A DNA stretch of 64,000 bases from Microbacterium sp. Leaf159 (GTDB lineage Bacteria > Actinomycetota > Actinomycetes > Actinomycetales > Microbacteriaceae): contig NZ_LMOU01000001.1 of assembly GCF_001423615.1 (NCBI RefSeq), forward strand, positions 1,266,882 to 1,330,881, given 5' to 3'. The notes beneath the pieces were generated by a model that was given only the letters and a program-made list of their open reading frames with translations, did not search any database and had not been told where the DNA came from. Both the position numbers and the translations under genes were made by a program. Position 1 is the first letter of the stretch, and every line of letters starts with the position of its first letter. Below are positions 1 through 64,000 of the stretch, one piece after another.

Positions 1-198
1 GGACGAGTGCGGGAAGTCCACTGCATCGCCCGTCGCGATGGTCTCCACGATCACGGCTTCCGCACGGCGGAAGGCCGCCCCCGCGCCCTGCAGAACCGTG
101 ATCCGGTCCGCGTCGGTCAGCCCGGCGAGCGCGTCGTCGGACAGCACTGTGTCGAGGTCGGCGATGACCCGATCCAGAAGCTCCGCGGTGCTGTTCAT
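1..198 (-). CDS. DUF222/HNH-type protein, N-terminal fragment
   Basis: The gene starts at an ATG at 198 and runs leftward off the window, so only the first 66 residues are seen. They begin MNSTAELLDRVIADLDTVL and continue as an acidic, Leu/Ala-rich amphipathic helical region. This looks like the N terminus of the DUF222 proteins that carry an HNH nuclease motif at the C terminus and occur in many copies in Microbacteriaceae genomes. The HNH part lies outside the window, so catalysis cannot be judged. The family assignment is by recognition of the N terminus only. Such multicopy genes are a common cause of assembly joins, which may be why the window begins here. Confidence 0.6.
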   Translation of the reverse strand, partial: MNSTAELLDRVIADLDTVLSDDALAGLTDADRITVLQGAGAAFRRAEAVIVETIATGDAVDFPHSS

Positions 199-679
199 AC
201 CCGTAAGTCAACCCGGGACCACCGACATTCAAGACCCGAAACCACCCCGTTTTACCCCAGATCAGATCCGTATTCCAATCTCCCGGAATGACACAGCAGG
301 AGGCGCCCAGATCACTCCCGAGAAGCGATGGTGAACTGCAAAAAAGGTGCGACCGAGCAGGGAGATGGCGAGTGACGCGAACCCGAGACGCGAACCCGAA
401 CCTCGGGATGCGGAACTCGTATGCGGGACTCAGATGCGGGGCTCGGAAGCGGGACGCGGGACTCGGAAGCGGGACTCAGATGCGGGACTCAGATGCGGGG
501 CTCGGAAGCGGGACGCGGGCTCGGGATGCAGGACTCAGATGCAGGACCCGGAAGCGGGACTCAGATGCGGGACGCGGGCTCGGGATGCGGGCGCACAAGC
601 ACAAGCACAAGCACGGAACGGGGAGGCGTCACCGGAGCGGGAGGTCCGACCCAGAATCCCAGACGAACGAACGAAGCCC
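199..679. other. Intergenic region with a tandem array
   Basis: This 481-bp stretch separates two leftward genes. It has an ordinary stretch at 199-373, the 13-bp array and a hexamer run at 374-614, and a short tail to the stop codon of the SDR gene at 680. Open frames cross it on both strands, but they are made of the repeat read in different phases and have no plausible ribosome binding site. I see no gene in it. The promoter of the DUF222 gene should lie in 199-300. Confidence 0.6.
374..614. repeat. Degenerate 13-bp tandem array with hexamer tail
   Basis: Two copies of GACGCGAACCCGA occur at 374-399. From 425 to 588 there is a run of 13-mers of consensus GGGACTCRGAWGC, with exact or near copies at 425, 438, 458, 471, 484, 497, 530, 543 and 556. 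It is interrupted twice by the same 20-mer (510-529 and 569-588, GGGACGCGGGCTCGGGATGC). A hexamer ACAAGC follows three times at 595-612. The 13-bp period is not a multiple of three, which argues against a coding origin. No spacers are present, so it is not CRISPR. Confidence 0.85.
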
Positions 680-1495
680 CTACATCCCCGCGTGATCGAA
701 GGCGATGGTCGGCACGTCCACGACATGCGATCCGCCGTCAGCCACGATCACGGCCCCGGTGATGTACGACGACTCCCCCGATCCGAGGAACCGCACCACC
801 GAGGCGATCTCCGCGGGCCGTGCCGGTCGACGCAGCGGCACGTCGGCCGTCACAGCCGCATACGCCTCCTCGCGCGACCCGAGCCCTGCATGGGTCGCGA
901 ACTCGTCCATCTCGTCGTCGGCCATCGGCGTCTGCACCCACCCGGGGCAGATCGCGTTCACCCGGACCCCCTGGCGTCCGTAGTCGCGCGCCAGGGTGCG
1001 AGTCAGGCCGATGAGCGCATGCTTCCCCACCGTGTACCCGGCCACCGACGGCCCCGCGAACAGCCCCGCCAACGACGAGACGATGACGATCTGCCCCTTG
1101 GCCTCGATGAGCGCGGGGAGCGCCTCCCTCGCCATGATGAACGCGGTCGTGAGGTTGGCGCGGATTGCGGCATCCCAACTGTCGTCGTCGGTGTCTGCGA
1201 CGGGCGAGAACCCGTGGCCTCCGGCATTGGCGACGAGCACGTCGAGACGGCCGAAGGTGGCGAGCACCTCGGCGACGGCGGCTCGAGCAGATGCCGTGTC
1301 GGCGGCGTCCGCGACGATCGGATGCGCCCCTACCGCGGCTTCGACTGCGCGCAGCGGTTCTGCGCGGCGCCCCACCACGACGACGTGCGCCCCCTCGGCG
1401 GCATACCTCTCGGCGATCGCCGCACCGATGCCCGTTCCTCCCCCGGTGATGACCACGACACGTCCGGAGACGGTGGATCCGACTGCAAGTCCCAT
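680..1495 (-). CDS. SDR-family NAD(P)-dependent oxidoreductase
   Basis: This is a 271-residue classical short-chain dehydrogenase. The nucleotide-binding loop TGGGTGIG is at residues 17-24, NAG at 90-92, the catalytic serine near 140-141, and the YTVGK catalytic pair gives Tyr154 and Lys158. The C terminus carries the usual NxxCPG and SYITGA segments. The ATG at 1495 is preceded by an AGGAG-type ribosome binding site (CAGGAGCAGAA). It lies 69 bp downstream of a second SDR on the same strand, so the two are probably cotranscribed, facing away from the APC permease. The substrate cannot be read from sequence. An alcohol or 3-oxoacyl substrate linked to the neighbouring amine/amide cluster is possible. 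Confidence 0.85.
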   Translation of the reverse strand: MGLAVGSTVSGRVVVITGGGTGIGAAIAERYAAEGAHVVVVGRRAEPLRAVEAAVGAHPIVADAADTASARAAVAEVLATFGRLDVLVANAGGHGFSPVADTDDDSWDAAIRANLTTAFIMAREALPALIEAKGQIVIVSSLAGLFAGPSVAGYTVGKHALIGLTRTLARDYGRQGVRVNAICPGWVQTPMADDEMDEFATHAGLGSREEAYAAVTADVPLRRPARPAEIASVVRFLGSGESSYITGAVIVADGGSHVVDVPTIAFDHAGM

Positions 1496-1564
1496 TTCTG
1501 CTCCTGTTCTTCTGCGCTCTCGCGCGGTTCTCCGCGCTCTGCGCGATCATCCGGTCGATGGGGA

Positions 1565-2311
1565 TCAGGCGGGGAAGCCTGACCGGGCTGAGTACCCGAA
1601 GTCGCTCACGACGGTCGTGCCGTTGATCGCACGGCTGCGAGGCGACACGAGATAGGCCACGTGCGAGGCCACCTCGTCAGCGGTCTGCACCGGAAAGGAC
1701 GGTGCTGCGAACGCCTCGGCTCCGAGGTCGCCGCGACTCATCGGCGTGTCCACGATCGACGGCGCGACCGTGTTCACTCGGATGCCGTCGTCTGCCAGGT
1801 CGACCGACAGCGCGCGACCGAACTGCATGAGCGCCGCCTTCGACGCGCAGTACGGCACCATGCCGGCGGAGGCGACGAACGCCGAGTCGCTCGACAGCAG
1901 GACGACGGATGCTGCGGCGGCGGCGCGCAGCGCGGGAAGCGCTGCCGACACCACGAGGAACGCCCCCGTGACATTGACCGCGAACACCGCATTCCACTCA
2001 GCCAGTGAGATCCCATCGATCGGTGATCCCACAGGTCCTGAGATCCCCGCGCAGCACACGACCGCGTCCAACCCGCCGAGCGCATCCACCGCCGTCTCGA
2101 CCGCCCTGGCGACCTGCGCCTCATCCGTGACGTCGGCCACGAGCACGACCGCTCCTCCGATGACGCCGGCCACCTCGGCGAGAGATGCACCGTCGCGATC
2201 GAGCAGCGCGACGCGCACACCTTCCGCGGCGAGCACCAGCGCGATTGCGCGGCCGATGCCGCTTGCCGCTCCCGTGACCAAGGCGGTGGTGCCGTGCAGC
2301 TGCAGATCCAT
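1565..2311 (-). CDS. SDR-family oxidoreductase, second copy
   Basis: This is a 248-residue classical SDR. TGAASGIG at residues 13-20 binds the nucleotide, an acidic Asp38 after the second strand favours NAD(H), and YCASK supplies Tyr154 and Lys158. The usual NAG motif reads CAG (87-89), a conservative but uncommon change. The C terminus has RAINGTTVVSDFG, the expected cofactor-contact end. The ATG at 2311 follows a GGGGAGA ribosome binding site. It is the first gene of a two-gene leftward unit and is divergent from the APC permease across 241 bp that must hold both promoters. It is not a recent duplicate of its neighbour, since they share little beyond family motifs. Substrate unknown. Confidence 0.83.
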   Translation of the reverse strand: MDLQLHGTTALVTGAASGIGRAIALVLAAEGVRVALLDRDGASLAEVAGVIGGAVVLVADVTDEAQVARAVETAVDALGGLDAVVCCAGISGPVGSPIDGISLAEWNAVFAVNVTGAFLVVSAALPALRAAAAASVVLLSSDSAFVASAGMVPYCASKAALMQFGRALSVDLADDGIRVNTVAPSIVDTPMSRGDLGAEAFAAPSFPVQTADEVASHVAYLVSPRSRAINGTTVVSDFGYSARSGFPA

Positions 2312-2552
2312 GGTCTCCCCGAGACTCCGCCGCTGCGCCGGTGGCGCGGTGAGGACGGCGGTGTCTTCACCGTCATCCTGCTCCCGGCCATCCGCTCCGA
2401 GAATGCGCCGAGGATTGCTGTGCGCGCTGGAACCATCGTCCTTCGCTCAGCGTCAACCGCCACGGGCACCACCCGAGCAGAATCGCTCTATCGGCGACGT
2501 CTCTCGTCGTCGAGGCCGTCTCGCACGGCCGTCACCGAGCAAAGGAGCCGAC

Positions 2553-4010
2553 GTGGCAGACCCGACATCTGCGTCCACGACGCAGCAGGACCACACCTCT
2601 CTCCGACCCGGCGCACTGGGCGTCGCCGGGATCGTCTTCCTCGTCCTCGCCGCCGTCGCTCCGTTGACCGGCATCGTGGTCGTCGCCTCCCTCGCGATCG
2701 CGCTCGGCAACGGCGGCGGCACTCCGATGTCGTTCTTCCTCGTGGCGGTGATCCTGCTGCTGTTCGCCGTGGGCTATGCGCAGATGTCGAAGCAGCTGGT
2801 CAACGCCGGCGGCTTCTACGCCTTCGTCGTGAAGGGCCTCGGACGCACGGGCGGACTGATCGCCGGTCTGATCGCGACGCTCGGCTACAACTTCTTCGTC
2901 GTCGGCACGATCGGCACCAGCGGCTTCTTCATGCAGAACATCATCCGCGACCTCACCGGCCTCGACGTGCACTGGTTGGTCTGGGGTCTGCTGTCGATCG
3001 CCGTGTGCTTCGTGCTGGCGAGGGTCGGCGTGGACTTCTCGTCGAAGATCCTCGGTGTGTGTCTGGTGCTCGAGGTGCTGATGCTGGTCGTCTTCGACGT
3101 GTCGGTGCTCGTCCAGACGGGATACGACCTGGCGGCGTTCAGCCCCGAGGCCGTGTTCTCGGGCTCGCTGCCGATCGGGCTGCTGCTCGCTGCCACCGGC
3201 TTCCTCGGTTTCGAGGCGACCGCGCTGTTCAGCGAGGAGGCGAAGCAGCCGCTGCGCACCATCCCCCGGGCGACCTACACGTCGATCATCGCGATCGGCG
3301 TGATCCTGGGCGTCACCACATGGGCCGTCGTCAGTGCGACCGGCGTCGCGCAGGCACAGGCCACGGCTCTCGAGCACCTGCCCACCGGCGACCTGATCTT
3401 CATGCTGTCCCAGCAGTACCTGGGCGGCCCGCTCACCACCGTCATGATGGTCCTGCTGCTGGTCAGCCTGTTCGCGGCCATGCTCGCGTTCCACAACTCC
3501 GCGACCCGCTATCTCTACTCCCTCGGACGCTCGCGGATCCTGCCTCGCGCCCTCGCCCGCACGCGCGCCAACGGCGCCCCGCAACTGGCCGGCATCGTGC
3601 AGGCGTCGTTCGCCGCGCTCGTCGCGATCATCTTCGCGATCGCCGGAGCCGACCCGATCCTCACCCTGGTCCCCGCGATGCTGGGCTTCGGAACGCTGAG
3701 CGTACTGATCCTGCAGGGACTCGCAGCGATCTCGATCGTCGTGTACTTCCGGCGCAAGGGCGACCCCCGCTGGTGGAGCACGTTCATCGCTCCCGGCATC
3801 GGGTTCCTCGGGATCGCCGCGATCTCGGTGCTCGCGATCGTGAACTTCAACATCGTCGCGGGCTCTGAAGAACTCGCGATCCGCCTGATGCCCCTGCTCC
3901 TCGTACTCGCGCTGATCGGCGGCATCGTCTACGGCGCCTATCTGAAGCGATCGAAGCCGGCCGTCTACGAGGGACTCGCCTCGGACCTCGAGCGCTTCAG
4001 CGACCGCTGA
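2553..4010 (+). CDS. APC-family amino acid/amine permease
   Basis: This is an integral membrane protein of 485 residues with about twelve hydrophobic helices, beginning GALGVAGIVFLVLAAVAPLTG. That is the typical first-helix region of APC-superfamily permeases, with a substrate-facing glycine-rich loop. I chose the GTG at 2553 because AAAGGAG lies just upstream at about 2541-2547. The same frame is open back to 1746, but that part reads as low-complexity antisense of the SDR gene. It probably imports an amine, amino acid or related zwitterion by proton symport. It leads an apparent operon with a MoaF-like protein 42 bp downstream and an amidohydrolase, suggesting that the imported compound is a nitrogenous substrate processed by them. 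Confidence 0.85.
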   Translation: MADPTSASTTQQDHTSLRPGALGVAGIVFLVLAAVAPLTGIVVVASLAIALGNGGGTPMSFFLVAVILLLFAVGYAQMSKQLVNAGGFYAFVVKGLGRTGGLIAGLIATLGYNFFVVGTIGTSGFFMQNIIRDLTGLDVHWLVWGLLSIAVCFVLARVGVDFSSKILGVCLVLEVLMLVVFDVSVLVQTGYDLAAFSPEAVFSGSLPIGLLLAATGFLGFEATALFSEEAKQPLRTIPRATYTSIIAIGVILGVTTWAVVSATGVAQAQATALEHLPTGDLIFMLSQQYLGGPLTTVMMVLLLVSLFAAMLAFHNSATRYLYSLGRSRILPRALARTRANGAPQLAGIVQASFAALVAIIFAIAGADPILTLVPAMLGFGTLSVLILQGLAAISIVVYFRRKGDPRWWSTFIAPGIGFLGIAAISVLAIVNFNIVAGSEELAIRLMPLLLVLALIGGIVYGAYLKRSKPAVYEGLASDLERFSDR

Positions 4011-4052
4011 CGCATCCGCACACCTCACAGCCACTCACATCCAAGGAGAGAC

Positions 4053-4892
4053 ATGACGACTCTGAACCCCGCAGACACCTCCACCTGGCTGCCCCTCGAA
4101 GGCCTCGCCCCCGGCTTCGATGCGAACAAGGCACCGCACTCCACCGCTCTCAGCGGCACGGAGATGACGGTCGTCGATGCACGAGGAACACGCATCTCGC
4201 ACCGGTTCGCCGACACCACGGTGACGTGGGACTACCGCCCGGGCGCAGAGGACACCACGGAGGCCACCACCGACACCGATGACTACGAGGCTTTCGAGGT
4301 CGATGACGACCTCTACTTCGTGCAGTTCCACCACGACTACCTGCCGAACGAGGCTGTCTCGCTGGTCGTCGATCTCCGCCACGGCCGGGCACTCGCGATC
4401 ATCTCGCTGATCCTGCCTTCTCCGGAGCAGGGCCGCACCCGTGTGCAGCATGTGTTCGCGCCGTCGGTGATCGAGGGTGCGACCGTGACCGGGGTGGAAC
4501 CCGCACCCACCACGACCCTCATCGGCCGCAGAGTCGAGTGGGTGTACAGCGAAGAGCACGCATACGAGCACGTCTACCTCTCGGAGCGCTGGTACTCGTG
4601 GCAGTGCCTGGCCGGCCCCGAGCGCGGGCTCGCCGACACCGACGAGAACAGCGTGTGGGAGGTGCGCCCCGGCATCTACATCTTCGCGTGGCGAGAGAAG
4701 GTCATCCCCTGCGCATCCGTGACGATCGCCGACCACCGCGACGTGAACGCGATCCGCTCGCACGGCGTGCTCTTCGGCCTCGACGAGTCGGGCGAGGTGC
4801 CGACGCACTTCACGTTCGGCGCTCACGGCCGTCTGCTCTCCACCACCCACCACGCGGCGGGTCTCGAGCCGGCGCTCTTCGGAGCCGTCTGA
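4053..4892 (+). CDS. MoaF-like protein (lipocalin-like N and C domains)
   Basis: The protein has 279 residues and a clear AAGGAGAG ribosome binding site before the ATG. The sequence is rich in aromatic beta-strand segments (WDYRPG, FVQFHHDYLPNE, VEWVYSEEHAYEHVYL, YIFAWREKVIPC) as in the two-domain MoaF family. Although databases describe that family as molybdenum-cofactor related, the name traces, as I recall, to a monoamine regulon of Klebsiella, and no molybdopterin gene is nearby. No catalytic motif is evident and the biochemical role is unknown. Its place between an amine-type permease and an amidohydrolase, with the next start only 1 bp after its stop, supports a role in the same catabolic unit, perhaps as a small-molecule binding protein. 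Confidence 0.7.
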   Translation: MTTLNPADTSTWLPLEGLAPGFDANKAPHSTALSGTEMTVVDARGTRISHRFADTTVTWDYRPGAEDTTEATTDTDDYEAFEVDDDLYFVQFHHDYLPNEAVSLVVDLRHGRALAIISLILPSPEQGRTRVQHVFAPSVIEGATVTGVEPAPTTTLIGRRVEWVYSEEHAYEHVYLSERWYSWQCLAGPERGLADTDENSVWEVRPGIYIFAWREKVIPCASVTIADHRDVNAIRSHGVLFGLDESGEVPTHFTFGAHGRLLSTTHHAAGLEPALFGAV

Positions 4893-4893
4893 C

Positions 4894-6543
4894 ATGGCGG
4901 CGGCCGAGGCCGATCTGATCGTCACGGGATCGGTGATCCGCACGGCGGATCACCGGCATCCGGTCGTCGAGTCGTTCGCGGTGCGTGAAGGGCGGATCCT
5001 CGCCGTCGGCACCAGGGGCGAGATGGATGCTCATCGCGGGCCGCACACACGGATGCTGGATGCCGGGGATGCCGCGATCTACCCCGGCTTCGTCGACGTG
5101 CACAATCATCACGCGATGGCCGGTCGCACCGAGCTCTTCGAGCTCTCACTGCCGCCGTCACTGACCCTCGACGAGATCCTCGACCGAGTGCGGGACGAGG
5201 CATCGACGTTGCCGCCCGATGCCTGGATCATCGGCGGGGTCGTGGCCACGACATTGCTGTCGACCCTCGCGAACACGGCGAGCCGGCAGCGACTCGACGA
5301 GGCCGCAGGCGGACGCCCCGTCGTCATCGTCGAGGACTCACGCCACAACCGGTGGGCGAACACGCGTGCGCTCGAACTCGCGGGGATCACCGCCGACAGC
5401 ATCCCGTCCGGAGGTGTCACCGTGCTCGACCCCGACGACGGGACGCCGACCGGTGTCCTGCTGGAGGCAGCGGGCATTCCGGTGCAGGAGGCCTATGACC
5501 GCAGCGGTGGATTGACCAGCGAGCAGCACGTCGCCGCCTCCCGCCGGGGGGTCGAGATCCTGAACTCGTTCGGCATCACGACGTTCCAGGATGCCGGGGT
5601 CTCGACCGACATCCTGGGCGCCCTGGCCGCGCTCGACCGTGCGCAGGAGCTGAACGCCTGGGTCGTGTCGTCCCTGCTGATCAATGACGAGATCTTCGGA
5701 TTCGATCCGATCGGAGAGCCGCTCATCGCCCGCGGGGAGGAGTTCCGCACGCCTCACCACCGACCGGACTTCGTGAAGATCTTCCTCGACGGCGTTCCGC
5801 CGGCGCGCACCGCGACGTTCCTCGAGCCGTACGTGGCCGATGCGGTGCACGGCGCGCACTTCCACGGCGAGACCACGATGACGTTCGACGAGCTCTATGC
5901 CTGGTTGCGTTCTGTGGCAGAGCGGGGACTCGGCGCCAAGGTGCACTGCACGGGCGACGGGTCGGCCCGGCTCGTGCTCGACGTCGCCGAGAGAATCCGC
6001 GCCGACGGCTTCACGACCCCGATCCAGATCGCGCACGGACAGTTCCTCGCGGACGACGACATCCCTCGCCTGCGCGCGCTCGAGGTGTCGGCCGACATCT
6101 CGCCGTTCATCTGGTTCCCGGGGGTCATCCCCCAGGCACTGGCCGAGGTCCTCGGCGACCGCGCGCAGCACTCGCAGCCCAACCGCGCGCTGCTCGACGC
6201 CGGTGCTCTCGTCGCCGGCGGCTCGGACTGGCCGGTCAGCGAATCGCCGAACACTCTCGAGGGGCTGCAGGGGCTCGTCACGCGCGCCGACCCCCTCGGC
6301 CGCGCGCCGGGTGTGCTGTGGCCCGAGCAGGCGATCACGGCGGAGGAGGCCCTGGAGGTCTTCACGATCAACGCCGCGACGGCCATGGGGCTCGGCGCAG
6401 AGACCGGATCTCTGACACCCGGCAAGTCCGCCGACTTCGTGGTGCTCGCCCGCGATGCGATCACCGGCCCCGCCGACGCGATCGTGCGCACGCGCGTGCT
6501 CTCGACCTGGTTCGAGGGCCGCGAGGTGTTCACCGGGAGCTGA
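4894..6543 (+). CDS. YtcJ-like amidohydrolase
   Basis: This is a 549-residue metal-dependent hydrolase of the amidohydrolase superfamily. The HxH metal motif is His70-Asn71-His72 in VDVHNHHAM, followed by a large TIM-barrel region. The conserved aspartate appears in GGSDWPVS (Asp445), and the C-terminal beta-sandwich closes with LTPGKSADFVVL. Its length and the SDWPVS motif match the YtcJ group, which hydrolyses C-N bonds in substrates that are mostly undefined. The ATG lies 1 bp after the MoaF-like stop, so translation is coupled. A strong hairpin follows at once, making this the last gene of the rightward unit. It may release an amine or carboxylate from an imported amide. Confidence 0.83.
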   Translation: MAAAEADLIVTGSVIRTADHRHPVVESFAVREGRILAVGTRGEMDAHRGPHTRMLDAGDAAIYPGFVDVHNHHAMAGRTELFELSLPPSLTLDEILDRVRDEASTLPPDAWIIGGVVATTLLSTLANTASRQRLDEAAGGRPVVIVEDSRHNRWANTRALELAGITADSIPSGGVTVLDPDDGTPTGVLLEAAGIPVQEAYDRSGGLTSEQHVAASRRGVEILNSFGITTFQDAGVSTDILGALAALDRAQELNAWVVSSLLINDEIFGFDPIGEPLIARGEEFRTPHHRPDFVKIFLDGVPPARTATFLEPYVADAVHGAHFHGETTMTFDELYAWLRSVAERGLGAKVHCTGDGSARLVLDVAERIRADGFTTPIQIAHGQFLADDDIPRLRALEVSADISPFIWFPGVIPQALAEVLGDRAQHSQPNRALLDAGALVAGGSDWPVSESPNTLEGLQGLVTRADPLGRAPGVLWPEQAITAEEALEVFTINAATAMGLGAETGSLTPGKSADFVVLARDAITGPADAIVRTRVLSTWFEGREVFTGS

Positions 6544-6552
6544 CCGTCGCAG

Positions 6553-6602
6553 AACGCCGAGACCCCCTCCTGCGCACGTCTGCAGGAGGGGGTTTCGGCG
6601 TT
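6553..6602. terminator. Bidirectional hairpin terminator
   Basis: A 21-bp inverted repeat has arms 6553-6573 and 6582-6602 (left arm begins AACGCCGAGACCCCC). There is one G-T type mismatch and an 8-nt loop. It sits between the convergent amidohydrolase and GMC oxidoreductase genes. The pure C and G runs in the stem and the lack of a long U tract are usual in high-GC actinobacteria. Confidence 0.85.
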
Positions 6603-6624
6603 CGCGGAGGGCTCGGTGCCGGCC

Positions 6625-8088
6625 TCAGCCCGCGAGCAGGAAGCTCGCGCCCCGCTCGCCGATCATCGCCGCGGGCGCATTCGTGTTGCCGGTCGGCACG
6701 GTCGGGATCACCGAGGCGTCGATCACGCTGAGCCCCGCGACCCCTCGCACCCGCAACGTCGGATCGACCACCGCCTCGGCATCCGACCCCATCCGGCAGG
6801 TGCCGACCTGGTGGTGGTAGGTGATGGCGGTGCGGCGCACCCAGTCCTCGATGTCGGCGTCCCCCACCTCGCGGCCCGGATACGCCTCGGTCGCGCCCCA
6901 CTGCTCTGCGAGGGCGGGCTGCGCACCGATGCGGCGGCACTGACGGACGGATGCTGCGAGCGCCGCGACATCTCGCTCGTCTTCGAGAGCCGCGAGGTCG
7001 ATCAGAGGCGGGTCGGCGAGTTCGGGGCCGGAGAGCGTGAGCGCGCCACGGCTGTGCGGGGTCACGAGCCCGGCCATGAGCGTGAACCCGTCGTCGCCTC
7101 GCGGTTCGAGGTCGCCCCACATCGGCACCGAGAAGTGGATGGGCTGAGTGTCGGGTTCTGCGAGCCCCTCGCGACTGCGCCAGAACAGATGCGACTGCGT
7201 GACGGAGACCCCGGTCTGCGGCGGGCCGACAGGTCGCTCAGTCGTGAAGATGACCGGCGAGAGCAGATGGTCGTGCAGGTTCTTGCCCACCGAGGGCGAA
7301 TCCACGACGAGGGGGATGCCGAGCGCCGCGAGTTCCTCGGCCGGGCCGATGCCCGACCGCAGCAGGATCACGGGGGAACCGATCGCGCCGGCGGACAGCA
7401 CGATCTCGTCGGCGAAGAGCTCTTCGGAGTCGATCCCCGACCCGAGGCGCACGCCGACGGCGCGACCCCCTTCGACGATCACCGAGTGCACCTCGCGACC
7501 GGTGACGATCGTGAGCCTCTCGGCGATCGGCTGCGCATACGTCATCCACGTGTTCACGCGCCGCCCGTCTCGGATCGTCACCTGCTGCTGCGAGACGCCG
7601 TCGAGCGTGCCCCCGTTGTAGTTCGGGTTGTGCGGCAGCCCCTCCTCGACCGCGGCGTCGATGATCGACGCCTGGATCGGAGACAGCGCATAGTCGTCGG
7701 TCACCGGCAGCAGGTCGTTCTCGATCGCGTCGTACACGGGTTCGACCGCGTCCCATCCCCATCCCGTCGCGCCGGCGCGCTCCCAGGAGTCGTAATCGGA
7801 TGCGGCTCCCCGCACCCAGATCATCGCGTTCAGCGCGTGCGAACCGCCGGTGACCTTGCCGCGAGGCAGATGCAGTCGCCGGCCGGCCGCGTGCTCCTGG
7901 GGCACGGTGAAGAAGTCCCAGTCGTCGGCGGAGTGCCAGAGCTCCCCCGCCCTCGACGGATCGTGGATGGCGGGGTTCGAGTCATAGCCGCCGGCCTCGA
8001 TCAGCGTCACCTCGACACCGGCATCCGCAAGCCGCCGCGCGACGATCGCGCCCGAGGTGCCGGCACCGACGACGATCGCGGTCTTCAT
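6625..8088 (-). CDS. GMC-family FAD-dependent alcohol oxidoreductase
   Basis: The protein has 487 residues. The FAD dinucleotide motif GAGTSG is at residues 8-13 with the ribose-binding acid in LIEAGG. The GMC N-terminal signature PRGKVTGGSHALN, the second signature GAIGSPVILLRSGIG, and the C-terminal YHHQVGTCRMG carrying the active-site histidine are all present. It is choline-dehydrogenase-like and should oxidise a primary alcohol or similar substrate. The ATG at 8088 overlaps the stop of the upstream aldehyde dehydrogenase in an ATGA junction, so alcohol and aldehyde oxidation are probably coupled. A longer open frame reaches 8235, but it overlaps the dehydrogenase deeply and is rejected. 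A paralogous GMC enzyme lies at 21795-23327. Confidence 0.85.
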   Translation of the reverse strand: MKTAIVVGAGTSGAIVARRLADAGVEVTLIEAGGYDSNPAIHDPSRAGELWHSADDWDFFTVPQEHAAGRRLHLPRGKVTGGSHALNAMIWVRGAASDYDSWERAGATGWGWDAVEPVYDAIENDLLPVTDDYALSPIQASIIDAAVEEGLPHNPNYNGGTLDGVSQQQVTIRDGRRVNTWMTYAQPIAERLTIVTGREVHSVIVEGGRAVGVRLGSGIDSEELFADEIVLSAGAIGSPVILLRSGIGPAEELAALGIPLVVDSPSVGKNLHDHLLSPVIFTTERPVGPPQTGVSVTQSHLFWRSREGLAEPDTQPIHFSVPMWGDLEPRGDDGFTLMAGLVTPHSRGALTLSGPELADPPLIDLAALEDERDVAALAASVRQCRRIGAQPALAEQWGATEAYPGREVGDADIEDWVRRTAITYHHQVGTCRMGSDAEAVVDPTLRVRGVAGLSVIDASVIPTVPTGNTNAPAAMIGERGASFLLAG

Positions 8089-9530
8089 GCCTGAGCCTTC
8101 CGTCCGGGGCCGGACACGACCTGCGATACGGCGACGGATTTGAGCCCTTCGATACCGAACTCCAGGCCGTAACCCGAGCTCTTCACCCCGCCGAACGGCA
8201 CCATCGGATGCAGTCCTCCGTGCGAGTTGATCCACACCGTGCCCGACTGCATGCGGGTCGCCGCCTCGCGCGCGGCATCCGGATCGCTCGACCAGACCGA
8301 GGCTCCGAGACCGACGTCGACCGCATTGGCGAAGGCGAACGCCTCGTCGACGTCGCTGTAGCGGATCACCGGCAGCGCGGGGCCGAACTGCTCCTCCTGC
8401 ACGAGGGCTGCGTCGTTGTCGATGTCGGCGACTATCGTCGGGCGATAGAACAGCTCGCCGAGTTCGGGAGCCGCTTCACCACCGGTCACGATTCGAGCAC
8501 CGCGGCTCTTCGCCTCCTCGACGAGCCGCGACACGATGTCGAACTGCGCCCGGTTCTGCAGCGGCCCCAGCACGTTGTCCTCGTCGAGCCCGTTGCCGAT
8601 CGGCACGGAGGCCGCGATCCCGGCGAGCGCCTCCACCACCTCGTCGTAGACCGAGTCGTGCACGTAGAGGCGCTTCATCGCCGCACAGGTCTGCCCCGTG
8701 TTGATGAAGGCACCCCAGAAGAGATCCTCCGCGATCGCCGCCACATCCGTCCCCGGCAGCACGATCCCGGCGTCGTTGCCACCGAGTTCGAGGGTCAGGC
8801 GCGCGAGGTTGCCGGCCGAGCTCTCGATGATCCGGCGACCGGTGGCCGTCGATCCGGTGAACATGATCTTGTCGATGTCGGGGTGGGATGCCAGGCGAGC
8901 CCCGACCTCGCGGTCTCCCGAGACCCCGATCAGCACATCGGCCGGGAGCACGTCGTTCATCACCGCCAGCAGCGCGAGCACGCTCAGCGGGGTGTACTCA
9001 CTCGGCTTCGCGACCACCGTGTTGCCCATGCGCAGCGACGGCCCGATCTGCCAGATCGTGATCATCAGCGGCCAGTTCCACGGACCGATCGCCCCGACGA
9101 CGCCCGCCGCCTTGTAGACGAGCTCGGCGTGCAGCGTCTCGTCGTCGACGAGCACCTGGGGTTCGATCTCGATCGCGGCATTCGTGCGCAGCCAGGCCGA
9201 GCAGGCGCCCAGCTCGAAGCGCGCGTTCGGCCCGTTCAACGGTTTGCCCTGTTCGCGCGAGAGCAGGTGGGCGAGTCCCTCCGCATTGGCGTCGATCGCG
9301 TCAGCGGCGGCGACGAGCAGAGCGCTGCGCTTCTCGTGGCCGAGCGCCTCCCAGCCCTGCTGGGCCGCCTTCGCCCGCACGATCGCGTCGTCCAGATCAT
9401 TCACCGAGTGCACGGGTGCGCGACCGATGACGTCACGCGTCGCGGCATCCGGGATCTCTCGCCCACCACCCTCCGGTGCCTGGATGCGGTCGAGCAGCGC
9501 GGCGGCTGCGGATGCGGCGGATTCGGACAT
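8085..9530 (-). CDS. NAD(P)-dependent aldehyde dehydrogenase
   Basis: This is a 481-residue aldehyde dehydrogenase. PWNWP, FTGSTATGRR for NAD binding, the catalytic general base in LELGGNDAG and the nucleophile Cys282 in GQTCAA are all intact. It is the first gene of a two-gene unit and overlaps the GMC oxidoreductase by 4 bp. The pair can convert an alcohol to its acid. It is closely similar over its whole length to the enzyme at 30692-32101 (shared PVHSV, LLSREQGKPLNGPNARFE and GPWNWP blocks), indicating an ancient duplication. The substrate is unknown. The neighbouring branched-chain dehydrogenase operon makes aliphatic or amino-acid-derived aldehydes possible. Confidence 0.87.
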   Translation of the reverse strand: MSESAASAAAALLDRIQAPEGGGREIPDAATRDVIGRAPVHSVNDLDDAIVRAKAAQQGWEALGHEKRSALLVAAADAIDANAEGLAHLLSREQGKPLNGPNARFELGACSAWLRTNAAIEIEPQVLVDDETLHAELVYKAAGVVGAIGPWNWPLMITIWQIGPSLRMGNTVVAKPSEYTPLSVLALLAVMNDVLPADVLIGVSGDREVGARLASHPDIDKIMFTGSTATGRRIIESSAGNLARLTLELGGNDAGIVLPGTDVAAIAEDLFWGAFINTGQTCAAMKRLYVHDSVYDEVVEALAGIAASVPIGNGLDEDNVLGPLQNRAQFDIVSRLVEEAKSRGARIVTGGEAAPELGELFYRPTIVADIDNDAALVQEEQFGPALPVIRYSDVDEAFAFANAVDVGLGASVWSSDPDAAREAATRMQSGTVWINSHGGLHPMVPFGGVKSSGYGLEFGIEGLKSVAVSQVVSGPGRKAQA

Positions 9531-9663
9531 CGGAACTCTCCTTCGAGCGGATGCGTGCCAAGGATCCGGCGCGCTCGTCTCATTGTCGAATGGCTCGCGA
9601 CGGCGCGCTTGTCGAGGAGTGCGCCGCAGATGTCCGAGTGCGAAGGGATGCCGTCTCAGACGC

Positions 9664-10101
9664 TCAGATCAGGGTGAAGTCCTCGAAGATCAGTGTCGTC
9701 CGCGTCGAGCGGATCGACGGGATCGCCTGGATGTCCTCGAGGACGATGCGTCGGAGGTCTCGGGCATCGCTCGCCCGCACGAGCAGGATCACATCGAAGT
9801 CACCGCCGACGAGCGCCATGTGCTCGATCTCGGGGATCGCCCGCAGTCGCGCGCTGACCTCCTGCCAGGTGGCCTGCTCGATCGCCAGCGTGACGTACGC
9901 GCTCGCATGGTGCCCGAGCAGCACCGGGTCTGTGCGCACCGAGTAGCCGGTGATGATGCCCGCATCGGTGAGTCGCTTGATGCGCGCGTGCGCTCCTGCT
10001 CGCGAGATGTGCACCGCCTCGGCGATGGACGTCATCGAGGCGCGGGCGTCGCGTCTCAGCTCGCCGAGGATCGCGTCGTCGGTCTCGTCCAGCGTGATCA
10101 T
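9664..10101 (-). CDS. Lrp/AsnC-family transcriptional regulator
   Basis: This is a 145-residue Lrp-type regulator. The N-terminal helix-turn-helix begins LDETDDAILGELRRDAR and contains the recognition segment ISRAGAHARIKRL. The C-terminal RAM domain includes GGDFDVILLVRA. The ATG at 10101 has an AAGGGG ribosome binding site; the frame continues upstream but without support. It is divergent from bkdABC across about 150 bp. That region contains the most AT-rich patch nearby, with TTCT and AGAA flanks at 10127 and 10146, a plausible Lrp-type site. By analogy with BkdR it probably senses branched-chain amino or oxo acids and controls bkdABC and itself. Confidence 0.83.
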   Translation of the reverse strand: MITLDETDDAILGELRRDARASMTSIAEAVHISRAGAHARIKRLTDAGIITGYSVRTDPVLLGHHASAYVTLAIEQATWQEVSARLRAIPEIEHMALVGGDFDVILLVRASDARDLRRIVLEDIQAIPSIRSTRTTLIFEDFTLI

Positions 10102-10252
10102 GGCACCCCTTCGTCCGGTCACGGAATTCTGACATTTTGGCACGAAGAACAGCAAGCTGCGCGCATCCGTCCACGATCCGATGAATCCTCTTGGACGAGT
10201 GTCGCGTGCGGGGCAAGCTGGCCTCATCGAGTTCGGCAAGGAGGGCGAACGG

Positions 10253-11380
10253 ATGGAACACGCAGATCTGCTTCCGCGCGACGCGGCGGTGCAGCTGATC
10301 GATGCCGACGGTGCGACCGTCGTCGACGAGCAGTACGCGATGCCCGGCGCAGACACGCTGCTGGCCGCATACCGGGGGCTCGTCGAAGGACGCCGCATCA
10401 ACGACCAGGCCAGTGCCCTCGTGCGTCAGGGACGCCTCGCCGTCTACCCGTCGTCGCACGGCCAGGAGGCCTGTCAGATCGGCGCAGCGCTCGCCATCGC
10501 CGCCGATGATTGGCTCTTCCCGACTTACCGGGACTCCGTGGCCGTGATCGCGCGGGGCGTGGCCCCTGCCGAGGCGATGGTGCTGTTGAAGGGCGATTGG
10601 CACTCGGGCTACGACGTGCGCGCGCACCGCGTCGCCCCGCAGGCCACTCCCCTGGCCACGCAGCTGCTGCACGCCGTGGGCTTCGCGTACGCCGCGAAGC
10701 AACGAGGAGAGGACACCGTCGTCATCGCGCTATGCGGAGACGGCGCCACCAGCGAGGGTGACTTCCACGAGGCCATGAACTTCGCCGCGGTGTTCCACGT
10801 GCCTGTCGTCTTCTTCGTGCAGAACAACGGGTTCGCGATCTCCGTGCCTCTCAGCCGGCAGACCGCCGCCCCCTCTCTCGCGCACAAGGCGATCGGCTAC
10901 GGCATGCCGGGCCGGCGCGTCGACGGCAACGACGTCGCCGCGGTGCTGGCCGTGCTCGGCGAGGCCGTCGACCGCGCCCGCGCGGCGGGCGGCCCCACTC
11001 TGGTCGAGGCGCACACCTATCGGATGCAGGCGCACACGAACGCCGACGACGACACCCGCTACCGCGAGCGCGCCGAGGTGCAGGCATGGGTCGCTCGAGA
11101 CCCGCTGGCACGTCTGCGAGCGCACCTGAGCGACATCGGCGCACTCACGGCCGAGCTCGAGGCCGAGTATGCGGCCGGGGCCGAGCGCATCGCGGCCGCG
11201 ATGCGAGAGGCGCTCAACACAGATACCGACATCGACCCCGAGGATCTCTTCCGCTTCGTGACCGAGACGCGTTCCCCGCAGCTCGAGGAGCAGTGGCAGA
11301 TGCTTCGAGGCGAGGTCGAACGGACCCGTGCCGCGGAGACCGGAGCGACCGCGCAGGCGACCCCCGGAGGTGCCCGATGA
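10253..11380 (+). CDS. bkdA: Branched-chain 2-oxoacid dehydrogenase E1 alpha
   Basis: The protein has 375 residues and is the thiamin-diphosphate-binding alpha subunit of a 2-oxoacid dehydrogenase complex. The ThDP motif is visible as GDGATSEGDFHEAMNFA followed by FFVQNNGFA, and the substrate region as YPSSHGQEA. The C-terminal half has HTYRMQAHTNADDDTRYR, typical of E1 alpha of the branched-chain type. I chose the ATG at 10253, which has AAGGAGGG about 7 bp upstream; an upstream in-frame extension to 10181 lacks this. The gene overlaps bkdB by 4 bp. With bkdB and bkdC it oxidatively decarboxylates branched-chain 2-oxo acids to acyl-CoA. The E3 subunit must be encoded elsewhere. Confidence 0.88.
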   Translation: MEHADLLPRDAAVQLIDADGATVVDEQYAMPGADTLLAAYRGLVEGRRINDQASALVRQGRLAVYPSSHGQEACQIGAALAIAADDWLFPTYRDSVAVIARGVAPAEAMVLLKGDWHSGYDVRAHRVAPQATPLATQLLHAVGFAYAAKQRGEDTVVIALCGDGATSEGDFHEAMNFAAVFHVPVVFFVQNNGFAISVPLSRQTAAPSLAHKAIGYGMPGRRVDGNDVAAVLAVLGEAVDRARAAGGPTLVEAHTYRMQAHTNADDDTRYRERAEVQAWVARDPLARLRAHLSDIGALTAELEAEYAAGAERIAAAMREALNTDTDIDPEDLFRFVTETRSPQLEEQWQMLRGEVERTRAAETGATAQATPGGAR

Positions 11381-12420
11381 CCATCGCACACGACGACGTC
11401 CGCGTCGATGAGCGCTCGACGAGCGTGTCGACCATGAGCATGGCGGCTGCGCTGAACCTCGCCCTCGCAGACGCCATCCAGTCCGACCCCGAGGTCGTGG
11501 TCTTCGGTGAGGACGTCGGCGCCCTCGGCGGAGTCTTCCGCATCACAGACGGGCTCACCGCGCGGTTCGGCGAGGAGCGCTGCTTCGACACCCCGCTCGC
11601 CGAGTCCGGCATCGTGGGCACCGCGGTCGGCATGGCCATGAACGGCATGCGACCCGTCGTCGAGCTGCAGTTCGACGCGTTCGCCCTGCCGGCGTTCGAA
11701 CAGATCGTCAGCCATGTGGCGAAGCTCGGCAACCGCACCCGCGGAGTCGTGCGGATGCCGCTGGTGATCCGCATCCCGTTCGGCGGCGGCATCGGCGGGG
11801 TCGAGCATCACTGCGACTCGTCCGAGGCCTACTACGCGCACACTCCGGGACTCACGGTCCTCAGCCCGTCGACGCCGCAGGACGCGTATTCGATGCTCAG
11901 AGCAGCCATCGCCTCGCCGGATCCGGTGGTCTTCCTCGAGCCGAAGAAGCTCTACTGGACCAAGGGCGAGGTCGACACCTCCGTCATGGCCGAGGTCGGC
12001 ACCGCCCGCATCGCTCGCGACGGCACCGACGTCACGCTCCTCGCCTACGGCGCGTCCGTGCCGCTCGCTCTGGAGGCGGCCGAGGTCGCCGCATCCGAAG
12101 GCCGCAGTGTGCAGGTCGTCGACATCCGCTCGCTCTCGCCCTTCGACGATGCCACCGTGACCGCAGCCGTGCGCGCGACCGGTCGTGCCGTCGTGATCGC
12201 CGAGGCGCCCGGCTACGCCAGCGTGGCATCGGAGATCCAGGCACGGGTCTTCGAGCGCTGCTTCGAATACCTCGAAGCACCCGTTCGCCGCGTGACCGGC
12301 TTCGACACCCCCTTCGCGCCGCCGAAGCTCGAGCACTGGTACCTGCCGGATGTCGACCGCGTCCTCGACGCGATCGACTCGCTGCACTGGGAAGACGAAT
12401 GCCGGGAGGACGAGTCATGA
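11377..12420 (+). CDS. bkdB: Branched-chain 2-oxoacid dehydrogenase E1 beta
   Basis: This is a 347-residue E1 beta subunit of the transketolase-like fold. It shows VVVFGEDVGALGGVFRITDGL near the N terminus, CFDTPLAESGIVGTAVGMAM, the potassium-binding and interface region, and a transketolase C-terminal domain ending in HWYLPDVDRVLDAID. The ATG at 11377 lies within the ATGA junction with bkdA, so the two subunits of the heterotetramer are made in register. The following gene starts inside its stop codon. It pairs with bkdA, and both are in the order seen in other actinobacterial bkd operons. Expression is likely controlled from the single promoter next to the Lrp regulator. Confidence 0.88.
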   Translation: MTIAHDDVRVDERSTSVSTMSMAAALNLALADAIQSDPEVVVFGEDVGALGGVFRITDGLTARFGEERCFDTPLAESGIVGTAVGMAMNGMRPVVELQFDAFALPAFEQIVSHVAKLGNRTRGVVRMPLVIRIPFGGGIGGVEHHCDSSEAYYAHTPGLTVLSPSTPQDAYSMLRAAIASPDPVVFLEPKKLYWTKGEVDTSVMAEVGTARIARDGTDVTLLAYGASVPLALEAAEVAASEGRSVQVVDIRSLSPFDDATVTAAVRATGRAVVIAEAPGYASVASEIQARVFERCFEYLEAPVRRVTGFDTPFAPPKLEHWYLPDVDRVLDAIDSLHWEDECREDES

Positions 12421-13796
12421 CCGCCCTGACCACCCGGGTATTCCGTCTGCCGGACCTCGGTGAGGGGCTGACCGAAGCGGGCCTCGTGCAGTGGCTCGTC
12501 GCGGTCGGCGACACCATCGTCACGGATCAGGCGATCGCCGAGGTCGAGACCGCGAAGAGCATCGTCGAGCTGCCCTCGCCGTTCGCGGGAGTCGTCACTG
12601 CACTGCACGGAGAGCCGGGCGAGACCATCGACGTCGGAGCCCCCGTGCTCGAAGTGGACGATGGCGCAGGCTCAGGTTCGCGTCCTGCTTCCCCCGAGTC
12701 CGTCGAGCACGACGCCTACCGCGAGGAGGAGCGCGCGGGGTCCGGCAACGTGCTGATCGGCTACGGCACGTCCGAGCGCGCCACATCCGGCCGGAGGAGG
12801 CCCCGTGCCGGCGCGAGGGTCGATTCCCCACCCGCACCGCCCTCGACCGAGCAAGCGCGGAGCACGCCTGAATCGGATGCCTCGGCACGACGCCCCGTGG
12901 CAGTCCGCTCACCGCTCGTGCGACGCCTCGCACGCGACCTCGGACTCGACGTGCACACCATCGCCGCAACAGGACACGACGGCGCCGTGACCCGCGCCGA
13001 CGTCCTCGCCGCGGCGGTCGACGTCGCGGTCGACGGCGCCGCCGCCCAGCATCACGGCACGGGCGCAGGTGCGAGCACCGATGAAGGCGTCCTCGACGGC
13101 CTCTCCGTCGCGTCACGCGAGCGCCTGTCTCCGCTGCGCAAGGCCGTCAGCGCGAAGCTCGCCCGCAGCCGCTCCGAGATCCCCGAGGCGACCGTCTGGG
13201 TCGATGTCGATGCGACCGAGCTGTGGAACCTGCGCGCGCAGATGGCTCCCGAAGGAGGCAAGGCGCCGTCCGTCACCGCGCTCCTCGCCCGGTTCGTGCT
13301 CCTCGCGCTCGAGGACCACTCTGTGCTCGCGTCCCGTCTGAGCGACGACGCCTCGGAGCTCATCTCCTTCGAGGGCGTGAATCTGGGCGTGGCGGCAGAC
13401 ACCGACCGCGGCCTGATGGTGCCGGTCATCCCGCGGGCGCACGAGCTCAGCATCGAGCAGCTCGACACGACACTGCGCGAACTGTCGGCGACCGCACGAT
13501 CCGGGTCCATGCCGGCCGAGCGCCTGCGCGGCTCGACCTTCACGCTGAACAACTACGGCGGGCTCGGCGTCGACGGCTCCGCGGCCATCATCAACCACCC
13601 CGACGTCGCGATCCTCGGAATCGGACGCATCATCGAGCGCCCCTGGGTGGTCGATGGGCAGATCGTCGCGCGCCGCATCGTGCAGCTCTCACTCGTGTTC
13701 GACCATCGGGTGTGCGACGGCGGCTACGCCGCGAGCTTCCTGCGCCGAGTGACGGAGCTCATCGAGCATCCGATGCGTGCATTCGGGAGGGTGTGA
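12417..13796 (+). CDS. bkdC: Branched-chain 2-oxoacid dehydrogenase E2 (acyltransferase)
   Basis: This is a 459-residue dihydrolipoamide acyltransferase. An N-terminal lipoyl domain (residues about 5-80) carries the lipoylated Lys47 in ETAKSIVE. A long Pro/Ala/Arg linker follows. A peripheral-subunit-binding domain is near 160-195 (SPLVRRLARDLGLDVHTIA). The C-terminal catalytic domain contains the HRVCDGG motif with catalytic His430. Only one lipoyl domain is present. The ATG at 12417 sits in an ATGA overlap with bkdB. The product transfers the acyl group to CoA at the core of the complex. No lipoamide dehydrogenase gene follows, and a weak hairpin and a convergent lipoprotein gene end the operon. 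Confidence 0.88.
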   Translation: MTALTTRVFRLPDLGEGLTEAGLVQWLVAVGDTIVTDQAIAEVETAKSIVELPSPFAGVVTALHGEPGETIDVGAPVLEVDDGAGSGSRPASPESVEHDAYREEERAGSGNVLIGYGTSERATSGRRRPRAGARVDSPPAPPSTEQARSTPESDASARRPVAVRSPLVRRLARDLGLDVHTIAATGHDGAVTRADVLAAAVDVAVDGAAAQHHGTGAGASTDEGVLDGLSVASRERLSPLRKAVSAKLARSRSEIPEATVWVDVDATELWNLRAQMAPEGGKAPSVTALLARFVLLALEDHSVLASRLSDDASELISFEGVNLGVAADTDRGLMVPVIPRAHELSIEQLDTTLRELSATARSGSMPAERLRGSTFTLNNYGGLGVDGSAAIINHPDVAILGIGRIIERPWVVDGQIVARRIVQLSLVFDHRVCDGGYAASFLRRVTELIEHPMRAFGRV

Positions 13797-13822
13797 GGGT
13801 CGCCCGCACGCGGACGACCCTC
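13795..13822. terminator. Short GC-rich hairpin after bkdC
   Basis: GAGGGTCG at 13795-13802 pairs with CGACCCTC at 13815-13822 over a 12-nt loop. It overlaps the bkdC stop codon and lies in the 31-bp gap between two convergent genes. It has no T tract, so its strength is uncertain. Confidence 0.5.
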
Positions 13823-13827
13823 ACTAC

Positions 13828-15111
13828 TCAGCTGAAGACGGCCGCCTTGCGAGCCGTCGCGTCCTCGACGGTGATACCCACGATCACGGCGTCATCCTCG
13901 ACGACGTCGCGGTCCGATACGAACCGGAAGACCTGCCCGTCGCGGGTGGTGACGGCGTAGAAGTCCTCACCGGAGGACACGACGTCGACGATCGTGCCAC
14001 CGGGGAACGCGGCGATCGCGGATGCGACAGGAGCGCCGATGCGGATGTCCCCTCGCGCCGGAAGCGCGGCACCATCCTGCACCGAGTCGAGGCTTCGCGC
14101 ATCCCCGACCGTCACCGACCAGACGGCACTGCCATCCTCGACGGGCTGCACGAGGATCGTTCCGTCTCCCTCCGGATCGACGAGCGTCCACGGCCCGCCG
14201 CTGTATGTCGGATCGATGACCTCGGCCCCGCCGGCGGCGGCGAGAGCATCTTCCACCTCGGCGCCGAGCCGGAGCGGTCCGACGCCGCCGACTTCGATCT
14301 TCCAGTCGCTCCACAGTGCTCCCGGGTCGGTCGACGACTCCTCCTCGGCGACCGGCGGGTTCTCTGTGAGCGCCTCGATGAGGTCCGCTCGCGCCTCCGC
14401 GGCGCGGCTCTGCAGAAGGAGAGCAGCGGCCTCGGCGTCGAACGAACGGTCACCGGTGAACGGCTGCATCACCTGCACGATCACGTTCCCTGTGGAGGCG
14501 AAGGCATGGAACACACGCCAGTCGTAGCCGGCGTCGACATCGATCAGCGTTCCGGCGAAAGCACTGACGTCGTCTGCGCTCTCGGGTATGACGGCGTCGA
14601 AGGTGGCAGGGGCCTCCTTGGTGAACTGCCCGCACTGCTGGGCGGCCTGCAGCAGCTGGTCCATGCGCGACTGCGCCTGTGCCTCGTCGGCGAACTGCAG
14701 GATGTACAGTTCGCCGGACCCGTAGTCCGGATCCGTCGGCACCTTCCACTCGACCGTTCGGGCGCCGACTGTGCCGAGGGACTGCTCCGCGTAGAGCGCA
14801 TCGCAGATGGCGGGAGTCGCGGGCATCCCCCCTCCGTCCGAGATCTGCTCGAGCACGGGCGACACGTCGCCGATGTCTGTGGCCTCCGGGAGCAGCCCGG
14901 TGATCTCGGATGGCGTCAGCAGGAAGCCGTCCAGCTCGTCACCGACGAACACCACGGGCCCAGCGTAGGGCGTCGGCTCCGAGGTCTCGGGTGTCGGCGA
15001 CGATGTCGTCCCTGCCTCCGGCGAGGGCGCACAGGCGGTCAGCGCGAGGAGCGCTCCGACGCCGATGAACCCGAGTGCGGCCCGCCCTCGACCATGATTC
15101 TGAACATGCAT
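13828..15111 (-). CDS. Secreted lipoprotein, sensor-domain-like
   Basis: This is a 427-residue exported lipoprotein. A basic N terminus and hydrophobic stretch lead to the lipobox LTAC, which would place the mature cysteine at about residue 27. A Ser/Thr/Pro-rich linker follows (EAGTTSSPTPETSEPTP). The first half (about 45-250) has the LLTPSEITGLLP pattern and paired cysteines of actinobacterial extracellular PknH-type sensor domains. The second half (about 260-427) appears to hold repeated short beta segments of unknown function. The ATG at 15111 has GGAGGG at a good distance. It is not linked functionally to its neighbours: convergent with bkdC and divergent from the MHS transporter. The role is unknown. 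Confidence 0.75.
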   Translation of the reverse strand: MHVQNHGRGRAALGFIGVGALLALTACAPSPEAGTTSSPTPETSEPTPYAGPVVFVGDELDGFLLTPSEITGLLPEATDIGDVSPVLEQISDGGGMPATPAICDALYAEQSLGTVGARTVEWKVPTDPDYGSGELYILQFADEAQAQSRMDQLLQAAQQCGQFTKEAPATFDAVIPESADDVSAFAGTLIDVDAGYDWRVFHAFASTGNVIVQVMQPFTGDRSFDAEAAALLLQSRAAEARADLIEALTENPPVAEEESSTDPGALWSDWKIEVGGVGPLRLGAEVEDALAAAGGAEVIDPTYSGGPWTLVDPEGDGTILVQPVEDGSAVWSVTVGDARSLDSVQDGAALPARGDIRIGAPVASAIAAFPGGTIVDVVSSGEDFYAVTTRDGQVFRFVSDRDVVEDDAVIVGITVEDATARKAAVFS

Positions 15112-15298
15112 GATTCACCCTCCGATACGCCCTTCACACCGTGATCCGGTGCCCCTGCGGCGAGCATATGGGCGCTCCGGGCGTGATGGGGAGGGCTGCG
15201 TTCATGTCGATATCAGAATGAGAGAAATCACATTCCGGAATCCGCATACGTCGAGGTCGGTACTTGGGCTGCGTGCCCGTGTGCGCTACTCTCGCTTT

Positions 15299-15320
15299 AC
15301 TGACCGATCATTCGGTAAGT
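15299..15320. promoter_or_regulatory. PaaR-type operator before MHS transporter
   Basis: The 22-bp palindrome has half-sites ACTGACCG and CGGTAAGT separated by six bases (ATCATT). It fits the actinobacterial PaaR consensus I recall (ACTNACCG, NN, CG, NN, CGGTNAGT) at 15 of the 16 fixed positions. It ends 53 bp before the transporter start codon, a suitable place for repression. The nearest PaaR-like gene is 9 kb to the right. Confidence 0.7.
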
Positions 15321-15373
15321 GACCCGGGCGATGGTGCATCGCTCTTGCCCCACCGCAGAACAATGGAGTTCGC

Positions 15374-16693
15374 ATGACGTCAGCAGTATCCGCACGCAGT
15401 TCGACCACCCGGATGCCCTCCGAGGAGCGGCGGGTCCTCGCCAGCACCCTCGTCGGCACCTCGATCGAGTGGTACGACTTCTTCATCTACGCGCAAGCCG
15501 CCGGCCTCGTGCTCGCTCCCCTGTTCCTCGCGCCGATCGCCGAGGAGAACAAGGGGTTCGCGCAGATCCTGTCGTTCGCCACCATCGGAATCTCCTTCCT
15601 CTTCCGTCCACTCGGAGCCATCGTCGCCGGGCACCTCGGCGACAAGCTGGGCCGCAAGAAGATGCTCGTCTTCACGCTCGTGATGATGGGACTCTCCACC
15701 TCCCTGATCGGCCTGCTGCCGACCTACGCGGCGATCGGCGTCGCCGCCCCGATCCTGCTCATCCTGCTCCGCATCCTGCAGGGATTCTCGGCCGGAGGCG
15801 AGTGGGGCGGGGCAGCACTGATGGCCGTCGAGCACGCGCCGACCACCCGCCGGGGGCTCTTCGGCGCGTTCCCGCAGATCGGCGTCCCGATCGGCATGAT
15901 CCTCGCCACGGCCACGCTCTGGGTGCTCACGAGCTCGATGTCGCCCGAGGCGTTCCTCGAGTGGGGCTGGCGCATCCCCTTCCTGCTGTCGATCGTGCTG
16001 ATCGCCGTCGGCTACGTGATCAGGCGCGCGGTCGACGAGAGCCCGGTCTTCGAAGACCTGCGTCGTCGCCGTCAGGAGGCCTCGGCCCCGCTGGGCCGCC
16101 TGTTCCGCAAGAACACCAAGCAGGTCGTGCTCACCGCGCTCATCTTCATCGGCAACAACGCCGCCGGATACCTGCTCATCGCGTTCTTCGCCACGTACGC
16201 GGTCACCGCCCTCGGCATGGAACGTCCTCCCGTGCTGCTGGCCACGACCCTCGCCTCGTTCGGATGGCTCATCTTCACGCTCTGGGGCGGTCATCTCTCC
16301 GATCGCCTCGGACGCGTCCGCACCTTCCAGATCGGGTACATCGCGCTCGCGCTCTGGGCGGTGCCGATGTGGTTCCTGATCGACACGGCGAACATCCTCT
16401 GGTACTTCGTCGCGCTGTTCGTGATGACGTTCGCGCTCGGCCTCTCCTACGGTCCGCAGGCGGCACTCTATGCCGAGATGTTCCCCGCCAACGTCCGATA
16501 CTCGGGCGTCTCGATCGGTTACGCACTGGGCGCGATCCTCGGCGGGGCGTTCGCCCCGATGATCGCGGAGGCTCTGATGAATCAGTTCCAGGCAGCCTGG
16601 ACCATCGGCGTCTACATCGCCATCACGGCCGTGATCTCCCTCATCGCCGTCTCGATGGTGAAGGAGACGAAGGGCGTGGACCTGCACGCCTGA
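15374..16693 (+). CDS. MHS-family MFS transporter, probable phenylacetate importer
   Basis: This is a 439-residue major facilitator of the metabolite:H+ symporter group with about twelve membrane helices. The family loop between helices 2 and 3 is present as GHLGDKLGRKKML, as is the N-terminal motif GTSIEWYDFFIY. SAGGEWGGAALMAVEHAP and LSYGPQAALYAEMF are typical MHS blocks. The ATG at 15374 is preceded by TGGAG. The PaaR-like operator directly upstream suggests that it is induced with the phenylacetate genes and may import phenylacetate or a related aromatic acid. This is an inference, since MHS proteins carry many carboxylates. A second MHS transporter is at 58200-59579. Confidence 0.8.
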   Translation: MTSAVSARSSTTRMPSEERRVLASTLVGTSIEWYDFFIYAQAAGLVLAPLFLAPIAEENKGFAQILSFATIGISFLFRPLGAIVAGHLGDKLGRKKMLVFTLVMMGLSTSLIGLLPTYAAIGVAAPILLILLRILQGFSAGGEWGGAALMAVEHAPTTRRGLFGAFPQIGVPIGMILATATLWVLTSSMSPEAFLEWGWRIPFLLSIVLIAVGYVIRRAVDESPVFEDLRRRRQEASAPLGRLFRKNTKQVVLTALIFIGNNAAGYLLIAFFATYAVTALGMERPPVLLATTLASFGWLIFTLWGGHLSDRLGRVRTFQIGYIALALWAVPMWFLIDTANILWYFVALFVMTFALGLSYGPQAALYAEMFPANVRYSGVSIGYALGAILGGAFAPMIAEALMNQFQAAWTIGVYIAITAVISLIAVSMVKETKGVDLHA

Positions 16694-16717
16694 GCGGAAG
16701 CTCGCCAGACACTGTCG

Positions 16718-16747
16718 GCGGGTCGGTCGCTCAGTCGACCGACCCGC
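16718..16747. terminator. Bidirectional hairpin terminator
   Basis: A perfect 12-bp stem (GCGGGTCGGTCG at 16718-16729 with its complement at 16736-16747) has a 6-nt loop. It separates the convergent MHS transporter and dhaM genes. The right arm lies inside the last codons of dhaM. Confidence 0.8.
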
Positions 16748-19235
16748 TGACGCTCTCGGATCCGAGCAACGCGACTGCCGCCGCACGGGCGTCCGCGGTG
16801 GTCGCCGCCTTCAGCACGGCCTCCGCCGCCGCTCGACACTGCGCTTCGGTGACGGCCTCGAGTGCTGCCGCCACACGACCCAGCGCCCGCGGCGTCATCG
16901 AGAGCGAGGTGACGCCGAGGCCCACGAGCACCGGCGCGAGAGTGGGATCCGCAGCGGCCTCGCCGCACACTCCGACCGGAAGATCCCACGTGCGACCGGC
17001 CGCACCCACCGCACCGATCAGGCGGAGGACGGCGGGCTGCCACGGATCGTTCAGCTCGCCGAGCTCGGCGAGCAGACGATCCGCCGCCAGCGTGTACTGG
17101 GCGAGGTCGTTGGTGCCGAGGCTGACGAAATCGACGACCTCGAGCATCTCCGAGGCGAGCAGCGCCGCCGAGGGCGTCTCGATCATGACGCCGACAGTCA
17201 TGAGCCCGACCGCACGAGCGCTCTCGGCGAAGGCACGAGCCTCGTCGACCGTGGCCACCATCGGAGCGATCACCTCGACGACCGCCGATTCCGCCTCAGC
17301 CGCCCGTGCCAGCGCGCGCAGCTGATCGTCGAGCAACGCGGGCGACCGTCGGGCGATACGGAGGCCGCGAACTCCCAGAGCGGGATTGTCCTCGTGATCC
17401 GCGTTCGCGAACGGCAGAGGTTTGTCGCTGCCCGCATCGAGCGTGCGCACGACGACCCGGCGACCGGAAAACGCTGCGAGGACACCGCGGTAGGCCGCCA
17501 CCTGTTCGTCGATGGACGGCGCATCGACCCGGTCGAGGAAGCAGAACTCGGTGCGGAAGAGCCCGATGCCCTCCGCGCCGGCGGCAGCAGCGGCCACCGC
17601 CTCCGCCGCTCCCCCGACGTTCGCGAGCAGACGGATGCGTTTCCCGTCGGCGAGCACGCCCTCCCCGTCGAAGGGCACCACGACCGATTCGGCCCTCGCC
17701 GCGTCGGCGCGCACCGGGTCAGGTTCGACCTCCGCGGTGCCGCGGTCGCCATCGACGAGCACGACGGCATCGGGCGCGATCCCCGTCGCTCCGGCCACTC
17801 CGACCACAGCCGGGATGCCCAGCGAGCGCGCGATGATCGCGGTGTGCGAGGTGGGACCGCCCTGCTCGGTCACCAACCCGACGCAGCTGCCGCCTTCGAG
17901 GGCGGCGGTGTCGGCCGGGGCGAGGTCGACGGCCACCAGCACGAACGGCTCCTCACGCTCAGGGACGCCCGGGACGTCGACCTCGAGGATCTCCGCGACG
18001 ATGCGATCACGGACGTCGCGGATGTCCGCCGCCCGCTCGGCCATCCGTCCGCCGAGTGCCGCGAGGCCCTGCTCGTGCGAGACCGCGGTCTCCCACACGG
18101 CCCGCGCCGCTGTGCGCCCCTTGATCCGGACGAGCGCCGAGGCCTCGGCCACGAGCTCCGGATCGGAGGCGAGCAGACGCGAGGCATCGAGGATCGCCCG
18201 TGCTTCCCCGGTCGCTGTCGACGTACGCGCACGGAGCTGGTCGGCCACCGCCACCGCAGCCCACTCGATCGCGGACACCTCGCTCTCGCGATCAGCCGGC
18301 GCGACGACCGCGCTCGCATCCGGCTCGTCGAGTGGCGCGGCGAGGATCACCGCCGGGGCCGCGACCCGTCCGCCGCTCACTCCCCTCCCGCGCAGCACGG
18401 TTCCCGCCGCGATCGGCGAGCGAGCCGGCGTCTCCGTCTCGACCGACGGCGTCGCCGCGGCCACCGGAGAGTCCGTGACCTCGGTCGTCCCCTCCCCGAA
18501 ACCGTCGTCGAAGAGAGCCGCGAGACGCTCGACGACACCCTCCGCGTCGGCTCCGGTCGCAGACAGCTCGACTGAGTCACCCTGTCGAGCGCCGAGGATC
18601 AGCAGTCGGGAGAGGCTCGCCGCGGCGGCGTCGGGTCCGTCCGGCAACTTGCGAAGTCGCACATCAGCTCCCGCCGATGTCTCGGCGATGAGCGCGGCCG
18701 GACGCGCATGGATGCCGAGCGGATTCCGCACGGCCACCACGCGCACGACGGCATCCGGGCGAGCGTGCGAGCCGTCATCGACGGGATCCGTCTCGACAGC
18801 CGGAGCACCGGCGTTCGCGTCGCCGAGCTGACCGGTCTTCGCGCCGAGGGCGGCCGAGGCCTCCTGCGCGACGACGTCGAGCGATCCGCCCGCCGCAGCC
18901 GACACCACCGCCGCGAGCAGTCCCTCCACGAAGGGCGCGGGCGCCAGGCGCACCGGCACGTCGCTCATCCGCAGCTCGAGCGCGAGTTCGGCGCTGAGCA
19001 CCGCAGACCCCAGGTCCATCAGCACGAGCACCCCGTCGCAGTCTGTCGCGAGTTCGTCGATCGCCGCGGCCACTGCGACCGCGTCCGTGCCGAGGACGGG
19101 TGCGCCGTCGGCATCCGATCCCGCACCGGCTGCGACCCGCACGCGCACTCCACCCCCCTGCACCATCTGCAAGGCGAGCTCCAGCGCCGCCTCCCCGAGT
19201 CGAGCACTGTGGGAGACGGCGACGATGCCGATCAT
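16731..19235 (-). CDS. dhaM: DhaM-HPr-Enzyme I fusion phosphotransferase
   Basis: The 834-residue protein combines three phosphotransferase modules. An EIIA-Dha (DhaM) domain occupies residues 1-135 with phosphorylatable His9 in VSHSARLGEAA. An HPr domain (about 160-250) has His176 in NPLGIHARPA. An Enzyme I region (about 270-834) has the phospho-histidine His464 in GGPTSHTAIIARS and Cys757 in GVCGEAA of the PEP-binding barrel. It would pass phosphate from PEP through its own domains to the ADP bound on DhaL. All four key residues are present. It is the last gene of dhaKLM, with the ATG overlapping the dhaL stop by one base. Fusion of DhaM with HPr and EI is known in several bacteria, so this is unusual rather than new. 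Confidence 0.9.
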   Translation of the reverse strand: MIGIVAVSHSARLGEAALELALQMVQGGGVRVRVAAGAGSDADGAPVLGTDAVAVAAAIDELATDCDGVLVLMDLGSAVLSAELALELRMSDVPVRLAPAPFVEGLLAAVVSAAAGGSLDVVAQEASAALGAKTGQLGDANAGAPAVETDPVDDGSHARPDAVVRVVAVRNPLGIHARPAALIAETSAGADVRLRKLPDGPDAAAASLSRLLILGARQGDSVELSATGADAEGVVERLAALFDDGFGEGTTEVTDSPVAAATPSVETETPARSPIAAGTVLRGRGVSGGRVAAPAVILAAPLDEPDASAVVAPADRESEVSAIEWAAVAVADQLRARTSTATGEARAILDASRLLASDPELVAEASALVRIKGRTAARAVWETAVSHEQGLAALGGRMAERAADIRDVRDRIVAEILEVDVPGVPEREEPFVLVAVDLAPADTAALEGGSCVGLVTEQGGPTSHTAIIARSLGIPAVVGVAGATGIAPDAVVLVDGDRGTAEVEPDPVRADAARAESVVVPFDGEGVLADGKRIRLLANVGGAAEAVAAAAAGAEGIGLFRTEFCFLDRVDAPSIDEQVAAYRGVLAAFSGRRVVVRTLDAGSDKPLPFANADHEDNPALGVRGLRIARRSPALLDDQLRALARAAEAESAVVEVIAPMVATVDEARAFAESARAVGLMTVGVMIETPSAALLASEMLEVVDFVSLGTNDLAQYTLAADRLLAELGELNDPWQPAVLRLIGAVGAAGRTWDLPVGVCGEAAADPTLAPVLVGLGVTSLSMTPRALGRVAAALEAVTEAQCRAAAEAVLKAATTADARAAAVALLGSESVSGSVD

Positions 19236-19875
19236 CAGGACGATTCCGCGGTGGCCCGGGCGAGTGTCTCGAACAGCAGCGTGGTCGATGCGGCGCCGGG
19301 GTCGAGATGACCGGCGCTGCGCTCACCCAGGTAGCTCGCACGTCCCTTGCGGGCGACGAGAGCCTCGGTGGCATCGCGACCGGATGCCGCGGCCTCCGCT
19401 GCGGCCGCCGTCGCCGCCCCGAGATCCGCTCCGCCGGCGATCGCCTCATCGAGCGCGTCGACCGCCGGAGCCATCGCGTCGAACATGGTCTTGTCCCCCG
19501 CTTCGGCCTTGCCGCGAGCGACGATCCCGTCGAGTCCTGCCCGCAGTGACGCGGCGAGCGCGGAGGAATCGAGCTCGGTGACCGGGCCCGCGGCCATCCC
19601 CATGCGCAGGAACAGCGTTCCGTACAGGGGACCGCTCGCGCCGCCGACGGAGCTCACCAGGGTCATGCCCACCGTCTTGAGCAGCTCGTCGACGGTGGCC
19701 GGCGCTCCTGCGTCGAGCTTCGCGACGACCGCCTCCATTCCTCTCGACATGTTCGCGCCGTGGTCGGCGTCGCCGATCGCCGAGTCGAGCTCGGTGAGCC
19801 ACTCGCGCTTCTCCGCGATCACGTCGCGGAAGCGATGGATCCAGTCGATGAGCACTGCCGTGTCGACGCCCGTCA

Positions 19876-19879
<4 letters not shown>
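19235..19879 (-). CDS. dhaL: Dihydroxyacetone kinase ADP-binding subunit DhaL
   Basis: This is a 214-residue all-helical kinase subunit that holds ADP and two Mg ions. The metal-binding signature is seen as [17 protein letters not shown] and the nucleotide loop as [15 protein letters not shown]. The [12 protein letters not shown] helix and the C-terminal [10 protein letters not shown] phosphate loop complete the family pattern. The ATG at 19879 overlaps the dhaK stop (ATGA); a second in-frame ATG follows immediately at 19876, so the exact start is uncertain by one codon. In the PTS-dependent system the bound ADP stays as a prosthetic group and is rephosphorylated by DhaM. It lies between dhaK and dhaM in the canonical order. 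Confidence 0.9.
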
Positions 19880-20868
<989 letters not shown>

Positions 20869-20902
20869 CGTTCGATCTCCCTTGATCTCTGCGGTGGCGA
20901 TC

Positions 20903-20940
20903 TTTCGCAATATTGGAAAGTTATTCGTCAATGTCGAATA
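20903..20940. promoter_or_regulatory. Paired palindromes between dhaK and its IclR regulator
   Basis: Two inverted repeats lie in the AT-rich part of this divergent region. TTTC and GAAA flank the perfect 8-mer CAATATTG (20908-20915). The perfect repeat TATTCG-N7-CGAATA spans 20922-20940. Their position, 35-72 bp from the dhaK start, suits binding by the adjacent IclR-type protein, although no site has been shown for it. Confidence 0.55.
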
Positions 20941-21025
20941 TGCTCGGGCGCAGTCGAGTTGTCAAGATCTACCTGGCGGCCGACGAGACCGCCCGGCTCG
21001 ACGTCGACCGGAGGGAGGAGCCGCT

Positions 21026-21793
21026 GTGATCCAGGCCATCGATCGCGCAGCCAAAGTGCTCGAACTGTTGCAGGGCGCGCGCCACCTCGGCATCACCGAT
21101 CTGGCTCTCGCGCTGAACCTCCCGCCGTCGACCGTGCACGGGATCGTCAAGTCCCTGCGCGAGCATGGACTGGTCGCGAAGGAGCGCGGAGGGCAGCGCT
21201 ACATGCTCGGCCCGACGCTGCTGCGCCTGAGCAACGTGTACCTCGACACCCTCGATGTCAGGGCGCGCGCCATGCGATGGACGCAGGAGCTCGCGCGCCG
21301 GACGAACCTGCCCGTGCGACTCGGGGCGCCGCACTTCCATGAGGTCCTCGTCATCCACCACGACCTGCGTCCGGACGACAGCCAGCAGATGCTCGAGACC
21401 GGCGTCGCCATCCCCGCTCATGCCTCCGCGATGGGGAAGGTCCTTCTCGCGCACGATCTCGGCTTCCAGCGCACCGTCTTCGAGCGCCCGCTGCCCAGCC
21501 TCACCGGAGACACCATCACCGACGTCGCACGTCTGATCCTGGAACTGCCGGTGATCGCCGAACGTGGCAGCGCCACCGAGGTCGACGAGGCTGTGCTCGG
21601 CGAGTCGTCGATCGCAGCGCCCGTGGCCGACTCCTCGAACGACATCGTCGCGGCGGTCGCCGTCGTGATGCCCACCTCTCACGCTCCCGCCTCGGATGCC
21701 GTGCTCCACGCGCTGCGAGAGACCGCGCGGAACATCTCGCGGGAGCTCGGCGCGACGTCGTGGCCGCCGCGCGTCGCTCCCGCAGACGACTGA
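21026..21793 (+). CDS. IclR-family regulator of the dha operon
   Basis: This is a 255-residue IclR-type protein. An N-terminal winged helix (residues about 1-65) shows IDRAAKVLELLQG and LNLPPSTVHGIVKSL. The effector-binding domain follows with GVAIPAHASAMGKVLLA and the terminal VPVADSSNDIVAAVAVV-like block. The GTG at 21026 is preceded by GGAGGGAGGAG, which decides it over upstream alternatives. It is divergent from dhaKLM and resembles GylR-type regulators that respond to glycerol phosphate or related trioses. Control of dhaKLM is likely by position. It ends 1 bp before the stop of the convergent GMC oxidoreductase gene, leaving no room for a separate terminator. Confidence 0.8.
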   Translation: MIQAIDRAAKVLELLQGARHLGITDLALALNLPPSTVHGIVKSLREHGLVAKERGGQRYMLGPTLLRLSNVYLDTLDVRARAMRWTQELARRTNLPVRLGAPHFHEVLVIHHDLRPDDSQQMLETGVAIPAHASAMGKVLLAHDLGFQRTVFERPLPSLTGDTITDVARLILELPVIAERGSATEVDEAVLGESSIAAPVADSSNDIVAAVAVVMPTSHAPASDAVLHALRETARNISRELGATSWPPRVAPADD

Positions 21794-21794
21794 C

Positions 21795-23327
21795 CTACTC
21801 GGCCAGCAGCAGATCCGCCGCGCGCTCGCCGATCATGATCGAGGGTGCGTTCGTGTTGGCGCTCGGCACGAACGGCATCACCGACGCGTCCGCGACCCGG
21901 AGCCCTGCGATGCCCCTGACCCGGAGCTGGGGGTCGACGACCGCGAGGTCATCGACGCCCATCCGGCACGTCCCGACCTGGTGGTGATAGGTCCCGACGG
22001 TCCGGCGGGCGAAATCGCGCAGCTCCTCGCGGGTCGTGACGCTCTCACCCGGGGCGAACTCGGACGCACGGAAGGGTGCGAACTCGTCGCGACCGCCGAT
22101 CGCCCTGACCAGCTCGATCGCGTCGACCATCGCCTCGAGATCCCTCTCGTCGGCGAACACGTTCGGATCGACGAGAGGCGCGACCGACGCATCGGCAGCC
22201 GCCAGCCGCACGCTGCCCCGCGAGTGGGGCCGGACGATTCCGGCCGCGATCGTGTAGCCCTGCGCCGGAGCGGCACCGCCGTCCGTCGGATACGGAACAT
22301 GGATGAACAGCGGCTGCAGATCTGGGGCGTCACCGGCGGCCACGACACTCGAGCGGGCATACAGCTGACTCTCGAGCAGGTTCCACTGCGGCGGGGCCAC
22401 CGGGTCGACGGCGTCGTACAGCACGCTGACGAGCAGGTGGTCATGGAGGTTCTCCCCCACGCCCGGGATGTCGGCGACGACCTCGATGCCCAGCTGCTCG
22501 AGATCGCCCCGCGATCCGATCCCCGAGCGCAGCAGCACGGCGGGCGAGCCGATCGCTCCGCCGGACAGCACGACCTCGCGCCGCGCCTTCGCGAGGTGAC
22601 GGACTCCGTCGACCTCGTACTCGACGCCGACCGCTCGGCCCTCCTCGACGACGATCCGGTCGACCAGCGCGTTCGCGGTCACCGCCAACGCCTCATGCCC
22701 CAGGATCGGTGCCACGAACGACTGCCAGGCCGATGCCCGCTTGCCGTCCTTGGTCGTCGTGTGGTTGAACCCCGCCCCGTCGAGGGTCTCCCGGTTGAAG
22801 TCCTCGGTGCGCGGGATGCCGCTCGCCACCGATGCTTCCACGAACGCCGCCGCGAGCGGATGCCGCTTGTCCGCAGGGATCCGCTCCACATGCAGCGGAC
22901 CACCGGCTCCGTGGAACTCGTCGGCGCCGTCGACATGATCCTCCGACCTGCGGAAGTACGGGAGCACGTCCTCCCAGGACCAGCCGCTCGCGCCCTGCGC
23001 CGCCCAGCCGTCATAGTCACGGCGATCACCGCGCATGTAGATCATGCCGTTCAGGGAGCTCGATCCGCCGAGCGTCTTGCCCCGCGGCCAGTAGAGGACC
23101 CGCCCGCCGAGCTGCTCCTGCGGTGTCGTCATGACCGCCCAGTCGTTCGGCGACATCAGCAGCCCCGGCCATCCCTGTGGCGAGTGGATGTTCGGATCGC
23201 TGTCGACGGAGCCCGCTTCGATCACGTGCACGCTGTGCCCCGCATCCACGAGTCGACGTGCGATCGCACTGCCTGCGGATCCCGCGCCGATCACGATGTA
23301 GTCGGCACCCTCTGTGAGCTCGGTCAT
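21795..23327 (-). CDS. GMC-family choline dehydrogenase-like oxidoreductase
   Basis: This is a 510-residue FAD enzyme. The FAD motif GAGSAGSA appears within the first 25 residues. GMC signature 1 is visible around WPRGKTLGGSSSLNGMIY and signature 2 as GAIGSPAVLLRSGIG. The C-terminal YHHQVGTCRMG contains the catalytic histidine. It is longer than the paralogue at 6625-8088 by an insertion-rich middle region and more typical of BetA-like alcohol dehydrogenases. The ATG at 23327 follows AGAGGAA; a GTG one codon earlier is also possible. A 17-bp palindrome sits just upstream, and an AraC-type gene follows the promoter region on the same strand side. Substrate unknown; an alcohol linked to the flanking pathways is plausible. 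Confidence 0.85.
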   Translation of the reverse strand: MTELTEGADYIVIGAGSAGSAIARRLVDAGHSVHVIEAGSVDSDPNIHSPQGWPGLLMSPNDWAVMTTPQEQLGGRVLYWPRGKTLGGSSSLNGMIYMRGDRRDYDGWAAQGASGWSWEDVLPYFRRSEDHVDGADEFHGAGGPLHVERIPADKRHPLAAAFVEASVASGIPRTEDFNRETLDGAGFNHTTTKDGKRASAWQSFVAPILGHEALAVTANALVDRIVVEEGRAVGVEYEVDGVRHLAKARREVVLSGGAIGSPAVLLRSGIGSRGDLEQLGIEVVADIPGVGENLHDHLLVSVLYDAVDPVAPPQWNLLESQLYARSSVVAAGDAPDLQPLFIHVPYPTDGGAAPAQGYTIAAGIVRPHSRGSVRLAAADASVAPLVDPNVFADERDLEAMVDAIELVRAIGGRDEFAPFRASEFAPGESVTTREELRDFARRTVGTYHHQVGTCRMGVDDLAVVDPQLRVRGIAGLRVADASVMPFVPSANTNAPSIMIGERAADLLLAE

Positions 23328-23348
23328 CACTCGTTCCTCTCTGAACGA

Positions 23349-23365
23349 CAGGCGGTCACCGCCTG
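23349..23365. promoter_or_regulatory. Perfect 17-bp palindrome upstream of GMC oxidoreductase
   Basis: CAGGCGGT, one central C, then ACCGCCTG. It lies 22-38 bp upstream of the start codon at 23327, inside the 173-bp gap between this gene and the AraC-type gene. It could be an operator or a 5' leader hairpin. AraC proteins normally bind direct repeats, so the adjacent regulator is not the obvious partner. Confidence 0.5.
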
Positions 23366-23500
23366 CTCTCAGACCAGGATCGCTCGCGTCGGGCGCTCCT
23401 GACCGGCCACCGGCGAACAGCGATATGCCGGATGCGCACGGATGTTCGTCCTCATGCGAAGCTCCCGCGCGCAGCGGAAGACGGCTCGGCCGGAGACGGC

Positions 23501-24505
23501 TCAGTGAGCGACGCTGAGCGTCTGCGCGCGGTACTCGCTGGGAGTGATGCCGAACCGGGTGCGGAACGCGCGGGTGAAGGCGGTCGCGTCCGTGAAGCCC
23601 CAGCGCGCGCCGATCGACGAGATCTGCTGTCCGCTCTGTGTCGGGTTGCTCAGGTCGCGCCGCGTGGCGTCGAGCCGGCGGTGCCTGATCCAGGCGCTGA
23701 CGGTGTCGTTCTTGCCCTCGAACAGCTTCTGCAGGTACCGCACCGAGATGTGGTGGGCGACCGCGATCTGCGTGACGGTGAGCTCCGCGTCGCCGAGATG
23801 CGCGGCGATGTACAGCTCGATCCGCGTGAGCAGTGCGCGGCGGCCGACCTCCTCGCCGCCGTCCAGCTCCAGTTCGAGCCGCTCGCCCAGTGCGGCGGTG
23901 AGCAGGTCGAGCACGGCGTCGGACAGCGGCATCCGATTCTGCAGCGTGCCGTTCTCGAGCGTCGTGTCATAGGCCCGCAGCATCGACGACGCGATCGCAC
24001 CGACGCCCTCGCGCCCCGAGAACCGCGAAGCCGTGAGTGCGCGCAGGCGTGCCCGATCGATGCGCAGCGTCTCGAGGGGGAACATCACCACGAGCATGCG
24101 GAAGGGCCCGTCGAAGTCGAGTGCGTACGGCCGCGTGGTGTCGTAGACGGCGAAGTCGCCGGGCATCAGGATCGCATCCCGGCCGTCCTGGCTGATCACG
24201 CTGCGCCCCTGCAGCTGCACGCCCAGCTTGATGTGGCCGGGGTCGTCTCGGGCGATCTCGGCCTTCGTCCGGCTCACCCGCACGGCAGACCCCGCGACGC
24301 TCGATACCGACAGCGGCCCCACGGGTTGAGCGACCAGCTTTCCTTCGAACCCCGACCGCACGGCACCGTCGGTCGACCAGGCGCGCAGCGGAACGAAGCT
24401 GCGGTTCACGGCATCGGTCCACATGTCGAACCGCTCGGCGGAGGGCACCGCACCGCAGTCGACGACGACTCTGCCGGCGACCGCCTCGGGTGTGCGATCG
24501 TCCAT
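23501..24505 (-). CDS. AraC-family transcriptional regulator
   Basis: This is a 334-residue regulator with an N-terminal AraC-binding-like domain (about 25-200, including LGVQLQGRSVISQDGRDAILMPGDFAVYD-type beta structure) and a C-terminal double helix-turn-helix (about 235-330). The latter shows ISVRYLQKLF in the first and IGARWGFTDATAFTRAFR in the second. This architecture is that of the FeaR/NahR-unrelated AraC group used for aromatic amine and aldehyde pathways. The ATG at 24505 was taken. The gene lies upstream of, and on the same strand as, the GMC oxidoreductase and is 63 bp from the paaR stop. A role in controlling the GMC gene is the simplest inference; a role in phenylethylamine or phenylacetaldehyde oxidation is also possible. 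Confidence 0.8.
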   Translation of the reverse strand: MDDRTPEAVAGRVVVDCGAVPSAERFDMWTDAVNRSFVPLRAWSTDGAVRSGFEGKLVAQPVGPLSVSSVAGSAVRVSRTKAEIARDDPGHIKLGVQLQGRSVISQDGRDAILMPGDFAVYDTTRPYALDFDGPFRMLVVMFPLETLRIDRARLRALTASRFSGREGVGAIASSMLRAYDTTLENGTLQNRMPLSDAVLDLLTAALGERLELELDGGEEVGRRALLTRIELYIAAHLGDAELTVTQIAVAHHISVRYLQKLFEGKNDTVSAWIRHRRLDATRRDLSNPTQSGQQISSIGARWGFTDATAFTRAFRTRFGITPSEYRAQTLSVAH

Positions 24506-24568
24506 TCGTCACTCCTCGCTTCATCGCGTGTCGGACAGCATACGCGCATCACCTCGGCGTGGAGGGGG

Positions 24569-25180
24569 TCAGCGCGACTGCAGACCGTCCAGGCTCACCC
24601 GCAGGATGTCTTCGCCCAGCTCGTCAGGATCGACCGGTCCACCGGGCCGATACCACTCGACGACCGAGTTGATCATGCCGAAGATCAGCCTGGTCGCGAC
24701 CGCGGCATCGACATCGTCGCGGATCAGCCCCTCGGTCTGAGCCTCGGTGACGATCGCGGTGACCCGCTGGTCGAACGCGCGGCGGCGCACGAGTGCAGCG
24801 GTCTCGACATCGCCGTTGCCCCGCACCCGCAGCAGCAGGGTCACCGACGGGAGCTTCTCGGTGAGCACGCGAACCGCCCCGCGGATGATGGATCGCAGCC
24901 GATCGGCGGCGAGCGGATGCCGTGCCGTCGCGTCGTCCACGACGGCCTCGAGAGCGTCGAGGGCGTCGGTCAGCGCGAGTTCGAGGATCGCCGACTTGGA
25001 TTCGAAGTGATGGTAGAGCGCGGACTTGGTGAGCCCGAGGGTGGCGCTGAGGTCGGCGACGCTGGTCGCGTCGTAGCCCTGCTCGTTGAACACCTTCACG
25101 GCGACCGCGAGCACCTGCTCGCGGTCGTAACCTGGCCGGCCGCGCTTCGGGGCCGGCGCGTCGAATCCGGGCTGCGCCAT
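24569..25180 (-). CDS. paaR: TetR-family repressor, PaaR-like
   Basis: This is a 203-residue TetR protein. The DNA-binding domain (about 20-65) includes FNEQGYDATSVADLSATLGLTKSALYHHF, with the recognition helix TKSALYHHF. The C-terminal ligand domain ends in VVEWYRPGGPVDPDELGEDILRVSLDGL. It is divergent from paaJFHZI, and a palindromic site lies in the 111-bp gap. In actinobacteria PaaR represses phenylacetate genes and is released by phenylacetyl-CoA. The arrangement and operator pattern here fit that. PaaX, the GntR-type regulator of enterobacteria, is absent. Whether the same protein binds the other two sites in the window is inferred from sequence similarity. Confidence 0.8.
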   Translation of the reverse strand: MAQPGFDAPAPKRGRPGYDREQVLAVAVKVFNEQGYDATSVADLSATLGLTKSALYHHFESKSAILELALTDALDALEAVVDDATARHPLAADRLRSIIRGAVRVLTEKLPSVTLLLRVRGNGDVETAALVRRRAFDQRVTAIVTEAQTEGLIRDDVDAAVATRLIFGMINSVVEWYRPGGPVDPDELGEDILRVSLDGLQSR

Positions 25181-25238
25181 GGGCCCAGTCTGTCATTCCC
25201 GATGAGTTGCCATTCGTCCGCCGATCTGAGATCGTATT

Positions 25239-25260
25239 CCTGACCGATCGGTCTGAAATT
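25239..25260. promoter_or_regulatory. Putative PaaR operator between paaR and paaJ
   Basis: The perfect core GACCGATCGGTC is at 25242-25253. Read as a 22-bp PaaR site starting CCTGACCG, it agrees with the consensus at 12 of 16 fixed positions, weaker than the other two sites. It is 58 bp from the paaR start and 31 bp from the paaJ start, so one site could control both directions. Confidence 0.6.
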
Positions 25261-25291
25261 ATCGCCAGCGTTGGTGATCGAGAGGATGACG

Positions 25292-26475
<1,184 letters not shown>

Positions 26476-26479
<4 letters not shown>

Positions 26480-27207
26480 CCCTGCACATCGACGAGCAGG
26501 ACGACCGAATCGTCGCCACACTCGACCGACCCGACAAGCGCAATGCCATCGACCAGGCGACGGTCGATGCGCTGCACGAGCTGTGCGCGATGCTCGAAGA
26601 GGCTCCGCGCACGCTGATCCTCACGGGGTCGGGCAGGGTCTTCGCCGCCGGTGCGGACATCGCCCAGCTGCGCGATCGCACCGCGGACGACGCCAGGCGC
26701 GGCATCAACGCGACGGTGTTCATCCGCATCCAGGAGCTCCCGATGCCGGTGATCGCGGCGATCGACGGGTACGCGCTCGGAGGCGGAGCCGAGCTCGCCT
26801 ACGCCGCAGACATCCGCATCGCGACGCCGTCGCTCCGCATCGGCAACCCCGAGACCGGGCTCGGCATCATCGCGGCGGCCGGTGCGACCTGGCGGCTTCC
26901 CGAGATCGTCGGCGACGCCCGCGCGAGCGAGCTGCTGCTCACCGGGCGAGCGCTCGATGCCGAGGAGGCGCTGCGCTGGGGGCTGGTCTCGTCTCTGCAT
27001 CCGGCCGAGGAACTGCTCGCCGCCGCGCACGGGATCGTCGACCGGATCGCGGCGAACGACCCTCTGGCGACGCAGTACACGAAGCGCGCGCTGCGCACCC
27101 CGCGCGCGCAGCATCCGGCGATCGAGCTCGAGCTGCAGGCCGAGCTCTTCGAGTCGCCAGAGAAACGCCGACGCATGACCGCGTTCCTGGAGAGGAAGAG
27201 CCGATGA
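26476..27207 (+). CDS. paaF: 2,3-dehydroadipyl-CoA hydratase (enoyl-CoA hydratase)
   Basis: This is a 243-residue crotonase-fold enzyme. The oxyanion loop is visible in FAAGADIAQL and DGYALGGGAELAYAADI, and the two catalytic acids are expected in the ETGLG segment (Glu in NPETGLGI) and the earlier helix. The GTG start at 26476 lies in a GTGA overlap with paaJ. The protein is slightly short for the family because the N terminus begins directly at the first strand. In the phenylacetate pathway PaaF hydrates 2,3-dehydroadipyl-CoA. The second crotonase of the pathway, paaG, is at 40241. The assignment between the two follows gene context and sequence pattern. Confidence 0.85.
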
Positions 27208-28136
27208 GCGACACCGATGCCCGGTCGTCGAGCGAGCCCCACCCCCGGTCGTTGAGCGAGCGAAGCGAGACGAAACGCACAGACCGCGCGCCTGCGATCG
27301 TCGGAGTGCTGGGCGGCGGGCGCATGGGAGCCGGCATCGCGCATGCGTTCCTGCTCGCAGGCTCGCACGTCTGCGTGGTCGAGCGCGATGCGGCGAGCGC
27401 TGACACGGCGCACGCCCGCATCGGCGACAGCATCCGCAGATCTGTCGAACGTGATCCCTCGCTGGACGAGACGGAGCTCGCCGGCCGCCTCACGACCGGC
27501 AAGGATCTCGCAGCCTTCGCCGCGGTCGACCTCGCGATCGAGGCGGTGCCCGAGGACCGTGCGCTGAAAGACGACGCACTCGCCCGTGTCGAGGCGGCGT
27601 TGCCCGAGCACGCGACACTGGCGAGCAACACCTCGTCGATCTCGATCGATGACCTGGCTGCCGGCCGCCTGCGCCCCGAGCGGTTCCTCGGTCTGCACTT
27701 CTTCAACCCCGTGCCCGCATCGGCGCTCGTCGAGATCGTGCGCGGCGCTGCGACCGACGCGGCGACCGTCGAGAGCGCGACCGGATGGGTGGCCGCGCTC
27801 GGCAAGACGCCGATCGTCGTCAGCGACTCCCCCGGGTTCGCATCGTCTCGACTCGGCGTGATGCTCGGCCTGGAAGCGATCAGGATGCTCGAGGAGGGGG
27901 TCGCGTCGGCTGCTGACATCGATGCGGCCATGACACTCGGATACCGGCATCCGACGGGCCCGCTGCGCACGACGGACGTGGTCGGTCTGGACGTGCGCCT
28001 GGGCATCGCCGAGGAGTTGGAGCGCACGCTCGGCGCGCGGTTCGCTCCGCCGGATCTGCTGCGACGGATGGTCGCCGAAGGAAAGCTCGGCCGCAAGAGC
28101 GGCGAAGGGTTCTACGCATGGAACGAGGAGAGATGA
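27204..28136 (+). CDS. paaH: 3-hydroxyadipyl-CoA dehydrogenase
   Basis: This is a 310-residue 3-hydroxyacyl-CoA dehydrogenase. The NAD motif GGGRMGAGIA occurs at about residues 38-47, the catalytic region is SSISIDDLA followed by GLHFFNPVP with the active histidine, and a C-terminal helical domain follows. The first about 30 residues (rich in Ser, Glu and Arg, including RSLSERSETKR) precede the normal N terminus. They are encoded by a repeat element, so they may be a recent extension; family members usually begin about where VGVLGGGRMGAG starts. The ATG at 27204 overlaps the paaF stop. The product oxidises 3-hydroxyadipyl-CoA using NAD. It is followed by paaZ with another ATGA overlap. Confidence 0.86.
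   Translation: MSDTDARSSSEPHPRSLSERSETKRTDRAPAIVGVLGGGRMGAGIAHAFLLAGSHVCVVERDAASADTAHARIGDSIRRSVERDPSLDETELAGRLTTGKDLAAFAAVDLAIEAVPEDRALKDDALARVEAALPEHATLASNTSSISIDDLAAGRLRPERFLGLHFFNPVPASALVEIVRGAATDAATVESATGWVAALGKTPIVVSDSPGFASSRLGVMLGLEAIRMLEEGVASAADIDAAMTLGYRHPTGPLRTTDVVGLDVRLGIAEELERTLGARFAPPDLLRRMVAEGKLGRKSGEGFYAWNEER
27221..27278. repeat. Partial tandem of a dispersed actinobacterial repeat inside paaH
   Basis: A short copy (CCGGTCGTCGAGCGAGCCCC, 27221-27240) is followed by a longer one at 27245-27278. The longer copy begins CCGGTCGTTGAGCGAGCG and ends AGCGAGACGAAACGC. The words GAGCGAGCG and AGCGAGACGAAACG recur in many Microbacteriaceae genomes as I recall, usually between genes. 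Here the element reads in frame and adds the RSLSERSETKR-like peptide to PaaH. Confidence 0.65.
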
Positions 28137-30214
28137 CCGAGTATCTGCCGAGTTACGTCCGGGGCGAGTGGTGGACGCCGTCGTCCCCCGAACGCTCCAC
28201 CGAAGTCCGTGACGCGTCGACCGGAGACGTCGTCACGCTCGTCTCCACCGAGGGCCTGGATCTCGCGGGGGCGCTGGAGCACGCTCGCTCCGTGGGGCAG
28301 AAGAGCCTCGGGGCGCTCACGTTCCACCAGCGCGCCGTACTGCTCAAGCAGTTCGCCCTCGCACTCACCGAGCGCAAGGACGAGCTGTACGCGCTGTCCT
28401 CCCGCACCGGCGCCACGAAGAACGACTCGTGGGTCGATATCGACGGCGGCATCGGGGTGCTCTTCTCGTACTCCGGCAAGGGGCGACGCGAGCTGCCGAA
28501 CAGCCGTGTGCACGTCGACGGCCCGGTCGAGCCGCTCTCGAAGGACGGGTCGTTCCTCGGACGCCACGTCTACACGACGCTGCCAGGCGTCGCCGTGCAG
28601 ATCAACGCCTTCAACTTCCCGGTGTGGGGATCGCTCGAGAAGTTCGCTCCGGCGTTCCTCGCCGGCATGCCGACCGTCGTGAAGCCCGCCACCCCCACGG
28701 GATACCTGGCCGAGGCGATGGTGCGCATCCTCGTCGAGTCCGGTCTGCTGCCCGACGGATCGCTCCAGCTCATCAGCGGCAGCGTTCCCGACCTCTTCGA
28801 GAACCTGAGGCTGGGTGACATCGTCGGCTTCACCGGCAGCGCATCGACGGCGGAGAGCCTCAAGGCCCACCCCGCGGTGCAGACGGGCGGCGTGCGGTTC
28901 ACCGCCGAGACCGACTCGATCAACGCCTCGGTGCTCGGCACCGACGCGGTCGAGGGCACGCCCGAGTTCGACGCCTATGTGCGCCAGCTCGTCACCGAGA
29001 TGACGAGCAAAGCCGGTCAGAAGTGCACGGCGATCCGCCGCGCGATCGTGCCCACGGGGTCGGCGGATGCCGTGGTCGCCGCCGTGCAGGCGCGCATCGC
29101 CGACAAGACCGTGCTGGGCGATCCCCGCGCGGAGGGCGTCACCATGGGCCCTCTCGCGTCGACCGCACAGCGCGACGAGGTGCTGCGACAGGTGGGCAGG
29201 CTGCAGACGGCGGGAGGACGGATCGTCGTCGGGACGACGGATGCTCCCGAGGTGCGGCTCACCGACGGCAGCACGAGTGTCAGCCCCGAGGGCGCGTTCG
29301 TCTCGCCGCTGCTGCTGCGCTTCGACGACTCGCAGTCCGATGCAGCGCACTCGATCGAGGCCTTCGGCCCTGTGTCGTCGCTGCTCACCTACGACACCAC
29401 CGCCGATGCCGCAGCGCTCGTGGCGCGGGGCGGCGGCTCGCTCGTCACCAGCATCGCGACGCACGACCCTGTGCAGGCTGTGGATCTCGCGGCGCGCATC
29501 GCCCCGTTCAACGGCCGGATGCTGCTGCTCGACCGCGATGACGCACGGTCGTCGACCGGTCACGGCTCGCCGCTGCCGAACCTCGTGCACGGCGGCCCCG
29601 GCCGGGCCGGCGGCGGCGAGGAGCTCGGCGGCATCCGTGCGGTGCTCCACCACATGCAGCGCACCGCGGTGCAGGGTTCGCCCGAGATGCTCACAGCGCT
29701 GACAGGCGTGTGGCATGCGGGGGCCGCCGCGCACAGCGACGGACGGCACCCGTTCCGCAAGTCGCTCGCAGAGCTCCGCATCGGCGACCAGATCGTCTCG
29801 GCATCGCGTGAGGTGGCGCTCGCCGACATCGAGACGTTCGCGCACTTCACGGGTGACACCTTCTATGCGCACATGGACGAGACGGCCGCTGCGGCGAACC
29901 CGTTCTTCCCCGGACGCGTGGCGCACGGCTACCTGCTCGTCTCGTGGGCGGCCGGTCTCTTCGTCGACCCGGAGCCCGGACCCGTGCTCGCGAACTACGG
30001 GCTCGAGAACCTGCGTTTCATCACGCCCGTCTCTCCCGGCGACACGATCCGGGTCGAGCTCACCGCCAAGCAGATCACCCCGCGCGAGACCGACGAGTAC
30101 GGCGAGGTGCGCTGGGATGCCGTGATCCGCAACCAGAGCGACGAGCTCGTCGCGACCTACGACGTGCTCACGCTGGTGAACAAGGAGCCGACGCCCGAGG
30201 TCGTGGCCGCATGA
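28133..30214 (+). CDS. paaZ: Bifunctional oxepin-CoA hydrolase / semialdehyde dehydrogenase PaaZ
   Basis: This is a 693-residue fusion. The N-terminal aldehyde dehydrogenase domain (about 1-510) has VQINAFNFPVWG, VGFTGSAS for NAD and the nucleophile Cys298 in GQKCTAIRR. The C-terminal MaoC-type hydratase domain (about 540-690) has FAHFTGDTFYAHMD and FFPGRVAHGYLL, which carry its catalytic Asp and His. PaaZ opens the oxepin-CoA ring through the MaoC half and oxidises the aldehyde with the other half. Both active sites look intact. The ATG at 28133 follows GAGGAG; an ATG 15 bp upstream is in frame but lies deeper in paaH. It is coupled by ATGA overlaps to paaH and paaI. Confidence 0.92.
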   Translation: MTEYLPSYVRGEWWTPSSPERSTEVRDASTGDVVTLVSTEGLDLAGALEHARSVGQKSLGALTFHQRAVLLKQFALALTERKDELYALSSRTGATKNDSWVDIDGGIGVLFSYSGKGRRELPNSRVHVDGPVEPLSKDGSFLGRHVYTTLPGVAVQINAFNFPVWGSLEKFAPAFLAGMPTVVKPATPTGYLAEAMVRILVESGLLPDGSLQLISGSVPDLFENLRLGDIVGFTGSASTAESLKAHPAVQTGGVRFTAETDSINASVLGTDAVEGTPEFDAYVRQLVTEMTSKAGQKCTAIRRAIVPTGSADAVVAAVQARIADKTVLGDPRAEGVTMGPLASTAQRDEVLRQVGRLQTAGGRIVVGTTDAPEVRLTDGSTSVSPEGAFVSPLLLRFDDSQSDAAHSIEAFGPVSSLLTYDTTADAAALVARGGGSLVTSIATHDPVQAVDLAARIAPFNGRMLLLDRDDARSSTGHGSPLPNLVHGGPGRAGGGEELGGIRAVLHHMQRTAVQGSPEMLTALTGVWHAGAAAHSDGRHPFRKSLAELRIGDQIVSASREVALADIETFAHFTGDTFYAHMDETAAAANPFFPGRVAHGYLLVSWAAGLFVDPEPGPVLANYGLENLRFITPVSPGDTIRVELTAKQITPRETDEYGEVRWDAVIRNQSDELVATYDVLTLVNKEPTPEVVAA

Positions 30215-30603
30215 GGTCGATGATGCAGCGCGATGCCGCCTCGGCGATGCTCGGCATGGTCATCGAACTCGATGCGCCGGGAGAGGCCGTGGTCTCGATG
30301 ACGGTGCGCGACGACATGCTGAACGGCTTCGCGATCACGCACGGCGGGCTGGTCTTCACGCTCGCAGACACCGCTTTCGCGATCGCCTGCAATGAAGACG
30401 AGCGGGTCACCGTCGCCGGTGGCGCCGACATCACGTTCCTGAAGTCGACCACCTCGGGCGACCGCCTGACGGCACGAGCCGTTCGCCGGGTCGTCAGCGG
30501 CCGCAACGGGCTCTACGACGTGACCGTCACCGACGGCTCCGGCGACGTCGTCGCCGAGGTCCGTGGCCGCTCGCTCACGACGAACCGTTCGCAGGCGGGG
30601 TGA
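30211..30603 (+). CDS. paaI: Hotdog thioesterase PaaI
   Basis: This is a 130-residue hotdog-fold protein. The conserved ITHGGLVFTLADTAFAIACN holds the HGG motif and the catalytic acid on the following helix. The rest has the expected strand pattern ending in GDVVAEVRGRS. PaaI hydrolyses phenylacetyl-CoA and related thioesters and may release trapped CoA during phenylacetate catabolism. It is the last gene of paaJFHZI. The start overlaps the paaZ stop (ATGA) and a perfect 12-bp hairpin follows 28 bp later, which supports the operon end. The neighbouring gene on the other side is convergent. Confidence 0.9.
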   Translation: MRSMMQRDAASAMLGMVIELDAPGEAVVSMTVRDDMLNGFAITHGGLVFTLADTAFAIACNEDERVTVAGGADITFLKSTTSGDRLTARAVRRVVSGRNGLYDVTVTDGSGDVVAEVRGRSLTTNRSQAG

Positions 30604-30630
30604 GATCGTGCCGGACGCCCTGCATGGTGA

Positions 30631-30663
30631 GGGCCGGAATCGGTGTCGTCACGATTCCGGCCC
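30631..30663. terminator. Hairpin terminator after paaI
   Basis: A perfect 12-bp stem (GGGCCGGAATCG, 30631-30642, with its complement at 30652-30663) has a 9-nt loop. It lies between the convergent paaI and aldehyde dehydrogenase genes and can serve both. Confidence 0.85.
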
Positions 30664-30691
30664 CGGTCCTGTGCCGCGCTGCGGTCGGTCC

Positions 30692-32101
30692 TCAGCGCTG
30701 GATGACCTTGGGGGCCGCGACCGCCTTGAGCCCTGCCACGCCGAACTCCTGCCCGTAGCCGCTGGCCTTGATGCCGCCGAACGGCACGTGCGGGTTGATC
30801 GCCCCGTGCTGATTGATCCACACGGTGCCGGCCTGCACGCGGCGGGCGACCTCGCTCGCGGCATCCGGATCGTTCGACCAGACCGACGCTCCGAGCCCCT
30901 GGGTCGAGTCGTTCGCCCGACGGACGGCGTCGTCGACGTCGGCGTAGCGGATGACCGGGATCACGGGACCGAACTGCTCCTCGTCGACGAGCGCGGCACC
31001 GTCGTCGATGTCGGCGACGACCGTGGTGCGGTAGAACAGCGGCCCGTGCTCTGGGGCGGGCTCACCTCCGGTGACGATCCGCGCACCCCGTTCCCTCGCG
31101 TCATCGACGAGTCGGGACACGATGTCGAACTGCTTCTCGTTCTGCAGCGGCCCGAGGACGTTCGCCTCATCGAGGCCGTTGCCGAGCGGCATCGCGTCGG
31201 CGAGCTTCGCGAGCGTCTCGACCACCTGCTCGTACTGCGACTCGTGCACGTACAACCGCTTGAGAGCCGCGCACGTCTGACCCGTGTTGATGAAGATGCC
31301 CCAGAACAGGTTCTCGGCGATCGCGTCGATGTCGGTGCCGGGCAGGATGATGCCGGCGTCGTTGCCGCCGAGCTCGAGGGTCAGGCGGGCGAGGCTGTGG
31401 GCGGACGCTTCGACGATCCTGCGGCCCGTGGCCGTCGACCCCGTGAACATGATCTTGTCGAGGTCGGGGTGCGCAGCGATCGCCGCTCCCACCTCGCGAT
31501 CCCCCGAGATCACCGTCAGCACGTCTTCCGGAAGGTGCCGGTTGAAGATCTCCACGAGCGCGAGCACCGACAGCGGCGTGAACTCGCTCGGCTTGACGAC
31601 CACCGTGTTGCCCATGCGCAGCGACGGTGCGATCTGCCAGACCGTGATCATCATCGGCCAGTTCCACGGGCCGATCGCCCCGACCACTCCAAGCGGGTCG
31701 TAGTGGACCTCTGCGCGGGATTCGCCTGCTTCGAAGACGACCTCCGGTTCGAGCGGGGTGTCTGTGGCCGTGCGGGTCCAGGCCGAACACGCCCCGACTT
31801 CGAAGCGCGCGTTCGGACCGTTCAACGGCTTGCCCTGCTCTCGCGAGAGCAGCACGGCCAGCTCCTCGGCGTTCGCGTCGAGGTCGTCGGCGATCGCGTT
31901 GAGGATGCGGCTGCGTTCGGCGTGACCGAGAGCGGCCCACGCGGGCTGCGCGGCGCGGGCGTTCACGATGGCGCGGTTCAGGTCATCGACCGAGTGCACG
32001 GGCGCATGGCCGATCACCTCGCGCGTCGCGGCGTCCGGGATGGGGCGCCCGACGCCCTCCGGCGCGGTGATGGACTCCAGGATCGTCGTCGTCGTGGTCA
32101 C
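30692..32101 (-). CDS. Aldehyde dehydrogenase, possible phenylacetaldehyde dehydrogenase
   Basis: This is a 469-residue aldehyde dehydrogenase. PWNWP, FTGSTATGRR, LELGGNDAG and GQTCAAL supply all the catalytic elements. The GTG at 32101 has GGAGGA 4 bp upstream and is strongly supported. It is divergent from paaK across 184 bp, so the two may be co-regulated. Oxidation of phenylacetaldehyde to phenylacetate just before PaaK would be a logical role, and this is an inference from position. It is very similar to the enzyme at 8085-9530, which sits with a GMC oxidoreductase, so the two probably descend from one gene and have split substrates. No PaaR-like site was found in the shared promoter region. 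Confidence 0.85.
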   Translation of the reverse strand: MTTTTTILESITAPEGVGRPIPDAATREVIGHAPVHSVDDLNRAIVNARAAQPAWAALGHAERSRILNAIADDLDANAEELAVLLSREQGKPLNGPNARFEVGACSAWTRTATDTPLEPEVVFEAGESRAEVHYDPLGVVGAIGPWNWPMMITVWQIAPSLRMGNTVVVKPSEFTPLSVLALVEIFNRHLPEDVLTVISGDREVGAAIAAHPDLDKIMFTGSTATGRRIVEASAHSLARLTLELGGNDAGIILPGTDIDAIAENLFWGIFINTGQTCAALKRLYVHESQYEQVVETLAKLADAMPLGNGLDEANVLGPLQNEKQFDIVSRLVDDARERGARIVTGGEPAPEHGPLFYRTTVVADIDDGAALVDEEQFGPVIPVIRYADVDDAVRRANDSTQGLGASVWSNDPDAASEVARRVQAGTVWINQHGAINPHVPFGGIKASGYGQEFGVAGLKAVAAPKVIQR

Positions 32102-32285
32102 AGCATCCTCCTTGATCGCGGACTGCTCCGTCCGGTATTCGGAGCCTACGAGCGCGGACGCCGGCCGGTACAGGCCCGACGACCCTTCGTGCACACGCGG
32201 CACAGGGTCGTACGCCTCGGGCAGATCGAGCCCTCGACATCCGCGATCTGATGGAATACGCCCCCCTGCGACGAAGGAGTCGACG

Positions 32286-33599
32286 ATGACCGAAACACGC
32301 ACCGAGACCGAAAGCCGTGCTGAGATCGGAACCGAGCCGGAGCTGCACGCACCCGATGCGCTCGCACGCCTGCAGCTGGAGCGTCTGCAGTGGACGCTGC
32401 ACCACGCATACGAGAATGTGCCGGTCTATCGCCGTAAGTTCGATGAGCACGGCGTGCACCCCGACGACATCCGCACGCTCGACGACGTGCAGAAGCTGCC
32501 CTTCACCACCAAGGCCGATCTGCGCGAGAGCTACCCGTTCGGGATGTTCGCCGTTCCCATGCCCGACGTCCGGCGCATCCATGCCTCCTCCGGGACGACG
32601 GGGCGTCCGACCGTCGTCGGCTACACCGAGGGCGACCTCGACCGATGGAGCGATCTGATCGCGAGGTCGCTGCACGCCGCCGGCATCCGCGCGGGGATGA
32701 AGGTCCACAACGCCTACGGCTACGGACTCTTCACCGGCGGCCTCGGCGCGCACGCGGGCATCGAGCGGCTCGGCGCCACGGTGATTCCCGTGTCGGGAGG
32801 ACAGACCGCGCGGCAGGTGCAGCTGATCACCGATTTCGAGCCGGACGCGATCCTCTGCACCCCCAGCTACCTGCTCACGATCGCTGACGCGATGGAGGCA
32901 GCAGGGATCGACCCGACGACCACGTCGCTGCGGGTGGCGGTGCTCGGCGCAGAGCCCTGGACGAACGAGATGCGGCGGGAGATCGAGCGACGACTGAACA
33001 TCGACGCGGTCGACATCTACGGGCTCAGCGAGGTCATGGGCCCCGGGGTCGCGAGCGAGAGCGTGCTCACGAAAGACGGGCCGCACATCTGGGAGGACCA
33101 CTTCCTGCCCGAGATCATCGACGGCGACACAGGCGATCGCCTGCCGGACGGAGCGCTGGGCGAACTGGTGTTCACGTCTCTCACCAAGGAGGCGTTCCCT
33201 GTCATCCGATACCGCACACGCGACCTGACGCGACTTCTTCCCGGCACGACCTACCCCGCTCTGCGGCGCATGGAGAAGATCACCGGACGCAACGACGACA
33301 TGATCATCCTGCGCGGCGTGAACCTCTTCCCCACGCAGATCGAGGAGCTCGTGATGGGGATCGAGACGCTGACGCCGCACTTCGTGCTCGAGCTGCACCA
33401 CGTCGCGCACCTCGACACCATGACAGTGCGCATCGAGCGGCACCCGTCGTTGAGCGCCGAGGAGTGCGACGCCGCGGCGGCGGTGCTCCACCACCGCATC
33501 AAGATGCACATCGGCACCAGCGTCGACGTCAAGGTCGAGGAGCCCGGCACGCTGCCTCGCAGCGAGGGCAAGTACAAGCGCGTGTACGACCTGCGCTGA
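32286..33599 (+). CDS. paaK: Phenylacetate-CoA ligase
   Basis: This is a 437-residue adenylate-forming ligase. The ATP phosphate loop SSGTTGRPT is at about residues 101-109, the core motif YGLSEVMGPG gives the adenine site, and RTRDLT and GRNDDMIILRGVNLFP are typical of PaaK. The C-terminal lysine region ends GKYKRVYDLR. It activates phenylacetate with ATP and CoA, the first committed step of the pathway. The ATG at 32286 follows GAAGGAG; an N-terminal Thr/Glu-rich tail of about 25 residues precedes the ligase fold. It is transcribed alone, between a divergent aldehyde dehydrogenase and a convergent recQ-like gene, and separated from both other paa operons. Confidence 0.92.
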   Translation: MTETRTETESRAEIGTEPELHAPDALARLQLERLQWTLHHAYENVPVYRRKFDEHGVHPDDIRTLDDVQKLPFTTKADLRESYPFGMFAVPMPDVRRIHASSGTTGRPTVVGYTEGDLDRWSDLIARSLHAAGIRAGMKVHNAYGYGLFTGGLGAHAGIERLGATVIPVSGGQTARQVQLITDFEPDAILCTPSYLLTIADAMEAAGIDPTTTSLRVAVLGAEPWTNEMRREIERRLNIDAVDIYGLSEVMGPGVASESVLTKDGPHIWEDHFLPEIIDGDTGDRLPDGALGELVFTSLTKEAFPVIRYRTRDLTRLLPGTTYPALRRMEKITGRNDDMIILRGVNLFPTQIEELVMGIETLTPHFVLELHHVAHLDTMTVRIERHPSLSAEECDAAAAVLHHRIKMHIGTSVDVKVEEPGTLPRSEGKYKRVYDLR

Positions 33600-33629
33600 G
33601 GTGCTCCGGTCGGAGCTGCGTCGCCGGCG

Positions 33630-35753
33630 TCAGCCGCGGAGCGCGAGCACGAACGGAAGCACCTCCGTGGCGCCGGACTGACGCAGTGTGCGCGCGGCGA
33701 CCGTCAGAGTCCACCGGCTGTCGGCCATGTCATCGACGAGGAGCACCGGACCCTCGGGGATGTCGAGGCCCTGCGCGCTGAACCTGTCCCACAGACCGGC
33801 GAGACGGAAGACGCTGTTGCCACCGGGCTGCCCCGTGGGTCCCCCGTTCACCAGGTCGAGCGCACCGAGGTACGGAAGCCGCCCGATCTCCGAGATCCCG
33901 CGGGCGAGCGAATCGACGAGCAGCGGATGCGAACGCGACGGCATGGCCACCACCGCGACCGGGCGTTCTGCCCATCCCCAGCCGGCGAGGACCCGCACAC
34001 AGCCGCCGAGCACCTGCGGAGTCACTGCGGCGTCGGGTGCTCCTGCCGCGAAGAGCTCCCGCAGGGTGCCGCCCCAGCCGAGATCGGTCAACCGGGCGAG
34101 GGCGCGCCCCTCGCCTGCCTGCTCCCCCGCGGGGATGCGGCCCTTGACCGGGACGTCGAGCTTGTCTGCCCCCGTCGGCCAGGCGCGTCGCGGTTCGACC
34201 GGTACCCCGACCCGATCGAGCGACTCCGCAGCCTGGGTTGTCGCAGCCTCGCCGATCTCGCTCGGGAACCAGATGCCCGCGCAGTTGTCGCACCTGCCGC
34301 ACGGTGCGGCGGTGTCATCGTCGAGAGAGCGCTGCAGGAACTCCATCCGGCAGCCATCGGTCTGCTCGTAGTCGATCATGTGCTGCTGCTCGGCCCGGCG
34401 CTCACCCGCGATGCGTTCGTAGCGTTCGGCGTCGTACGTCCACGGCTGACCGGTCGCGACCCACCCGCCCTGCACCCGGCGCACCGCACCGTCGACGTCG
34501 AGCACCTTGAGCAGAAGTTCGAGGGGTGTGCGCCGGATGTCGACCATGGCCTCGAGCGCGGGAGTCGAGATCGGCTGGTCACCGAGCGCTCCGATCACGC
34601 GCTCGGCGCGCTCACGGTCGGGCATCGACGCCGTCGCGAAGTAGTGCCAGATGTCGCGGTCTTCGACCCCCGGCAGCAGCAGGACGTCGGCGCTCTCACT
34701 CGCACGACCGGCACGACCGACCTGTTGGTAGTACGCGACAGGCGAAGACGGCGCCCCCAGGTGCAGCAGGAACCCGAGGTCGGGTTTGTCGAACCCCATG
34801 CCGAGTGCGCTCGTGGCGACGAGCGCCTTGACCTCGTTGCGCTTCAGCATCCCCTCGGACTCGGTGCGCTCGTCGGTGTCGGTCTGCCCCGTGTACGCAC
34901 GCACCTCGTGGCCGTGATCGCGCAGCAGCCGCGCGGTGTCGACCGCCGCCGCGACGGTGAGCGTGTAGATGATGCCGGAGCCGGGGAGGTCGTCGATGTG
35001 GCTCAGCAACCACGCCAGCCGGCTCGCCGAATCGCGCAGGCGCAGGACCCCCAACCGCAGCGAGGTGCGGGCGAGCGGGCCTCGGATCGTCAGCACCTCT
35101 GGTCGGTCGCCTGCGGATTCCACACCGCCGGTGCCGAGCTGCTCGGCGACGTCTGCGACGACTCTGCTGTTCGCCGTCGCCGTGGTGGCGAGCACCGGAA
35201 CCTGAGGCGGCATCTGCTCGATCAGATCGCGCAGCCGCCGATAGTCGGGGCGGAAGTCGTGCCCCCAGTCGCTGATGCAGTGCGCCTCGTCGACTACCAG
35301 CATTCCGATGCGCCGCACGAGTGCCGGCAGCTGCTGCTCGCGGAACGCAGGGTTGTTCAGTCGCTCGGGAGACACGAGCAGCACGTCGACCTCGTCACGG
35401 TCCAGCTGCTCCATCACCTCCGACCACTCGTGCGCGTTGGTCGAGTTGATCGCGACGGCGCGCACGCCCGCCCGCTCGGCGGCGGCGATCTGGTCTCGCA
35501 TCAGCGCCAGCAGCGGCGAGACGAGCACGGTGGGGCCGGCGCCCTGTCGCCTCAGCAGCAGGGTCGCGACGAAGTACACGGCCGACTTTCCCCAGCCCGT
35601 GCGCTGCACCACGAGCGCACGGCGTCGCCCCTCGACGAGGGCCTCGATCGCCTCGTACTGGCCGTCGTGGAAGTCGGCATCGGGACGACCGACCAGCTCG
35701 CGGAGCGCCGAGAGGGCAGCGGTGCGGGTGTCGACAGCGGCGGGGGAAGTCAT
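33630..35753 (-). CDS. RecQ-like DNA helicase with C-terminal phosphoribosyltransferase-like segment
   Basis: This is a 707-residue helicase. Walker A reads QRTGWGKS (50-57), the DEAH box VDEAHCISDWGHDF holds Asp155-His158, and motif VI is QQVGRAGRASES. Four cysteines of the RecQ zinc-binding region are spread over residues about 465-490 (last three in CGRCDNC). The end, from about residue 600, is not a usual RecQ RQC or HRDC. It contains VLLVDDMADSRWT (about 667-680), matching the PRPP-binding loop of type I phosphoribosyltransferases such as ComF. The ATG at 35753 was chosen for its adjacent GGAG; an ATG at 35771 is inside the tandem repeat. It separates paaK from paaA and has no visible link to phenylacetate. 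Confidence 0.82.
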   Translation of the reverse strand: MTSPAAVDTRTAALSALRELVGRPDADFHDGQYEAIEALVEGRRRALVVQRTGWGKSAVYFVATLLLRRQGAGPTVLVSPLLALMRDQIAAAERAGVRAVAINSTNAHEWSEVMEQLDRDEVDVLLVSPERLNNPAFREQQLPALVRRIGMLVVDEAHCISDWGHDFRPDYRRLRDLIEQMPPQVPVLATTATANSRVVADVAEQLGTGGVESAGDRPEVLTIRGPLARTSLRLGVLRLRDSASRLAWLLSHIDDLPGSGIIYTLTVAAAVDTARLLRDHGHEVRAYTGQTDTDERTESEGMLKRNEVKALVATSALGMGFDKPDLGFLLHLGAPSSPVAYYQQVGRAGRASESADVLLLPGVEDRDIWHYFATASMPDRERAERVIGALGDQPISTPALEAMVDIRRTPLELLLKVLDVDGAVRRVQGGWVATGQPWTYDAERYERIAGERRAEQQHMIDYEQTDGCRMEFLQRSLDDDTAAPCGRCDNCAGIWFPSEIGEAATTQAAESLDRVGVPVEPRRAWPTGADKLDVPVKGRIPAGEQAGEGRALARLTDLGWGGTLRELFAAGAPDAAVTPQVLGGCVRVLAGWGWAERPVAVVAMPSRSHPLLVDSLARGISEIGRLPYLGALDLVNGGPTGQPGGNSVFRLAGLWDRFSAQGLDIPEGPVLLVDDMADSRWTLTVAARTLRQSGATEVLPFVLALRG

Positions 35754-35764
35754 GTCTCCACTGT

Positions 35765-35852
35765 GCCTCATGCCACCGACGTCAGGGCCTCATGCCACCG
35801 ACGTCAGGGCCTCATGCCACCGACGTCAGGCCCTCATGCCACCGACGCCAGG
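35765..35852. repeat. Four tandem copies of a 22-bp repeat upstream of the RecQ-like gene
   Basis: The unit GCCTCATGCCACCGACGTCAGG occurs at 35765, 35787 and 35809 without change. A fourth copy at 35831 differs at two positions (first base and GACGCC for GACGTC). Units are contiguous with no spacers, which excludes CRISPR. Each contains the palindrome GACGTC. The block lies 11 bp upstream of the helicase start and 59 bp from the divergent small gene, so it covers the shared promoter region. Confidence 0.9.
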
Positions 35853-35899
35853 GGGCCGTTCCCCACACGCAGAACGCCCCTGCACCCGATCGCGTCGTC

Positions 35900-35905
35900 T
35901 AGCGT
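35900..35905 (+). promoter_or_regulatory. Leaderless-type -10 box before the small gene at 35912
   Basis: TAGCGT ends 6 bp before the ATG at 35912. There is no ribosome binding site between them, so transcription would start at the A of the start codon. Confidence 0.45.
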
Positions 35906-35911
35906 GGAACG

Positions 35912-36331
35912 ATGATCACCCGCGAACTGGCCGTATCCCTGCGCGACGCCGGTCTCGTGTGGCATCCGGCCGAGGGCGATCGGTTCCAGCTCGATCTGCC
36001 GGACGAGGTCGAACTCGAAGCCGAGGCCGACGTCTTCACGGTCAGCGAGATGACGATCGAAGCTCGTCAGACGCCCAGCGGCACGGATCTGGCGTTCAAC
36101 GGCACGACCGAGTGGGCGCTTGATGCCGTCACCCTCGCCGATGCGGTCTGGCTTCCGCGCGAGGACCAGCTGCGCGAGCTGCTGCGGGGCACCTTCCGCG
36201 CGCTGACCCGTGTCGCCGACGCCTTTGTCGTCGAGGTGGAGATCGCCGGCGAGGCGCTGAGATTCGAGCATCCCGATCCTTCTGAGGCCTACGGCAGAGC
36301 TCTTCTCGACCTCGTGTCGCGCTCTCGTTGA
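35912..36331 (+). CDS. Conserved hypothetical protein
   Basis: This is a 139-residue soluble acidic protein with no signal peptide or membrane segment. The pattern (VSLRDAGLVWHPAEGDRF, VSEMTIEA, FNGTTEWALDAV, WLPREDQLRELL) recurs in many actinobacteria, where it is sometimes called a pilus assembly CpaE protein without evidence. It has no P-loop and I do not assign a function. No Shine-Dalgarno is seen; TAGCGT ends 6 bp before the ATG, suggesting a leaderless transcript. It sits between the 22-bp repeat and the paaA promoter and is probably unrelated to phenylacetate. Confidence 0.75.
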   Translation: MITRELAVSLRDAGLVWHPAEGDRFQLDLPDEVELEAEADVFTVSEMTIEARQTPSGTDLAFNGTTEWALDAVTLADAVWLPREDQLRELLRGTFRALTRVADAFVVEVEIAGEALRFEHPDPSEAYGRALLDLVSRSR

Positions 36332-36367
36332 GCCCTTCGCCTTGCGAACCGACGACCTCCGTGTCAG

Positions 36368-36389
36368 AATTACCTAACGACCGGTCAGT
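36368..36389. promoter_or_regulatory. PaaR-type operator before paaA
   Basis: The 22-bp site starts AATTACCT and ends CGGTCAGT with a central CG, agreeing with the PaaR consensus at 14 of 16 fixed positions. It lies 27 bp before the paaA start codon, where binding would block transcription of paaABCDEG. Confidence 0.7.
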
Positions 36390-36415
36390 AAAGCCGATCG
36401 GACACCGAGGAGTCG

Positions 36416-37396
36416 ATGATGACCAGCCCCGCAGATCTCTCCCTCGTCGAAGACGAGCTCTCCGCTGACGAGCGCCTGTTCGACGAGCTCATCGCGAACG
36501 AGCAGCGCATCGAGCCTCGCGACTGGATGCCCGAGGCCTACCGCAAGACCCTGATCCGTCAGATCTCGCAGCATGCGCACTCGGAGATCATCGGCATGCA
36601 GCCGGAGGGCAACTGGATCACCCGAGCCCCGAGCCTCAAGCGCAAGGCGATCCTGATGGCGAAGGTGCAGGACGAGGCCGGTCACGGGCTCTATCTCTAC
36701 TCCGCAGCGCAGACCCTCGGGATCACGCGCGACGAGATGATGGACCAGCTCATCAGCGGCAAGGCCAAGTACTCGTCGATCTTCAATTACCCGACCCCCA
36801 CCTGGGCCGACATGGGCGCGATCGGATGGCTCGTCGACGGCGCTGCGATCGTCAACCAGGTTCCGCTGTGCCGCGCGTCATACGGGCCCTACGGCCGCGC
36901 GATGGTGCGCGTGTGCAAAGAGGAGTCGTTCCACCAGCGCCAGGGCTTCGAGATCCTGCTCTCCCTGATGCAGGGCACCGACGAACAGAGGCAGATGGCA
37001 CAGGATGCGGTGAACCGCTGGTACTGGCCGAGCCTGGCGATGTTCGGACCGCCGGATGACCAGTCCCCCAACTCGGCTCAGTCGATGAAGTGGAAGATCA
37101 AGCGCTTCACCAATGACGAGCTGCGCCAGCGCTTCGTCGGGATGCTCGTGCCGCAGGCCGAGATCCTCGGCGTCACCCTGCCCGACCCCGATCTGCGCTT
37201 CGATGACGAGACAGGGCAGTACGTCATCGGCGAGATCGACTGGGACGAGTTCTTCGAGGTGCTGCGCGGCAACGGTCCGTGCAACGCCGAACGACTCGAG
37301 CGCCGCCGCACGGCGCACGAGGAGGGCGCGTGGGTGCGTGAGGCCGCGGCCGAGTACGCCCGCAAGCAGGCGCTGAAGACGAAGGCGGTGGCATGA
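36416..37396 (+). CDS. paaA: Phenylacetyl-CoA 1,2-epoxidase catalytic subunit PaaA
   Basis: This is a 326-residue di-iron subunit. Ferritin-like helices carry the metal ligands, including the EAGHG-type helix ([13 protein letters not shown]) and [11 protein letters not shown]. It epoxidises the aromatic ring of phenylacetyl-CoA together with PaaB, PaaC and the reductase PaaE. The ATG at 36416 is immediately followed by another ATG (36419); GAGGAG lies a few bases before, so either may be used. The C terminus is Lys/Ala-rich. It is the first gene of paaABCDEG, preceded by a PaaR-like operator, and overlaps paaB by 4 bp. Confidence 0.93.
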
Positions 37397-37701
37397 TGGC
37401 GACGCCGGGGGCCGACGAACGCGAACCGTGGCCCCTCTGGGAGGTCTTCGTCCGCGCGAACCGCGGGCTGAGCCACGTGCATGTCGGATCCCTGCATGCC
37501 CCGGATGCCGACATGGCGATCCGCAACGCCCGCGACCTCTACACGCGCCGCGGCGAGGGCGTGTCTATCTGGGCCGTTCCGGCGGATGCGATCACCACAA
37601 GCGACCCCGATGCCAAGGGCGCCTACTTCGAGAGCCCCGCGGGCAAGAACTACCGGCATGCCGTGTACTACACGGCCTCCGAAGGGGTGCCGCACCTGTG
37701 A
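37393..37701 (+). CDS. paaB: Phenylacetyl-CoA epoxidase subunit PaaB
   Basis: This is a 102-residue small subunit. The family pattern [39 protein letters not shown]-like and [12 protein letters not shown] is intact. It is thought to organise PaaA-PaaC pairs in the epoxidase complex and has no catalytic residues of its own. The start lies in the ATGA overlap with paaA and the stop overlaps the GTG of paaC, so subunit stoichiometry is probably set by coupled translation. Confidence 0.92.
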
Positions 37702-38552
37702 ACGACATCCACGCAGACATCCACGGCGACATCCACGCTGATATCCACGGTGACGTCTCGGTCGACGAGCTGCGACTGAGCGAGGAGCTCACCGGAACCG
37801 GCTCCGCCGCAGCATCCGCCGACATCGCCGAGTACGCGCTGTGGCTCGGCGACGACGCACTGATCCTCTCTCAGCAGCTCGGCGAGTGGATCGCGCGCGC
37901 GCCGGAGCTCGAAGAGGACGTCGCGCTCGGGAACATCGCCCTCGACCTGCTCGGCCATGCCCGCTCGTTCCTGCACTTCGCGGGGTCGTACGATGGGCGC
38001 TCCGAAGACGACCTCGCGTACTTCCGCGACGAGCCCGACTTCCGCAGCGCGTGGATCGTCGAGCAGCCCAACGGCGACTTCGCGCAGACGATCGCGCGTC
38101 AGTTCGTCGTGTCGACCTACATGTTCGAGCTCTACTCCGCCCTGCGGGAGAGCACCGACCCGACTTTCGCGGCGATCGCCGAGAAGTCGCTCAAAGAGGT
38201 CGATTACCACCGCGACCACGCAGTGCAGTGGGTGCTTCGCCTCGCCGGGGGCACCGACGAGTCGAGGCGGCGTATCGTCCGCGCGCTGGGCGATGTCTGG
38301 CCCTACGTCGACGAGCTCTTCCGCGATGAGCCCCTGATCGATCGGCTCGGCGATGCCGCTGCGCGGCCGTCGACGCTGCGCCCCGGTTTCGACGCGGTCG
38401 TGAACACCGTGCTCGCCGAGGAGGAGCTCGAGACACCTGCCGTCTCGGCATCCTCCGCAGGCGGCAGACGCGGCGCTCACGCGACACCGCTCGGCCATCT
38501 GCTCGCCGAGATGCAGGTGCTCGCCCGGCGCCATCCGGGAGCATCGTGGTGA
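37698..38552 (+). CDS. paaC: Phenylacetyl-CoA epoxidase structural subunit PaaC
   Basis: This is a 284-residue ferritin-like helical subunit that pairs with PaaA but has lost most iron ligands. It shows YALWLGDDALILSQQLGEW, LDLLGHARSF and KSLKEVDYHRDHAVQWVLRLAGG. The GTG at 37698 is inside the GTGA overlap with paaB. The N terminus carries a peculiar repeat of about 16 residues (DIHA and DIHG, twice each) before the normal fold, which starts near residue 20. A comparable tail is not a feature of the family as I know it. The end of the gene overlaps paaD. Confidence 0.9.
   Translation: MNDIHADIHGDIHADIHGDVSVDELRLSEELTGTGSAAASADIAEYALWLGDDALILSQQLGEWIARAPELEEDVALGNIALDLLGHARSFLHFAGSYDGRSEDDLAYFRDEPDFRSAWIVEQPNGDFAQTIARQFVVSTYMFELYSALRESTDPTFAAIAEKSLKEVDYHRDHAVQWVLRLAGGTDESRRRIVRALGDVWPYVDELFRDEPLIDRLGDAAARPSTLRPGFDAVVNTVLAEEELETPAVSASSAGGRRGAHATPLGHLLAEMQVLARRHPGASW
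37704..37751. repeat. Four tandem 12-bp units in paaC
   Basis: GACATCCACGCA, GACATCCACGGC, GACATCCACGCT and GATATCCACGGT encode DIHA-DIHG-DIHA-DIHG. The unit is a multiple of three and stays in frame. Synonymous differences show that it is not a brand-new expansion. Confidence 0.8.
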
Positions 38553-39052
38553 ACGGCACGCTGCACACCGATGCGCAGGCGACAGCCTGGCGGATCGCCG
38601 CGGCCGTCGCCGACCCCGAGGTGCCGGTGCTCACGATCGAGGATCTCGGTGTGCTCCGCGCCGTCGCGGTCGACGGCGACAGGGTCACGGTCGACATCAC
38701 GCCGACCTACAGCGGATGCCCGGCGATGGACACGATCCGCGACGACGTCATCCTGGCCCTGACCGCCGCCGGCTATGAGAACGTCGAAGTGCGACTCGTG
38801 CTCTCGCCCGCGTGGACGACGGACTGGATGTCGGATGCCGGCAAGCAGAAGCTGTCGCAGTACGGCATCGCCCCGCCGTCCGGACGCTCGGCCATCTCAT
38901 CCGGCCCGATCCGCCTGGCGATCAGCGTGCGCTGCCCCCGGTGCGGATCGCTGGACACCCGCGAGGTCTCTCGCTTCGGATCCACCTCGTGCAAGGCACT
39001 GTTCGAATGCCGTGCGTGCCTCGAGCCCTTCGACCACTTCAAGGTGCACTGA
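38549..39052 (+). CDS. paaD: PaaD, accessory protein with metal-binding C terminus
   Basis: This is a 167-residue protein. The N-terminal DUF59 domain (about 15-90) has PEVPVLTIEDLGVLR and the cysteine motif TYSGCPAMD. The C-terminal zinc-ribbon-like region has cysteine pairs in RCPRCGS and FECRAC. PaaD is needed for epoxidase activity and is thought to help assemble an iron-sulphur centre rather than to be part of the core enzyme. The GTG at 38549 overlaps the paaC stop, and a GTG three bases upstream is also possible, with GGGAG at suitable distance. It is fourth in the operon and overlaps paaE by one base. Confidence 0.9.
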   Translation: MNGTLHTDAQATAWRIAAAVADPEVPVLTIEDLGVLRAVAVDGDRVTVDITPTYSGCPAMDTIRDDVILALTAAGYENVEVRLVLSPAWTTDWMSDAGKQKLSQYGIAPPSGRSAISSGPIRLAISVRCPRCGSLDTREVSRFGSTSCKALFECRACLEPFDHFKVH

Positions 39053-40230
39053 TGTCACTGTTCGCCTCCCCCGGCATCGCTCCGGCGGCCGCCGCTCACC
39101 GAGCCGCGTCGACGACGAAGAAGCGCGCACGCTTCCATACGCTGGCCGTCGAAGAGGTGCGGCCGCTCACCGACGACTCGGTCGAGGTGACCTTCACCGT
39201 CCCCGCCGACCTGGCCGAAGACTACGACCACCAGCCCGGCCAGTACGTGGCGCTGCGCACGACGCTCGAGGGCACCGAGGTGCGCCGGTCGTACTCTCTG
39301 TGTCGGGCCCCCGAGCATCGCACGGATGAGCAGATCGCGGCCGGAATGCCGACCCGGCTGAGCGTCGCTGTGAAGCGCGACGAGGGCGGTCTGTTCTCCA
39401 CGTGGGCGCAGACGGGCCTGCACCCGGGCTTCGAGATCGACGTGATGAGCCCGCAGGGCACGTTCACCTCGGGCCTGGACGACCTCGATCAGCGCCACGT
39501 CGTCGGCATCGCCGCGGGCTCGGGAATCACACCGCTCATGGCTCTCGCGCACACCGTACTGACCCGCTCCGAGACCTCGCGTTTCACGCTCCTGTACACG
39601 AACCGCTCGACACTCGACGTGATGTTCCTCGAGGACCTCGCCGATCTGAAGGACCGATACCCGACTCGCCTGACGCTGCACCATGTGCTCTCCCGCGAGC
39701 AGCGCACGGCGCCGGTGCTGTCCGGCCGGATCGACGAGGAGAAGCTGCGGACGATCCTGGGCATGCTGATCGACCCGACCGACGTCGACGAGTGGTTCCT
39801 GTGCGGCCCGCTCTCGCTCGTCGACCTGTGCCGAGAGGTGCTCGCCGATGTGGGGGTGCCGCGGGAGCACATCCGATTCGAGCTCTTCACGACCGGCGAT
39901 GAGCCGGTGCGTGCAGCACGCCCGGTCCAGGTGCGAGCCGGAGAGAAGACGATCCGGATCGAGGTCAACCTCGACGGCGTCTCCTCGACCGCCGAGAGCC
40001 CCGTCGATGCGCATGAGTCCGTGTTGAACGCCGCACTGCGGGTGCGCCCCGACGCCCCGTTCGCCTGCGCGGGCGGCGTCTGCGGTACGTGCCGCGCACG
40101 AGTCCTCGAGGGCAGTGTGACCATGACCGAGAACTATGCCCTCGAGCCCGACGAGCTCGACCGCGGCTACGTGCTGACCTGCCAGTCCCACCCGACGAGC
40201 GACCGCGTCGTCGTCGACTACGACGTCTGA
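39052..40230 (+). CDS. paaE: Phenylacetyl-CoA epoxidase reductase PaaE
   Basis: This is a 392-residue reductase of the ferredoxin-NADP reductase family. The FAD-binding motif is RRSYSLC (about residue 80), the NAD(P) site is GIAAGSGITPLMALAH, and FLCGPLSLVD is in the C-terminal part of that domain. The 2Fe-2S ferredoxin domain carries CAGGVCGTC and a final Cys in LTCQSHP. It passes electrons from NAD(P)H to PaaA. A 30-residue Ala-rich leader precedes the flavin domain. The ATG at 39052 shares its A with the paaD stop. paaG follows after 10 bp. Confidence 0.92.
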   Translation: MSLFASPGIAPAAAAHRAASTTKKRARFHTLAVEEVRPLTDDSVEVTFTVPADLAEDYDHQPGQYVALRTTLEGTEVRRSYSLCRAPEHRTDEQIAAGMPTRLSVAVKRDEGGLFSTWAQTGLHPGFEIDVMSPQGTFTSGLDDLDQRHVVGIAAGSGITPLMALAHTVLTRSETSRFTLLYTNRSTLDVMFLEDLADLKDRYPTRLTLHHVLSREQRTAPVLSGRIDEEKLRTILGMLIDPTDVDEWFLCGPLSLVDLCREVLADVGVPREHIRFELFTTGDEPVRAARPVQVRAGEKTIRIEVNLDGVSSTAESPVDAHESVLNAALRVRPDAPFACAGGVCGTCRARVLEGSVTMTENYALEPDELDRGYVLTCQSHPTSDRVVVDYDV

Positions 40231-40240
40231 GGAGCATCCG

Positions 40241-41011
40241 ATGATCGATCTCACCATCGAGGACGACGTCGCGACGGTCGTCCTGAACGCACCGTCGAAG
40301 CTGAACTCGCTCGACGAGCAGGCGCTTCGCGATCTCGGCCGCGCCTACGACGAGGCCGATGCCGCAGGCGTTCGTGCACTCGTGCTGCGCGGCGAGGGAC
40401 GCGCGTTCTGCGCCGGCCGCGACATCTCGGCGGTGGACCCGCGCGACGATGACGTGATCGGCTATCTCGGCGGCCTCGTCACGCCGCTGTTGCAGAGGAT
40501 GTCGCGCTTCCCCTCGCCGACCTTCGCGGTCGCGCACGGCGCATGCCTGGGCGTCGGACTCGGACTCCTGATCGCCACGGACGTCGTCTATGTCGCGGAG
40601 TCGGCGAAGATCGGCTCGCCGTTCGCCGCGCTCGGGGCCACACTCGATTCCGGAGGCCATGCGCTGTTCATCGAGCGGCTCGGAGCGCACAAGACGCTCG
40701 ACCTCATCTATACGGGGCGATTGATGACCGGCGCAGAGGCTGTGACGTCGGGGCTGTTCTCACGCGTCCTGCCCGACGACGAGGTGCTGCAGACGACGAC
40801 GGATGCCGCAGCCACCGCAGCGCGCGGAGCCACCGCCGCCTTCCTCGCGAGCAAGCAGCTGGTGGCCCGGATTCGCGACGAGCGCCTCGCTCTCTGGGAC
40901 TCGATCGAGATCGAGAACGCCGCGCAGGCAGCCCTCTGCGACACCGATGACTATCGCGAGGGCTTCGCGGCGTTCCAGGAGAAGCGGAAACCGGAGTTCC
41001 GCGGGCGCTGA
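40241..41011 (+). CDS. paaG: 1,2-epoxyphenylacetyl-CoA isomerase
   Basis: This is a 256-residue crotonase-fold enzyme. FCAGRDISAVDP is the first oxyanion loop and HGACLGVGLGLLIATDVV the second; the isomerase acid is expected in the FAALGATLDSGG region. PaaG converts the ring epoxide to oxepin-CoA. It is the last gene of paaABCDEG, with the ATG 10 bp after the paaE stop and GAGGAG just upstream. Assignment as PaaG rather than PaaF rests on its place beside the epoxidase genes and the separate hydratase at 26476. Confidence 0.83.
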   Translation: MIDLTIEDDVATVVLNAPSKLNSLDEQALRDLGRAYDEADAAGVRALVLRGEGRAFCAGRDISAVDPRDDDVIGYLGGLVTPLLQRMSRFPSPTFAVAHGACLGVGLGLLIATDVVYVAESAKIGSPFAALGATLDSGGHALFIERLGAHKTLDLIYTGRLMTGAEAVTSGLFSRVLPDDEVLQTTTDAAATAARGATAAFLASKQLVARIRDERLALWDSIEIENAAQAALCDTDDYREGFAAFQEKRKPEFRGR

Positions 41012-41076
41012 GCCGACGTTCATACTGCGGCTCGACGGGCGAAAGCAAGGCCGTCGTCGATGTCGGATGCCGATGC

Positions 41077-41082
41077 GAGACT
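41077..41082 (+). promoter_or_regulatory. Leaderless-type -10 box before ligB
   Basis: GAGACT ends 6 bp before the ATG at 41089. The intervening six bases, GCATGC, are not a ribosome binding site. The match to the -10 consensus is weak. Confidence 0.35.
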
Positions 41083-41088
41083 GCATGC

Positions 41089-42612
41089 ATGTTGCTCTCG
41101 GAGCTCGTCACCACCGCAGACACCGTCACCGCGACCTCATCGCGGCTCGCCAAGATCGATGCGCTGTCGCAGCTGCTCGCGCGCGCTGATGCGGAGGACG
41201 TCCCCGCCCTGGTCGGACTGCTTCTCGCGTCGCCTCGTCAGGGGCGCCTCGGCGTGGGCTGGCGAGGCATCTCAGCTCTCGACGTGCAACACGCCGATGC
41301 ACCGTCGCTGTCGATCAGCGATGTCGACGACGCGTTCGAGACCCTGACCCATGCGTCGGGCTCAGGATCTGCGTCCGCACGGAGCGGCCTCCTCTCCGTC
41401 CTCGCCAGCCGCGCCACCACCGGCGAATGGGACTTCCTGTCGCGCGCGATGCTCGGGGAGTTGCGCACCGGTGCACTCGGCGGTGTCCTGCTCGACGCGA
41501 TAGCACGCGCCTCCGATCGTCCGGTCGCCAGCGTGCGCCGTGCCGCGATGCTGTCCGGCGACCTGGGCGAGACCGCCGTGCTCGCCCTCCACGGAAGCGC
41601 CGATGCTCTCGAGGCCGTCGGCCTGCAGGTCGGTCGCCCGGTGCTGCCGATGCTCGCCTCGACCGCCGCCACTCCGACTGCTGCGCTCGAGGTCACGGGG
41701 CGCGCCTCGGTCGAGTACAAGCTCGACGGTGCGCGCATCCAGGTGCACCGCCACGGCGACGACGTGAGCGTCTACACCCGCAGCCTCGCCGACATCACGC
41801 ACCGCGTGCCCGAGATCGTCGAGATCGTGCGAAGCCTCCCCGCTCGCGACCTGATCCTCGACGGCGAGACCCTGTCGCTCGATGAGGACGGCGGCCCCCG
41901 CCCTTTCCAGGAGACCATGTCGCGGTTCGGAGCCGACGTCTCGCGCGACCTGGTCCTGCGGCCCTGGTTCTTCGACGTGCTGCATGTCGACGGGCGCGAT
42001 CTGCTCGACGAACCGCTCTCGACCCGACTGACCGAGCTGGAGAGGGTCGTGGGCGAGTGGCGCATGCCCGGCATCGTGACCGACGATCCCGCAGCCGCCG
42101 AGCAGCTGTCGCGTGACGCTCTGGCAGCCGGACACGAGGGAGTACTCGTCAAGGGCATCGACGCTCCCTATTCGGCCGGCCGCCGCGGCAAGTCCTGGGT
42201 GAAGGTCAAACCCGTGCTGACGTACGACCTCGTCGTGCTCGCCGCCGAGTGGGGTTCGGGTCGTCGCCGAGGGTGGCTGTCGAATATCCACCTCGGCGCC
42301 CTCGATCCCGACGGAGAGTTCGGCGAGCCGGGCGGATTCGTGATGGTCGGCAAGACCTTCAAGGGACTCACCGACGAACTGCTGCGCTGGCAGACCGAGA
42401 AATTTCCGCCACTCGAGACACGGCGCACCCAGAGCACGGTGTTCCTGCGCCCCGAGTTCGTGGTCGAGATCGCCGTCGACGGCGTGCAGCGATCGTCTCG
42501 CTACCCCGGTGGCATCGCCCTGCGTTTCGCCAGAGTCAAGGGCTATCGACCCGACAAGACGCCGTCCGGCGCCGACACGATCCAGACGCTGCGCGCGCTG
42601 CTGCGAGGCTGA
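41089..42612 (+). CDS. ligB: ATP-dependent DNA ligase
   Basis: This is a 507-residue ATP-dependent ligase. The adenylylated lysine is Lys211 in EYKLDGARIQ (KxDG). Motifs SLADITHRVPE, DGETLSLDEDG and EGVLVKGIDAPYSAGRRGKSWVKVKP follow in order. The N-terminal helical domain (about 1-190) and an OB-fold C terminus complete the LigB type of mycobacteria, which has the same length. It joins nicked DNA in repair, since replication uses the NAD-dependent ligase. No ribosome binding site is evident; GAGACT ends 6 bp before the ATG. The stop lies 2 bp from the stop of a convergent phosphoribosyltransferase. Confidence 0.9.
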   Translation: MLLSELVTTADTVTATSSRLAKIDALSQLLARADAEDVPALVGLLLASPRQGRLGVGWRGISALDVQHADAPSLSISDVDDAFETLTHASGSGSASARSGLLSVLASRATTGEWDFLSRAMLGELRTGALGGVLLDAIARASDRPVASVRRAAMLSGDLGETAVLALHGSADALEAVGLQVGRPVLPMLASTAATPTAALEVTGRASVEYKLDGARIQVHRHGDDVSVYTRSLADITHRVPEIVEIVRSLPARDLILDGETLSLDEDGGPRPFQETMSRFGADVSRDLVLRPWFFDVLHVDGRDLLDEPLSTRLTELERVVGEWRMPGIVTDDPAAAEQLSRDALAAGHEGVLVKGIDAPYSAGRRGKSWVKVKPVLTYDLVVLAAEWGSGRRRGWLSNIHLGALDPDGEFGEPGGFVMVGKTFKGLTDELLRWQTEKFPPLETRRTQSTVFLRPEFVVEIAVDGVQRSSRYPGGIALRFARVKGYRPDKTPSGADTIQTLRALLRG

Positions 42613-42614
42613 GC

Positions 42615-43124
42615 TCAGGCGCTCGGCTCAAGCCCGAGGTCCTCTTCGCGGACGGTGCCCTGGAACGACCACGGGAAGTTGATCCAGAGATCCGTGTCCT
42701 TCCAGGCGTAGTCGGGCTGGATGATCGTGGAGGGTTTCGTGTAGATCGTGACCGAGCGCACATCGGCGCCCTTGTCCTTGAGCAGCTGCACGGCCAGCGC
42801 GAGGGTGCGCCCCGAGTCGGCGACGTCGTCGACGAGCAGCACGCGCCTCCCGTCGAGATACGCCATGTCGAGCTCGGGCGGCAGCACCTCGGGCGCATCG
42901 AGCACCGTCCCGATGCCGGTGTAGAACTCGACGTTGATCGCCCCGCAGTTCTTCGCACCGAGGCCATAGGCGATCGCGCCGGCCGGCAGCAGACCGCCTC
43001 GGGCGATCGCCACGACGACCTCGGGCATGAAGCCGCTGTCGAGGATGCTGCGCGCGAGATCTCGCGTCGCCGATCCGAAGCCGTCCCAGGTGAGCGTCTC
43101 GCGCTCGATCGAAGCATCCGTCAT
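42615..43124 (-). CDS. Type I phosphoribosyltransferase
   Basis: This is a 169-residue phosphoribosyltransferase. The PRPP loop is VLLVDDVADSGRTL, and VVVAIARGGLLPAGAIAYGLG supplies the first conserved strand. A C-terminal DLWINFPW segment contributes the hood. It resembles the xanthine/hypoxanthine-type (Gpt-like) group, but the base cannot be fixed from sequence. I selected the ATG at 43124; the open frame reaches 43163 without a ribosome binding site. It is convergent with ligB. The PRPP loop resembles the one at the end of the RecQ-like helicase, but the proteins are otherwise different. Confidence 0.83.
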   Translation of the reverse strand: MTDASIERETLTWDGFGSATRDLARSILDSGFMPEVVVAIARGGLLPAGAIAYGLGAKNCGAINVEFYTGIGTVLDAPEVLPPELDMAYLDGRRVLLVDDVADSGRTLALAVQLLKDKGADVRSVTIYTKPSTIIQPDYAWKDTDLWINFPWSFQGTVREEDLGLEPSA

Positions 43125-43172
43125 CGTCTCATTCTTCCCCACCGACGCCCTCCTCCAGGCCACGCCCGCCCC

Positions 43173-44018
43173 TCATCCGAGACGGGTGACCTCGACGGAC
43201 ACGAACAGCGCCGAGACGCTCGGGCCGGCGTACACACCACGCAGCGGCGGCACGTCGGTGTAGTCGCGTCCGTGCCCGACGTAGACGTGCGATTCGCCGA
43301 CCTCCACGAGGTTGGTGGGGTCGTATCCCCGCCACTCGCCGGAGTACCACTCCACCCAGGCGTGCGACTCCCCCGTCACCGGCTGACCGATCGCAGCTGT
43401 CGGGTCGGGGTGCAGGTACCCCGAGACGTAGCGCGCCGGGATCCCCGCCGCGCGCAGCACGCCGAGCGCCACGTGGGCGATGTCCTGACAGACACCCGAG
43501 CGCGTCGGCCAGGCGTCGCGCGCCGTGGAGCTCACCCCGGTCACGCCGCTGCGATACTCCATCGCCTCCCCCACGGTCTTGCAGATCTCGAAGGCCGTCT
43601 CATCGACCCCGCCGCCCTCCGCTTCGATCCGCAGCGCGAGCTCGCGCATCTCCTCGTCCGGATCGGTCGCCGGCGTCTGCGTCACGCATTCCGCGAGCGC
43701 GAGCGACTGCGGGATCCGAGCCGCGAGCTCATCCCAGTCGATGCCGACACCCGCGTGGGGCAGCGGTCTGACGTCGACCACGCTGGTCGCCGTGACCGAG
43801 AGCTCCTGATGCGGGGTGAGCACCTCGAACGTCGAGACGCGCGTGTCCCAGTAGTCGGCATACGAGTGCTGCGTCGCCGTCGGCGAGATGTCGAGAGTCG
43901 CCTGCAGCACGAACTGCCCGTCACGCGAGTGCGGCAGCATCCGCGCCTCGTTGTAGGACGCCGTCGCCGGCTGCTCGTAGCGGAATCCCGTGCGGTGCAC
44001 GATCCGAAGCCGGCTCAC
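43173..44018 (-). CDS. Transglutaminase-like cysteine protease-fold protein
   Basis: This is a 281-residue bacterial transglutaminase-like protein. The N-terminal beta domain (RIVHRTGFRYEQPATASYNEARM) is followed by the papain-fold core with Cys in SGVCQDIAH, His in ESHAWVEW and Asp in YDPTN. All three catalytic residues are present. The GTG at 44018 is in a GTGA overlap with the alpha-E gene, and it ends a three-gene unit. Such proteins act with the other two products in a poorly understood peptide-modification system; hydrolase or amide-transfer activity is possible. No signal peptide, so it is probably cytoplasmic. Confidence 0.86.
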   Translation of the reverse strand: MSRLRIVHRTGFRYEQPATASYNEARMLPHSRDGQFVLQATLDISPTATQHSYADYWDTRVSTFEVLTPHQELSVTATSVVDVRPLPHAGVGIDWDELAARIPQSLALAECVTQTPATDPDEEMRELALRIEAEGGGVDETAFEICKTVGEAMEYRSGVTGVSSTARDAWPTRSGVCQDIAHVALGVLRAAGIPARYVSGYLHPDPTAAIGQPVTGESHAWVEWYSGEWRGYDPTNLVEVGESHVYVGHGRDYTDVPPLRGVYAGPSVSALFVSVEVTRLG

Positions 44019-44941
44019 AGCGCCTCTCCGATCCACACCGGCATCGCGATCGACGGGAAGTACCGCTCTCTGATCGCATCACTCGCCATCGACATTCCCA
44101 CCTGGACCTCCTCCATGCTCTCGGACAGACGATGCACGGTGTCGCCGATCGGTCGGTATTCCAACTCGGATCGCATGCGACCCAGCACCCTGTGGGCGCG
44201 ATCCGGAGTTCCGAAGGCGCCGGCGGGATCGATCCCGCGCAGGCAGTCCTCGGCCTGGAGGATGCTCGAGAGCACCGACCGCGGGAACAGCCGATCGACG
44301 AGCAGGAACTCCACCGCGGAGGCGCCGGTCGGCACGGCCCGATGGCTGCGCAGGTGGGCCTCGTAGGCACCGCAGCTGCGCAGCAGTGTCGTCCAGCTGG
44401 GTCCGCCGGCCTCTGTGAGCGACCGCGTCGCCAGCAGACGAGCAGTCATGTCGGCGCGCTCGATCGAGCGGCCGAGGACGAAGAAGTGCCAGGCCTCGTC
44501 CCTGCTCGTCGATGAGTCGACGACCCCGAAGGCGAGCGCCGATCGATCGCGCACCCACCGAAAGAACGGGTGCGTCTTGTCGGAGGCGATCCGCCGCGGC
44601 ATCCGCGCGTTCGACTCGTTGAGCGTCTCCCAGAGATCCGTCGAGATGATCTCGCGCGCACGGCGCGCGTTCTCCCTCGCGGAGGCGATCGAGTGGGCGA
44701 TCGAGGCGGAGTGGTCCCGGTCCAGCGCGAGCAGCCGCACCACGTCGTCACGGCTCAGCACCGTGTCATCATCGGCGGTCGTGCCCATGACCGAGAGGAG
44801 TGCACGGCAGGCGGTGTCCTCCTCGACCCACGGATCCTCGAGCAGCAGCTGCAGGTGCACGTCGAGGATGCGTGCCGTGCCGTCCGCCCGCTCGACGTAT
44901 CGTCCGATCCAGAACAGCGCCTCCGCGATACGACTCAGCAC
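44015..44941 (-). CDS. Alpha-E domain protein
   Basis: This is a 308-residue all-helical protein of the alpha-E family. It starts MLSRIAEALFWIGRYVERADGTARILDVH and has the repeated Glu-rich helix FFVLGRSIERADMTARLLATRS. The name refers to the conserved glutamates (two helices with R-x-x-E-R-A-D). No enzyme activity is known. It is nearly always encoded with a circularly permuted ATP-grasp protein and a transglutaminase, as here. The GTG at 44941 overlaps the ATP-grasp stop by 7 bp. Confidence 0.86.
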   Translation of the reverse strand: MLSRIAEALFWIGRYVERADGTARILDVHLQLLLEDPWVEEDTACRALLSVMGTTADDDTVLSRDDVVRLLALDRDHSASIAHSIASARENARRAREIISTDLWETLNESNARMPRRIASDKTHPFFRWVRDRSALAFGVVDSSTSRDEAWHFFVLGRSIERADMTARLLATRSLTEAGGPSWTTLLRSCGAYEAHLRSHRAVPTGASAVEFLLVDRLFPRSVLSSILQAEDCLRGIDPAGAFGTPDRAHRVLGRMRSELEYRPIGDTVHRLSESMEEVQVGMSMASDAIRERYFPSIAMPVWIGEAL

Positions 44942-46614
44942 GACGCACCCCCCTGCTGCTGCTGTTGCTGCTGTTGCTGGTGGTGACGCAGCTCGAGGTC
45001 CTCGTCCTGCGGCGAGGAGAGGAACGGCTGATGCGACTCCTCCCGATGCGGTGACACGATCGAGATCGCCCCCGTGGCGAGAGAGACCTCATCGGCGGCG
45101 GGATCGGGCTCTCCCGTCACGGTCGTCGTCGGTCCGGTGAACAGAGACGGGTCCAGCACCCAGGTGTCCTTCGATCCTCCGCCCTGACTGGAGTTCACGA
45201 CCAGCTGCCCCTCGGGCAGCGCCACCCTCGTGAGTCCGCCGGGGAGCACCCAGATGTCCTGTCCGTCGTTGACGGCGAACGGGCGCAGATCGACGTGCCG
45301 CGGGCGGAACCCGTCCTCGACGAGAGTGGGGATGGTCGACAGCTGCACGACGGGCTGCGCGATCCACCCTCGCGGATCCGCGAGCAGCGTCTTGCGGAGC
45401 TCGTCGAGCGTCTCGCGGGATGCGTCCGGTCCGACGACGAGCCCTTTGCCGCCCGAGCCGTCGACCGGCTTCACGACGAGTTCGTCGAGCCGATCGAGCA
45501 CCTCCTCGAGAGCATCCGGTTCCTCGAGCCGCCAGGTGTCGACGTTCGGGAGCACCGGCTCCTCCCCCAGGTAGTAGCGGATCAGGTCGGGCACGTACGT
45601 GTAGACGAGCTTGTCGTCGGCGACCCCGTTGCCGATGGCGTTCGCGAGTGTGACATTGCCGAGCCGGGCGGCGAGCATCAGCCCCGGCGCCCCGAGCACG
45701 GAATCCGGTCGGAACTGCTGCGGGTCGAGGAACTCGTCATCGACTCGTCGGTAGATCACGTCGACGCGGGTGGGACCGGCCGTGGTGTGCATCCACACGC
45801 GACCGCCCGAGCAGAACAGGTCGCGTCCCTCGACCAGTTCGATGCCCATCATGCGGGCCAGCAGCGTGTGCTCGTAGTACGCCGAGTTGTGCACGCCGGG
45901 GGTCAGCACCACCACCGTCGGATCGTCGACGCCCGCGGGCGCTGCCGCGCGCAGAGCCTGCAGCAGGTGGCCGGGATAGTCGACGACCGGACGCACGCGC
46001 AGACTCGTGAACAGCTCGGGGAGCGTCTGCGCCATGACCCGCCGGTTGGCGAGCACGTAGCTGACGCCGCTGGGCACGCGCACGTTGTCCTCGAGCACCC
46101 GCCAGGCTCCCGCCTCATCGCGGATGACGTCGATGCCCGCCACGTGGATGCGCACGCCATTCGCGCCCACGATGCCCGCCGCCTGACGATGGAAGTGCGA
46201 GGACGAGCTGATCAGCGGCGCGGGGATCACCCCGTCCTGCACCGCCAGCTGTGGCCCGTAGGCGTCAGCCAGGAACGCCTCGAGCGCCCGGACGCGCTGC
46301 TTCACGCCGGATTCGACCAGCGTCCAGTCGTCGGCGGCGATCACCCGAGGAACCACGTCGAGAGGGAACGGACGCTCCTCGCCTGCGAAGTCGAACGTCA
46401 CTCCCTGCGCGAGATACGAGCTCGCGAGCGCATCCGTGCGAGCCCGGAGCTCCGCGTCGTCCATGCGTGCGAGCGCCGGGTACATGTCCTTATAGGGAAG
46501 GCGGACGCCCTCGCCCCCTGGTGCCGCATCCGCGGGGAACATCTCATCCCACGGCGCGGCCCCCGCCCGCTTCGGTGATCGGCGCGAGGTGTATCCGTTG
46601 AACAGCGACTCCAT
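44935..46614 (-). CDS. Circularly permuted ATP-grasp protein with C-terminal polyglutamine
   Basis: This is a 559-residue circularly permuted ATP-grasp enzyme. Conserved blocks are HVAGIDVIRDEAGAWRVLEDN, VVLTPGVHNSAYYEHTLLA, LVVKPVDGSGGKGLVVGP with the ATP-binding lysine and glycine loop, and NSSQGGGSKDTWVL. Such proteins ligate amino acids or peptides, but the target is undefined. The ATG at 46614 was chosen because the upstream extension is low-complexity. It is the promoter-proximal gene of the alpha-E/transglutaminase unit. The last 20 residues end HHQ9GGASC, a polyglutamine run I do not regard as part of the usual fold. Confidence 0.87.
   Translation of the reverse strand: MESLFNGYTSRRSPKRAGAAPWDEMFPADAAPGGEGVRLPYKDMYPALARMDDAELRARTDALASSYLAQGVTFDFAGEERPFPLDVVPRVIAADDWTLVESGVKQRVRALEAFLADAYGPQLAVQDGVIPAPLISSSSHFHRQAAGIVGANGVRIHVAGIDVIRDEAGAWRVLEDNVRVPSGVSYVLANRRVMAQTLPELFTSLRVRPVVDYPGHLLQALRAAAPAGVDDPTVVVLTPGVHNSAYYEHTLLARMMGIELVEGRDLFCSGGRVWMHTTAGPTRVDVIYRRVDDEFLDPQQFRPDSVLGAPGLMLAARLGNVTLANAIGNGVADDKLVYTYVPDLIRYYLGEEPVLPNVDTWRLEEPDALEEVLDRLDELVVKPVDGSGGKGLVVGPDASRETLDELRKTLLADPRGWIAQPVVQLSTIPTLVEDGFRPRHVDLRPFAVNDGQDIWVLPGGLTRVALPEGQLVVNSSQGGGSKDTWVLDPSLFTGPTTTVTGEPDPAADEVSLATGAISIVSPHREESHQPFLSSPQDEDLELRHHQQQQQQQQQGGASC
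44953..44979. repeat. CAG/CAA trinucleotide run encoding nine glutamines
   Basis: Read on the minus strand, the codons are CAG with two interspersed CAA. They form an in-frame polyglutamine stretch near the C terminus of the ATP-grasp protein, flanked by HH and GGASC. The CAA interruptions mark it as a stabilised microsatellite rather than a pure repeat. Confidence 0.85.
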
Positions 46615-46818
46615 GACCGCATGTTTCCCTGTCACCGTTTCGGCGGTGTTACGCGCGAAAGACGGAGCCGCGACAGCGCTCACGGCTGTAGGATCGACTC
46701 GTCCGGCGCTCTCTGTCGCCGGTGCCTGAAAAAGAGGCACGAAGCACCCCACGATGACGCGGGGGCGAGACACATACGGAATCGCACGTTCTCCGTCCCT
46801 GTCTCGAAAGGCTTCCCC

Positions 46819-48582
46819 ATGCCCACCGTCTCCGCGCACGTCGCCCACACCCTCGCCCAGCACATCGACGCCGTCTTCGGTGTGATGGGCAACGGCAACG
46901 CCTACTTCCTCGACGCCATCGAGACCCAGACGGATGCGGTCTTCACGGCAGTCCGCCACGAGCAGGGCGCAGTCGTCGCGGCCGACGCGCACTTCCGGGC
47001 CTCCGGACGCATCGCCGCCGGAACCTCGACCTACGGCGCGGGCTTCACGAACACGCTCACGGCGCTCGCCGAGGCCGTGCAGGCCCATGTGCCGCTCGTG
47101 CTCGTGGTCGGCGATGAGCCGACCTCCGGTCCTCGCCCGTGGGACGTCGATCAGATCGCACTCGCCTCGGCCGTCGGCGCCCGCACATATACGGTCGGTC
47201 GCGCGGATGCCGCCGCGACCACCGTGATCGCGATCGAGCACGCGCTGACCTACCGCGTGCCGGTCGTCCTGGCCATCCCCTACGACGTGGCCGCGCTCGA
47301 GGCCGGTGCTGTGCCCGAGGCGCCGGCGCCCCGCCTCCCCGCGCCGCTCGCTCCTCGCGGCGAGTTCGCCGAGGGCACGCTGGGTGAGATCGCCTCGGCG
47401 CTGGCCGGAGCATCCCGCCCGTTCCTGCTCGCCGGCCGTGGCGCCTGGCTGGCAGGTGCCGGTGAGGCGCTGGGCGAGCTCGCCAGCCAGACCGGTGCCC
47501 TGACCGCATCGTCGGCCCTCGGTCGCGGCGTGTTCCCCGAGTCGCAGTACGACCTCGGCGTCACCGGCGGATTCGGTGCCGACGGTGCCATGGATCTCGT
47601 GCGCAGCGCTGACGTCGCGGTCGTGTTCGGCGCCTCCCTCAACCAGTTCACGATGCGCTTCGGCGAGCTCTTCGCTCCGGGCACCCGCGTCTTCCAGATC
47701 GACATCGCCCCGGCTGCCACGCATCCTCACGTCGGCGGCTTCGTCCGTGCGGACGCCCGCCTCGCAGCCGAGGAGCTCGTCACGCGCGTCGGCTCCCTCG
47801 TCTCCGGTTCAGGTCCCGAGATCGCCCCTGCCGAGCACAACTTCGGAGCTGAGGCACGCCACACCGAGACATCAGGACTCGCGGACGGCGAGTCGCGGCC
47901 TGCATCCGAAGCTGTGCCGGGAAGGCCGTGGCGCGAGACCGTCGACGTCGCTGTGGCACGCACGTACGACGAGGGCGACGACCTCGCCGCGGACGGTCGC
48001 CTGGATCCCCGATCTGCCGCACGCCGCATCGCCGAGCTGCTGCCCAGCGACCGTGTCGTCGTCTCCGACGGCGGGCACTTCATCGGCTGGGCGAACATGT
48101 ACTGGCCGGTCGCGGCACCCGATCGCATGATGATGGTCGGCACCGCCTTCCAGTCGATCGGACAGGGCTGGCCGAGTGTCGTCGGTGCGGCCCTCGCCCG
48201 CCGCGAGTCGACCGTCGTGCTGACGTCGGGCGACGGCGGCGGCCTGATGGCGATCGCCGACCTCGAGTCAGCCGTCCGTGCCGCCCAGGGCCGTGGCATC
48301 GCGGTGATCTGGAACGACGCGGCGTACGGCGCCGAGGTCAACCTCTACGGCCTCAAGGGACTCGCAGAGGGGCCGATGCGGATTCCCGAGGTCGACTTCG
48401 CCGCATTCGGCGCTGCTGTCGGAGCCGAGGGCGTCGTCGTGAAGACACTCGCGGATCTCGATCGGCTCAGCACCTGGGCACTCGAGGATGCCGCGACGCG
48501 ACGATTCCTCCTGCTCGACCTCCGCATCTCGGGCGACGTGATCGCGCCGTACCAGCAGGAGATCATCCGCGTGAACTCGTGA
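46819..48582 (+). CDS. ThDP-dependent acetolactate synthase-like protein
   Basis: This is a 587-residue protein of the ThDP-enzyme family. It has three domains: an N-terminal Pyr domain with the catalytic Glu in RHEQGAVVAADAHF, a central DHS-like domain, and a C-terminal PP domain with the ThDP motif SGDGGGLMAIADLESAVRAAQGRGIAVIWNDAAYG. The substrate loops (GNGNAYFLDAIE and NMYWPVAAPDRMMMVGTAFQSIG) differ from those of anabolic acetolactate synthase, and no small subunit is adjacent. The product may be a decarboxylase or carboligase of unknown substrate. The ATG at 46819 follows CGAAAGG; the frame continues upstream to 46621 without a better start. It is divergent from the ATP-grasp operon. 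Confidence 0.82.
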   Translation: MPTVSAHVAHTLAQHIDAVFGVMGNGNAYFLDAIETQTDAVFTAVRHEQGAVVAADAHFRASGRIAAGTSTYGAGFTNTLTALAEAVQAHVPLVLVVGDEPTSGPRPWDVDQIALASAVGARTYTVGRADAAATTVIAIEHALTYRVPVVLAIPYDVAALEAGAVPEAPAPRLPAPLAPRGEFAEGTLGEIASALAGASRPFLLAGRGAWLAGAGEALGELASQTGALTASSALGRGVFPESQYDLGVTGGFGADGAMDLVRSADVAVVFGASLNQFTMRFGELFAPGTRVFQIDIAPAATHPHVGGFVRADARLAAEELVTRVGSLVSGSGPEIAPAEHNFGAEARHTETSGLADGESRPASEAVPGRPWRETVDVAVARTYDEGDDLAADGRLDPRSAARRIAELLPSDRVVVSDGGHFIGWANMYWPVAAPDRMMMVGTAFQSIGQGWPSVVGAALARRESTVVLTSGDGGGLMAIADLESAVRAAQGRGIAVIWNDAAYGAEVNLYGLKGLAEGPMRIPEVDFAAFGAAVGAEGVVVKTLADLDRLSTWALEDAATRRFLLLDLRISGDVIAPYQQEIIRVNS

Positions 48583-48596
48583 GGCCATCCGGTCGC

Positions 48597-48602
48597 TAGG
48601 CT
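48597..48602 (+). promoter_or_regulatory. Leaderless-type -10 box before the PhzF-like gene
   Basis: TAGGCT ends 7 bp before the ATG at 48610. No Shine-Dalgarno sequence intervenes. Confidence 0.45.
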
Positions 48603-48609
48603 CCTCGTC

Positions 48610-49464
48610 ATGACCGATGACCTCGACGTCCTGCGCTACAGCGCCTTCGCGGCGACCCCCGCCGGAGGGAATCCTGCAGGGGTCGTCCTCGACGCAGGCG
48701 GCATGACCGACGAGCGGATGCAGCGCATCGCCGCCGACGTCGGATATTCCGAGACCGCGTTCATCGTCGGCCGGGCCGCGGATGCACCGGTTCCGCGTTA
48801 TCGGGTGCGCTATTGGTCACCTGCTGCCGAAGTGCCGTTCTGCGGTCACGCGACGGTCGCGACCGCCGTCGCCCTCGCCGAGCGCGACGGTGTCGGCGAC
48901 GTGGTCTTCGACACGGATGCCGGCGCCGTCACGCTGCGGTCGGTCGCCGACACAGGCGGTCGCATCACCGTGTCGTTCACGAGCGTCGAGCCCCAGGTGC
49001 GCGATCTCGACGCGTCGGTGCTCGAGAGGCTCTTGAGACTGCTGAGCATCGAGCTCGCGGACCTCGACGAACGCTTCCCTCCGAAGGAGGCGTTCGCCGG
49101 CAATTGGCATCCGGTCATCACTCTCCGTGACCGAGAGCTGTTCGATCAGTTCCGCTTCTCCCCCGCCGACGTCGCCGCCCTCATGCGCGAACAGGGGTGG
49201 CTCGGCACCGTGACGGTGCTGCACGCGGTGGGTCCTGCGGACTTCGACGCGCGCAACCTGTTCCCGGTCGGTCGCATCACCGAAGACCCGGCGACGGGAT
49301 CAGCGGCGGCATCCGTCGGCGCGTACCTGCGGGACCTGGGGCACCAGGAGCACAGTGTCCGGATCCATCAGGGCGCGCACGTGCGCAGGCCGAGCCTGCT
49401 CAGCGTGACGATCCCGCCGACCGGCGGCGTCGTGGTGTCCGGCGGCGCGTTCCGCCTGTCATGA
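48610..49464 (+). CDS. PhzF-family isomerase/epimerase-like protein
   Basis: This is a 284-residue PhzF-like protein. The duplicated diaminopimelate-epimerase fold is indicated by AGGNPAGVVL, the active-site Glu in GYSETAFIV, the PFCGHAT cysteine-histidine block and EDPATGSAAAS in the second half. The PhzF group acts on trans-2,3-dihydro-3-hydroxyanthranilate in phenazine synthesis, but most members, including this one, have no known substrate, and no phenazine genes are nearby. The start is an ATG with TAGGCT ending 7 bp upstream, which suggests a leaderless transcript. It follows the ThDP enzyme by 27 bp. Confidence 0.85.
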   Translation: MTDDLDVLRYSAFAATPAGGNPAGVVLDAGGMTDERMQRIAADVGYSETAFIVGRAADAPVPRYRVRYWSPAAEVPFCGHATVATAVALAERDGVGDVVFDTDAGAVTLRSVADTGGRITVSFTSVEPQVRDLDASVLERLLRLLSIELADLDERFPPKEAFAGNWHPVITLRDRELFDQFRFSPADVAALMREQGWLGTVTVLHAVGPADFDARNLFPVGRITEDPATGSAAASVGAYLRDLGHQEHSVRIHQGAHVRRPSLLSVTIPPTGGVVVSGGAFRLS

Positions 49465-49487
49465 GCCCCGCGCCTATGCTCCTGCGT

Positions 49488-49493
49488 TAGCCT
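49488..49493 (+). promoter_or_regulatory. Leaderless-type -10 box before the Nudix gene
   Basis: TAGCCT ends 6 bp before the ATG at 49500. No ribosome binding site is seen. Confidence 0.45.
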
Positions 49494-49499
49494 TCCGGG

Positions 49500-49934
49500 A
49501 TGCCTGCCATCCGCAACATCGCCGTCGGCCTCCCCGTGAAGGACGGGCATCTGCTCGCCCTCGAAGGACACGACCGCTCACGCGGACTCGACTTCCTCCG
49601 TGCGATCGGCGGGGGGATCGAGTTCGGTGAGACGGCGGTGGAGGCGCTCCGGCGAGAGTTCATGGAAGAGCTCGGCGTCGAGCTCGAGGGCGCCGAGCCG
49701 CTCGGCGTCTTCGAGAACATCTTCACGTACGAGGGCGAACCCGGGCACGAGATCGCCCACGTCTTCGCAGTGTCGTCCGCAGCGCTCGATGCCGTGCCTC
49801 TCGACGCAGAGCTCCGCATCCTCGATGAGGGCAGTCCTGTGCGCTGGGTGCCCCTCGCGGACATCGAGTCCGGCGTCCGCGTGCTCTTTCCGGAGGGGGC
49901 GCCAGAGGCCCTGCGCACGATCGCCGCACGCTGA
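49500..49934 (+). CDS. Nudix hydrolase
   Basis: This is a 144-residue Nudix protein. The complete box GX5EX7REUXEEXGU is visible as GGGIEFGETAVEALRREFMEELGVEL (about residues 37-62 in the fold). The N terminus has the strand RNIAVGLPVKDGHLLALEGHD. The substrate could be a nucleoside diphosphate derivative, but no family-specific residues identify it. TAGCCT ends 6 bp before the ATG, suggesting a leaderless start. It follows the PhzF-like gene by 35 bp and is convergent with the VOC gene. Confidence 0.85.
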   Translation: MPAIRNIAVGLPVKDGHLLALEGHDRSRGLDFLRAIGGGIEFGETAVEALRREFMEELGVELEGAEPLGVFENIFTYEGEPGHEIAHVFAVSSAALDAVPLDAELRILDEGSPVRWVPLADIESGVRVLFPEGAPEALRTIAAR

Positions 49935-49953
49935 CCTCGGGTCTCCCGCCGCG

Positions 49954-50334
49954 TCAGGCCTGCGCGCTGTAGTCCGGCAGCTCCTGAAGTGTCCAGGTGT
50001 TGCCGTCCGGGTCGTCGAACCAAACGAAGCGCCCCCAGCCCAGGTCTTCGACGCCCTTGGTCGTCACGCCCACGGCTTCGAGCTGTGCCTTGGCCTCATC
50101 GGCGTTCGGCACCACCACCTGGATCGTCTTCTGCTGCCCCGGCTCGAGAGGAATCTCGAGCCCCGTGCCGAAGGCTATCGAGCAGGCGGACCCCGGCGGA
50201 GTCATCTGCACGAAGCGCAGACCCTCGTACGGAACCTGGTCGTGGTCGGGGTTGAATCCGATCTTCGTGTAGAACTCCTTCGAGCGGTCGACGTCGGTCA
50301 CCGGCACGAAGATGAGCTCGATCTTCCAAGTCAT
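49954..50334 (-). CDS. VOC-family (glyoxalase-like) protein
   Basis: This is a 126-residue protein with two beta-alpha-beta-beta-beta modules of the vicinal-oxygen-chelate fold (FVPVTDVDRSKEFYTKIGFNP and FVWFDDPDGNTWTLQELP). It could be a dioxygenase, isomerase or glyoxalase-related protein; only an incomplete metal-binding set can be seen, so no substrate is proposed. Two adjacent ATGs are available (50334 and 50337); GAGGAG lies upstream at the better distance for 50334. It ends 19 bp from the Nudix gene. Confidence 0.82.
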   Translation of the reverse strand: MTWKIELIFVPVTDVDRSKEFYTKIGFNPDHDQVPYEGLRFVQMTPPGSACSIAFGTGLEIPLEPGQQKTIQVVVPNADEAKAQLEAVGVTTKGVEDLGWGRFVWFDDPDGNTWTLQELPDYSAQA

Positions 50335-50461
50335 CATGCGCTCCTCGCTGTGGGCGTCGGCGCCCATCGGCCCTCAGGCTACGCGGGGCTTCCGACACCC
50401 GCCAGAGCGGTGGCGTATCCCGAACCCCGATGACTGACCGCGCGCGTGCTCATCGGTGACG

Positions 50462-50467
50462 GATACT
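50462..50467 (+). promoter_or_regulatory. Leaderless-type -10 box before the unknown gene at 50474
   Basis: GATACT ends 6 bp before the GTG at 50474. It supports that codon over an ATG at 50501 and a GTG at 50456, since neither has a ribosome binding site. Confidence 0.4.
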
Positions 50468-50473
50468 GGTCCG

Positions 50474-51688
50474 GTGACGCGACGACGAGAGCATGACCGG
50501 ATGCAGCTGATCATCGAGGCACTCGGCAAGCCGCAGGGCGACCTCGCCGTGAGAGATCTGATCGCCGCGTTCGGCACCGCACCTGCAGAGATCGCCGCGT
50601 ATCGGATCGGGGAGCCGGTCGTGCTCTCGCAGCACCTGCGATTCGGATCCGGTGGGGAGATCGTGCTGCATGACGACGCGGTCTTCGCCGTGATCCTGCA
50701 CCTCACACCCACGTCGTTCGCCCCGCGGGGACTCGACGTGGCCGAGTGGATCCCCGGGATCGGCAACAGCGCGACGTTCGCCGACTTCAGAGCGAGCTTC
50801 GACGTCCCGTGGAGGTTCGCAGAGGGCGACCGCTACTTCGTGCTCGAGGCCGCGTATCTGCGCCCGGAGTTCGTGAAGTACGGGGGCCGCCGAGCCGGTG
50901 ACCTGCAGCGGGTGGCCTTCACCGTGGATGACCCGAAGGACACGTGCCGTCCGGCCCACGACGGCTGCCCGGTGTGCCGCGAGTTGATCGCACACGCCGA
51001 GGACGGTCTTTTCGATCTGGACGGCACGATCCACCGTCTCGTCCACGGCCTCGAGGCAGGAGTGCTCACGAGCAAGGACGGGCCGGTGCCCCTCGCCGAC
51101 CTCCGCCCCCTGCACGCCTCCGCCCTCTTGGAGCGGGTGGAGAGCCAGGTCACCTGCACCGCGTGCGGTCGGGTCGCATGTCTCACCCTGTATCGCGACT
51201 CCTCACCGACGTTCAGCCATCACCCTCTGGATGCCGCACTGCGACGACCCCACGAAGCGATCCCTCCCGTCGAGCGATGGGGCGACGCCGCTCGCATCGC
51301 CGCGGCGCGAGAGGCGATGCGCTACGTCGACCATGAGCCCGGATCGTGGTTTCTGGTCGAACAGCACGGCGACCTGTACCTCGACTCCCGGTACACGATC
51401 AGCTCGATCCTCGACGACTCGTGCCTGATCCGCTTGGATGACGCCGAGCGCCGCCAGTACCGCGAAGCGGGCCGCGACACCCTCACCGAGCTCGCCCGGC
51501 GCATCGACAGCACCGGACCCCATCGGGAAGAATCACCCTTCCATCTGCGGAACCTCCGTCGATACCCCGACGACGGAAAGGACTACACCACCGAACTCCG
51601 AGCTGCGATCGCCGACCACACCTGGCTCGCCCGGCAGAAGCAGGCAGCGGCGCAGCACGCGCGTGCCGCATCCGCCGCGGAGGGATGA
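50474..51688 (+). CDS. Unknown protein with two CxxC pairs
   Basis: This is a soluble protein of 404 residues without signal or membrane segments. I do not recognise it. It has a possible zinc site in DGCPVCRELIAHAEDG and a second CxxC in VTCTACGRVACL. The last about 80 residues are Arg/Glu-rich. No nucleotide or nuclease motif is clear. The start is uncertain between GTG 50456, GTG 50474 and ATG 50501; I chose 50474 on the GATACT box. It is divergent from the VOC gene and convergent with the response regulator, whose stop is 4 bp away. Confidence 0.6.
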   Translation: MTRRREHDRMQLIIEALGKPQGDLAVRDLIAAFGTAPAEIAAYRIGEPVVLSQHLRFGSGGEIVLHDDAVFAVILHLTPTSFAPRGLDVAEWIPGIGNSATFADFRASFDVPWRFAEGDRYFVLEAAYLRPEFVKYGGRRAGDLQRVAFTVDDPKDTCRPAHDGCPVCRELIAHAEDGLFDLDGTIHRLVHGLEAGVLTSKDGPVPLADLRPLHASALLERVESQVTCTACGRVACLTLYRDSSPTFSHHPLDAALRRPHEAIPPVERWGDAARIAAAREAMRYVDHEPGSWFLVEQHGDLYLDSRYTISSILDDSCLIRLDDAERRQYREAGRDTLTELARRIDSTGPHREESPFHLRNLRRYPDDGKDYTTELRAAIADHTWLARQKQAAAQHARAASAAEG

Positions 51689-51691
51689 GCG

Positions 51692-52321
51692 TCAGATCCA
51701 GCCCTTGTCGAGCGCGATCCGCACGGCCTGCGCGCGGTTCGCCGCGCCCGTCTTCCCGATCGCCGCGGAGAGGTGATTTCGCACGGTGCCCGCAGACAGG
51801 AACACCTCGGCCGCGACGGCAGCGGCCGATCGGCCGTCCGCAGCGAGACGGAGCACCTGGCGCTCCCGCTCGCTCAGTGGGTTCGCACCGTCGAACAGGC
51901 TGTCTGCGGCGAGCGCCGGATCGAGCACGCGCACGCCTCGATGCACCCGACGCACCGCCTCCGCCAGCTGCTCGGCAGGGGTGTCCTTCACGATGAACCC
52001 GCTGGCTCCGGCATCCAAGGCCGACCGCAGATATCCGGGGCGAGCGAAAGTGGTCACGATGAGGATCTTCGTCGTCGGGCTCGCCTCGCGGACCCGACGC
52101 GTCGCCTCCACGCCGTCCATGCCCGGCATCTGGATGTCCATCAGACACACATCCGGCCGCAGCTCCTCCGCGAGCCGCAGCGCCTCCGCTCCATCTGATG
52201 CCATGCCGATCACGGTGAGGTCGGGCTCGAGGTCGAGCAGCGCCCCCAGTGCGCCGCGCACCAGCGCCTGATCGTCGGCGATCAGCAGACGAATGCCTGC
52301 GCCCTCGCTCGCGGTCGTCAC
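51692..52321 (-). CDS. LuxR-type response regulator, DesR-like
   Basis: This is a 209-residue response regulator. The receiver domain (about 10-125) has the phosphorylated Asp in VCLMDIQMPGMDG, with conserved DDQALVRGAL at the start and Lys in FIVKD. The C-terminal LuxR-type helix-turn-helix reads LSERERQVLRLAADGRSAAAVAAEVFLSAGTVRNHLSAAIGK. The GTG at 52321 overlaps the kinase stop (GTGA), so the pair is translationally coupled. It probably controls the adjacent ABC exporter genes, as in other DesKR-like sets. The signal is unknown. Confidence 0.88.
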   Translation of the reverse strand: MTTASEGAGIRLLIADDQALVRGALGALLDLEPDLTVIGMASDGAEALRLAEELRPDVCLMDIQMPGMDGVEATRRVREASPTTKILIVTTFARPGYLRSALDAGASGFIVKDTPAEQLAEAVRRVHRGVRVLDPALAADSLFDGANPLSERERQVLRLAADGRSAAAVAAEVFLSAGTVRNHLSAAIGKTGAANRAQAVRIALDKGWI

Positions 52322-53532
52322 CAGGTCACCTCCACTCTGGTCCCCGAGCGTTCGGCGTCACGAGCTCCGGCGATCACGAAGCCGGCTCCTGCTGCCGCCG
52401 CACGCTCGCGCATGCCACGGATGCCGTTGCCCGCGCCTTCACCTGCGCCTTCAGGCATGCCGATCCCGTCGTCGTCGACCACCAGCCGCCCGGGCGCCAA
52501 CAGCACTCCCACCGTGCGGGCCTGCGAATGACGCAGCGCATTGGTCGTCGCCTCACGCAGGATCCAACTCGCGGTGATCGCCTGCACCGGTGAGAGGGCA
52601 TCGGCCTCGCCATGAACCCGCAGGTCGATGTCGGCCGCGCGGAGCGAGTCCCGAGACGACGCGAGCTGCTCGACGAGCGTCGTCGCCCGCGCACCGGACA
52701 CCGACGACCTCACCCCGGCGATCGCCTCCGCTGTCAGCCGCTCGATGTCGGCGAGCTCCGCCTTCGCGCGCTCCGGATCGGAGTCCATGAGGCGGCGCAC
52801 GAGCTGCGCCTTGAGACCGACGACCGTCAGCGAGTGGCCGATCAGGTCGTGCACGTCGCGTGCGACGGCTTCGCGCCCCGCACTCGTCGCCAACTCGAGT
52901 CCGAGCTGCTCGGCCTCTCCCGAGCGGATGATGAGCCAGGTCGACACCGTGTTGACGACGCCCAGCAGTCCGATGATCGCCAGCACCGACAGATAGCTGA
53001 GGCCTCCGGGGAGCAGGAAGACGCACAGCGCCGCGACCGTCAGGGCGGCGACCGTCGTGATCCAGTGCCACACACGCGTCAGCCCGTAGGAGGCGAACGA
53101 CATGATGAACGGAAGGAAGCTGAGCGCGGAGCCGCCTTCTGCGGGCACGGAGATCAGCGCGCAGACGATGAGGAGCGCGAACGTGACCCACTGCCGCGCA
53201 GACGGCGGTCGCCCCAACCCACCCCCGCCGCGCATCCCGTGCATGAAGCCGGTGACGTACAGCACCACGAAGGCGATCAGCGCGATCCAGCCCACGACGA
53301 TCCACGCGGACGGCGCCTCGGAGCGCAGCAGCGCCAGCACCGGATAGACGAGGAAGACCAGCCAGATCACGGCCATCAGCCAGCCGAACCGCGACCAGGG
53401 ATCCTTCCCCACCGGTCGACGTGGGGCGCGCGCTCCTGGTGCCGACCATGCGGCCGGCGGGGCTCCCAGGGCGGCGAACCGCCGTGCCTCCCCGGATGCT
53501 TCCGAGGATCCGCCCTTCGAGTGCTGCATCAT
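52318..53532 (-). CDS. DesK-like sensor histidine kinase
   Basis: This is a 404-residue kinase. A short, Pro/Ala-rich cytoplasmic N terminus is followed by about five or six hydrophobic helices, then the dimerisation region with the phospho-acceptor His in AVARDVHDLIGHSLTVVGLKAQL and a compact HATPase_c domain ending in VEVTW. The type is DesK/LiaS (HisKA_3). The ATG at 53532 is followed by a second ATG. No ribosome binding site is present, and TAGGTT ends 6 bp upstream on the minus strand, pointing to leaderless expression. It probably senses membrane or cell-envelope state and phosphorylates the overlapping regulator. Confidence 0.86.
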   Translation of the reverse strand: MMQHSKGGSSEASGEARRFAALGAPPAAWSAPGARAPRRPVGKDPWSRFGWLMAVIWLVFLVYPVLALLRSEAPSAWIVVGWIALIAFVVLYVTGFMHGMRGGGGLGRPPSARQWVTFALLIVCALISVPAEGGSALSFLPFIMSFASYGLTRVWHWITTVAALTVAALCVFLLPGGLSYLSVLAIIGLLGVVNTVSTWLIIRSGEAEQLGLELATSAGREAVARDVHDLIGHSLTVVGLKAQLVRRLMDSDPERAKAELADIERLTAEAIAGVRSSVSGARATTLVEQLASSRDSLRAADIDLRVHGEADALSPVQAITASWILREATTNALRHSQARTVGVLLAPGRLVVDDDGIGMPEGAGEGAGNGIRGMRERAAAAGAGFVIAGARDAERSGTRVEVTW

Positions 53533-53538
53533 CCGTCC

Positions 53539-53544
53539 AACCTA
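53539..53544 (-). promoter_or_regulatory. Leaderless-type -10 box before the histidine kinase
   Basis: On the minus strand, TAGGTT ends 6 bp before the ATG at 53532, without a ribosome binding site. Confidence 0.45.
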
Positions 53545-53568
53545 TCGACGACGGGCAATTCCGGGCTC

Positions 53569-54324
53569 CTACTGACGCGCCCGAGAACGCTTCATCCCCA
53601 TGGTCACCAACAGCGCGAACAGCGCGAGCCACACGATGACGTTCAGGAACAGCATCCACAGCTCATCCGTCTGCCCCGTGGTGAGGACACCGTCGGTCAA
53701 CGGCCAGCGACTGAGGGCGACGAAGCCGTACAGGGGCGTGAAGCGGGCGATGTCGAGCATCACGCCGTCGAGCGGCATGAAGACATTGCCGAAGAACGCG
53801 AAGAACGTCATCGAGATCGAGGCCAGCGCCGCGGCGGAGTCCGAGCTGAAGAACAGGCCGACGCCGAGTCCGAACAGCCCGTACATCAGGCCGATCCCGA
53901 GGATGATGGCGGCGGTGGCGACCCAGCGCCACGCATCCTCGACCTGCGCGCCGGTCATCATGCCCGCGGAGAAGACCGCCACCAGTGCCAGCGCAGCGAA
54001 GACGACGGATGTGAGCAGCTTGGTCAGTGCGTAGCCTGCGGTCGTCAGCGGGGTCATCGCGAGCTGACGACCCCAGCCCTGCTTCGCCTCAGTCGCCGCG
54101 AGCGAGGTCAGCGAGCTCATCGCGACCGCCGTGCCGTAGGCGGCCATCGAGGTCATCACATAGAAGGAGACGTTGCCATGGCCGGCCGAGAGCGAGCCGT
54201 AGCCCATTCCCGCACCGAACAGCAGGTACATCGCGACCGGCATCGCCAGCGTGAATGCGAGCGTGTATGGGTTGCGCAGCTGACGGATGCCTTCGATACG
54301 CAGCATGGTGGGTGAGACGAGCAT
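53569..54324 (-). CDS. ABC-2 type exporter permease
   Basis: This is a 251-residue membrane protein with about six hydrophobic helices: an N-terminal helix after LRIEGIRQLRNPYTLAF, several Gly/Ala-rich helices, and a late helix ending in VIVWLALFALLVTMGM. It matches ABC-2 membrane domains (KSLTSLAATEAKQGWGRQLAMTPL is the coupling region). It starts 1 bp after the stop of the ATPase gene, so they form one transporter. Lipid or drug export is possible. The two-component genes lie downstream, 37 bp away, on the same strand. Confidence 0.84.
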   Translation of the reverse strand: MLVSPTMLRIEGIRQLRNPYTLAFTLAMPVAMYLLFGAGMGYGSLSAGHGNVSFYVMTSMAAYGTAVAMSSLTSLAATEAKQGWGRQLAMTPLTTAGYALTKLLTSVVFAALALVAVFSAGMMTGAQVEDAWRWVATAAIILGIGLMYGLFGLGVGLFFSSDSAAALASISMTFFAFFGNVFMPLDGVMLDIARFTPLYGFVALSRWPLTDGVLTTGQTDELWMLFLNVIVWLALFALLVTMGMKRSRARQ

Positions 54325-54325
54325 G

Positions 54326-55300
54326 TCAGTTCTCCGTCAGGGCCGTGAAGGCGGTTTCGAGGGTGGCGGCGGCGATCTCGATGTCATGCGCGCCGTTGTC
54401 GAGCAGAAGGCGGGCGGCGGCGTCCGAGTCCGCTGCCCGCAGGCTCAGTCGGTCCCCGTCCAGTCGCACGTCGACGACGCCGTCTTCGTCTTTCAGCGTC
54501 GCGACGAGCGGGGCATCGGCCGGATCGATGGTCGCGGAGAGGCTCCGCTCGCCCAGACTCGCCCGCAGCAGCGCCGTGGGGGCGTCCGCGACGATCGCGC
54601 CGCGGTGCATCACCACCGTCCGACGCGCGAACTGCTCCGCCTCCTCCAGGTAGTGGGTGGCGAAGACGATCGTGCGCCCGGCATCCGCATCCGCCCGCAT
54701 CACATCCCAGAAGTGCCGCCGGGCTGTGACGTCCATGCCTGCCGTCGGCTCGTCGAGCACGAGGATGTCGGGGTCGGAGACCATCGCGAGTGCGAACTTC
54801 ACCCGCTGCTGCTCTCCACCGGAGCACTTCGACACCCGGCGGCGGGCGAGGTTCTCGAGATCGGCACGGGCCATGACCTCGGGCACGCGTGCGGCGGCTG
54901 CTGCCCCGTACAGCGAGGCGATGAGGCGCACGGTCTCGCCCACCGTCAGGTCGCCCAGCAGGCCGCCGGACTGCAGCACCGCGCCGATCGCGCCGCTCGA
55001 TGTCGCCCGCTCGGGCGTGACCCCGAGCACCTGGACGCTGCCGGTGCTCGGTTGCGTGAGTCCCAGGAGCATGTCGAGCGTCGTCGTCTTGCCCGCGCCG
55101 TTCGGCCCCAGCAGAGCCACGACCTCCCCCCGGCGGATCGACAGATCGACGCCGGCCACGGCCTGCACGCGGCTGTCGCCCGAGCCGAAGTGGCGCGTGA
55201 CGCCGCGCAGCTCGAGCACGACCGGATCATAGTTCGGGGCGTCGGATGCCGGCCGAGCGGTGGCCTGCGTCGCCGGCCGACTCGCGGAGGTGTTGTTCAT
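54326..55300 (-). CDS. ABC exporter ATPase
   Basis: This is a 324-residue ATPase. Walker A is GPNGAGKTTT, the signature motif is CSGGEQQR and Walker B is ILVLDEPTAG, with the D-loop and H-switch His in FATHYLEEA. A 24-residue Ala/Ser-rich tail precedes it, and a C-terminal about 80-residue beta domain follows. It couples ATP hydrolysis to the ABC-2 permease. The ATG at 55300 has GGAGGC upstream. It is the first gene of a four-gene unit (ATPase, permease, kinase, response regulator). Confidence 0.89.
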   Translation of the reverse strand: MNNTSASRPATQATARPASDAPNYDPVVLELRGVTRHFGSGDSRVQAVAGVDLSIRRGEVVALLGPNGAGKTTTLDMLLGLTQPSTGSVQVLGVTPERATSSGAIGAVLQSGGLLGDLTVGETVRLIASLYGAAAAARVPEVMARADLENLARRRVSKCSGGEQQRVKFALAMVSDPDILVLDEPTAGMDVTARRHFWDVMRADADAGRTIVFATHYLEEAEQFARRTVVMHRGAIVADAPTALLRASLGERSLSATIDPADAPLVATLKDEDGVVDVRLDGDRLSLRAADSDAAARLLLDNGAHDIEIAAATLETAFTALTEN

Positions 55301-55380
55301 GCCTCCAGCCTTCCGGAGCGGCGACGACGGCGCCGGAGGGCGGTGTCATCTCCTTGCCATGACACGTGTCATGCTGCCCC

Positions 55381-57252
55381 TCAGGATGCCGGCAGCAGTG
55401 CTCCCTCGAAGAACGACGTCAGCTCATCGACGGCATCGAGCGGAAGGATCGCGGCGACGTACTGGTCGGGGCGCACCACGACCACGACACCGTCCCGCGA
55501 CAGCTCACGCGCCTCGAAGATGTCGGTCTCCGTCCACTTCGACGGCCCGGCCGCGTAGACCTTCTCCCAGTCGGTGAGTCCGAGCGGACCGGTCTTCGGC
55601 TGGAACAGGGCGGGAGCAGAGGTGACCTCGACCTCCTCATACGGCTGCTGGTAGATCGCTTTGACGTCGAAGACGGAATCCTGATCGGCATCCGCCGGCG
55701 TGAATCGCGCCAAGGCCGGCCCCGCCTGGGAGGCCCAGGCGTCGAGCTTCGCGGCATCTCGACCGCCGAAAGCGTAGACGCGCCAACGTCCGTCGGCCTT
55801 CGCATGGTGGCCGAGGTGCACGACGTTGCCGTCGCCCACCCGCACGACCTCTGCCGACTTGAAGCGCTTGCCGAGCGGGAACCCGGCGGCGAGCGCCTGG
55901 TGCGCATCGGAACCCGTGATCATCGACGACGTGTACTGCGTCATGAAGCCGGAGGGGAACTCCGCCGTCGCGAGGTAGTACGTCGCGAGATCGTTGGGAT
56001 CGGTGATCTCCGAGGGCTTGCGCGCCATCAGCGTGGACCACTCGCGGTCGAAGTCGATGAGCTGCTGCGCCACGGGTCGACGCTCGGCACCGTAGGTCGC
56101 GAGCAGCGCCTCGGGCGCCCGCCCGGTGAGCACCGATCCGAGCTTCCACCCGAGGTTGAAGCCGTCCTGCATCGAGACGTTCATGCCCTGGCCGGCCTTC
56201 GCGCTGTGCGTATGGCAGGCATCCCCGGTGAGGAACACCCGCGGAGTCCGACCGGATCCGTCGATCACGTCGTCGAACCCGTCGGTGACGCGGTGCCCGA
56301 CCTCGTAGACGCTGTGCCACGCGACCTCCTTGACGTCCAGCGTGTAGGGGCTCAGGATCGCGTTCGCCTTGCGGATGATCTCCTCGATCGGCGTCTGGCG
56401 CACGCGGTGATCGTCGTCCTCTGCGACCTCGCCGAGGTCGATGTACATCCGGCTGAGGTATCCGCCCTCGCGCGGGATGTGCAGGATGTTGCCCGCCTCC
56501 GAGTTGATCGCGCACTTGGTGCGCCAGTCCGGGAAGTCCGTGTTCACGAGCACGTCCATGACGCCCCACGCGTGTGCGGCGCTCCCGCCGACGTGCGTCC
56601 GTCCGATGGCCTGACGCACGCCACTGCGCGCGCCGTCGCACCCTGCGACGTACTTGGCTCGGATCGTGCGCTCCTCGCCCGCCCGCTCCCCCGCGACGTA
56701 TCGCAGCGCGACCTCGACCGGGTACTCGCCCTCGTCGTGCACGGTCAGCCCCACGAACTCGATGCCGTAGTCGGGGGCGATGCGGCCCGGGCCGTTCGCC
56801 GCGGCCTCTGCGAAGTAGTCGAGCACGCGAGCCTGGTTGACGATCAGATGCGGGAACTCGCAGATGTCGTAGGCGTAGTCCGCCGTGCGCGAGGTGCGCA
56901 CGATCTCGCTCGGCTCATCGGGGTTCGGGCCCCAGAAGTTCATCCACCCGATGTTGTAGGCCTCGGCGATGATCCGCTCGGCGAAGCCGAAGGCCTGGAA
57001 CGTCTCGACGCTGCGCGGCTGGATGCCGTCGGCCTGGCCGAGCACCAGGCGGCCCTCACGCTTCTCGACGATGCGCGTGGAGACACCGGAGTATTGGGAC
57101 ATCTGTGCTGCGAGCAGCATTCCGGCGGGGCCGGAGCCGACGATGAGGACGTCGATCTCGTCTGGCAGATCTGCGGGACGGTCGGTGCCGATGCCCGCGG
57201 CATCCTTCACGCGGGGGTCTCCGGAGACATAGCCGTGGTGGTGGAACTGCAT
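55381..57252 (-). CDS. mobA: 3-hydroxybenzoate 4-monooxygenase
   Basis: This is a 623-residue FAD aromatic hydroxylase of the phenol-hydroxylase type. The FAD motif GSGPAGMLLAAQ (about 40-51), the second motif GCDGARSGVR, and the GD motif FLTGDACHTHSAKAGQG are intact. A C-terminal thioredoxin-like domain (about 470-623) is present. The N terminus MQFHHHGY and overall pattern strongly resemble MobA of Comamonas testosteroni, so conversion of 3-hydroxybenzoate to protocatechuate is predicted. The ATG at 57252 follows GGAAGGAA. No protocatechuate-cleaving gene lies in the window, so the ring-cleavage partner must be elsewhere. It is divergent from an IclR regulator across twin operators. Confidence 0.85.
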   Translation of the reverse strand: MQFHHHGYVSGDPRVKDAAGIGTDRPADLPDEIDVLIVGSGPAGMLLAAQMSQYSGVSTRIVEKREGRLVLGQADGIQPRSVETFQAFGFAERIIAEAYNIGWMNFWGPNPDEPSEIVRTSRTADYAYDICEFPHLIVNQARVLDYFAEAAANGPGRIAPDYGIEFVGLTVHDEGEYPVEVALRYVAGERAGEERTIRAKYVAGCDGARSGVRQAIGRTHVGGSAAHAWGVMDVLVNTDFPDWRTKCAINSEAGNILHIPREGGYLSRMYIDLGEVAEDDDHRVRQTPIEEIIRKANAILSPYTLDVKEVAWHSVYEVGHRVTDGFDDVIDGSGRTPRVFLTGDACHTHSAKAGQGMNVSMQDGFNLGWKLGSVLTGRAPEALLATYGAERRPVAQQLIDFDREWSTLMARKPSEITDPNDLATYYLATAEFPSGFMTQYTSSMITGSDAHQALAAGFPLGKRFKSAEVVRVGDGNVVHLGHHAKADGRWRVYAFGGRDAAKLDAWASQAGPALARFTPADADQDSVFDVKAIYQQPYEEVEVTSAPALFQPKTGPLGLTDWEKVYAAGPSKWTETDIFEARELSRDGVVVVVRPDQYVAAILPLDAVDELTSFFEGALLPAS

Positions 57253-57304
57253 CGTCGTCGATTCCTTCCGGACTTCTCTGTCAGGTGTTGCCATCGAACG
57301 CATC

Positions 57305-57343
57305 GTGTTCTATATTCGAACACACCGTTCTACTATTGAACAC
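57305..57343. promoter_or_regulatory. Twin palindromic operators of the mobA-IclR divergent region
   Basis: Two 15-bp inverted repeats, GTTCTATATTCGAAC (57307-57321) and GTTCTACTATTGAAC (57327-57341), have the same GTTC-N7-GAAC form. Their centres are 20 bp apart, about two helical turns. The first extends to GTGTTC and GAACAC. This is the expected arrangement for two IclR dimers controlling both genes. Confidence 0.75.
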
Positions 57344-57384
57344 AGCCTAGAGCCACCCGTCGATCACCGCAAGGGAGCGCACGC

Positions 57385-58086
57385 ATGCCCGAAGGCACTC
57401 CGGCCTCGCAGACCCTCAGTCGCGGCATCCGCATCCTCGAAGTGCTCGCCGACGCGCGCACTCCCCTCACGATCGACGAGATCGCCGCGCGACTCGACGT
57501 GCATCGCTCGATCGCCTACCGGCTGCTGCGCACGCTCGAGGACCACCGGCTCATCGGGCGCGACGCGTCGGGTTCCGTCACCCTCGGCCCCCGCATGGCT
57601 GCTCTCGCCGCCGGCGTCGCCCACGACCTGCAGGCCGAGGCGCTCCCCGAGCTCACCGCGATCGCGAACGAACTCGGCATGACCTGCTTCCTCGGAGTGC
57701 TCGACGGCGACGATTGCATCACACTCGCGAGCATCGAACCCCGGCACGCGATCGCGAGCGTCGCTCAGCGCCCTGGCGCCCGCCACTCCGTGACCGTCGG
57801 TGCACCGGGCAAGGCGATCCTGACGCAGCTCGCCGCGTCGGAATGGCCAGACCACACGAGCGCCGCGCTGCGCGCCGACGTCGACGAGGCACGCACGCGC
57901 GGATACGCGACGAGCCACGACGAGGTCATCCCCACCGTGCAGTCGGTCGCGGTCCCGCTCGCCCTCCGCGGTCAACGCCCCGCGGCGATCGCCGTGGTGC
58001 ACGTCGCGACAGACCTCGACGACGCCGAGATCGCCGACCGCCTCCGGCTCTCGGCATCCGCGATCCGCGACGCGCTCGAGGGCTGA
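57385..58086 (+). CDS. IclR-family regulator of mobA
   Basis: This is a 233-residue IclR protein. The winged helix (residues about 8-70) shows LSRGIRILEVLAD and LDVHRSIAYRLLRTLEDH. The effector domain has LGVLDGDDCITLAS and SVTVGAPGKAILTQL. The ATG at 57385 has AAGGGAG. It is divergent from mobA with two identical-type operators between, so regulation of mobA by 3-hydroxybenzoate is the obvious inference. A hairpin follows at 58122-58155. Confidence 0.85.
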   Translation: MPEGTPASQTLSRGIRILEVLADARTPLTIDEIAARLDVHRSIAYRLLRTLEDHRLIGRDASGSVTLGPRMAALAAGVAHDLQAEALPELTAIANELGMTCFLGVLDGDDCITLASIEPRHAIASVAQRPGARHSVTVGAPGKAILTQLAASEWPDHTSAALRADVDEARTRGYATSHDEVIPTVQSVAVPLALRGQRPAAIAVVHVATDLDDAEIADRLRLSASAIRDALEG

Positions 58087-58121
58087 CGCCGTTCACAGTT
58101 CAGCATGAGCGGGAGACGGCG

Positions 58122-58155
58122 GATGCGTCGCCCCGATAAACCGGAGCGACGCATC
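58122..58155. terminator. Hairpin terminator between IclR and MHS genes
   Basis: Arms GATGCGTCGCCCCG (58122-58135) and its complement (58142-58155) pair with one C-A mismatch over a 6-nt loop ATAAAC. It lies between convergent genes. Confidence 0.78.
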
Positions 58156-58199
58156 GCCTGCACCATCGTCGATACTGAATCGTGGACGGCTGACCGAGG

Positions 58200-59579
58200 T
58201 CAGGCCCTGGCGACGCCGTAGATCGGGCTCACGGACTGCTCCTCCTCGTGGTCCGGCCCCAGAGGGATTCCGGAGCGGTCGCGCAGCAGCAGTGTGGCGA
58301 TCAGGCCGAGCACCGTCATACCCGCGAGATACCAGGTGACCGCCTGCGTCGAACCGGTCGCCTGCACGATCGCGGTCGCGATGGTGGGCGCGAACGCACC
58401 GCCGGCGATCGCGCCGATCGCGTACGAGATCGAGACTCCCGAGAAACGGATGCTGGCAGGGAAGAGCTCGGCGTACAGCGCCGCCTGCGGCCCGTAGGTG
58501 AATCCGAGGCCGATCGTGAGGATCGCGAGACCCGCGAACAGCAGGCCGATCTCGCCGGTGTTGACCAGCGGGAACAGCGTGAAGACGCCGACGAGCTGCA
58601 TGGCCCACCCGATGATGTAGGTGGTACGGCGACCGATCCGGTCGGAGATCCATCCCGCCAGCAGTGTCGTGAGCAGCCAGGTCACCGCAGATCCGGCGAC
58701 CGCCCAGAGCACGGCGCCGCGGTCGAGACCGATCGGCCCCTCGGGGTTCGTGGCGTACCCCTGGATGTAGCCGCCGGTCGTCATGTAGCCGACGGCGTTG
58801 TTGCCGGCGAACACGAACGCCGCGATGATCACGAGCAGCAGGTGCTTGCGGAACAGCTGCACGATCGGCATCGTCGCCTTCTCCTTGCGCTCGGCCAGCT
58901 CGGTGAAGACCGGGCTCTCCTCGACCTTGCGACGCACGTAGTAGCCGACGAGGATCAGCACGACGCTGAGCAGGAACGGAATGCGCCAGCCCCAGATCGC
59001 GAACTGGTCACCGGGAGCGATCGCCGTCATGAGCGCCATGACGCCCGACGCGAGCAGCAGACCGAGCGGAACGCCGATCTGCGGTGATGCGCCGAAGATC
59101 CCTCGTTTGGTGCGCGGGGCGTGCTCGACGGCCATCAGCACGGCGCCGCCCCACTCGCCACCGGCCGAGATGCCCTGGATGATGCGCAGCAGCACCAGCA
59201 GGATCGGCGCGGTGATGCCGATCGCGTCGTACGTGGGCAGGATTCCGATGAGCGCGGTCGCCGCCCCCATCAGGATCAGCGTCCACATCAGAACGGTCTT
59301 GCGGCCGAGCTTGTCGCCGAAGTGTCCGGCGAGGAAGGCCCCGAGCGGGCGGAAGAGGAAGCTGACGCCCACCGTCGCGAAGGCGATGATGGCGCTGTTC
59401 GCACCCAAGGGCTCGAAGAACAGCTGTCCGAAGACCAGGCCGACGGCCGTGGCGTAGATGAAGAAGTCGTACCACTCGACGGTCGTTCCGACGACCGTGG
59501 CGAAGACGACACGGCGCCTGTCGGCTGCCGTCGCGATGGTTCCGGTGGGGGTGAAACCCGCCTGTGACTGCCCGCTCAT
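58200..59579 (-). CDS. MHS-family MFS transporter for aromatic or related acids
   Basis: This is a 459-residue member of the metabolite:H+ symporter group with about twelve helices. GTTVEWYDFFIYATA, GHFGDKLGRKTVL and the SAGGEWGGAVLMAVEHAP and FTYGPQAALYAELFP blocks are present. The ATG at 59579 has AAAGGAG. It lies between the 3-hydroxybenzoate hydroxylase locus and the homoprotocatechuate operon, so the substrate may be either 3-hydroxybenzoate or 4-hydroxyphenylacetate; sequence cannot tell. It is divergent from the hpa operon across 141 bp. The paralogue at 15374 has a PaaR-like operator instead. Confidence 0.84.
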   Translation of the reverse strand: MSGQSQAGFTPTGTIATAADRRRVVFATVVGTTVEWYDFFIYATAVGLVFGQLFFEPLGANSAIIAFATVGVSFLFRPLGAFLAGHFGDKLGRKTVLMWTLILMGAATALIGILPTYDAIGITAPILLVLLRIIQGISAGGEWGGAVLMAVEHAPRTKRGIFGASPQIGVPLGLLLASGVMALMTAIAPGDQFAIWGWRIPFLLSVVLILVGYYVRRKVEESPVFTELAERKEKATMPIVQLFRKHLLLVIIAAFVFAGNNAVGYMTTGGYIQGYATNPEGPIGLDRGAVLWAVAGSAVTWLLTTLLAGWISDRIGRRTTYIIGWAMQLVGVFTLFPLVNTGEIGLLFAGLAILTIGLGFTYGPQAALYAELFPASIRFSGVSISYAIGAIAGGAFAPTIATAIVQATGSTQAVTWYLAGMTVLGLIATLLLRDRSGIPLGPDHEEEQSVSPIYGVARA

Positions 59580-59720
59580 AGGGGTGTCTCCTTTGATTGT
59601 GACCGCATTGTCACGGCTCGCTCACGAGGTGATTCGAGTTGCTTGCCGAGGGGTGACACGATGATATATGATTTCGAATACGACGCACAAGGCGTCGACG
59701 AAAGCGCGAGGAGGCGCACC

Positions 59721-61202
59721 GTGACGGCATCCATCACCCGCCCCGGAAAGATCATCGCGATCCACCTGAGCTATGCCTCACGTGCGGATCAGCGAGGGCG
59801 CAGGCCCGCATCCCCCTCCTACTTCTTCAAGCCGTCCAGCTCCGTGGGCGTCTCCGGCGGCACCGTCGAGCGTCCAGCCGGCACAGAGCTGCTCGCGTTC
59901 GAGGGCGAGATTGCTCTGATCATCGACACCGCAGCGCGGAACGTCTCGCTCGAAGACGCCTGGGCCCATGTCGGCGGGGTCACCGCGTCGAACGACCTCG
60001 GACTCTACGACCTGCGCGCCAACGACAAGGGCTCCAACGTCCGCTCCAAGGGCGGCGACGGGTACACCCCGCTCGGCCCCGAGCTCATCGACGCACGCAC
60101 CGTCGACCCCGCGGCTCTTCGCGTCCGCGCCTGGGTCAACGGCGAGCTGCGCCAGGACGACACGACCGCCGGGCTGATCTTCCCGCTCGCGCAGCTGGTC
60201 GCCGACCTCTCTCAGCACTTCACGCTCGAGCCCGGCGACGTGATCCTCACCGGCACGCCCGCAGGGTCCTCCGTGATCGTCCCCGGTGACGTGGTCGAGA
60301 TCGAGGTCGATGCTCCGGATGCCGCAGGCTCCCCCTCCTCCGGCCGGCTCGTGACCACGGTCACCCAGGGCGAGGTCCCGTTCGACGGCGACATCGGCTC
60401 GTTGCCCGCCGTCGACGACCTGCAGAGGACCGAGGCCTGGGGCTCACGCCAAGAGGCGGGCCTCCCTGCCGAATCTCCAGAGCCCGCTCTCTCCCCCGAG
60501 CTGCGCACGAAGCTGATGGAGGCGCCGACCGCCGGCCTCTCGGCCCAGCTGCGCAAGCGGGGGCATCATTCGTGCTTCATCGACGGCGTGACCGCGAACA
60601 TCCCCGGCAGCAAGATCGTCGGCACCGCCAAGACGCTGCGATTCGTCCCCTTCCGTGAAGATCTGTTCAAAAGCCACGGCGGCGGCTACAACGCACAGAA
60701 GCGCACCTTCGACGCCGTCGACGAGGGCGAGATCATCGTCATCGAGGCCCGGGGCGACGCGACGACCGGAACGCTCGGCGACATCCTCGCCCTGCGCGCT
60801 CGGGCTCGTGGCGCGGCCGGCGTCGTGACCGACGGCGGCGTGCGCGACTTCGACGCGGTCGCCGAGATCGGACTTCCGGTGTTCTCGCAGGGCGCACACC
60901 CCTCTGTCCTCGGACGCAAGCACGTGCCGTGGGATTCCGACATCACGATCTCCTGCGGAGGCGCCACGGTGCAGCCGGGCGACATCATCGTGGGCGACGG
61001 CGACGGCGTCATCGTGATCCCGCCGGCGCTCGCCGAGCAGGTGGCGGACGACGCGCTCGCCCAGGAGGTCGAAGACGCCTGGATCGCCGAGCAGGTCGCC
61101 GCCGGGCACCCCGTCGACGGACTGTTCCCCCTCAACGCCGCCTGGCGCGAGAAGTACGAGGCGGCGACCGGTTCGGCCCCCGAGGGCGGGACCCGGTCAT
61201 GA
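59721..61202 (+). CDS. FAH-family hydrolase fused to an RraA-type aldolase/decarboxylase domain
   Basis: This is a 493-residue two-domain protein. The first part (about 20-220) is a fumarylacetoacetase-fold domain. It has the metal-binding acids in FEGEIALIIDTA (Glu61), NDLGLYDLRANDKGSN and GDVILTGTPAGSS. The second part (about 255-470) is an RraA-type domain, with VVTDGGVRDFDA giving the catalytic Arg375-Asp376 and GDIIVGDGDGVIVIP near the end. HpaG of E. coli has two FAH halves; here the second is replaced. The GTG at 59721 with GAGGAGG decides the start; an ATG at 59661 is in frame but lacks that and lies in AT-rich DNA. It overlaps the GntR gene and probably processes the cleaved ring product. 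Confidence 0.82.
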   Translation: MTASITRPGKIIAIHLSYASRADQRGRRPASPSYFFKPSSSVGVSGGTVERPAGTELLAFEGEIALIIDTAARNVSLEDAWAHVGGVTASNDLGLYDLRANDKGSNVRSKGGDGYTPLGPELIDARTVDPAALRVRAWVNGELRQDDTTAGLIFPLAQLVADLSQHFTLEPGDVILTGTPAGSSVIVPGDVVEIEVDAPDAAGSPSSGRLVTTVTQGEVPFDGDIGSLPAVDDLQRTEAWGSRQEAGLPAESPEPALSPELRTKLMEAPTAGLSAQLRKRGHHSCFIDGVTANIPGSKIVGTAKTLRFVPFREDLFKSHGGGYNAQKRTFDAVDEGEIIVIEARGDATTGTLGDILALRARARGAAGVVTDGGVRDFDAVAEIGLPVFSQGAHPSVLGRKHVPWDSDITISCGGATVQPGDIIVGDGDGVIVIPPALAEQVADDALAQEVEDAWIAEQVAAGHPVDGLFPLNAAWREKYEAATGSAPEGGTRS

Positions 61203-61885
61203 CCACCGTCGCGAACGCCAGCAAGTCCGAGCAGGCGTACACATGGATCCGCTCGCGCATCTCGGGCCATGTGTTCGGCCCCGGTTACCGGCTCGTGCTC
61301 GGGTCGTTGGCCGAGGAGCTCGGCATGAGCGTCGTGCCGGTTCGTGAGGCCATCCGGCGCCTCGAGGCCGAGGGTCTGGTGACCTTCGAGCGCAACGTCG
61401 GCGCCCGCGTCACTCTCGTCGACGAGAACGAATACGCACACACGATGCAGACGCTGGGCCTGGTCGAAGGCGCAGCCACTGCACTGTCCGCTCCGCTGCT
61501 CGACGCTGAGGCGCTCGACGCGGCAGAGGCGGTCAACGAGCGGATGATCCAGATGCTCGGACACCTCGACGCGCACGCGTTCACCGAGCTCAACCGACAG
61601 TTCCACTCGCTGCTCTTCGAGCCGTGCCCGAACCCGCACCTGCTCGACCTGGTGCACCGAGGGTGGGCGCGACTCTCAGGCATCCGCGATTCCACCTTCG
61701 CGTACGTGCCGGGGCGTGCCCAGCACTCCGTCGAGGAGCACACCGAGATCCTCGAGCTGATCCGCGCGGGTGCGGACCCGCTCGAGATCGAGCTCGCCGC
61801 CCGCAACCACCGCCTTCGCACGAGGGATGCCTTCCTCGATGCCCTCCACGCACGTTCTCACCACAACCCAGGAGACGAGTCATGA
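61199..61885 (+). CDS. GntR-family regulator of the hpa operon
   Basis: This is a 228-residue FCD-type GntR protein. The winged helix (about 8-75) includes AYTWIRSRISGHVFGPGYRL and VVPVREAIRRLEAEGLVTF. The C-terminal helical domain carries the metal-binding His and Asp residues (HMT and NRQFHSLLF, RDSTFAYV, EEHTEILELI, RNHRLR). It is embedded between the FAH-RraA and hpaE genes with ATGA overlaps on both sides, so it is coexpressed with the operon it probably controls. The effector could be a pathway acid. Its operator may be the AT-rich segment at 59659-59680. Confidence 0.85.
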   Translation: MTTVANASKSEQAYTWIRSRISGHVFGPGYRLVLGSLAEELGMSVVPVREAIRRLEAEGLVTFERNVGARVTLVDENEYAHTMQTLGLVEGAATALSAPLLDAEALDAAEAVNERMIQMLGHLDAHAFTELNRQFHSLLFEPCPNPHLLDLVHRGWARLSGIRDSTFAYVPGRAQHSVEEHTEILELIRAGADPLEIELAARNHRLRTRDAFLDALHARSHHNPGDES

Positions 61886-63378
61886 CCGATTCCCGCATCC
61901 CCGCCGACCTGCCCGATCACATCCAGCACTACATCGACGGCGCGTTCGTCGACTCGGTCGACGGCGACACGTTCGACGTGCTCGACCCGGTGACGAACAA
62001 GACCTACACGACCGCCGCCGCCGGCAAGAAGGCCGACATCGAGCTCGCCGTCGCCGCAGCGAAGCGCGCGTTCGACGAGGGCCCGTGGCCGCGGATGCTC
62101 CCCCGCGAGCGCTCGCGGGTGCTGCACAGGATCGCCGACATCGTCGAGTCGCGCGATGCCCGCCTCGCTGAGCTCGAGTCCTACGACTCCGGACTCCCGA
62201 TCACGCAGGCCCTCGGCCAGGCCCGCCGCGCCGCCGAGAACTTCCGCTTCTTCGCCGACCTGATCGTCGCCCAGTCCGACGACGCCTTCAAGGTTCCGGG
62301 CAAGCAGATGAACTACGTCAACCGCAAGCCGATCGGCGTCGCAGGCCTCATCACGCCGTGGAACACGCCGTTCATGCTCGAGTCGTGGAAGCTCGGCCCC
62401 GCGCTCGCGACCGGCAACACCGTGGTCCTGAAGCCTGCCGAGTTCACGCCGCTGTCGGCCTCGCTCTGGGCAGGCATCTTCGAGGAGGCAGGTCTGCCTG
62501 CGGGAGTCTTCAACCTCGTCAACGGCCTCGGCGAGGACGCCGGAGACGCGCTGGTGAAGCACCCGGACGTGCCGCTCATCTCGTTCACGGGCGAGAGCTC
62601 GACCGGGCAGCTGATCTTCGGCAACGCCGCTCCGTTCCTCAAGGGCCTCTCGATGGAGCTCGGCGGCAAGTCGCCCGCCGTCGTGTTCGCCGACGCCGAT
62701 CTCGAAGCGGCGGTCGACGCCACGATCTTCGGTGTCTTCTCGCTCAACGGCGAGCGCTGCACCGCAGGCTCCCGCATCCTCGTCGAGCGCTCGATCTACG
62801 AGGAGTTCGTCGAGCGCTACGCCGCGCAGGCGAAGCGCGTCAAGGTCGGCTACCCGCACGACCCGGCGACCGAGGTCGGCGCGCTCGTGCACCCCGAGCA
62901 CTACGACAAGGTGATGAGCTACGTCGAGATCGGCAAGACCGAGGGCCGCCTCGTCGCCGGCGGTGGACGCCCCGAGGGGTTCGATACGGGCAACTTCGTC
63001 GCACCGACCGTGTTCGCCGATGTATCCCCCGACGCCCGCATCTTCCAGGAGGAGATCTTCGGTCCGGTCGTCGCGATCACACCGTTCGACTCCGACGACG
63101 AGGCGCTCGCCCTCGCGAACAACACGAAGTACGGCCTCGCCGCCTACATCTGGACGAACGACCTGAAGCGCGCGCACAACTTCGCGCAGTCCGTCGAGGC
63201 CGGCATGGTGTGGCTGAACAGCAACAACGTGCGTGACCTGCGTACCCCGTTCGGCGGTGTCAAGGCCTCGGGCCTCGGCCACGAGGGCGGCTACCGCTCG
63301 ATCGACTTCTACACCGACCAGCAGAGCGTGCACATCACGCTCGGCGGCGCCCACAACCCGACCTTCGGCAAGAACTGA
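61882..63378 (+). CDS. hpaE: 5-carboxymethyl-2-hydroxymuconate semialdehyde dehydrogenase
   Basis: This is a 498-residue aldehyde dehydrogenase. PWNTPF, SFTGESSTGQ for NAD, the general base in MELGGKSPA and the nucleophile in GERCTAGSR are in place. Its pattern (HYIDGAFVDS near the N terminus and the GLGHEGGYRSIDFYTDQQSV end) matches HpaE, which oxidises the semialdehyde produced by HpaD using NAD. The ATG at 61882 overlaps the GntR stop. It is followed after 14 bp by hpaD, so cleavage and oxidation are adjacent. Identification is strengthened by the neighbouring dioxygenase. Confidence 0.88.
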   Translation: MTDSRIPADLPDHIQHYIDGAFVDSVDGDTFDVLDPVTNKTYTTAAAGKKADIELAVAAAKRAFDEGPWPRMLPRERSRVLHRIADIVESRDARLAELESYDSGLPITQALGQARRAAENFRFFADLIVAQSDDAFKVPGKQMNYVNRKPIGVAGLITPWNTPFMLESWKLGPALATGNTVVLKPAEFTPLSASLWAGIFEEAGLPAGVFNLVNGLGEDAGDALVKHPDVPLISFTGESSTGQLIFGNAAPFLKGLSMELGGKSPAVVFADADLEAAVDATIFGVFSLNGERCTAGSRILVERSIYEEFVERYAAQAKRVKVGYPHDPATEVGALVHPEHYDKVMSYVEIGKTEGRLVAGGGRPEGFDTGNFVAPTVFADVSPDARIFQEEIFGPVVAITPFDSDDEALALANNTKYGLAAYIWTNDLKRAHNFAQSVEAGMVWLNSNNVRDLRTPFGGVKASGLGHEGGYRSIDFYTDQQSVHITLGGAHNPTFGKN

Positions 63379-63392
63379 GCAAGGACCCTGCG

Positions 63393-64000
63393 ATGACCGA
63401 CAAGACTGCGAAGACGCTGACCTCATCGGGCTACTACGTGAGCCAGGAGGCTCCGATCCGGACCGACAACCCCGTCCCGACCCCCGAGAGCACGCCACCC
63501 GATGTGCTGCGCTGCGCCTACATGGAACTGGTCGTCACCGACCTCGCGGCGTCCAGGGTGTTCTACGTCGACGTACTCGGCCTGTATGTGACGGAAGAGG
63601 ACGACGAGGCGATCTACCTCCGCTCGACCGAGGAGTTCATCCACCACAACCTCGTTCTGCGCAAGGGACCGATCGCCGCGGTCGCCGCGTTCTCGTACCG
63701 CGTGCGCGACGCCTCGGATCTCGACCGGGCAGTGGAGTTCTACACCGAGCTCGGATGCGATGTGCGCCGCAACCCCGACGGGTTCGTCAAGGGCGTCGGC
63801 GACTCCGTGCGCGTGGTCGACCCGCTGGGCTTCCCGATCGAGTTCTTCCACCAGTCCGACCACGTCGAGCGGATGTCGTGGCGCTACGACCTGCACATCC
63901 CCGGCGAGCTCGTGCGTCTCGACCACTTCAACCAGGTCACCCCCGATGTCCCCCGCGCCGTCAAGTTCATGCAGGACCTCGGCTTCCGCGTGACGGAGGA
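63393..64000 (+). CDS. hpaD: 3,4-dihydroxyphenylacetate 2,3-dioxygenase, N-terminal part
   Basis: The first 202 residues of an extradiol dioxygenase are seen before the window ends. The N-terminal VOC module starts VLRCAYMELVVTDLAASRVFYVDVLGLYVTEED. The metal ligand region is reached in LVRLDHFNQ (His178, equivalent to the first iron or manganese histidine). The sequence strongly resembles the actinobacterial homoprotocatechuate 2,3-dioxygenases of Brevibacterium and Arthrobacter. It opens the ring of 3,4-dihydroxyphenylacetate. The second half, with the other metal ligands, is outside the window, so metal preference cannot be judged. The gene is 14 bp after hpaE. Confidence 0.92.
   Translation, partial: MTDKTAKTLTSSGYYVSQEAPIRTDNPVPTPESTPPDVLRCAYMELVVTDLAASRVFYVDVLGLYVTEEDDEAIYLRSTEEFIHHNLVLRKGPIAAVAAFSYRVRDASDLDRAVEFYTELGCDVRRNPDGFVKGVGDSVRVVDPLGFPIEFFHQSDHVERMSWRYDLHIPGELVRLDHFNQVTPDVPRAVKFMQDLGFRVTE

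Follow-up and report, generated by a model that had tools for sequence, protein, structure and literature searches.

A PaaR-like operator ahead of an MHS-type transporter gene, a candidate for phenylacetate uptake in Microbacterium sp. Leaf159

Operator, transporter and paa genes

The DNA analyzed here is a stretch of 64,000 nucleotides from Microbacterium sp. Leaf159 (contig NZ_LMOU01000001.1, positions 1,266,882 to 1,330,881), referred to below as the window. It contains a transporter gene preceded by a palindromic sequence and, further downstream, genes for the breakdown of phenylacetate (paa genes). The relevant features are:

15299-15320 (+): PaaR-like operator of 22 bp, ACTGACCGATCATTCGGTAAGT
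15374-16693 (+): MFS transporter of the MHS type (metabolite:H+ symporter), 439 aa, TIGR00883 match; predicted phenylacetate/arylacetate importer
24569-25180 (-): TetR-family regulator, predicted PaaR; self-score 427 bits, next TetR in the genome 42 bits
25239-25260 (+): second operator, CCTGACCGATCGGTCTGAAATT, in the divergent paaR-paaJ region; 4 mismatches to the palindrome
25286-26479 (+): paaJ, 3-oxoadipyl-CoA thiolase type (family search)
26467-27207 (+): paaF-type enoyl-CoA hydratase, start approximate
27285-28136 (+): paaH-type 3-hydroxyacyl-CoA dehydrogenase, start approximate
28118-30214 (+): paaZ (TIGR02278, 1019.7 bits)
30220-30603 (+): paaI thioesterase, start approximate (TIGR02286)
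30692-32302 (-): aldehyde dehydrogenase; phenylacetaldehyde dehydrogenase among the best families, all below cut-off
32310-33599 (+): paaK, phenylacetate-CoA ligase, start approximate (TIGR02155 above cut-off)
36368-36389 (-): third operator, ACTGACCGGTCGTTAGGTAATT, before paaA; 2 mismatches to the consensus
36416-40230 (+): paaA, B, C, D and E, phenylacetyl-CoA epoxidase
40241-41011 (+): paaG-type enoyl-CoA isomerase/hydratase (PF00378)
58200-59579 (-): second MHS-type paralogue, 52% identical to the transporter at 15374-16693

The operator ACTGACCGATCATTCGGTAAGT is separated by 53 bases from the ATG of the transporter gene (15374). It was compared with the consensus ACTNACCGNNCGNNCGGTNAGT, which is reportedly given for actinobacterial PaaR in the abstract of Chen et al. 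2012 on C. glutamicum; 15 of the 16 fixed positions agree and one is a mismatch. Both the agreement and the distance had been claimed in a preliminary description of this DNA, and the sequence bears them out. That description had also proposed a genome-wide motif scan. In the genome of the host (3,887,207 bases, 3.89 Mb, in 5 contigs), the palindrome ACTNACCG-N6-CGGTNAGT (14 positions) has a single perfect match, which is the site at 15299-15320. With up to two mismatches it occurs in 11 places genome-wide, 9 of which are inside ORFs of 89 to 1007 codons. The only ORFs that overlap the 15299 site are short ones, two in number (67 and 71 codons), and the site at the paaA promoter is overlapped by none. 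The ORFs used for this test were called mechanically; two of the nine intragenic places were also inspected by hand. As candidates for other strong regulon members, the near-perfect matches at C1:1660104 and C1:539372 were rejected because they fall within genes, and the remaining sites with up to two mismatches because they lie within ORFs. By shuffling, 0.36 matches to the half-sites of the operator are expected in the 64-kb window at up to three mismatches. A pattern built from the three window sites finds these three at zero mismatches, a fit that holds by construction, and none below two in the rest of the genome.

Reading by eye points to a possible promoter, TTGGGC-N17-TACTCT (15264-15292, +), directly ahead of the operator, and its GCTAC is retained in most of 10 aligned species; a strict sigma-70 consensus scan at the transporter found no promoter. 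Because the operator begins 7 bases past the putative -10 box TACTCT (15287-15292), it could well overlap the transcription start.

The transporter matches TIGR00883 over model positions 1-400 of 400 (E 1.4e-120). Its score of 403.1 bits is below the curated NCBI cut-off of 443.45, and it also falls far short of the ShiA and ProP model cut-offs, so that no characterised MHS member predicts its substrate. Solved structures gave remote MFS matches only. On plasmids, seven records carry a relative of the transporter, all of them labelled just “MFS transporter”. The neighboring gene of the transporter (13828-15111) encodes a lipoprotein.

The paa genes had been described as lying about 8 kb away, and this is correct: paaR is located 7.9 kb and paaJ 8.6 kb past the transporter gene. 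The accompanying statement that they include no other transporter agrees with the family searches, which detected none in the paa block. Outside this block, the window does contain the paralogue at 58200-59579. No operator within four mismatches was found near the start of this second MHS gene. It was rejected as a better candidate: it shares 52% identity, has no site, and lies beside genes of the phenol-2-monooxygenase, IclR and fumarylacetoacetate-hydrolase types. This aromatic block (55381-57303, 57385-58086, 59643-61202) comprises a phenol 2-monooxygenase type gene, an IclR gene and a fumarylacetoacetate hydrolase fused to an RraA-like domain. Its IclR is 57% identical to the IclR that accompanies an hpaB-MHS pair in Sinomonas. 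A hidden transporter at 30.6-32.3 kb could also be dismissed, as this region encodes the aldehyde dehydrogenase.

Within the paa block, the TetR-family gene paaR is present together with paa genes and is divergent from paaJ. A second paa cluster or a second PaaR was looked for in the genome and rejected, with one PaaA match and the next TetR at 42 bits; weaker matches to PaaR number 13. At the catabolic promoters of the host, the regulon motif is found with 2 mismatches at paaA and only at 4 mismatches in the paaR/paaJ region. Among 20 aligned species, the core of the paaR-paaJ operator reads GACCGATCGGTC in 14 and GAACGATCGGTC in the other 6. The third operator is in the same place in four Microbacterium relatives (L116-L119), and 29 of 30 paaA loci (the best 30 of 51, own included) have a site with up to four mismatches within 350 bp.

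A RecQ-type helicase gene (-) and a small ORF lie between paaK and paaA. Just upstream of the RecQ-type gene, at 35768-35855, about four copies of a 22-base unit, CTCATGCCACCGACGTCAGGGC, are arranged head to tail. A GMC oxidoreductase gene and a FeaR-like AraC regulator gene (21795-24505) lie in or beside the paa block, like the aldehyde dehydrogenase gene (30692-32302). Their products may channel substrates of the phenylethylamine or phenylethanol type toward phenylacetate.

Sites and gene order around orthologues

As the orthologue set, we took the 80 best loci found among 84,980 species genomes. A PaaR-like site with up to four mismatches was found within 300 bp upstream in 46 of these 80 loci, compared to about 2 in random control stretches, which were drawn from the same loci and not matched in composition to intergenic DNA. 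The remaining 34 orthologues have no such site in the 300 bp. Sites occur both in loci near a paa gene (24 of 33, 1.23 expected) and in loci away from paa genes (22 of 47, 0.85 expected). Sorted by identity of the orthologue, the counts among the best 80 are 14/15 at 80% or more, 14/17 at 70-80%, 12/22 at 65-70% and 6/26 below 65%. In the genus, all of the best 30 of 60 loci have a site with up to three mismatches, located 45 to 106 bp ahead of the start. Of the 10 orthologue loci of the family sample, own included, 6 have one with up to four. Among 20 paralogue loci (52-56% identity), no site with up to four mismatches was detected in 350 bp. A single site in a single genome could be chance; with the sole perfect match in 3.89 Mb, sites at 46 of the best 80 orthologue loci compared to about 2 expected, and the conserved footprint described below, a chance palindrome is ruled out for practical purposes.

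Ten genus members share the arrangement of the window (G299, G417, G421, G423, G430, G439, G533, G537, G577 and G579). In these, the transporter gene is 4.4-8.2 kb from paaR in tail-to-tail orientation, and paaR is 83-99% like that of the window. Of the 11 species with this arrangement, 10 (the window and nine others) have the identical 22-bp operator, whereas farther upstream their DNA has diverged or was replaced; the odd one of the 11 is G533 (L241), whose operator has 3 mismatches.

Some of the best 80 loci stop at contig ends, and counts of neighbors are therefore lower bounds. At least 33 of the 80 have one or more paa genes in the locus, and at least 27 have two or more. A paaJ gene on the same strand within 1 kb after the MHS gene was found in at least 13 of the 80, and in two loci, both from Arthrobacter (L072 and L074), paaK follows on the same strand after about 140 bp.

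The orthologue and paaA also occur in the same genomes: 77 of the best 80 (50 of 50, own aside, and 27 of 30) contain paaA, the three without it being L099, L100 and L106. In the genus sample, all 60 genomes with an orthologue match (E 1e-160) have paaA, compared to 200 of 295 overall (hypergeometric 3.5e-12, own genome left out, common descent ignored). In the family sample, this applies to 10 of 10 orthologue genomes compared to 54 of 249 overall, with an orthologue cut of more than 600 bits that was picked after seeing a gap down to 495 bits; among genomes with a paralogue-level match alone it is 22 of 53, and among those without a match 22 of 186. All of these co-occurrence counts ignore common descent, and the genus sample overlaps with the best 80 loci. 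At the E 1e-160 cut, 140 of the 200 paaA genomes of the genus have no orthologue; another importer must therefore serve there.

Five Microbacterium neighborhoods were read gene by gene. In four of them the transporter heads paaJ-F-H-Z, and in the fifth (EYE_78) it ends the paa cluster. The four (M. oxydans, EST19A, LCT-H2 and M. hydrocarbonoxydans) have the order E1a-E1b-E2, MHS-paaJ-F-H-Z, then paaI-K-R on the opposite strand and a lipoprotein gene, which is followed by DhaM-L-K in three of the four and then by RecQ and paaABCDE. EYE_78 has the order J-F-H-Z-I-K-A-B-C-D-E-G with the transporter gene at the end; no site precedes it, the match there having 7 mismatches. Of the 26 genomes in the 81-85% tier, G318 has no paaR listed, and in 23 of the other 25 the MHS gene and paaR are tail to tail with a gap of less than 400 bp; in the exceptions, the two genes are on different contigs (G399) or 11.9 kb apart (G449). 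In relatives (L175-L182), the transporter/paa block is flanked by a lipoprotein gene on one side, which varies, and in M. oxydans on both sides (45-56% identity); these genes may mark rearrangement points.

Taken together, synteny, co-occurrence with paaA, sites both near and far from paa genes, the conserved footprint and the 0 of 20 paralogues support the earlier proposal that the transporter is a member of the phenylacetate regulon. The same proposal had called it a distant member, and this part has to be corrected: it is not distant by origin, as relatives have the gene within the paa cluster or next to it, and its separation here appears to be secondary.

Exchange of the paa core

In the window, the transporter gene is followed by DhaM-L-K, and the paa core lies between DhaM-L-K and RecQ. 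Compared to M. oxydans and M. hydrocarbonoxydans, the MHS protein, PaaA, PaaB and RecQ of the window are 87-97% identical and PaaC and PaaE 84-92%, whereas PaaJ, F, H, Z, K and I show 71-82% (90% for PaaZ of M. hydrocarbonoxydans). PaaR shows 62-63% in this comparison, and only 59-63% across the close relatives that have the same operators. Considering M. oxydans alone, the products of the block at 24569-33599 are 62-79% identical, compared to 84-96% for the transporter, RecQ and paaABCE. For the core proteins, M. oxydans shares higher identity with Agromyces salentinus than with the window (PaaJ 85 and 79%, PaaF 80 and 72%, PaaH 80 and 71%, PaaZ 84 and 79%, respectively); for the MHS protein this is reversed (86 and 93%). 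By this discordance and the gene order, it is the core of the window that is the outlier. The transporter looks like the stranded first gene of an older run.

The paaR/paaJFHZIK block at 24569-33599 therefore appears to come from another lineage than the transporter, RecQ and paaABCE, and the native core appears to have been exchanged, judging from pairwise identities and gene order. The direction of this exchange is not beyond doubt, because the tail-to-tail arrangement of MHS and paaR is also found in the 81-85% tier and because EYE_78 has the paaR / J-F-H-Z-I-K order of the window. In M. hydrocarbonoxydans (L181/L182), PaaH and PaaZ are nearer to the window (82 and 90%), and PaaJ, F, R, K and I resemble those of M. 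oxydans; such a mosaic core suggests recombination inside the cluster.

Despite the low overall identity of the two types of PaaR, the stretch which we take to be the TetR recognition helix reads LGLTKSALYHHF in the window and LGLSKSAIYHHF in the M. oxydans type, and 15 of the 24 residues at PaaR positions 39-62 are common to both. A recognition helix that is nearly the same would be consistent with the new repressor having taken over the old operators.

Proposed role, alternative readings and known systems

We consider it probable that the MHS gene serves the PaaR phenylacetate regulon as its uptake gene, with repression, an uptake loop and an exchange of the core as outlined here. This reading builds on the site, the gene order, the co-occurrence, the footprint and the sequence discordance. 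PaaR is known elsewhere to repress until phenylacetyl-CoA forms (PMC9493321). By analogy, we infer that the single PaaR-like TetR regulator (24569-25180) binds the operator at 15299, at or over the transcription start, and would block transcription. Incoming phenylacetate, the presumed substrate, would be converted by PaaK to phenylacetyl-CoA, the presumed effector, and PaaR would be released. The transporter would then be induced along with paaJFHZ and paaABCDE, which would give a positive loop of uptake and catabolism. Regarding the order of rearrangements, we propose that the ancestral state was that of the close relatives, with the transporter ahead of paaJ-F-H-Z. In this lineage, the native JFHZ/RKI block would have been lost from behind the transporter, and a diverged paa core with its own PaaR would have come to lie 8 kb away, the transporter and paaABCDE keeping their old operators.

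The substrate is where the most serious alternative arises. The transporter could be a member of the PaaR regulon and yet have 4-hydroxyphenylacetate or another arylacetate as its main substrate, with phenylacetate secondary. MHS-type carriers tend to accept acids of one class, and in 3 of the best 80 loci, all from Micrococcaceae, a gene for 4-hydroxyphenylacetate 3-monooxygenase (hpaB) lies ahead of the orthologue: L040 (Sinomonas mesophila, 8406-11368), L047 (Arthrobacter luteolus) and L058 (A. mobilis, 8230-11389). These loci carry their own sites before the MHS gene (2, 4 and 3 mismatches, respectively). An IclR gene accompanies hpaB in two of the three (L040 and L058), and 4 of the best 80 loci have amine oxidase and FeaR-like genes near the orthologue. 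A carrier which also takes 4-hydroxyphenylacetate is therefore a real possibility. In Microbacterium, however, the transporter gene is located at paaJFHZ or beside paaR, and an HpaB search of the host genome, run without a positive control, gave no match. Due to the gene order in Microbacterium we favor phenylacetate, and regard a main substrate other than phenylacetate as unlikely.

It is also conceivable that the operator is a leftover, which the new PaaR no longer reads since the core was replaced. In favor of this, the core genes stem from another lineage, and identity between the PaaR of the window and that of close relatives is just 59-63%. Yet the operator is identical in 10 of the 11 species of this arrangement amid diverged flanking DNA, the recognition-helix stretch is nearly unchanged and the paaA operator has been retained as well, and we judge a leftover quite improbable. 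A TetR-type repressor of acyl-CoA metabolism other than PaaR, recognizing a similar ACCG..CGGT site, might control the transporter instead, but this seems very improbable. Several TetR regulators use related palindromes, and the 13 weaker PaaR matches would provide candidates; still, the nearest other TetR scores 42 bits compared to 427 for PaaR, no TetR gene was seen adjoining the transporter here, and the same type of site is found at paaA, at paaR/paaJ and before orthologues located at paa genes. These readings are not mutually exclusive, and our estimates for them need not add up to one.

Returning to the transporter as the uptake gene of the PaaR regulon, we regard the operator as real and the transporter as a strong candidate for an importer and perhaps as the paaT of this group; most likely it imports phenylacetate or a close relative. 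Its membership in the regulon is well supported by the comparative data, and the apparently exchanged core beside retained operators is the most interesting part. A broader picture, for which we see the chances as even, would be that the MHS clade is a general arylacetate (phenylacetate/4-hydroxyphenylacetate) importer of many Actinomycetes and, in addition, that the regulon persisted when its own repressor and core operon were replaced, its old operators being taken over by an incoming PaaR of about 60% identity.

A transporter clade that is tied to PaaR-like sites and to paaA (77 of the best 80) is a candidate, open to direct testing, for the uptake of phenylacetate by Gram-positive soil bacteria. 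The host, a soil-type actinobacterium, would keep the switch for phenylacetate breakdown ahead of a stand-alone transporter gene, and the exchanged core would be a natural experiment on the survival of a regulon after exchange of its repressor. In the literature searched, the full texts of which were covered in part only, no MHS carrier named for phenylacetate was found. The word “transporter” is absent from the main text of a 2026 survey of the phenylacetate pathway (PMC13186573), and the part of PMC3840689 that was covered mentions PaaR once, without contents.

With the known carriers of the MHS family (TIGR00883; relatives of KgtP, ProP and ShiA), the transporter shares a full-length match to the model and differs by its score below the cut-off. 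PaaL, together with PaaM, is the phenylacetate permease of Pseudomonas putida, and in strain CA-3 it is sigma-54 dependent (PMC3224230, PMC2653477); among 102 genomes, paaL and paaM were present only in P. putida (PMC2653477). The likeness drawn here is one of role, as the window gene, too, would be a dedicated phenylacetate uptake gene of a catabolon; in contrast to the sigma-54 dependence of PaaL in CA-3, the transporter of the window has a PaaR-like operator. TetR-type PaaR regulators of paa genes are also described for Thermus thermophilus (TTHA0973, site AACnAACGTTnGTT; PMC6651687) and Streptomyces pristinaespiralis (putative site AACGA-N4-TCGGT; PMC10933834). The type of control is the same, but the sites differ from the palindrome found here.

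The closest likeness in regulon content is with C. glutamicum, where a TetR repressor, paa genes and a transporter gene are likewise combined in one regulon. The PaaR regulon of strain AS 1.542, the subject of Chen et al. 2012, is said to include paaT. Indeed, paaTK is named among the PaaR-regulated paa genes of this strain (PMC8864220). With paaT and a “putative phenylacetate transporter” of C. glutamicum in print, a PaaR-controlled transporter is already known and is thus not a new idea. The MHS protein can be likened to paaT / CgR_0643 by gene order alone: the MHS-paaK pairs of the two Arthrobacter loci recall paaTK. The difference from C. glutamicum is that the transporter gene stands alone here, 8 kb from a diverged paa core.
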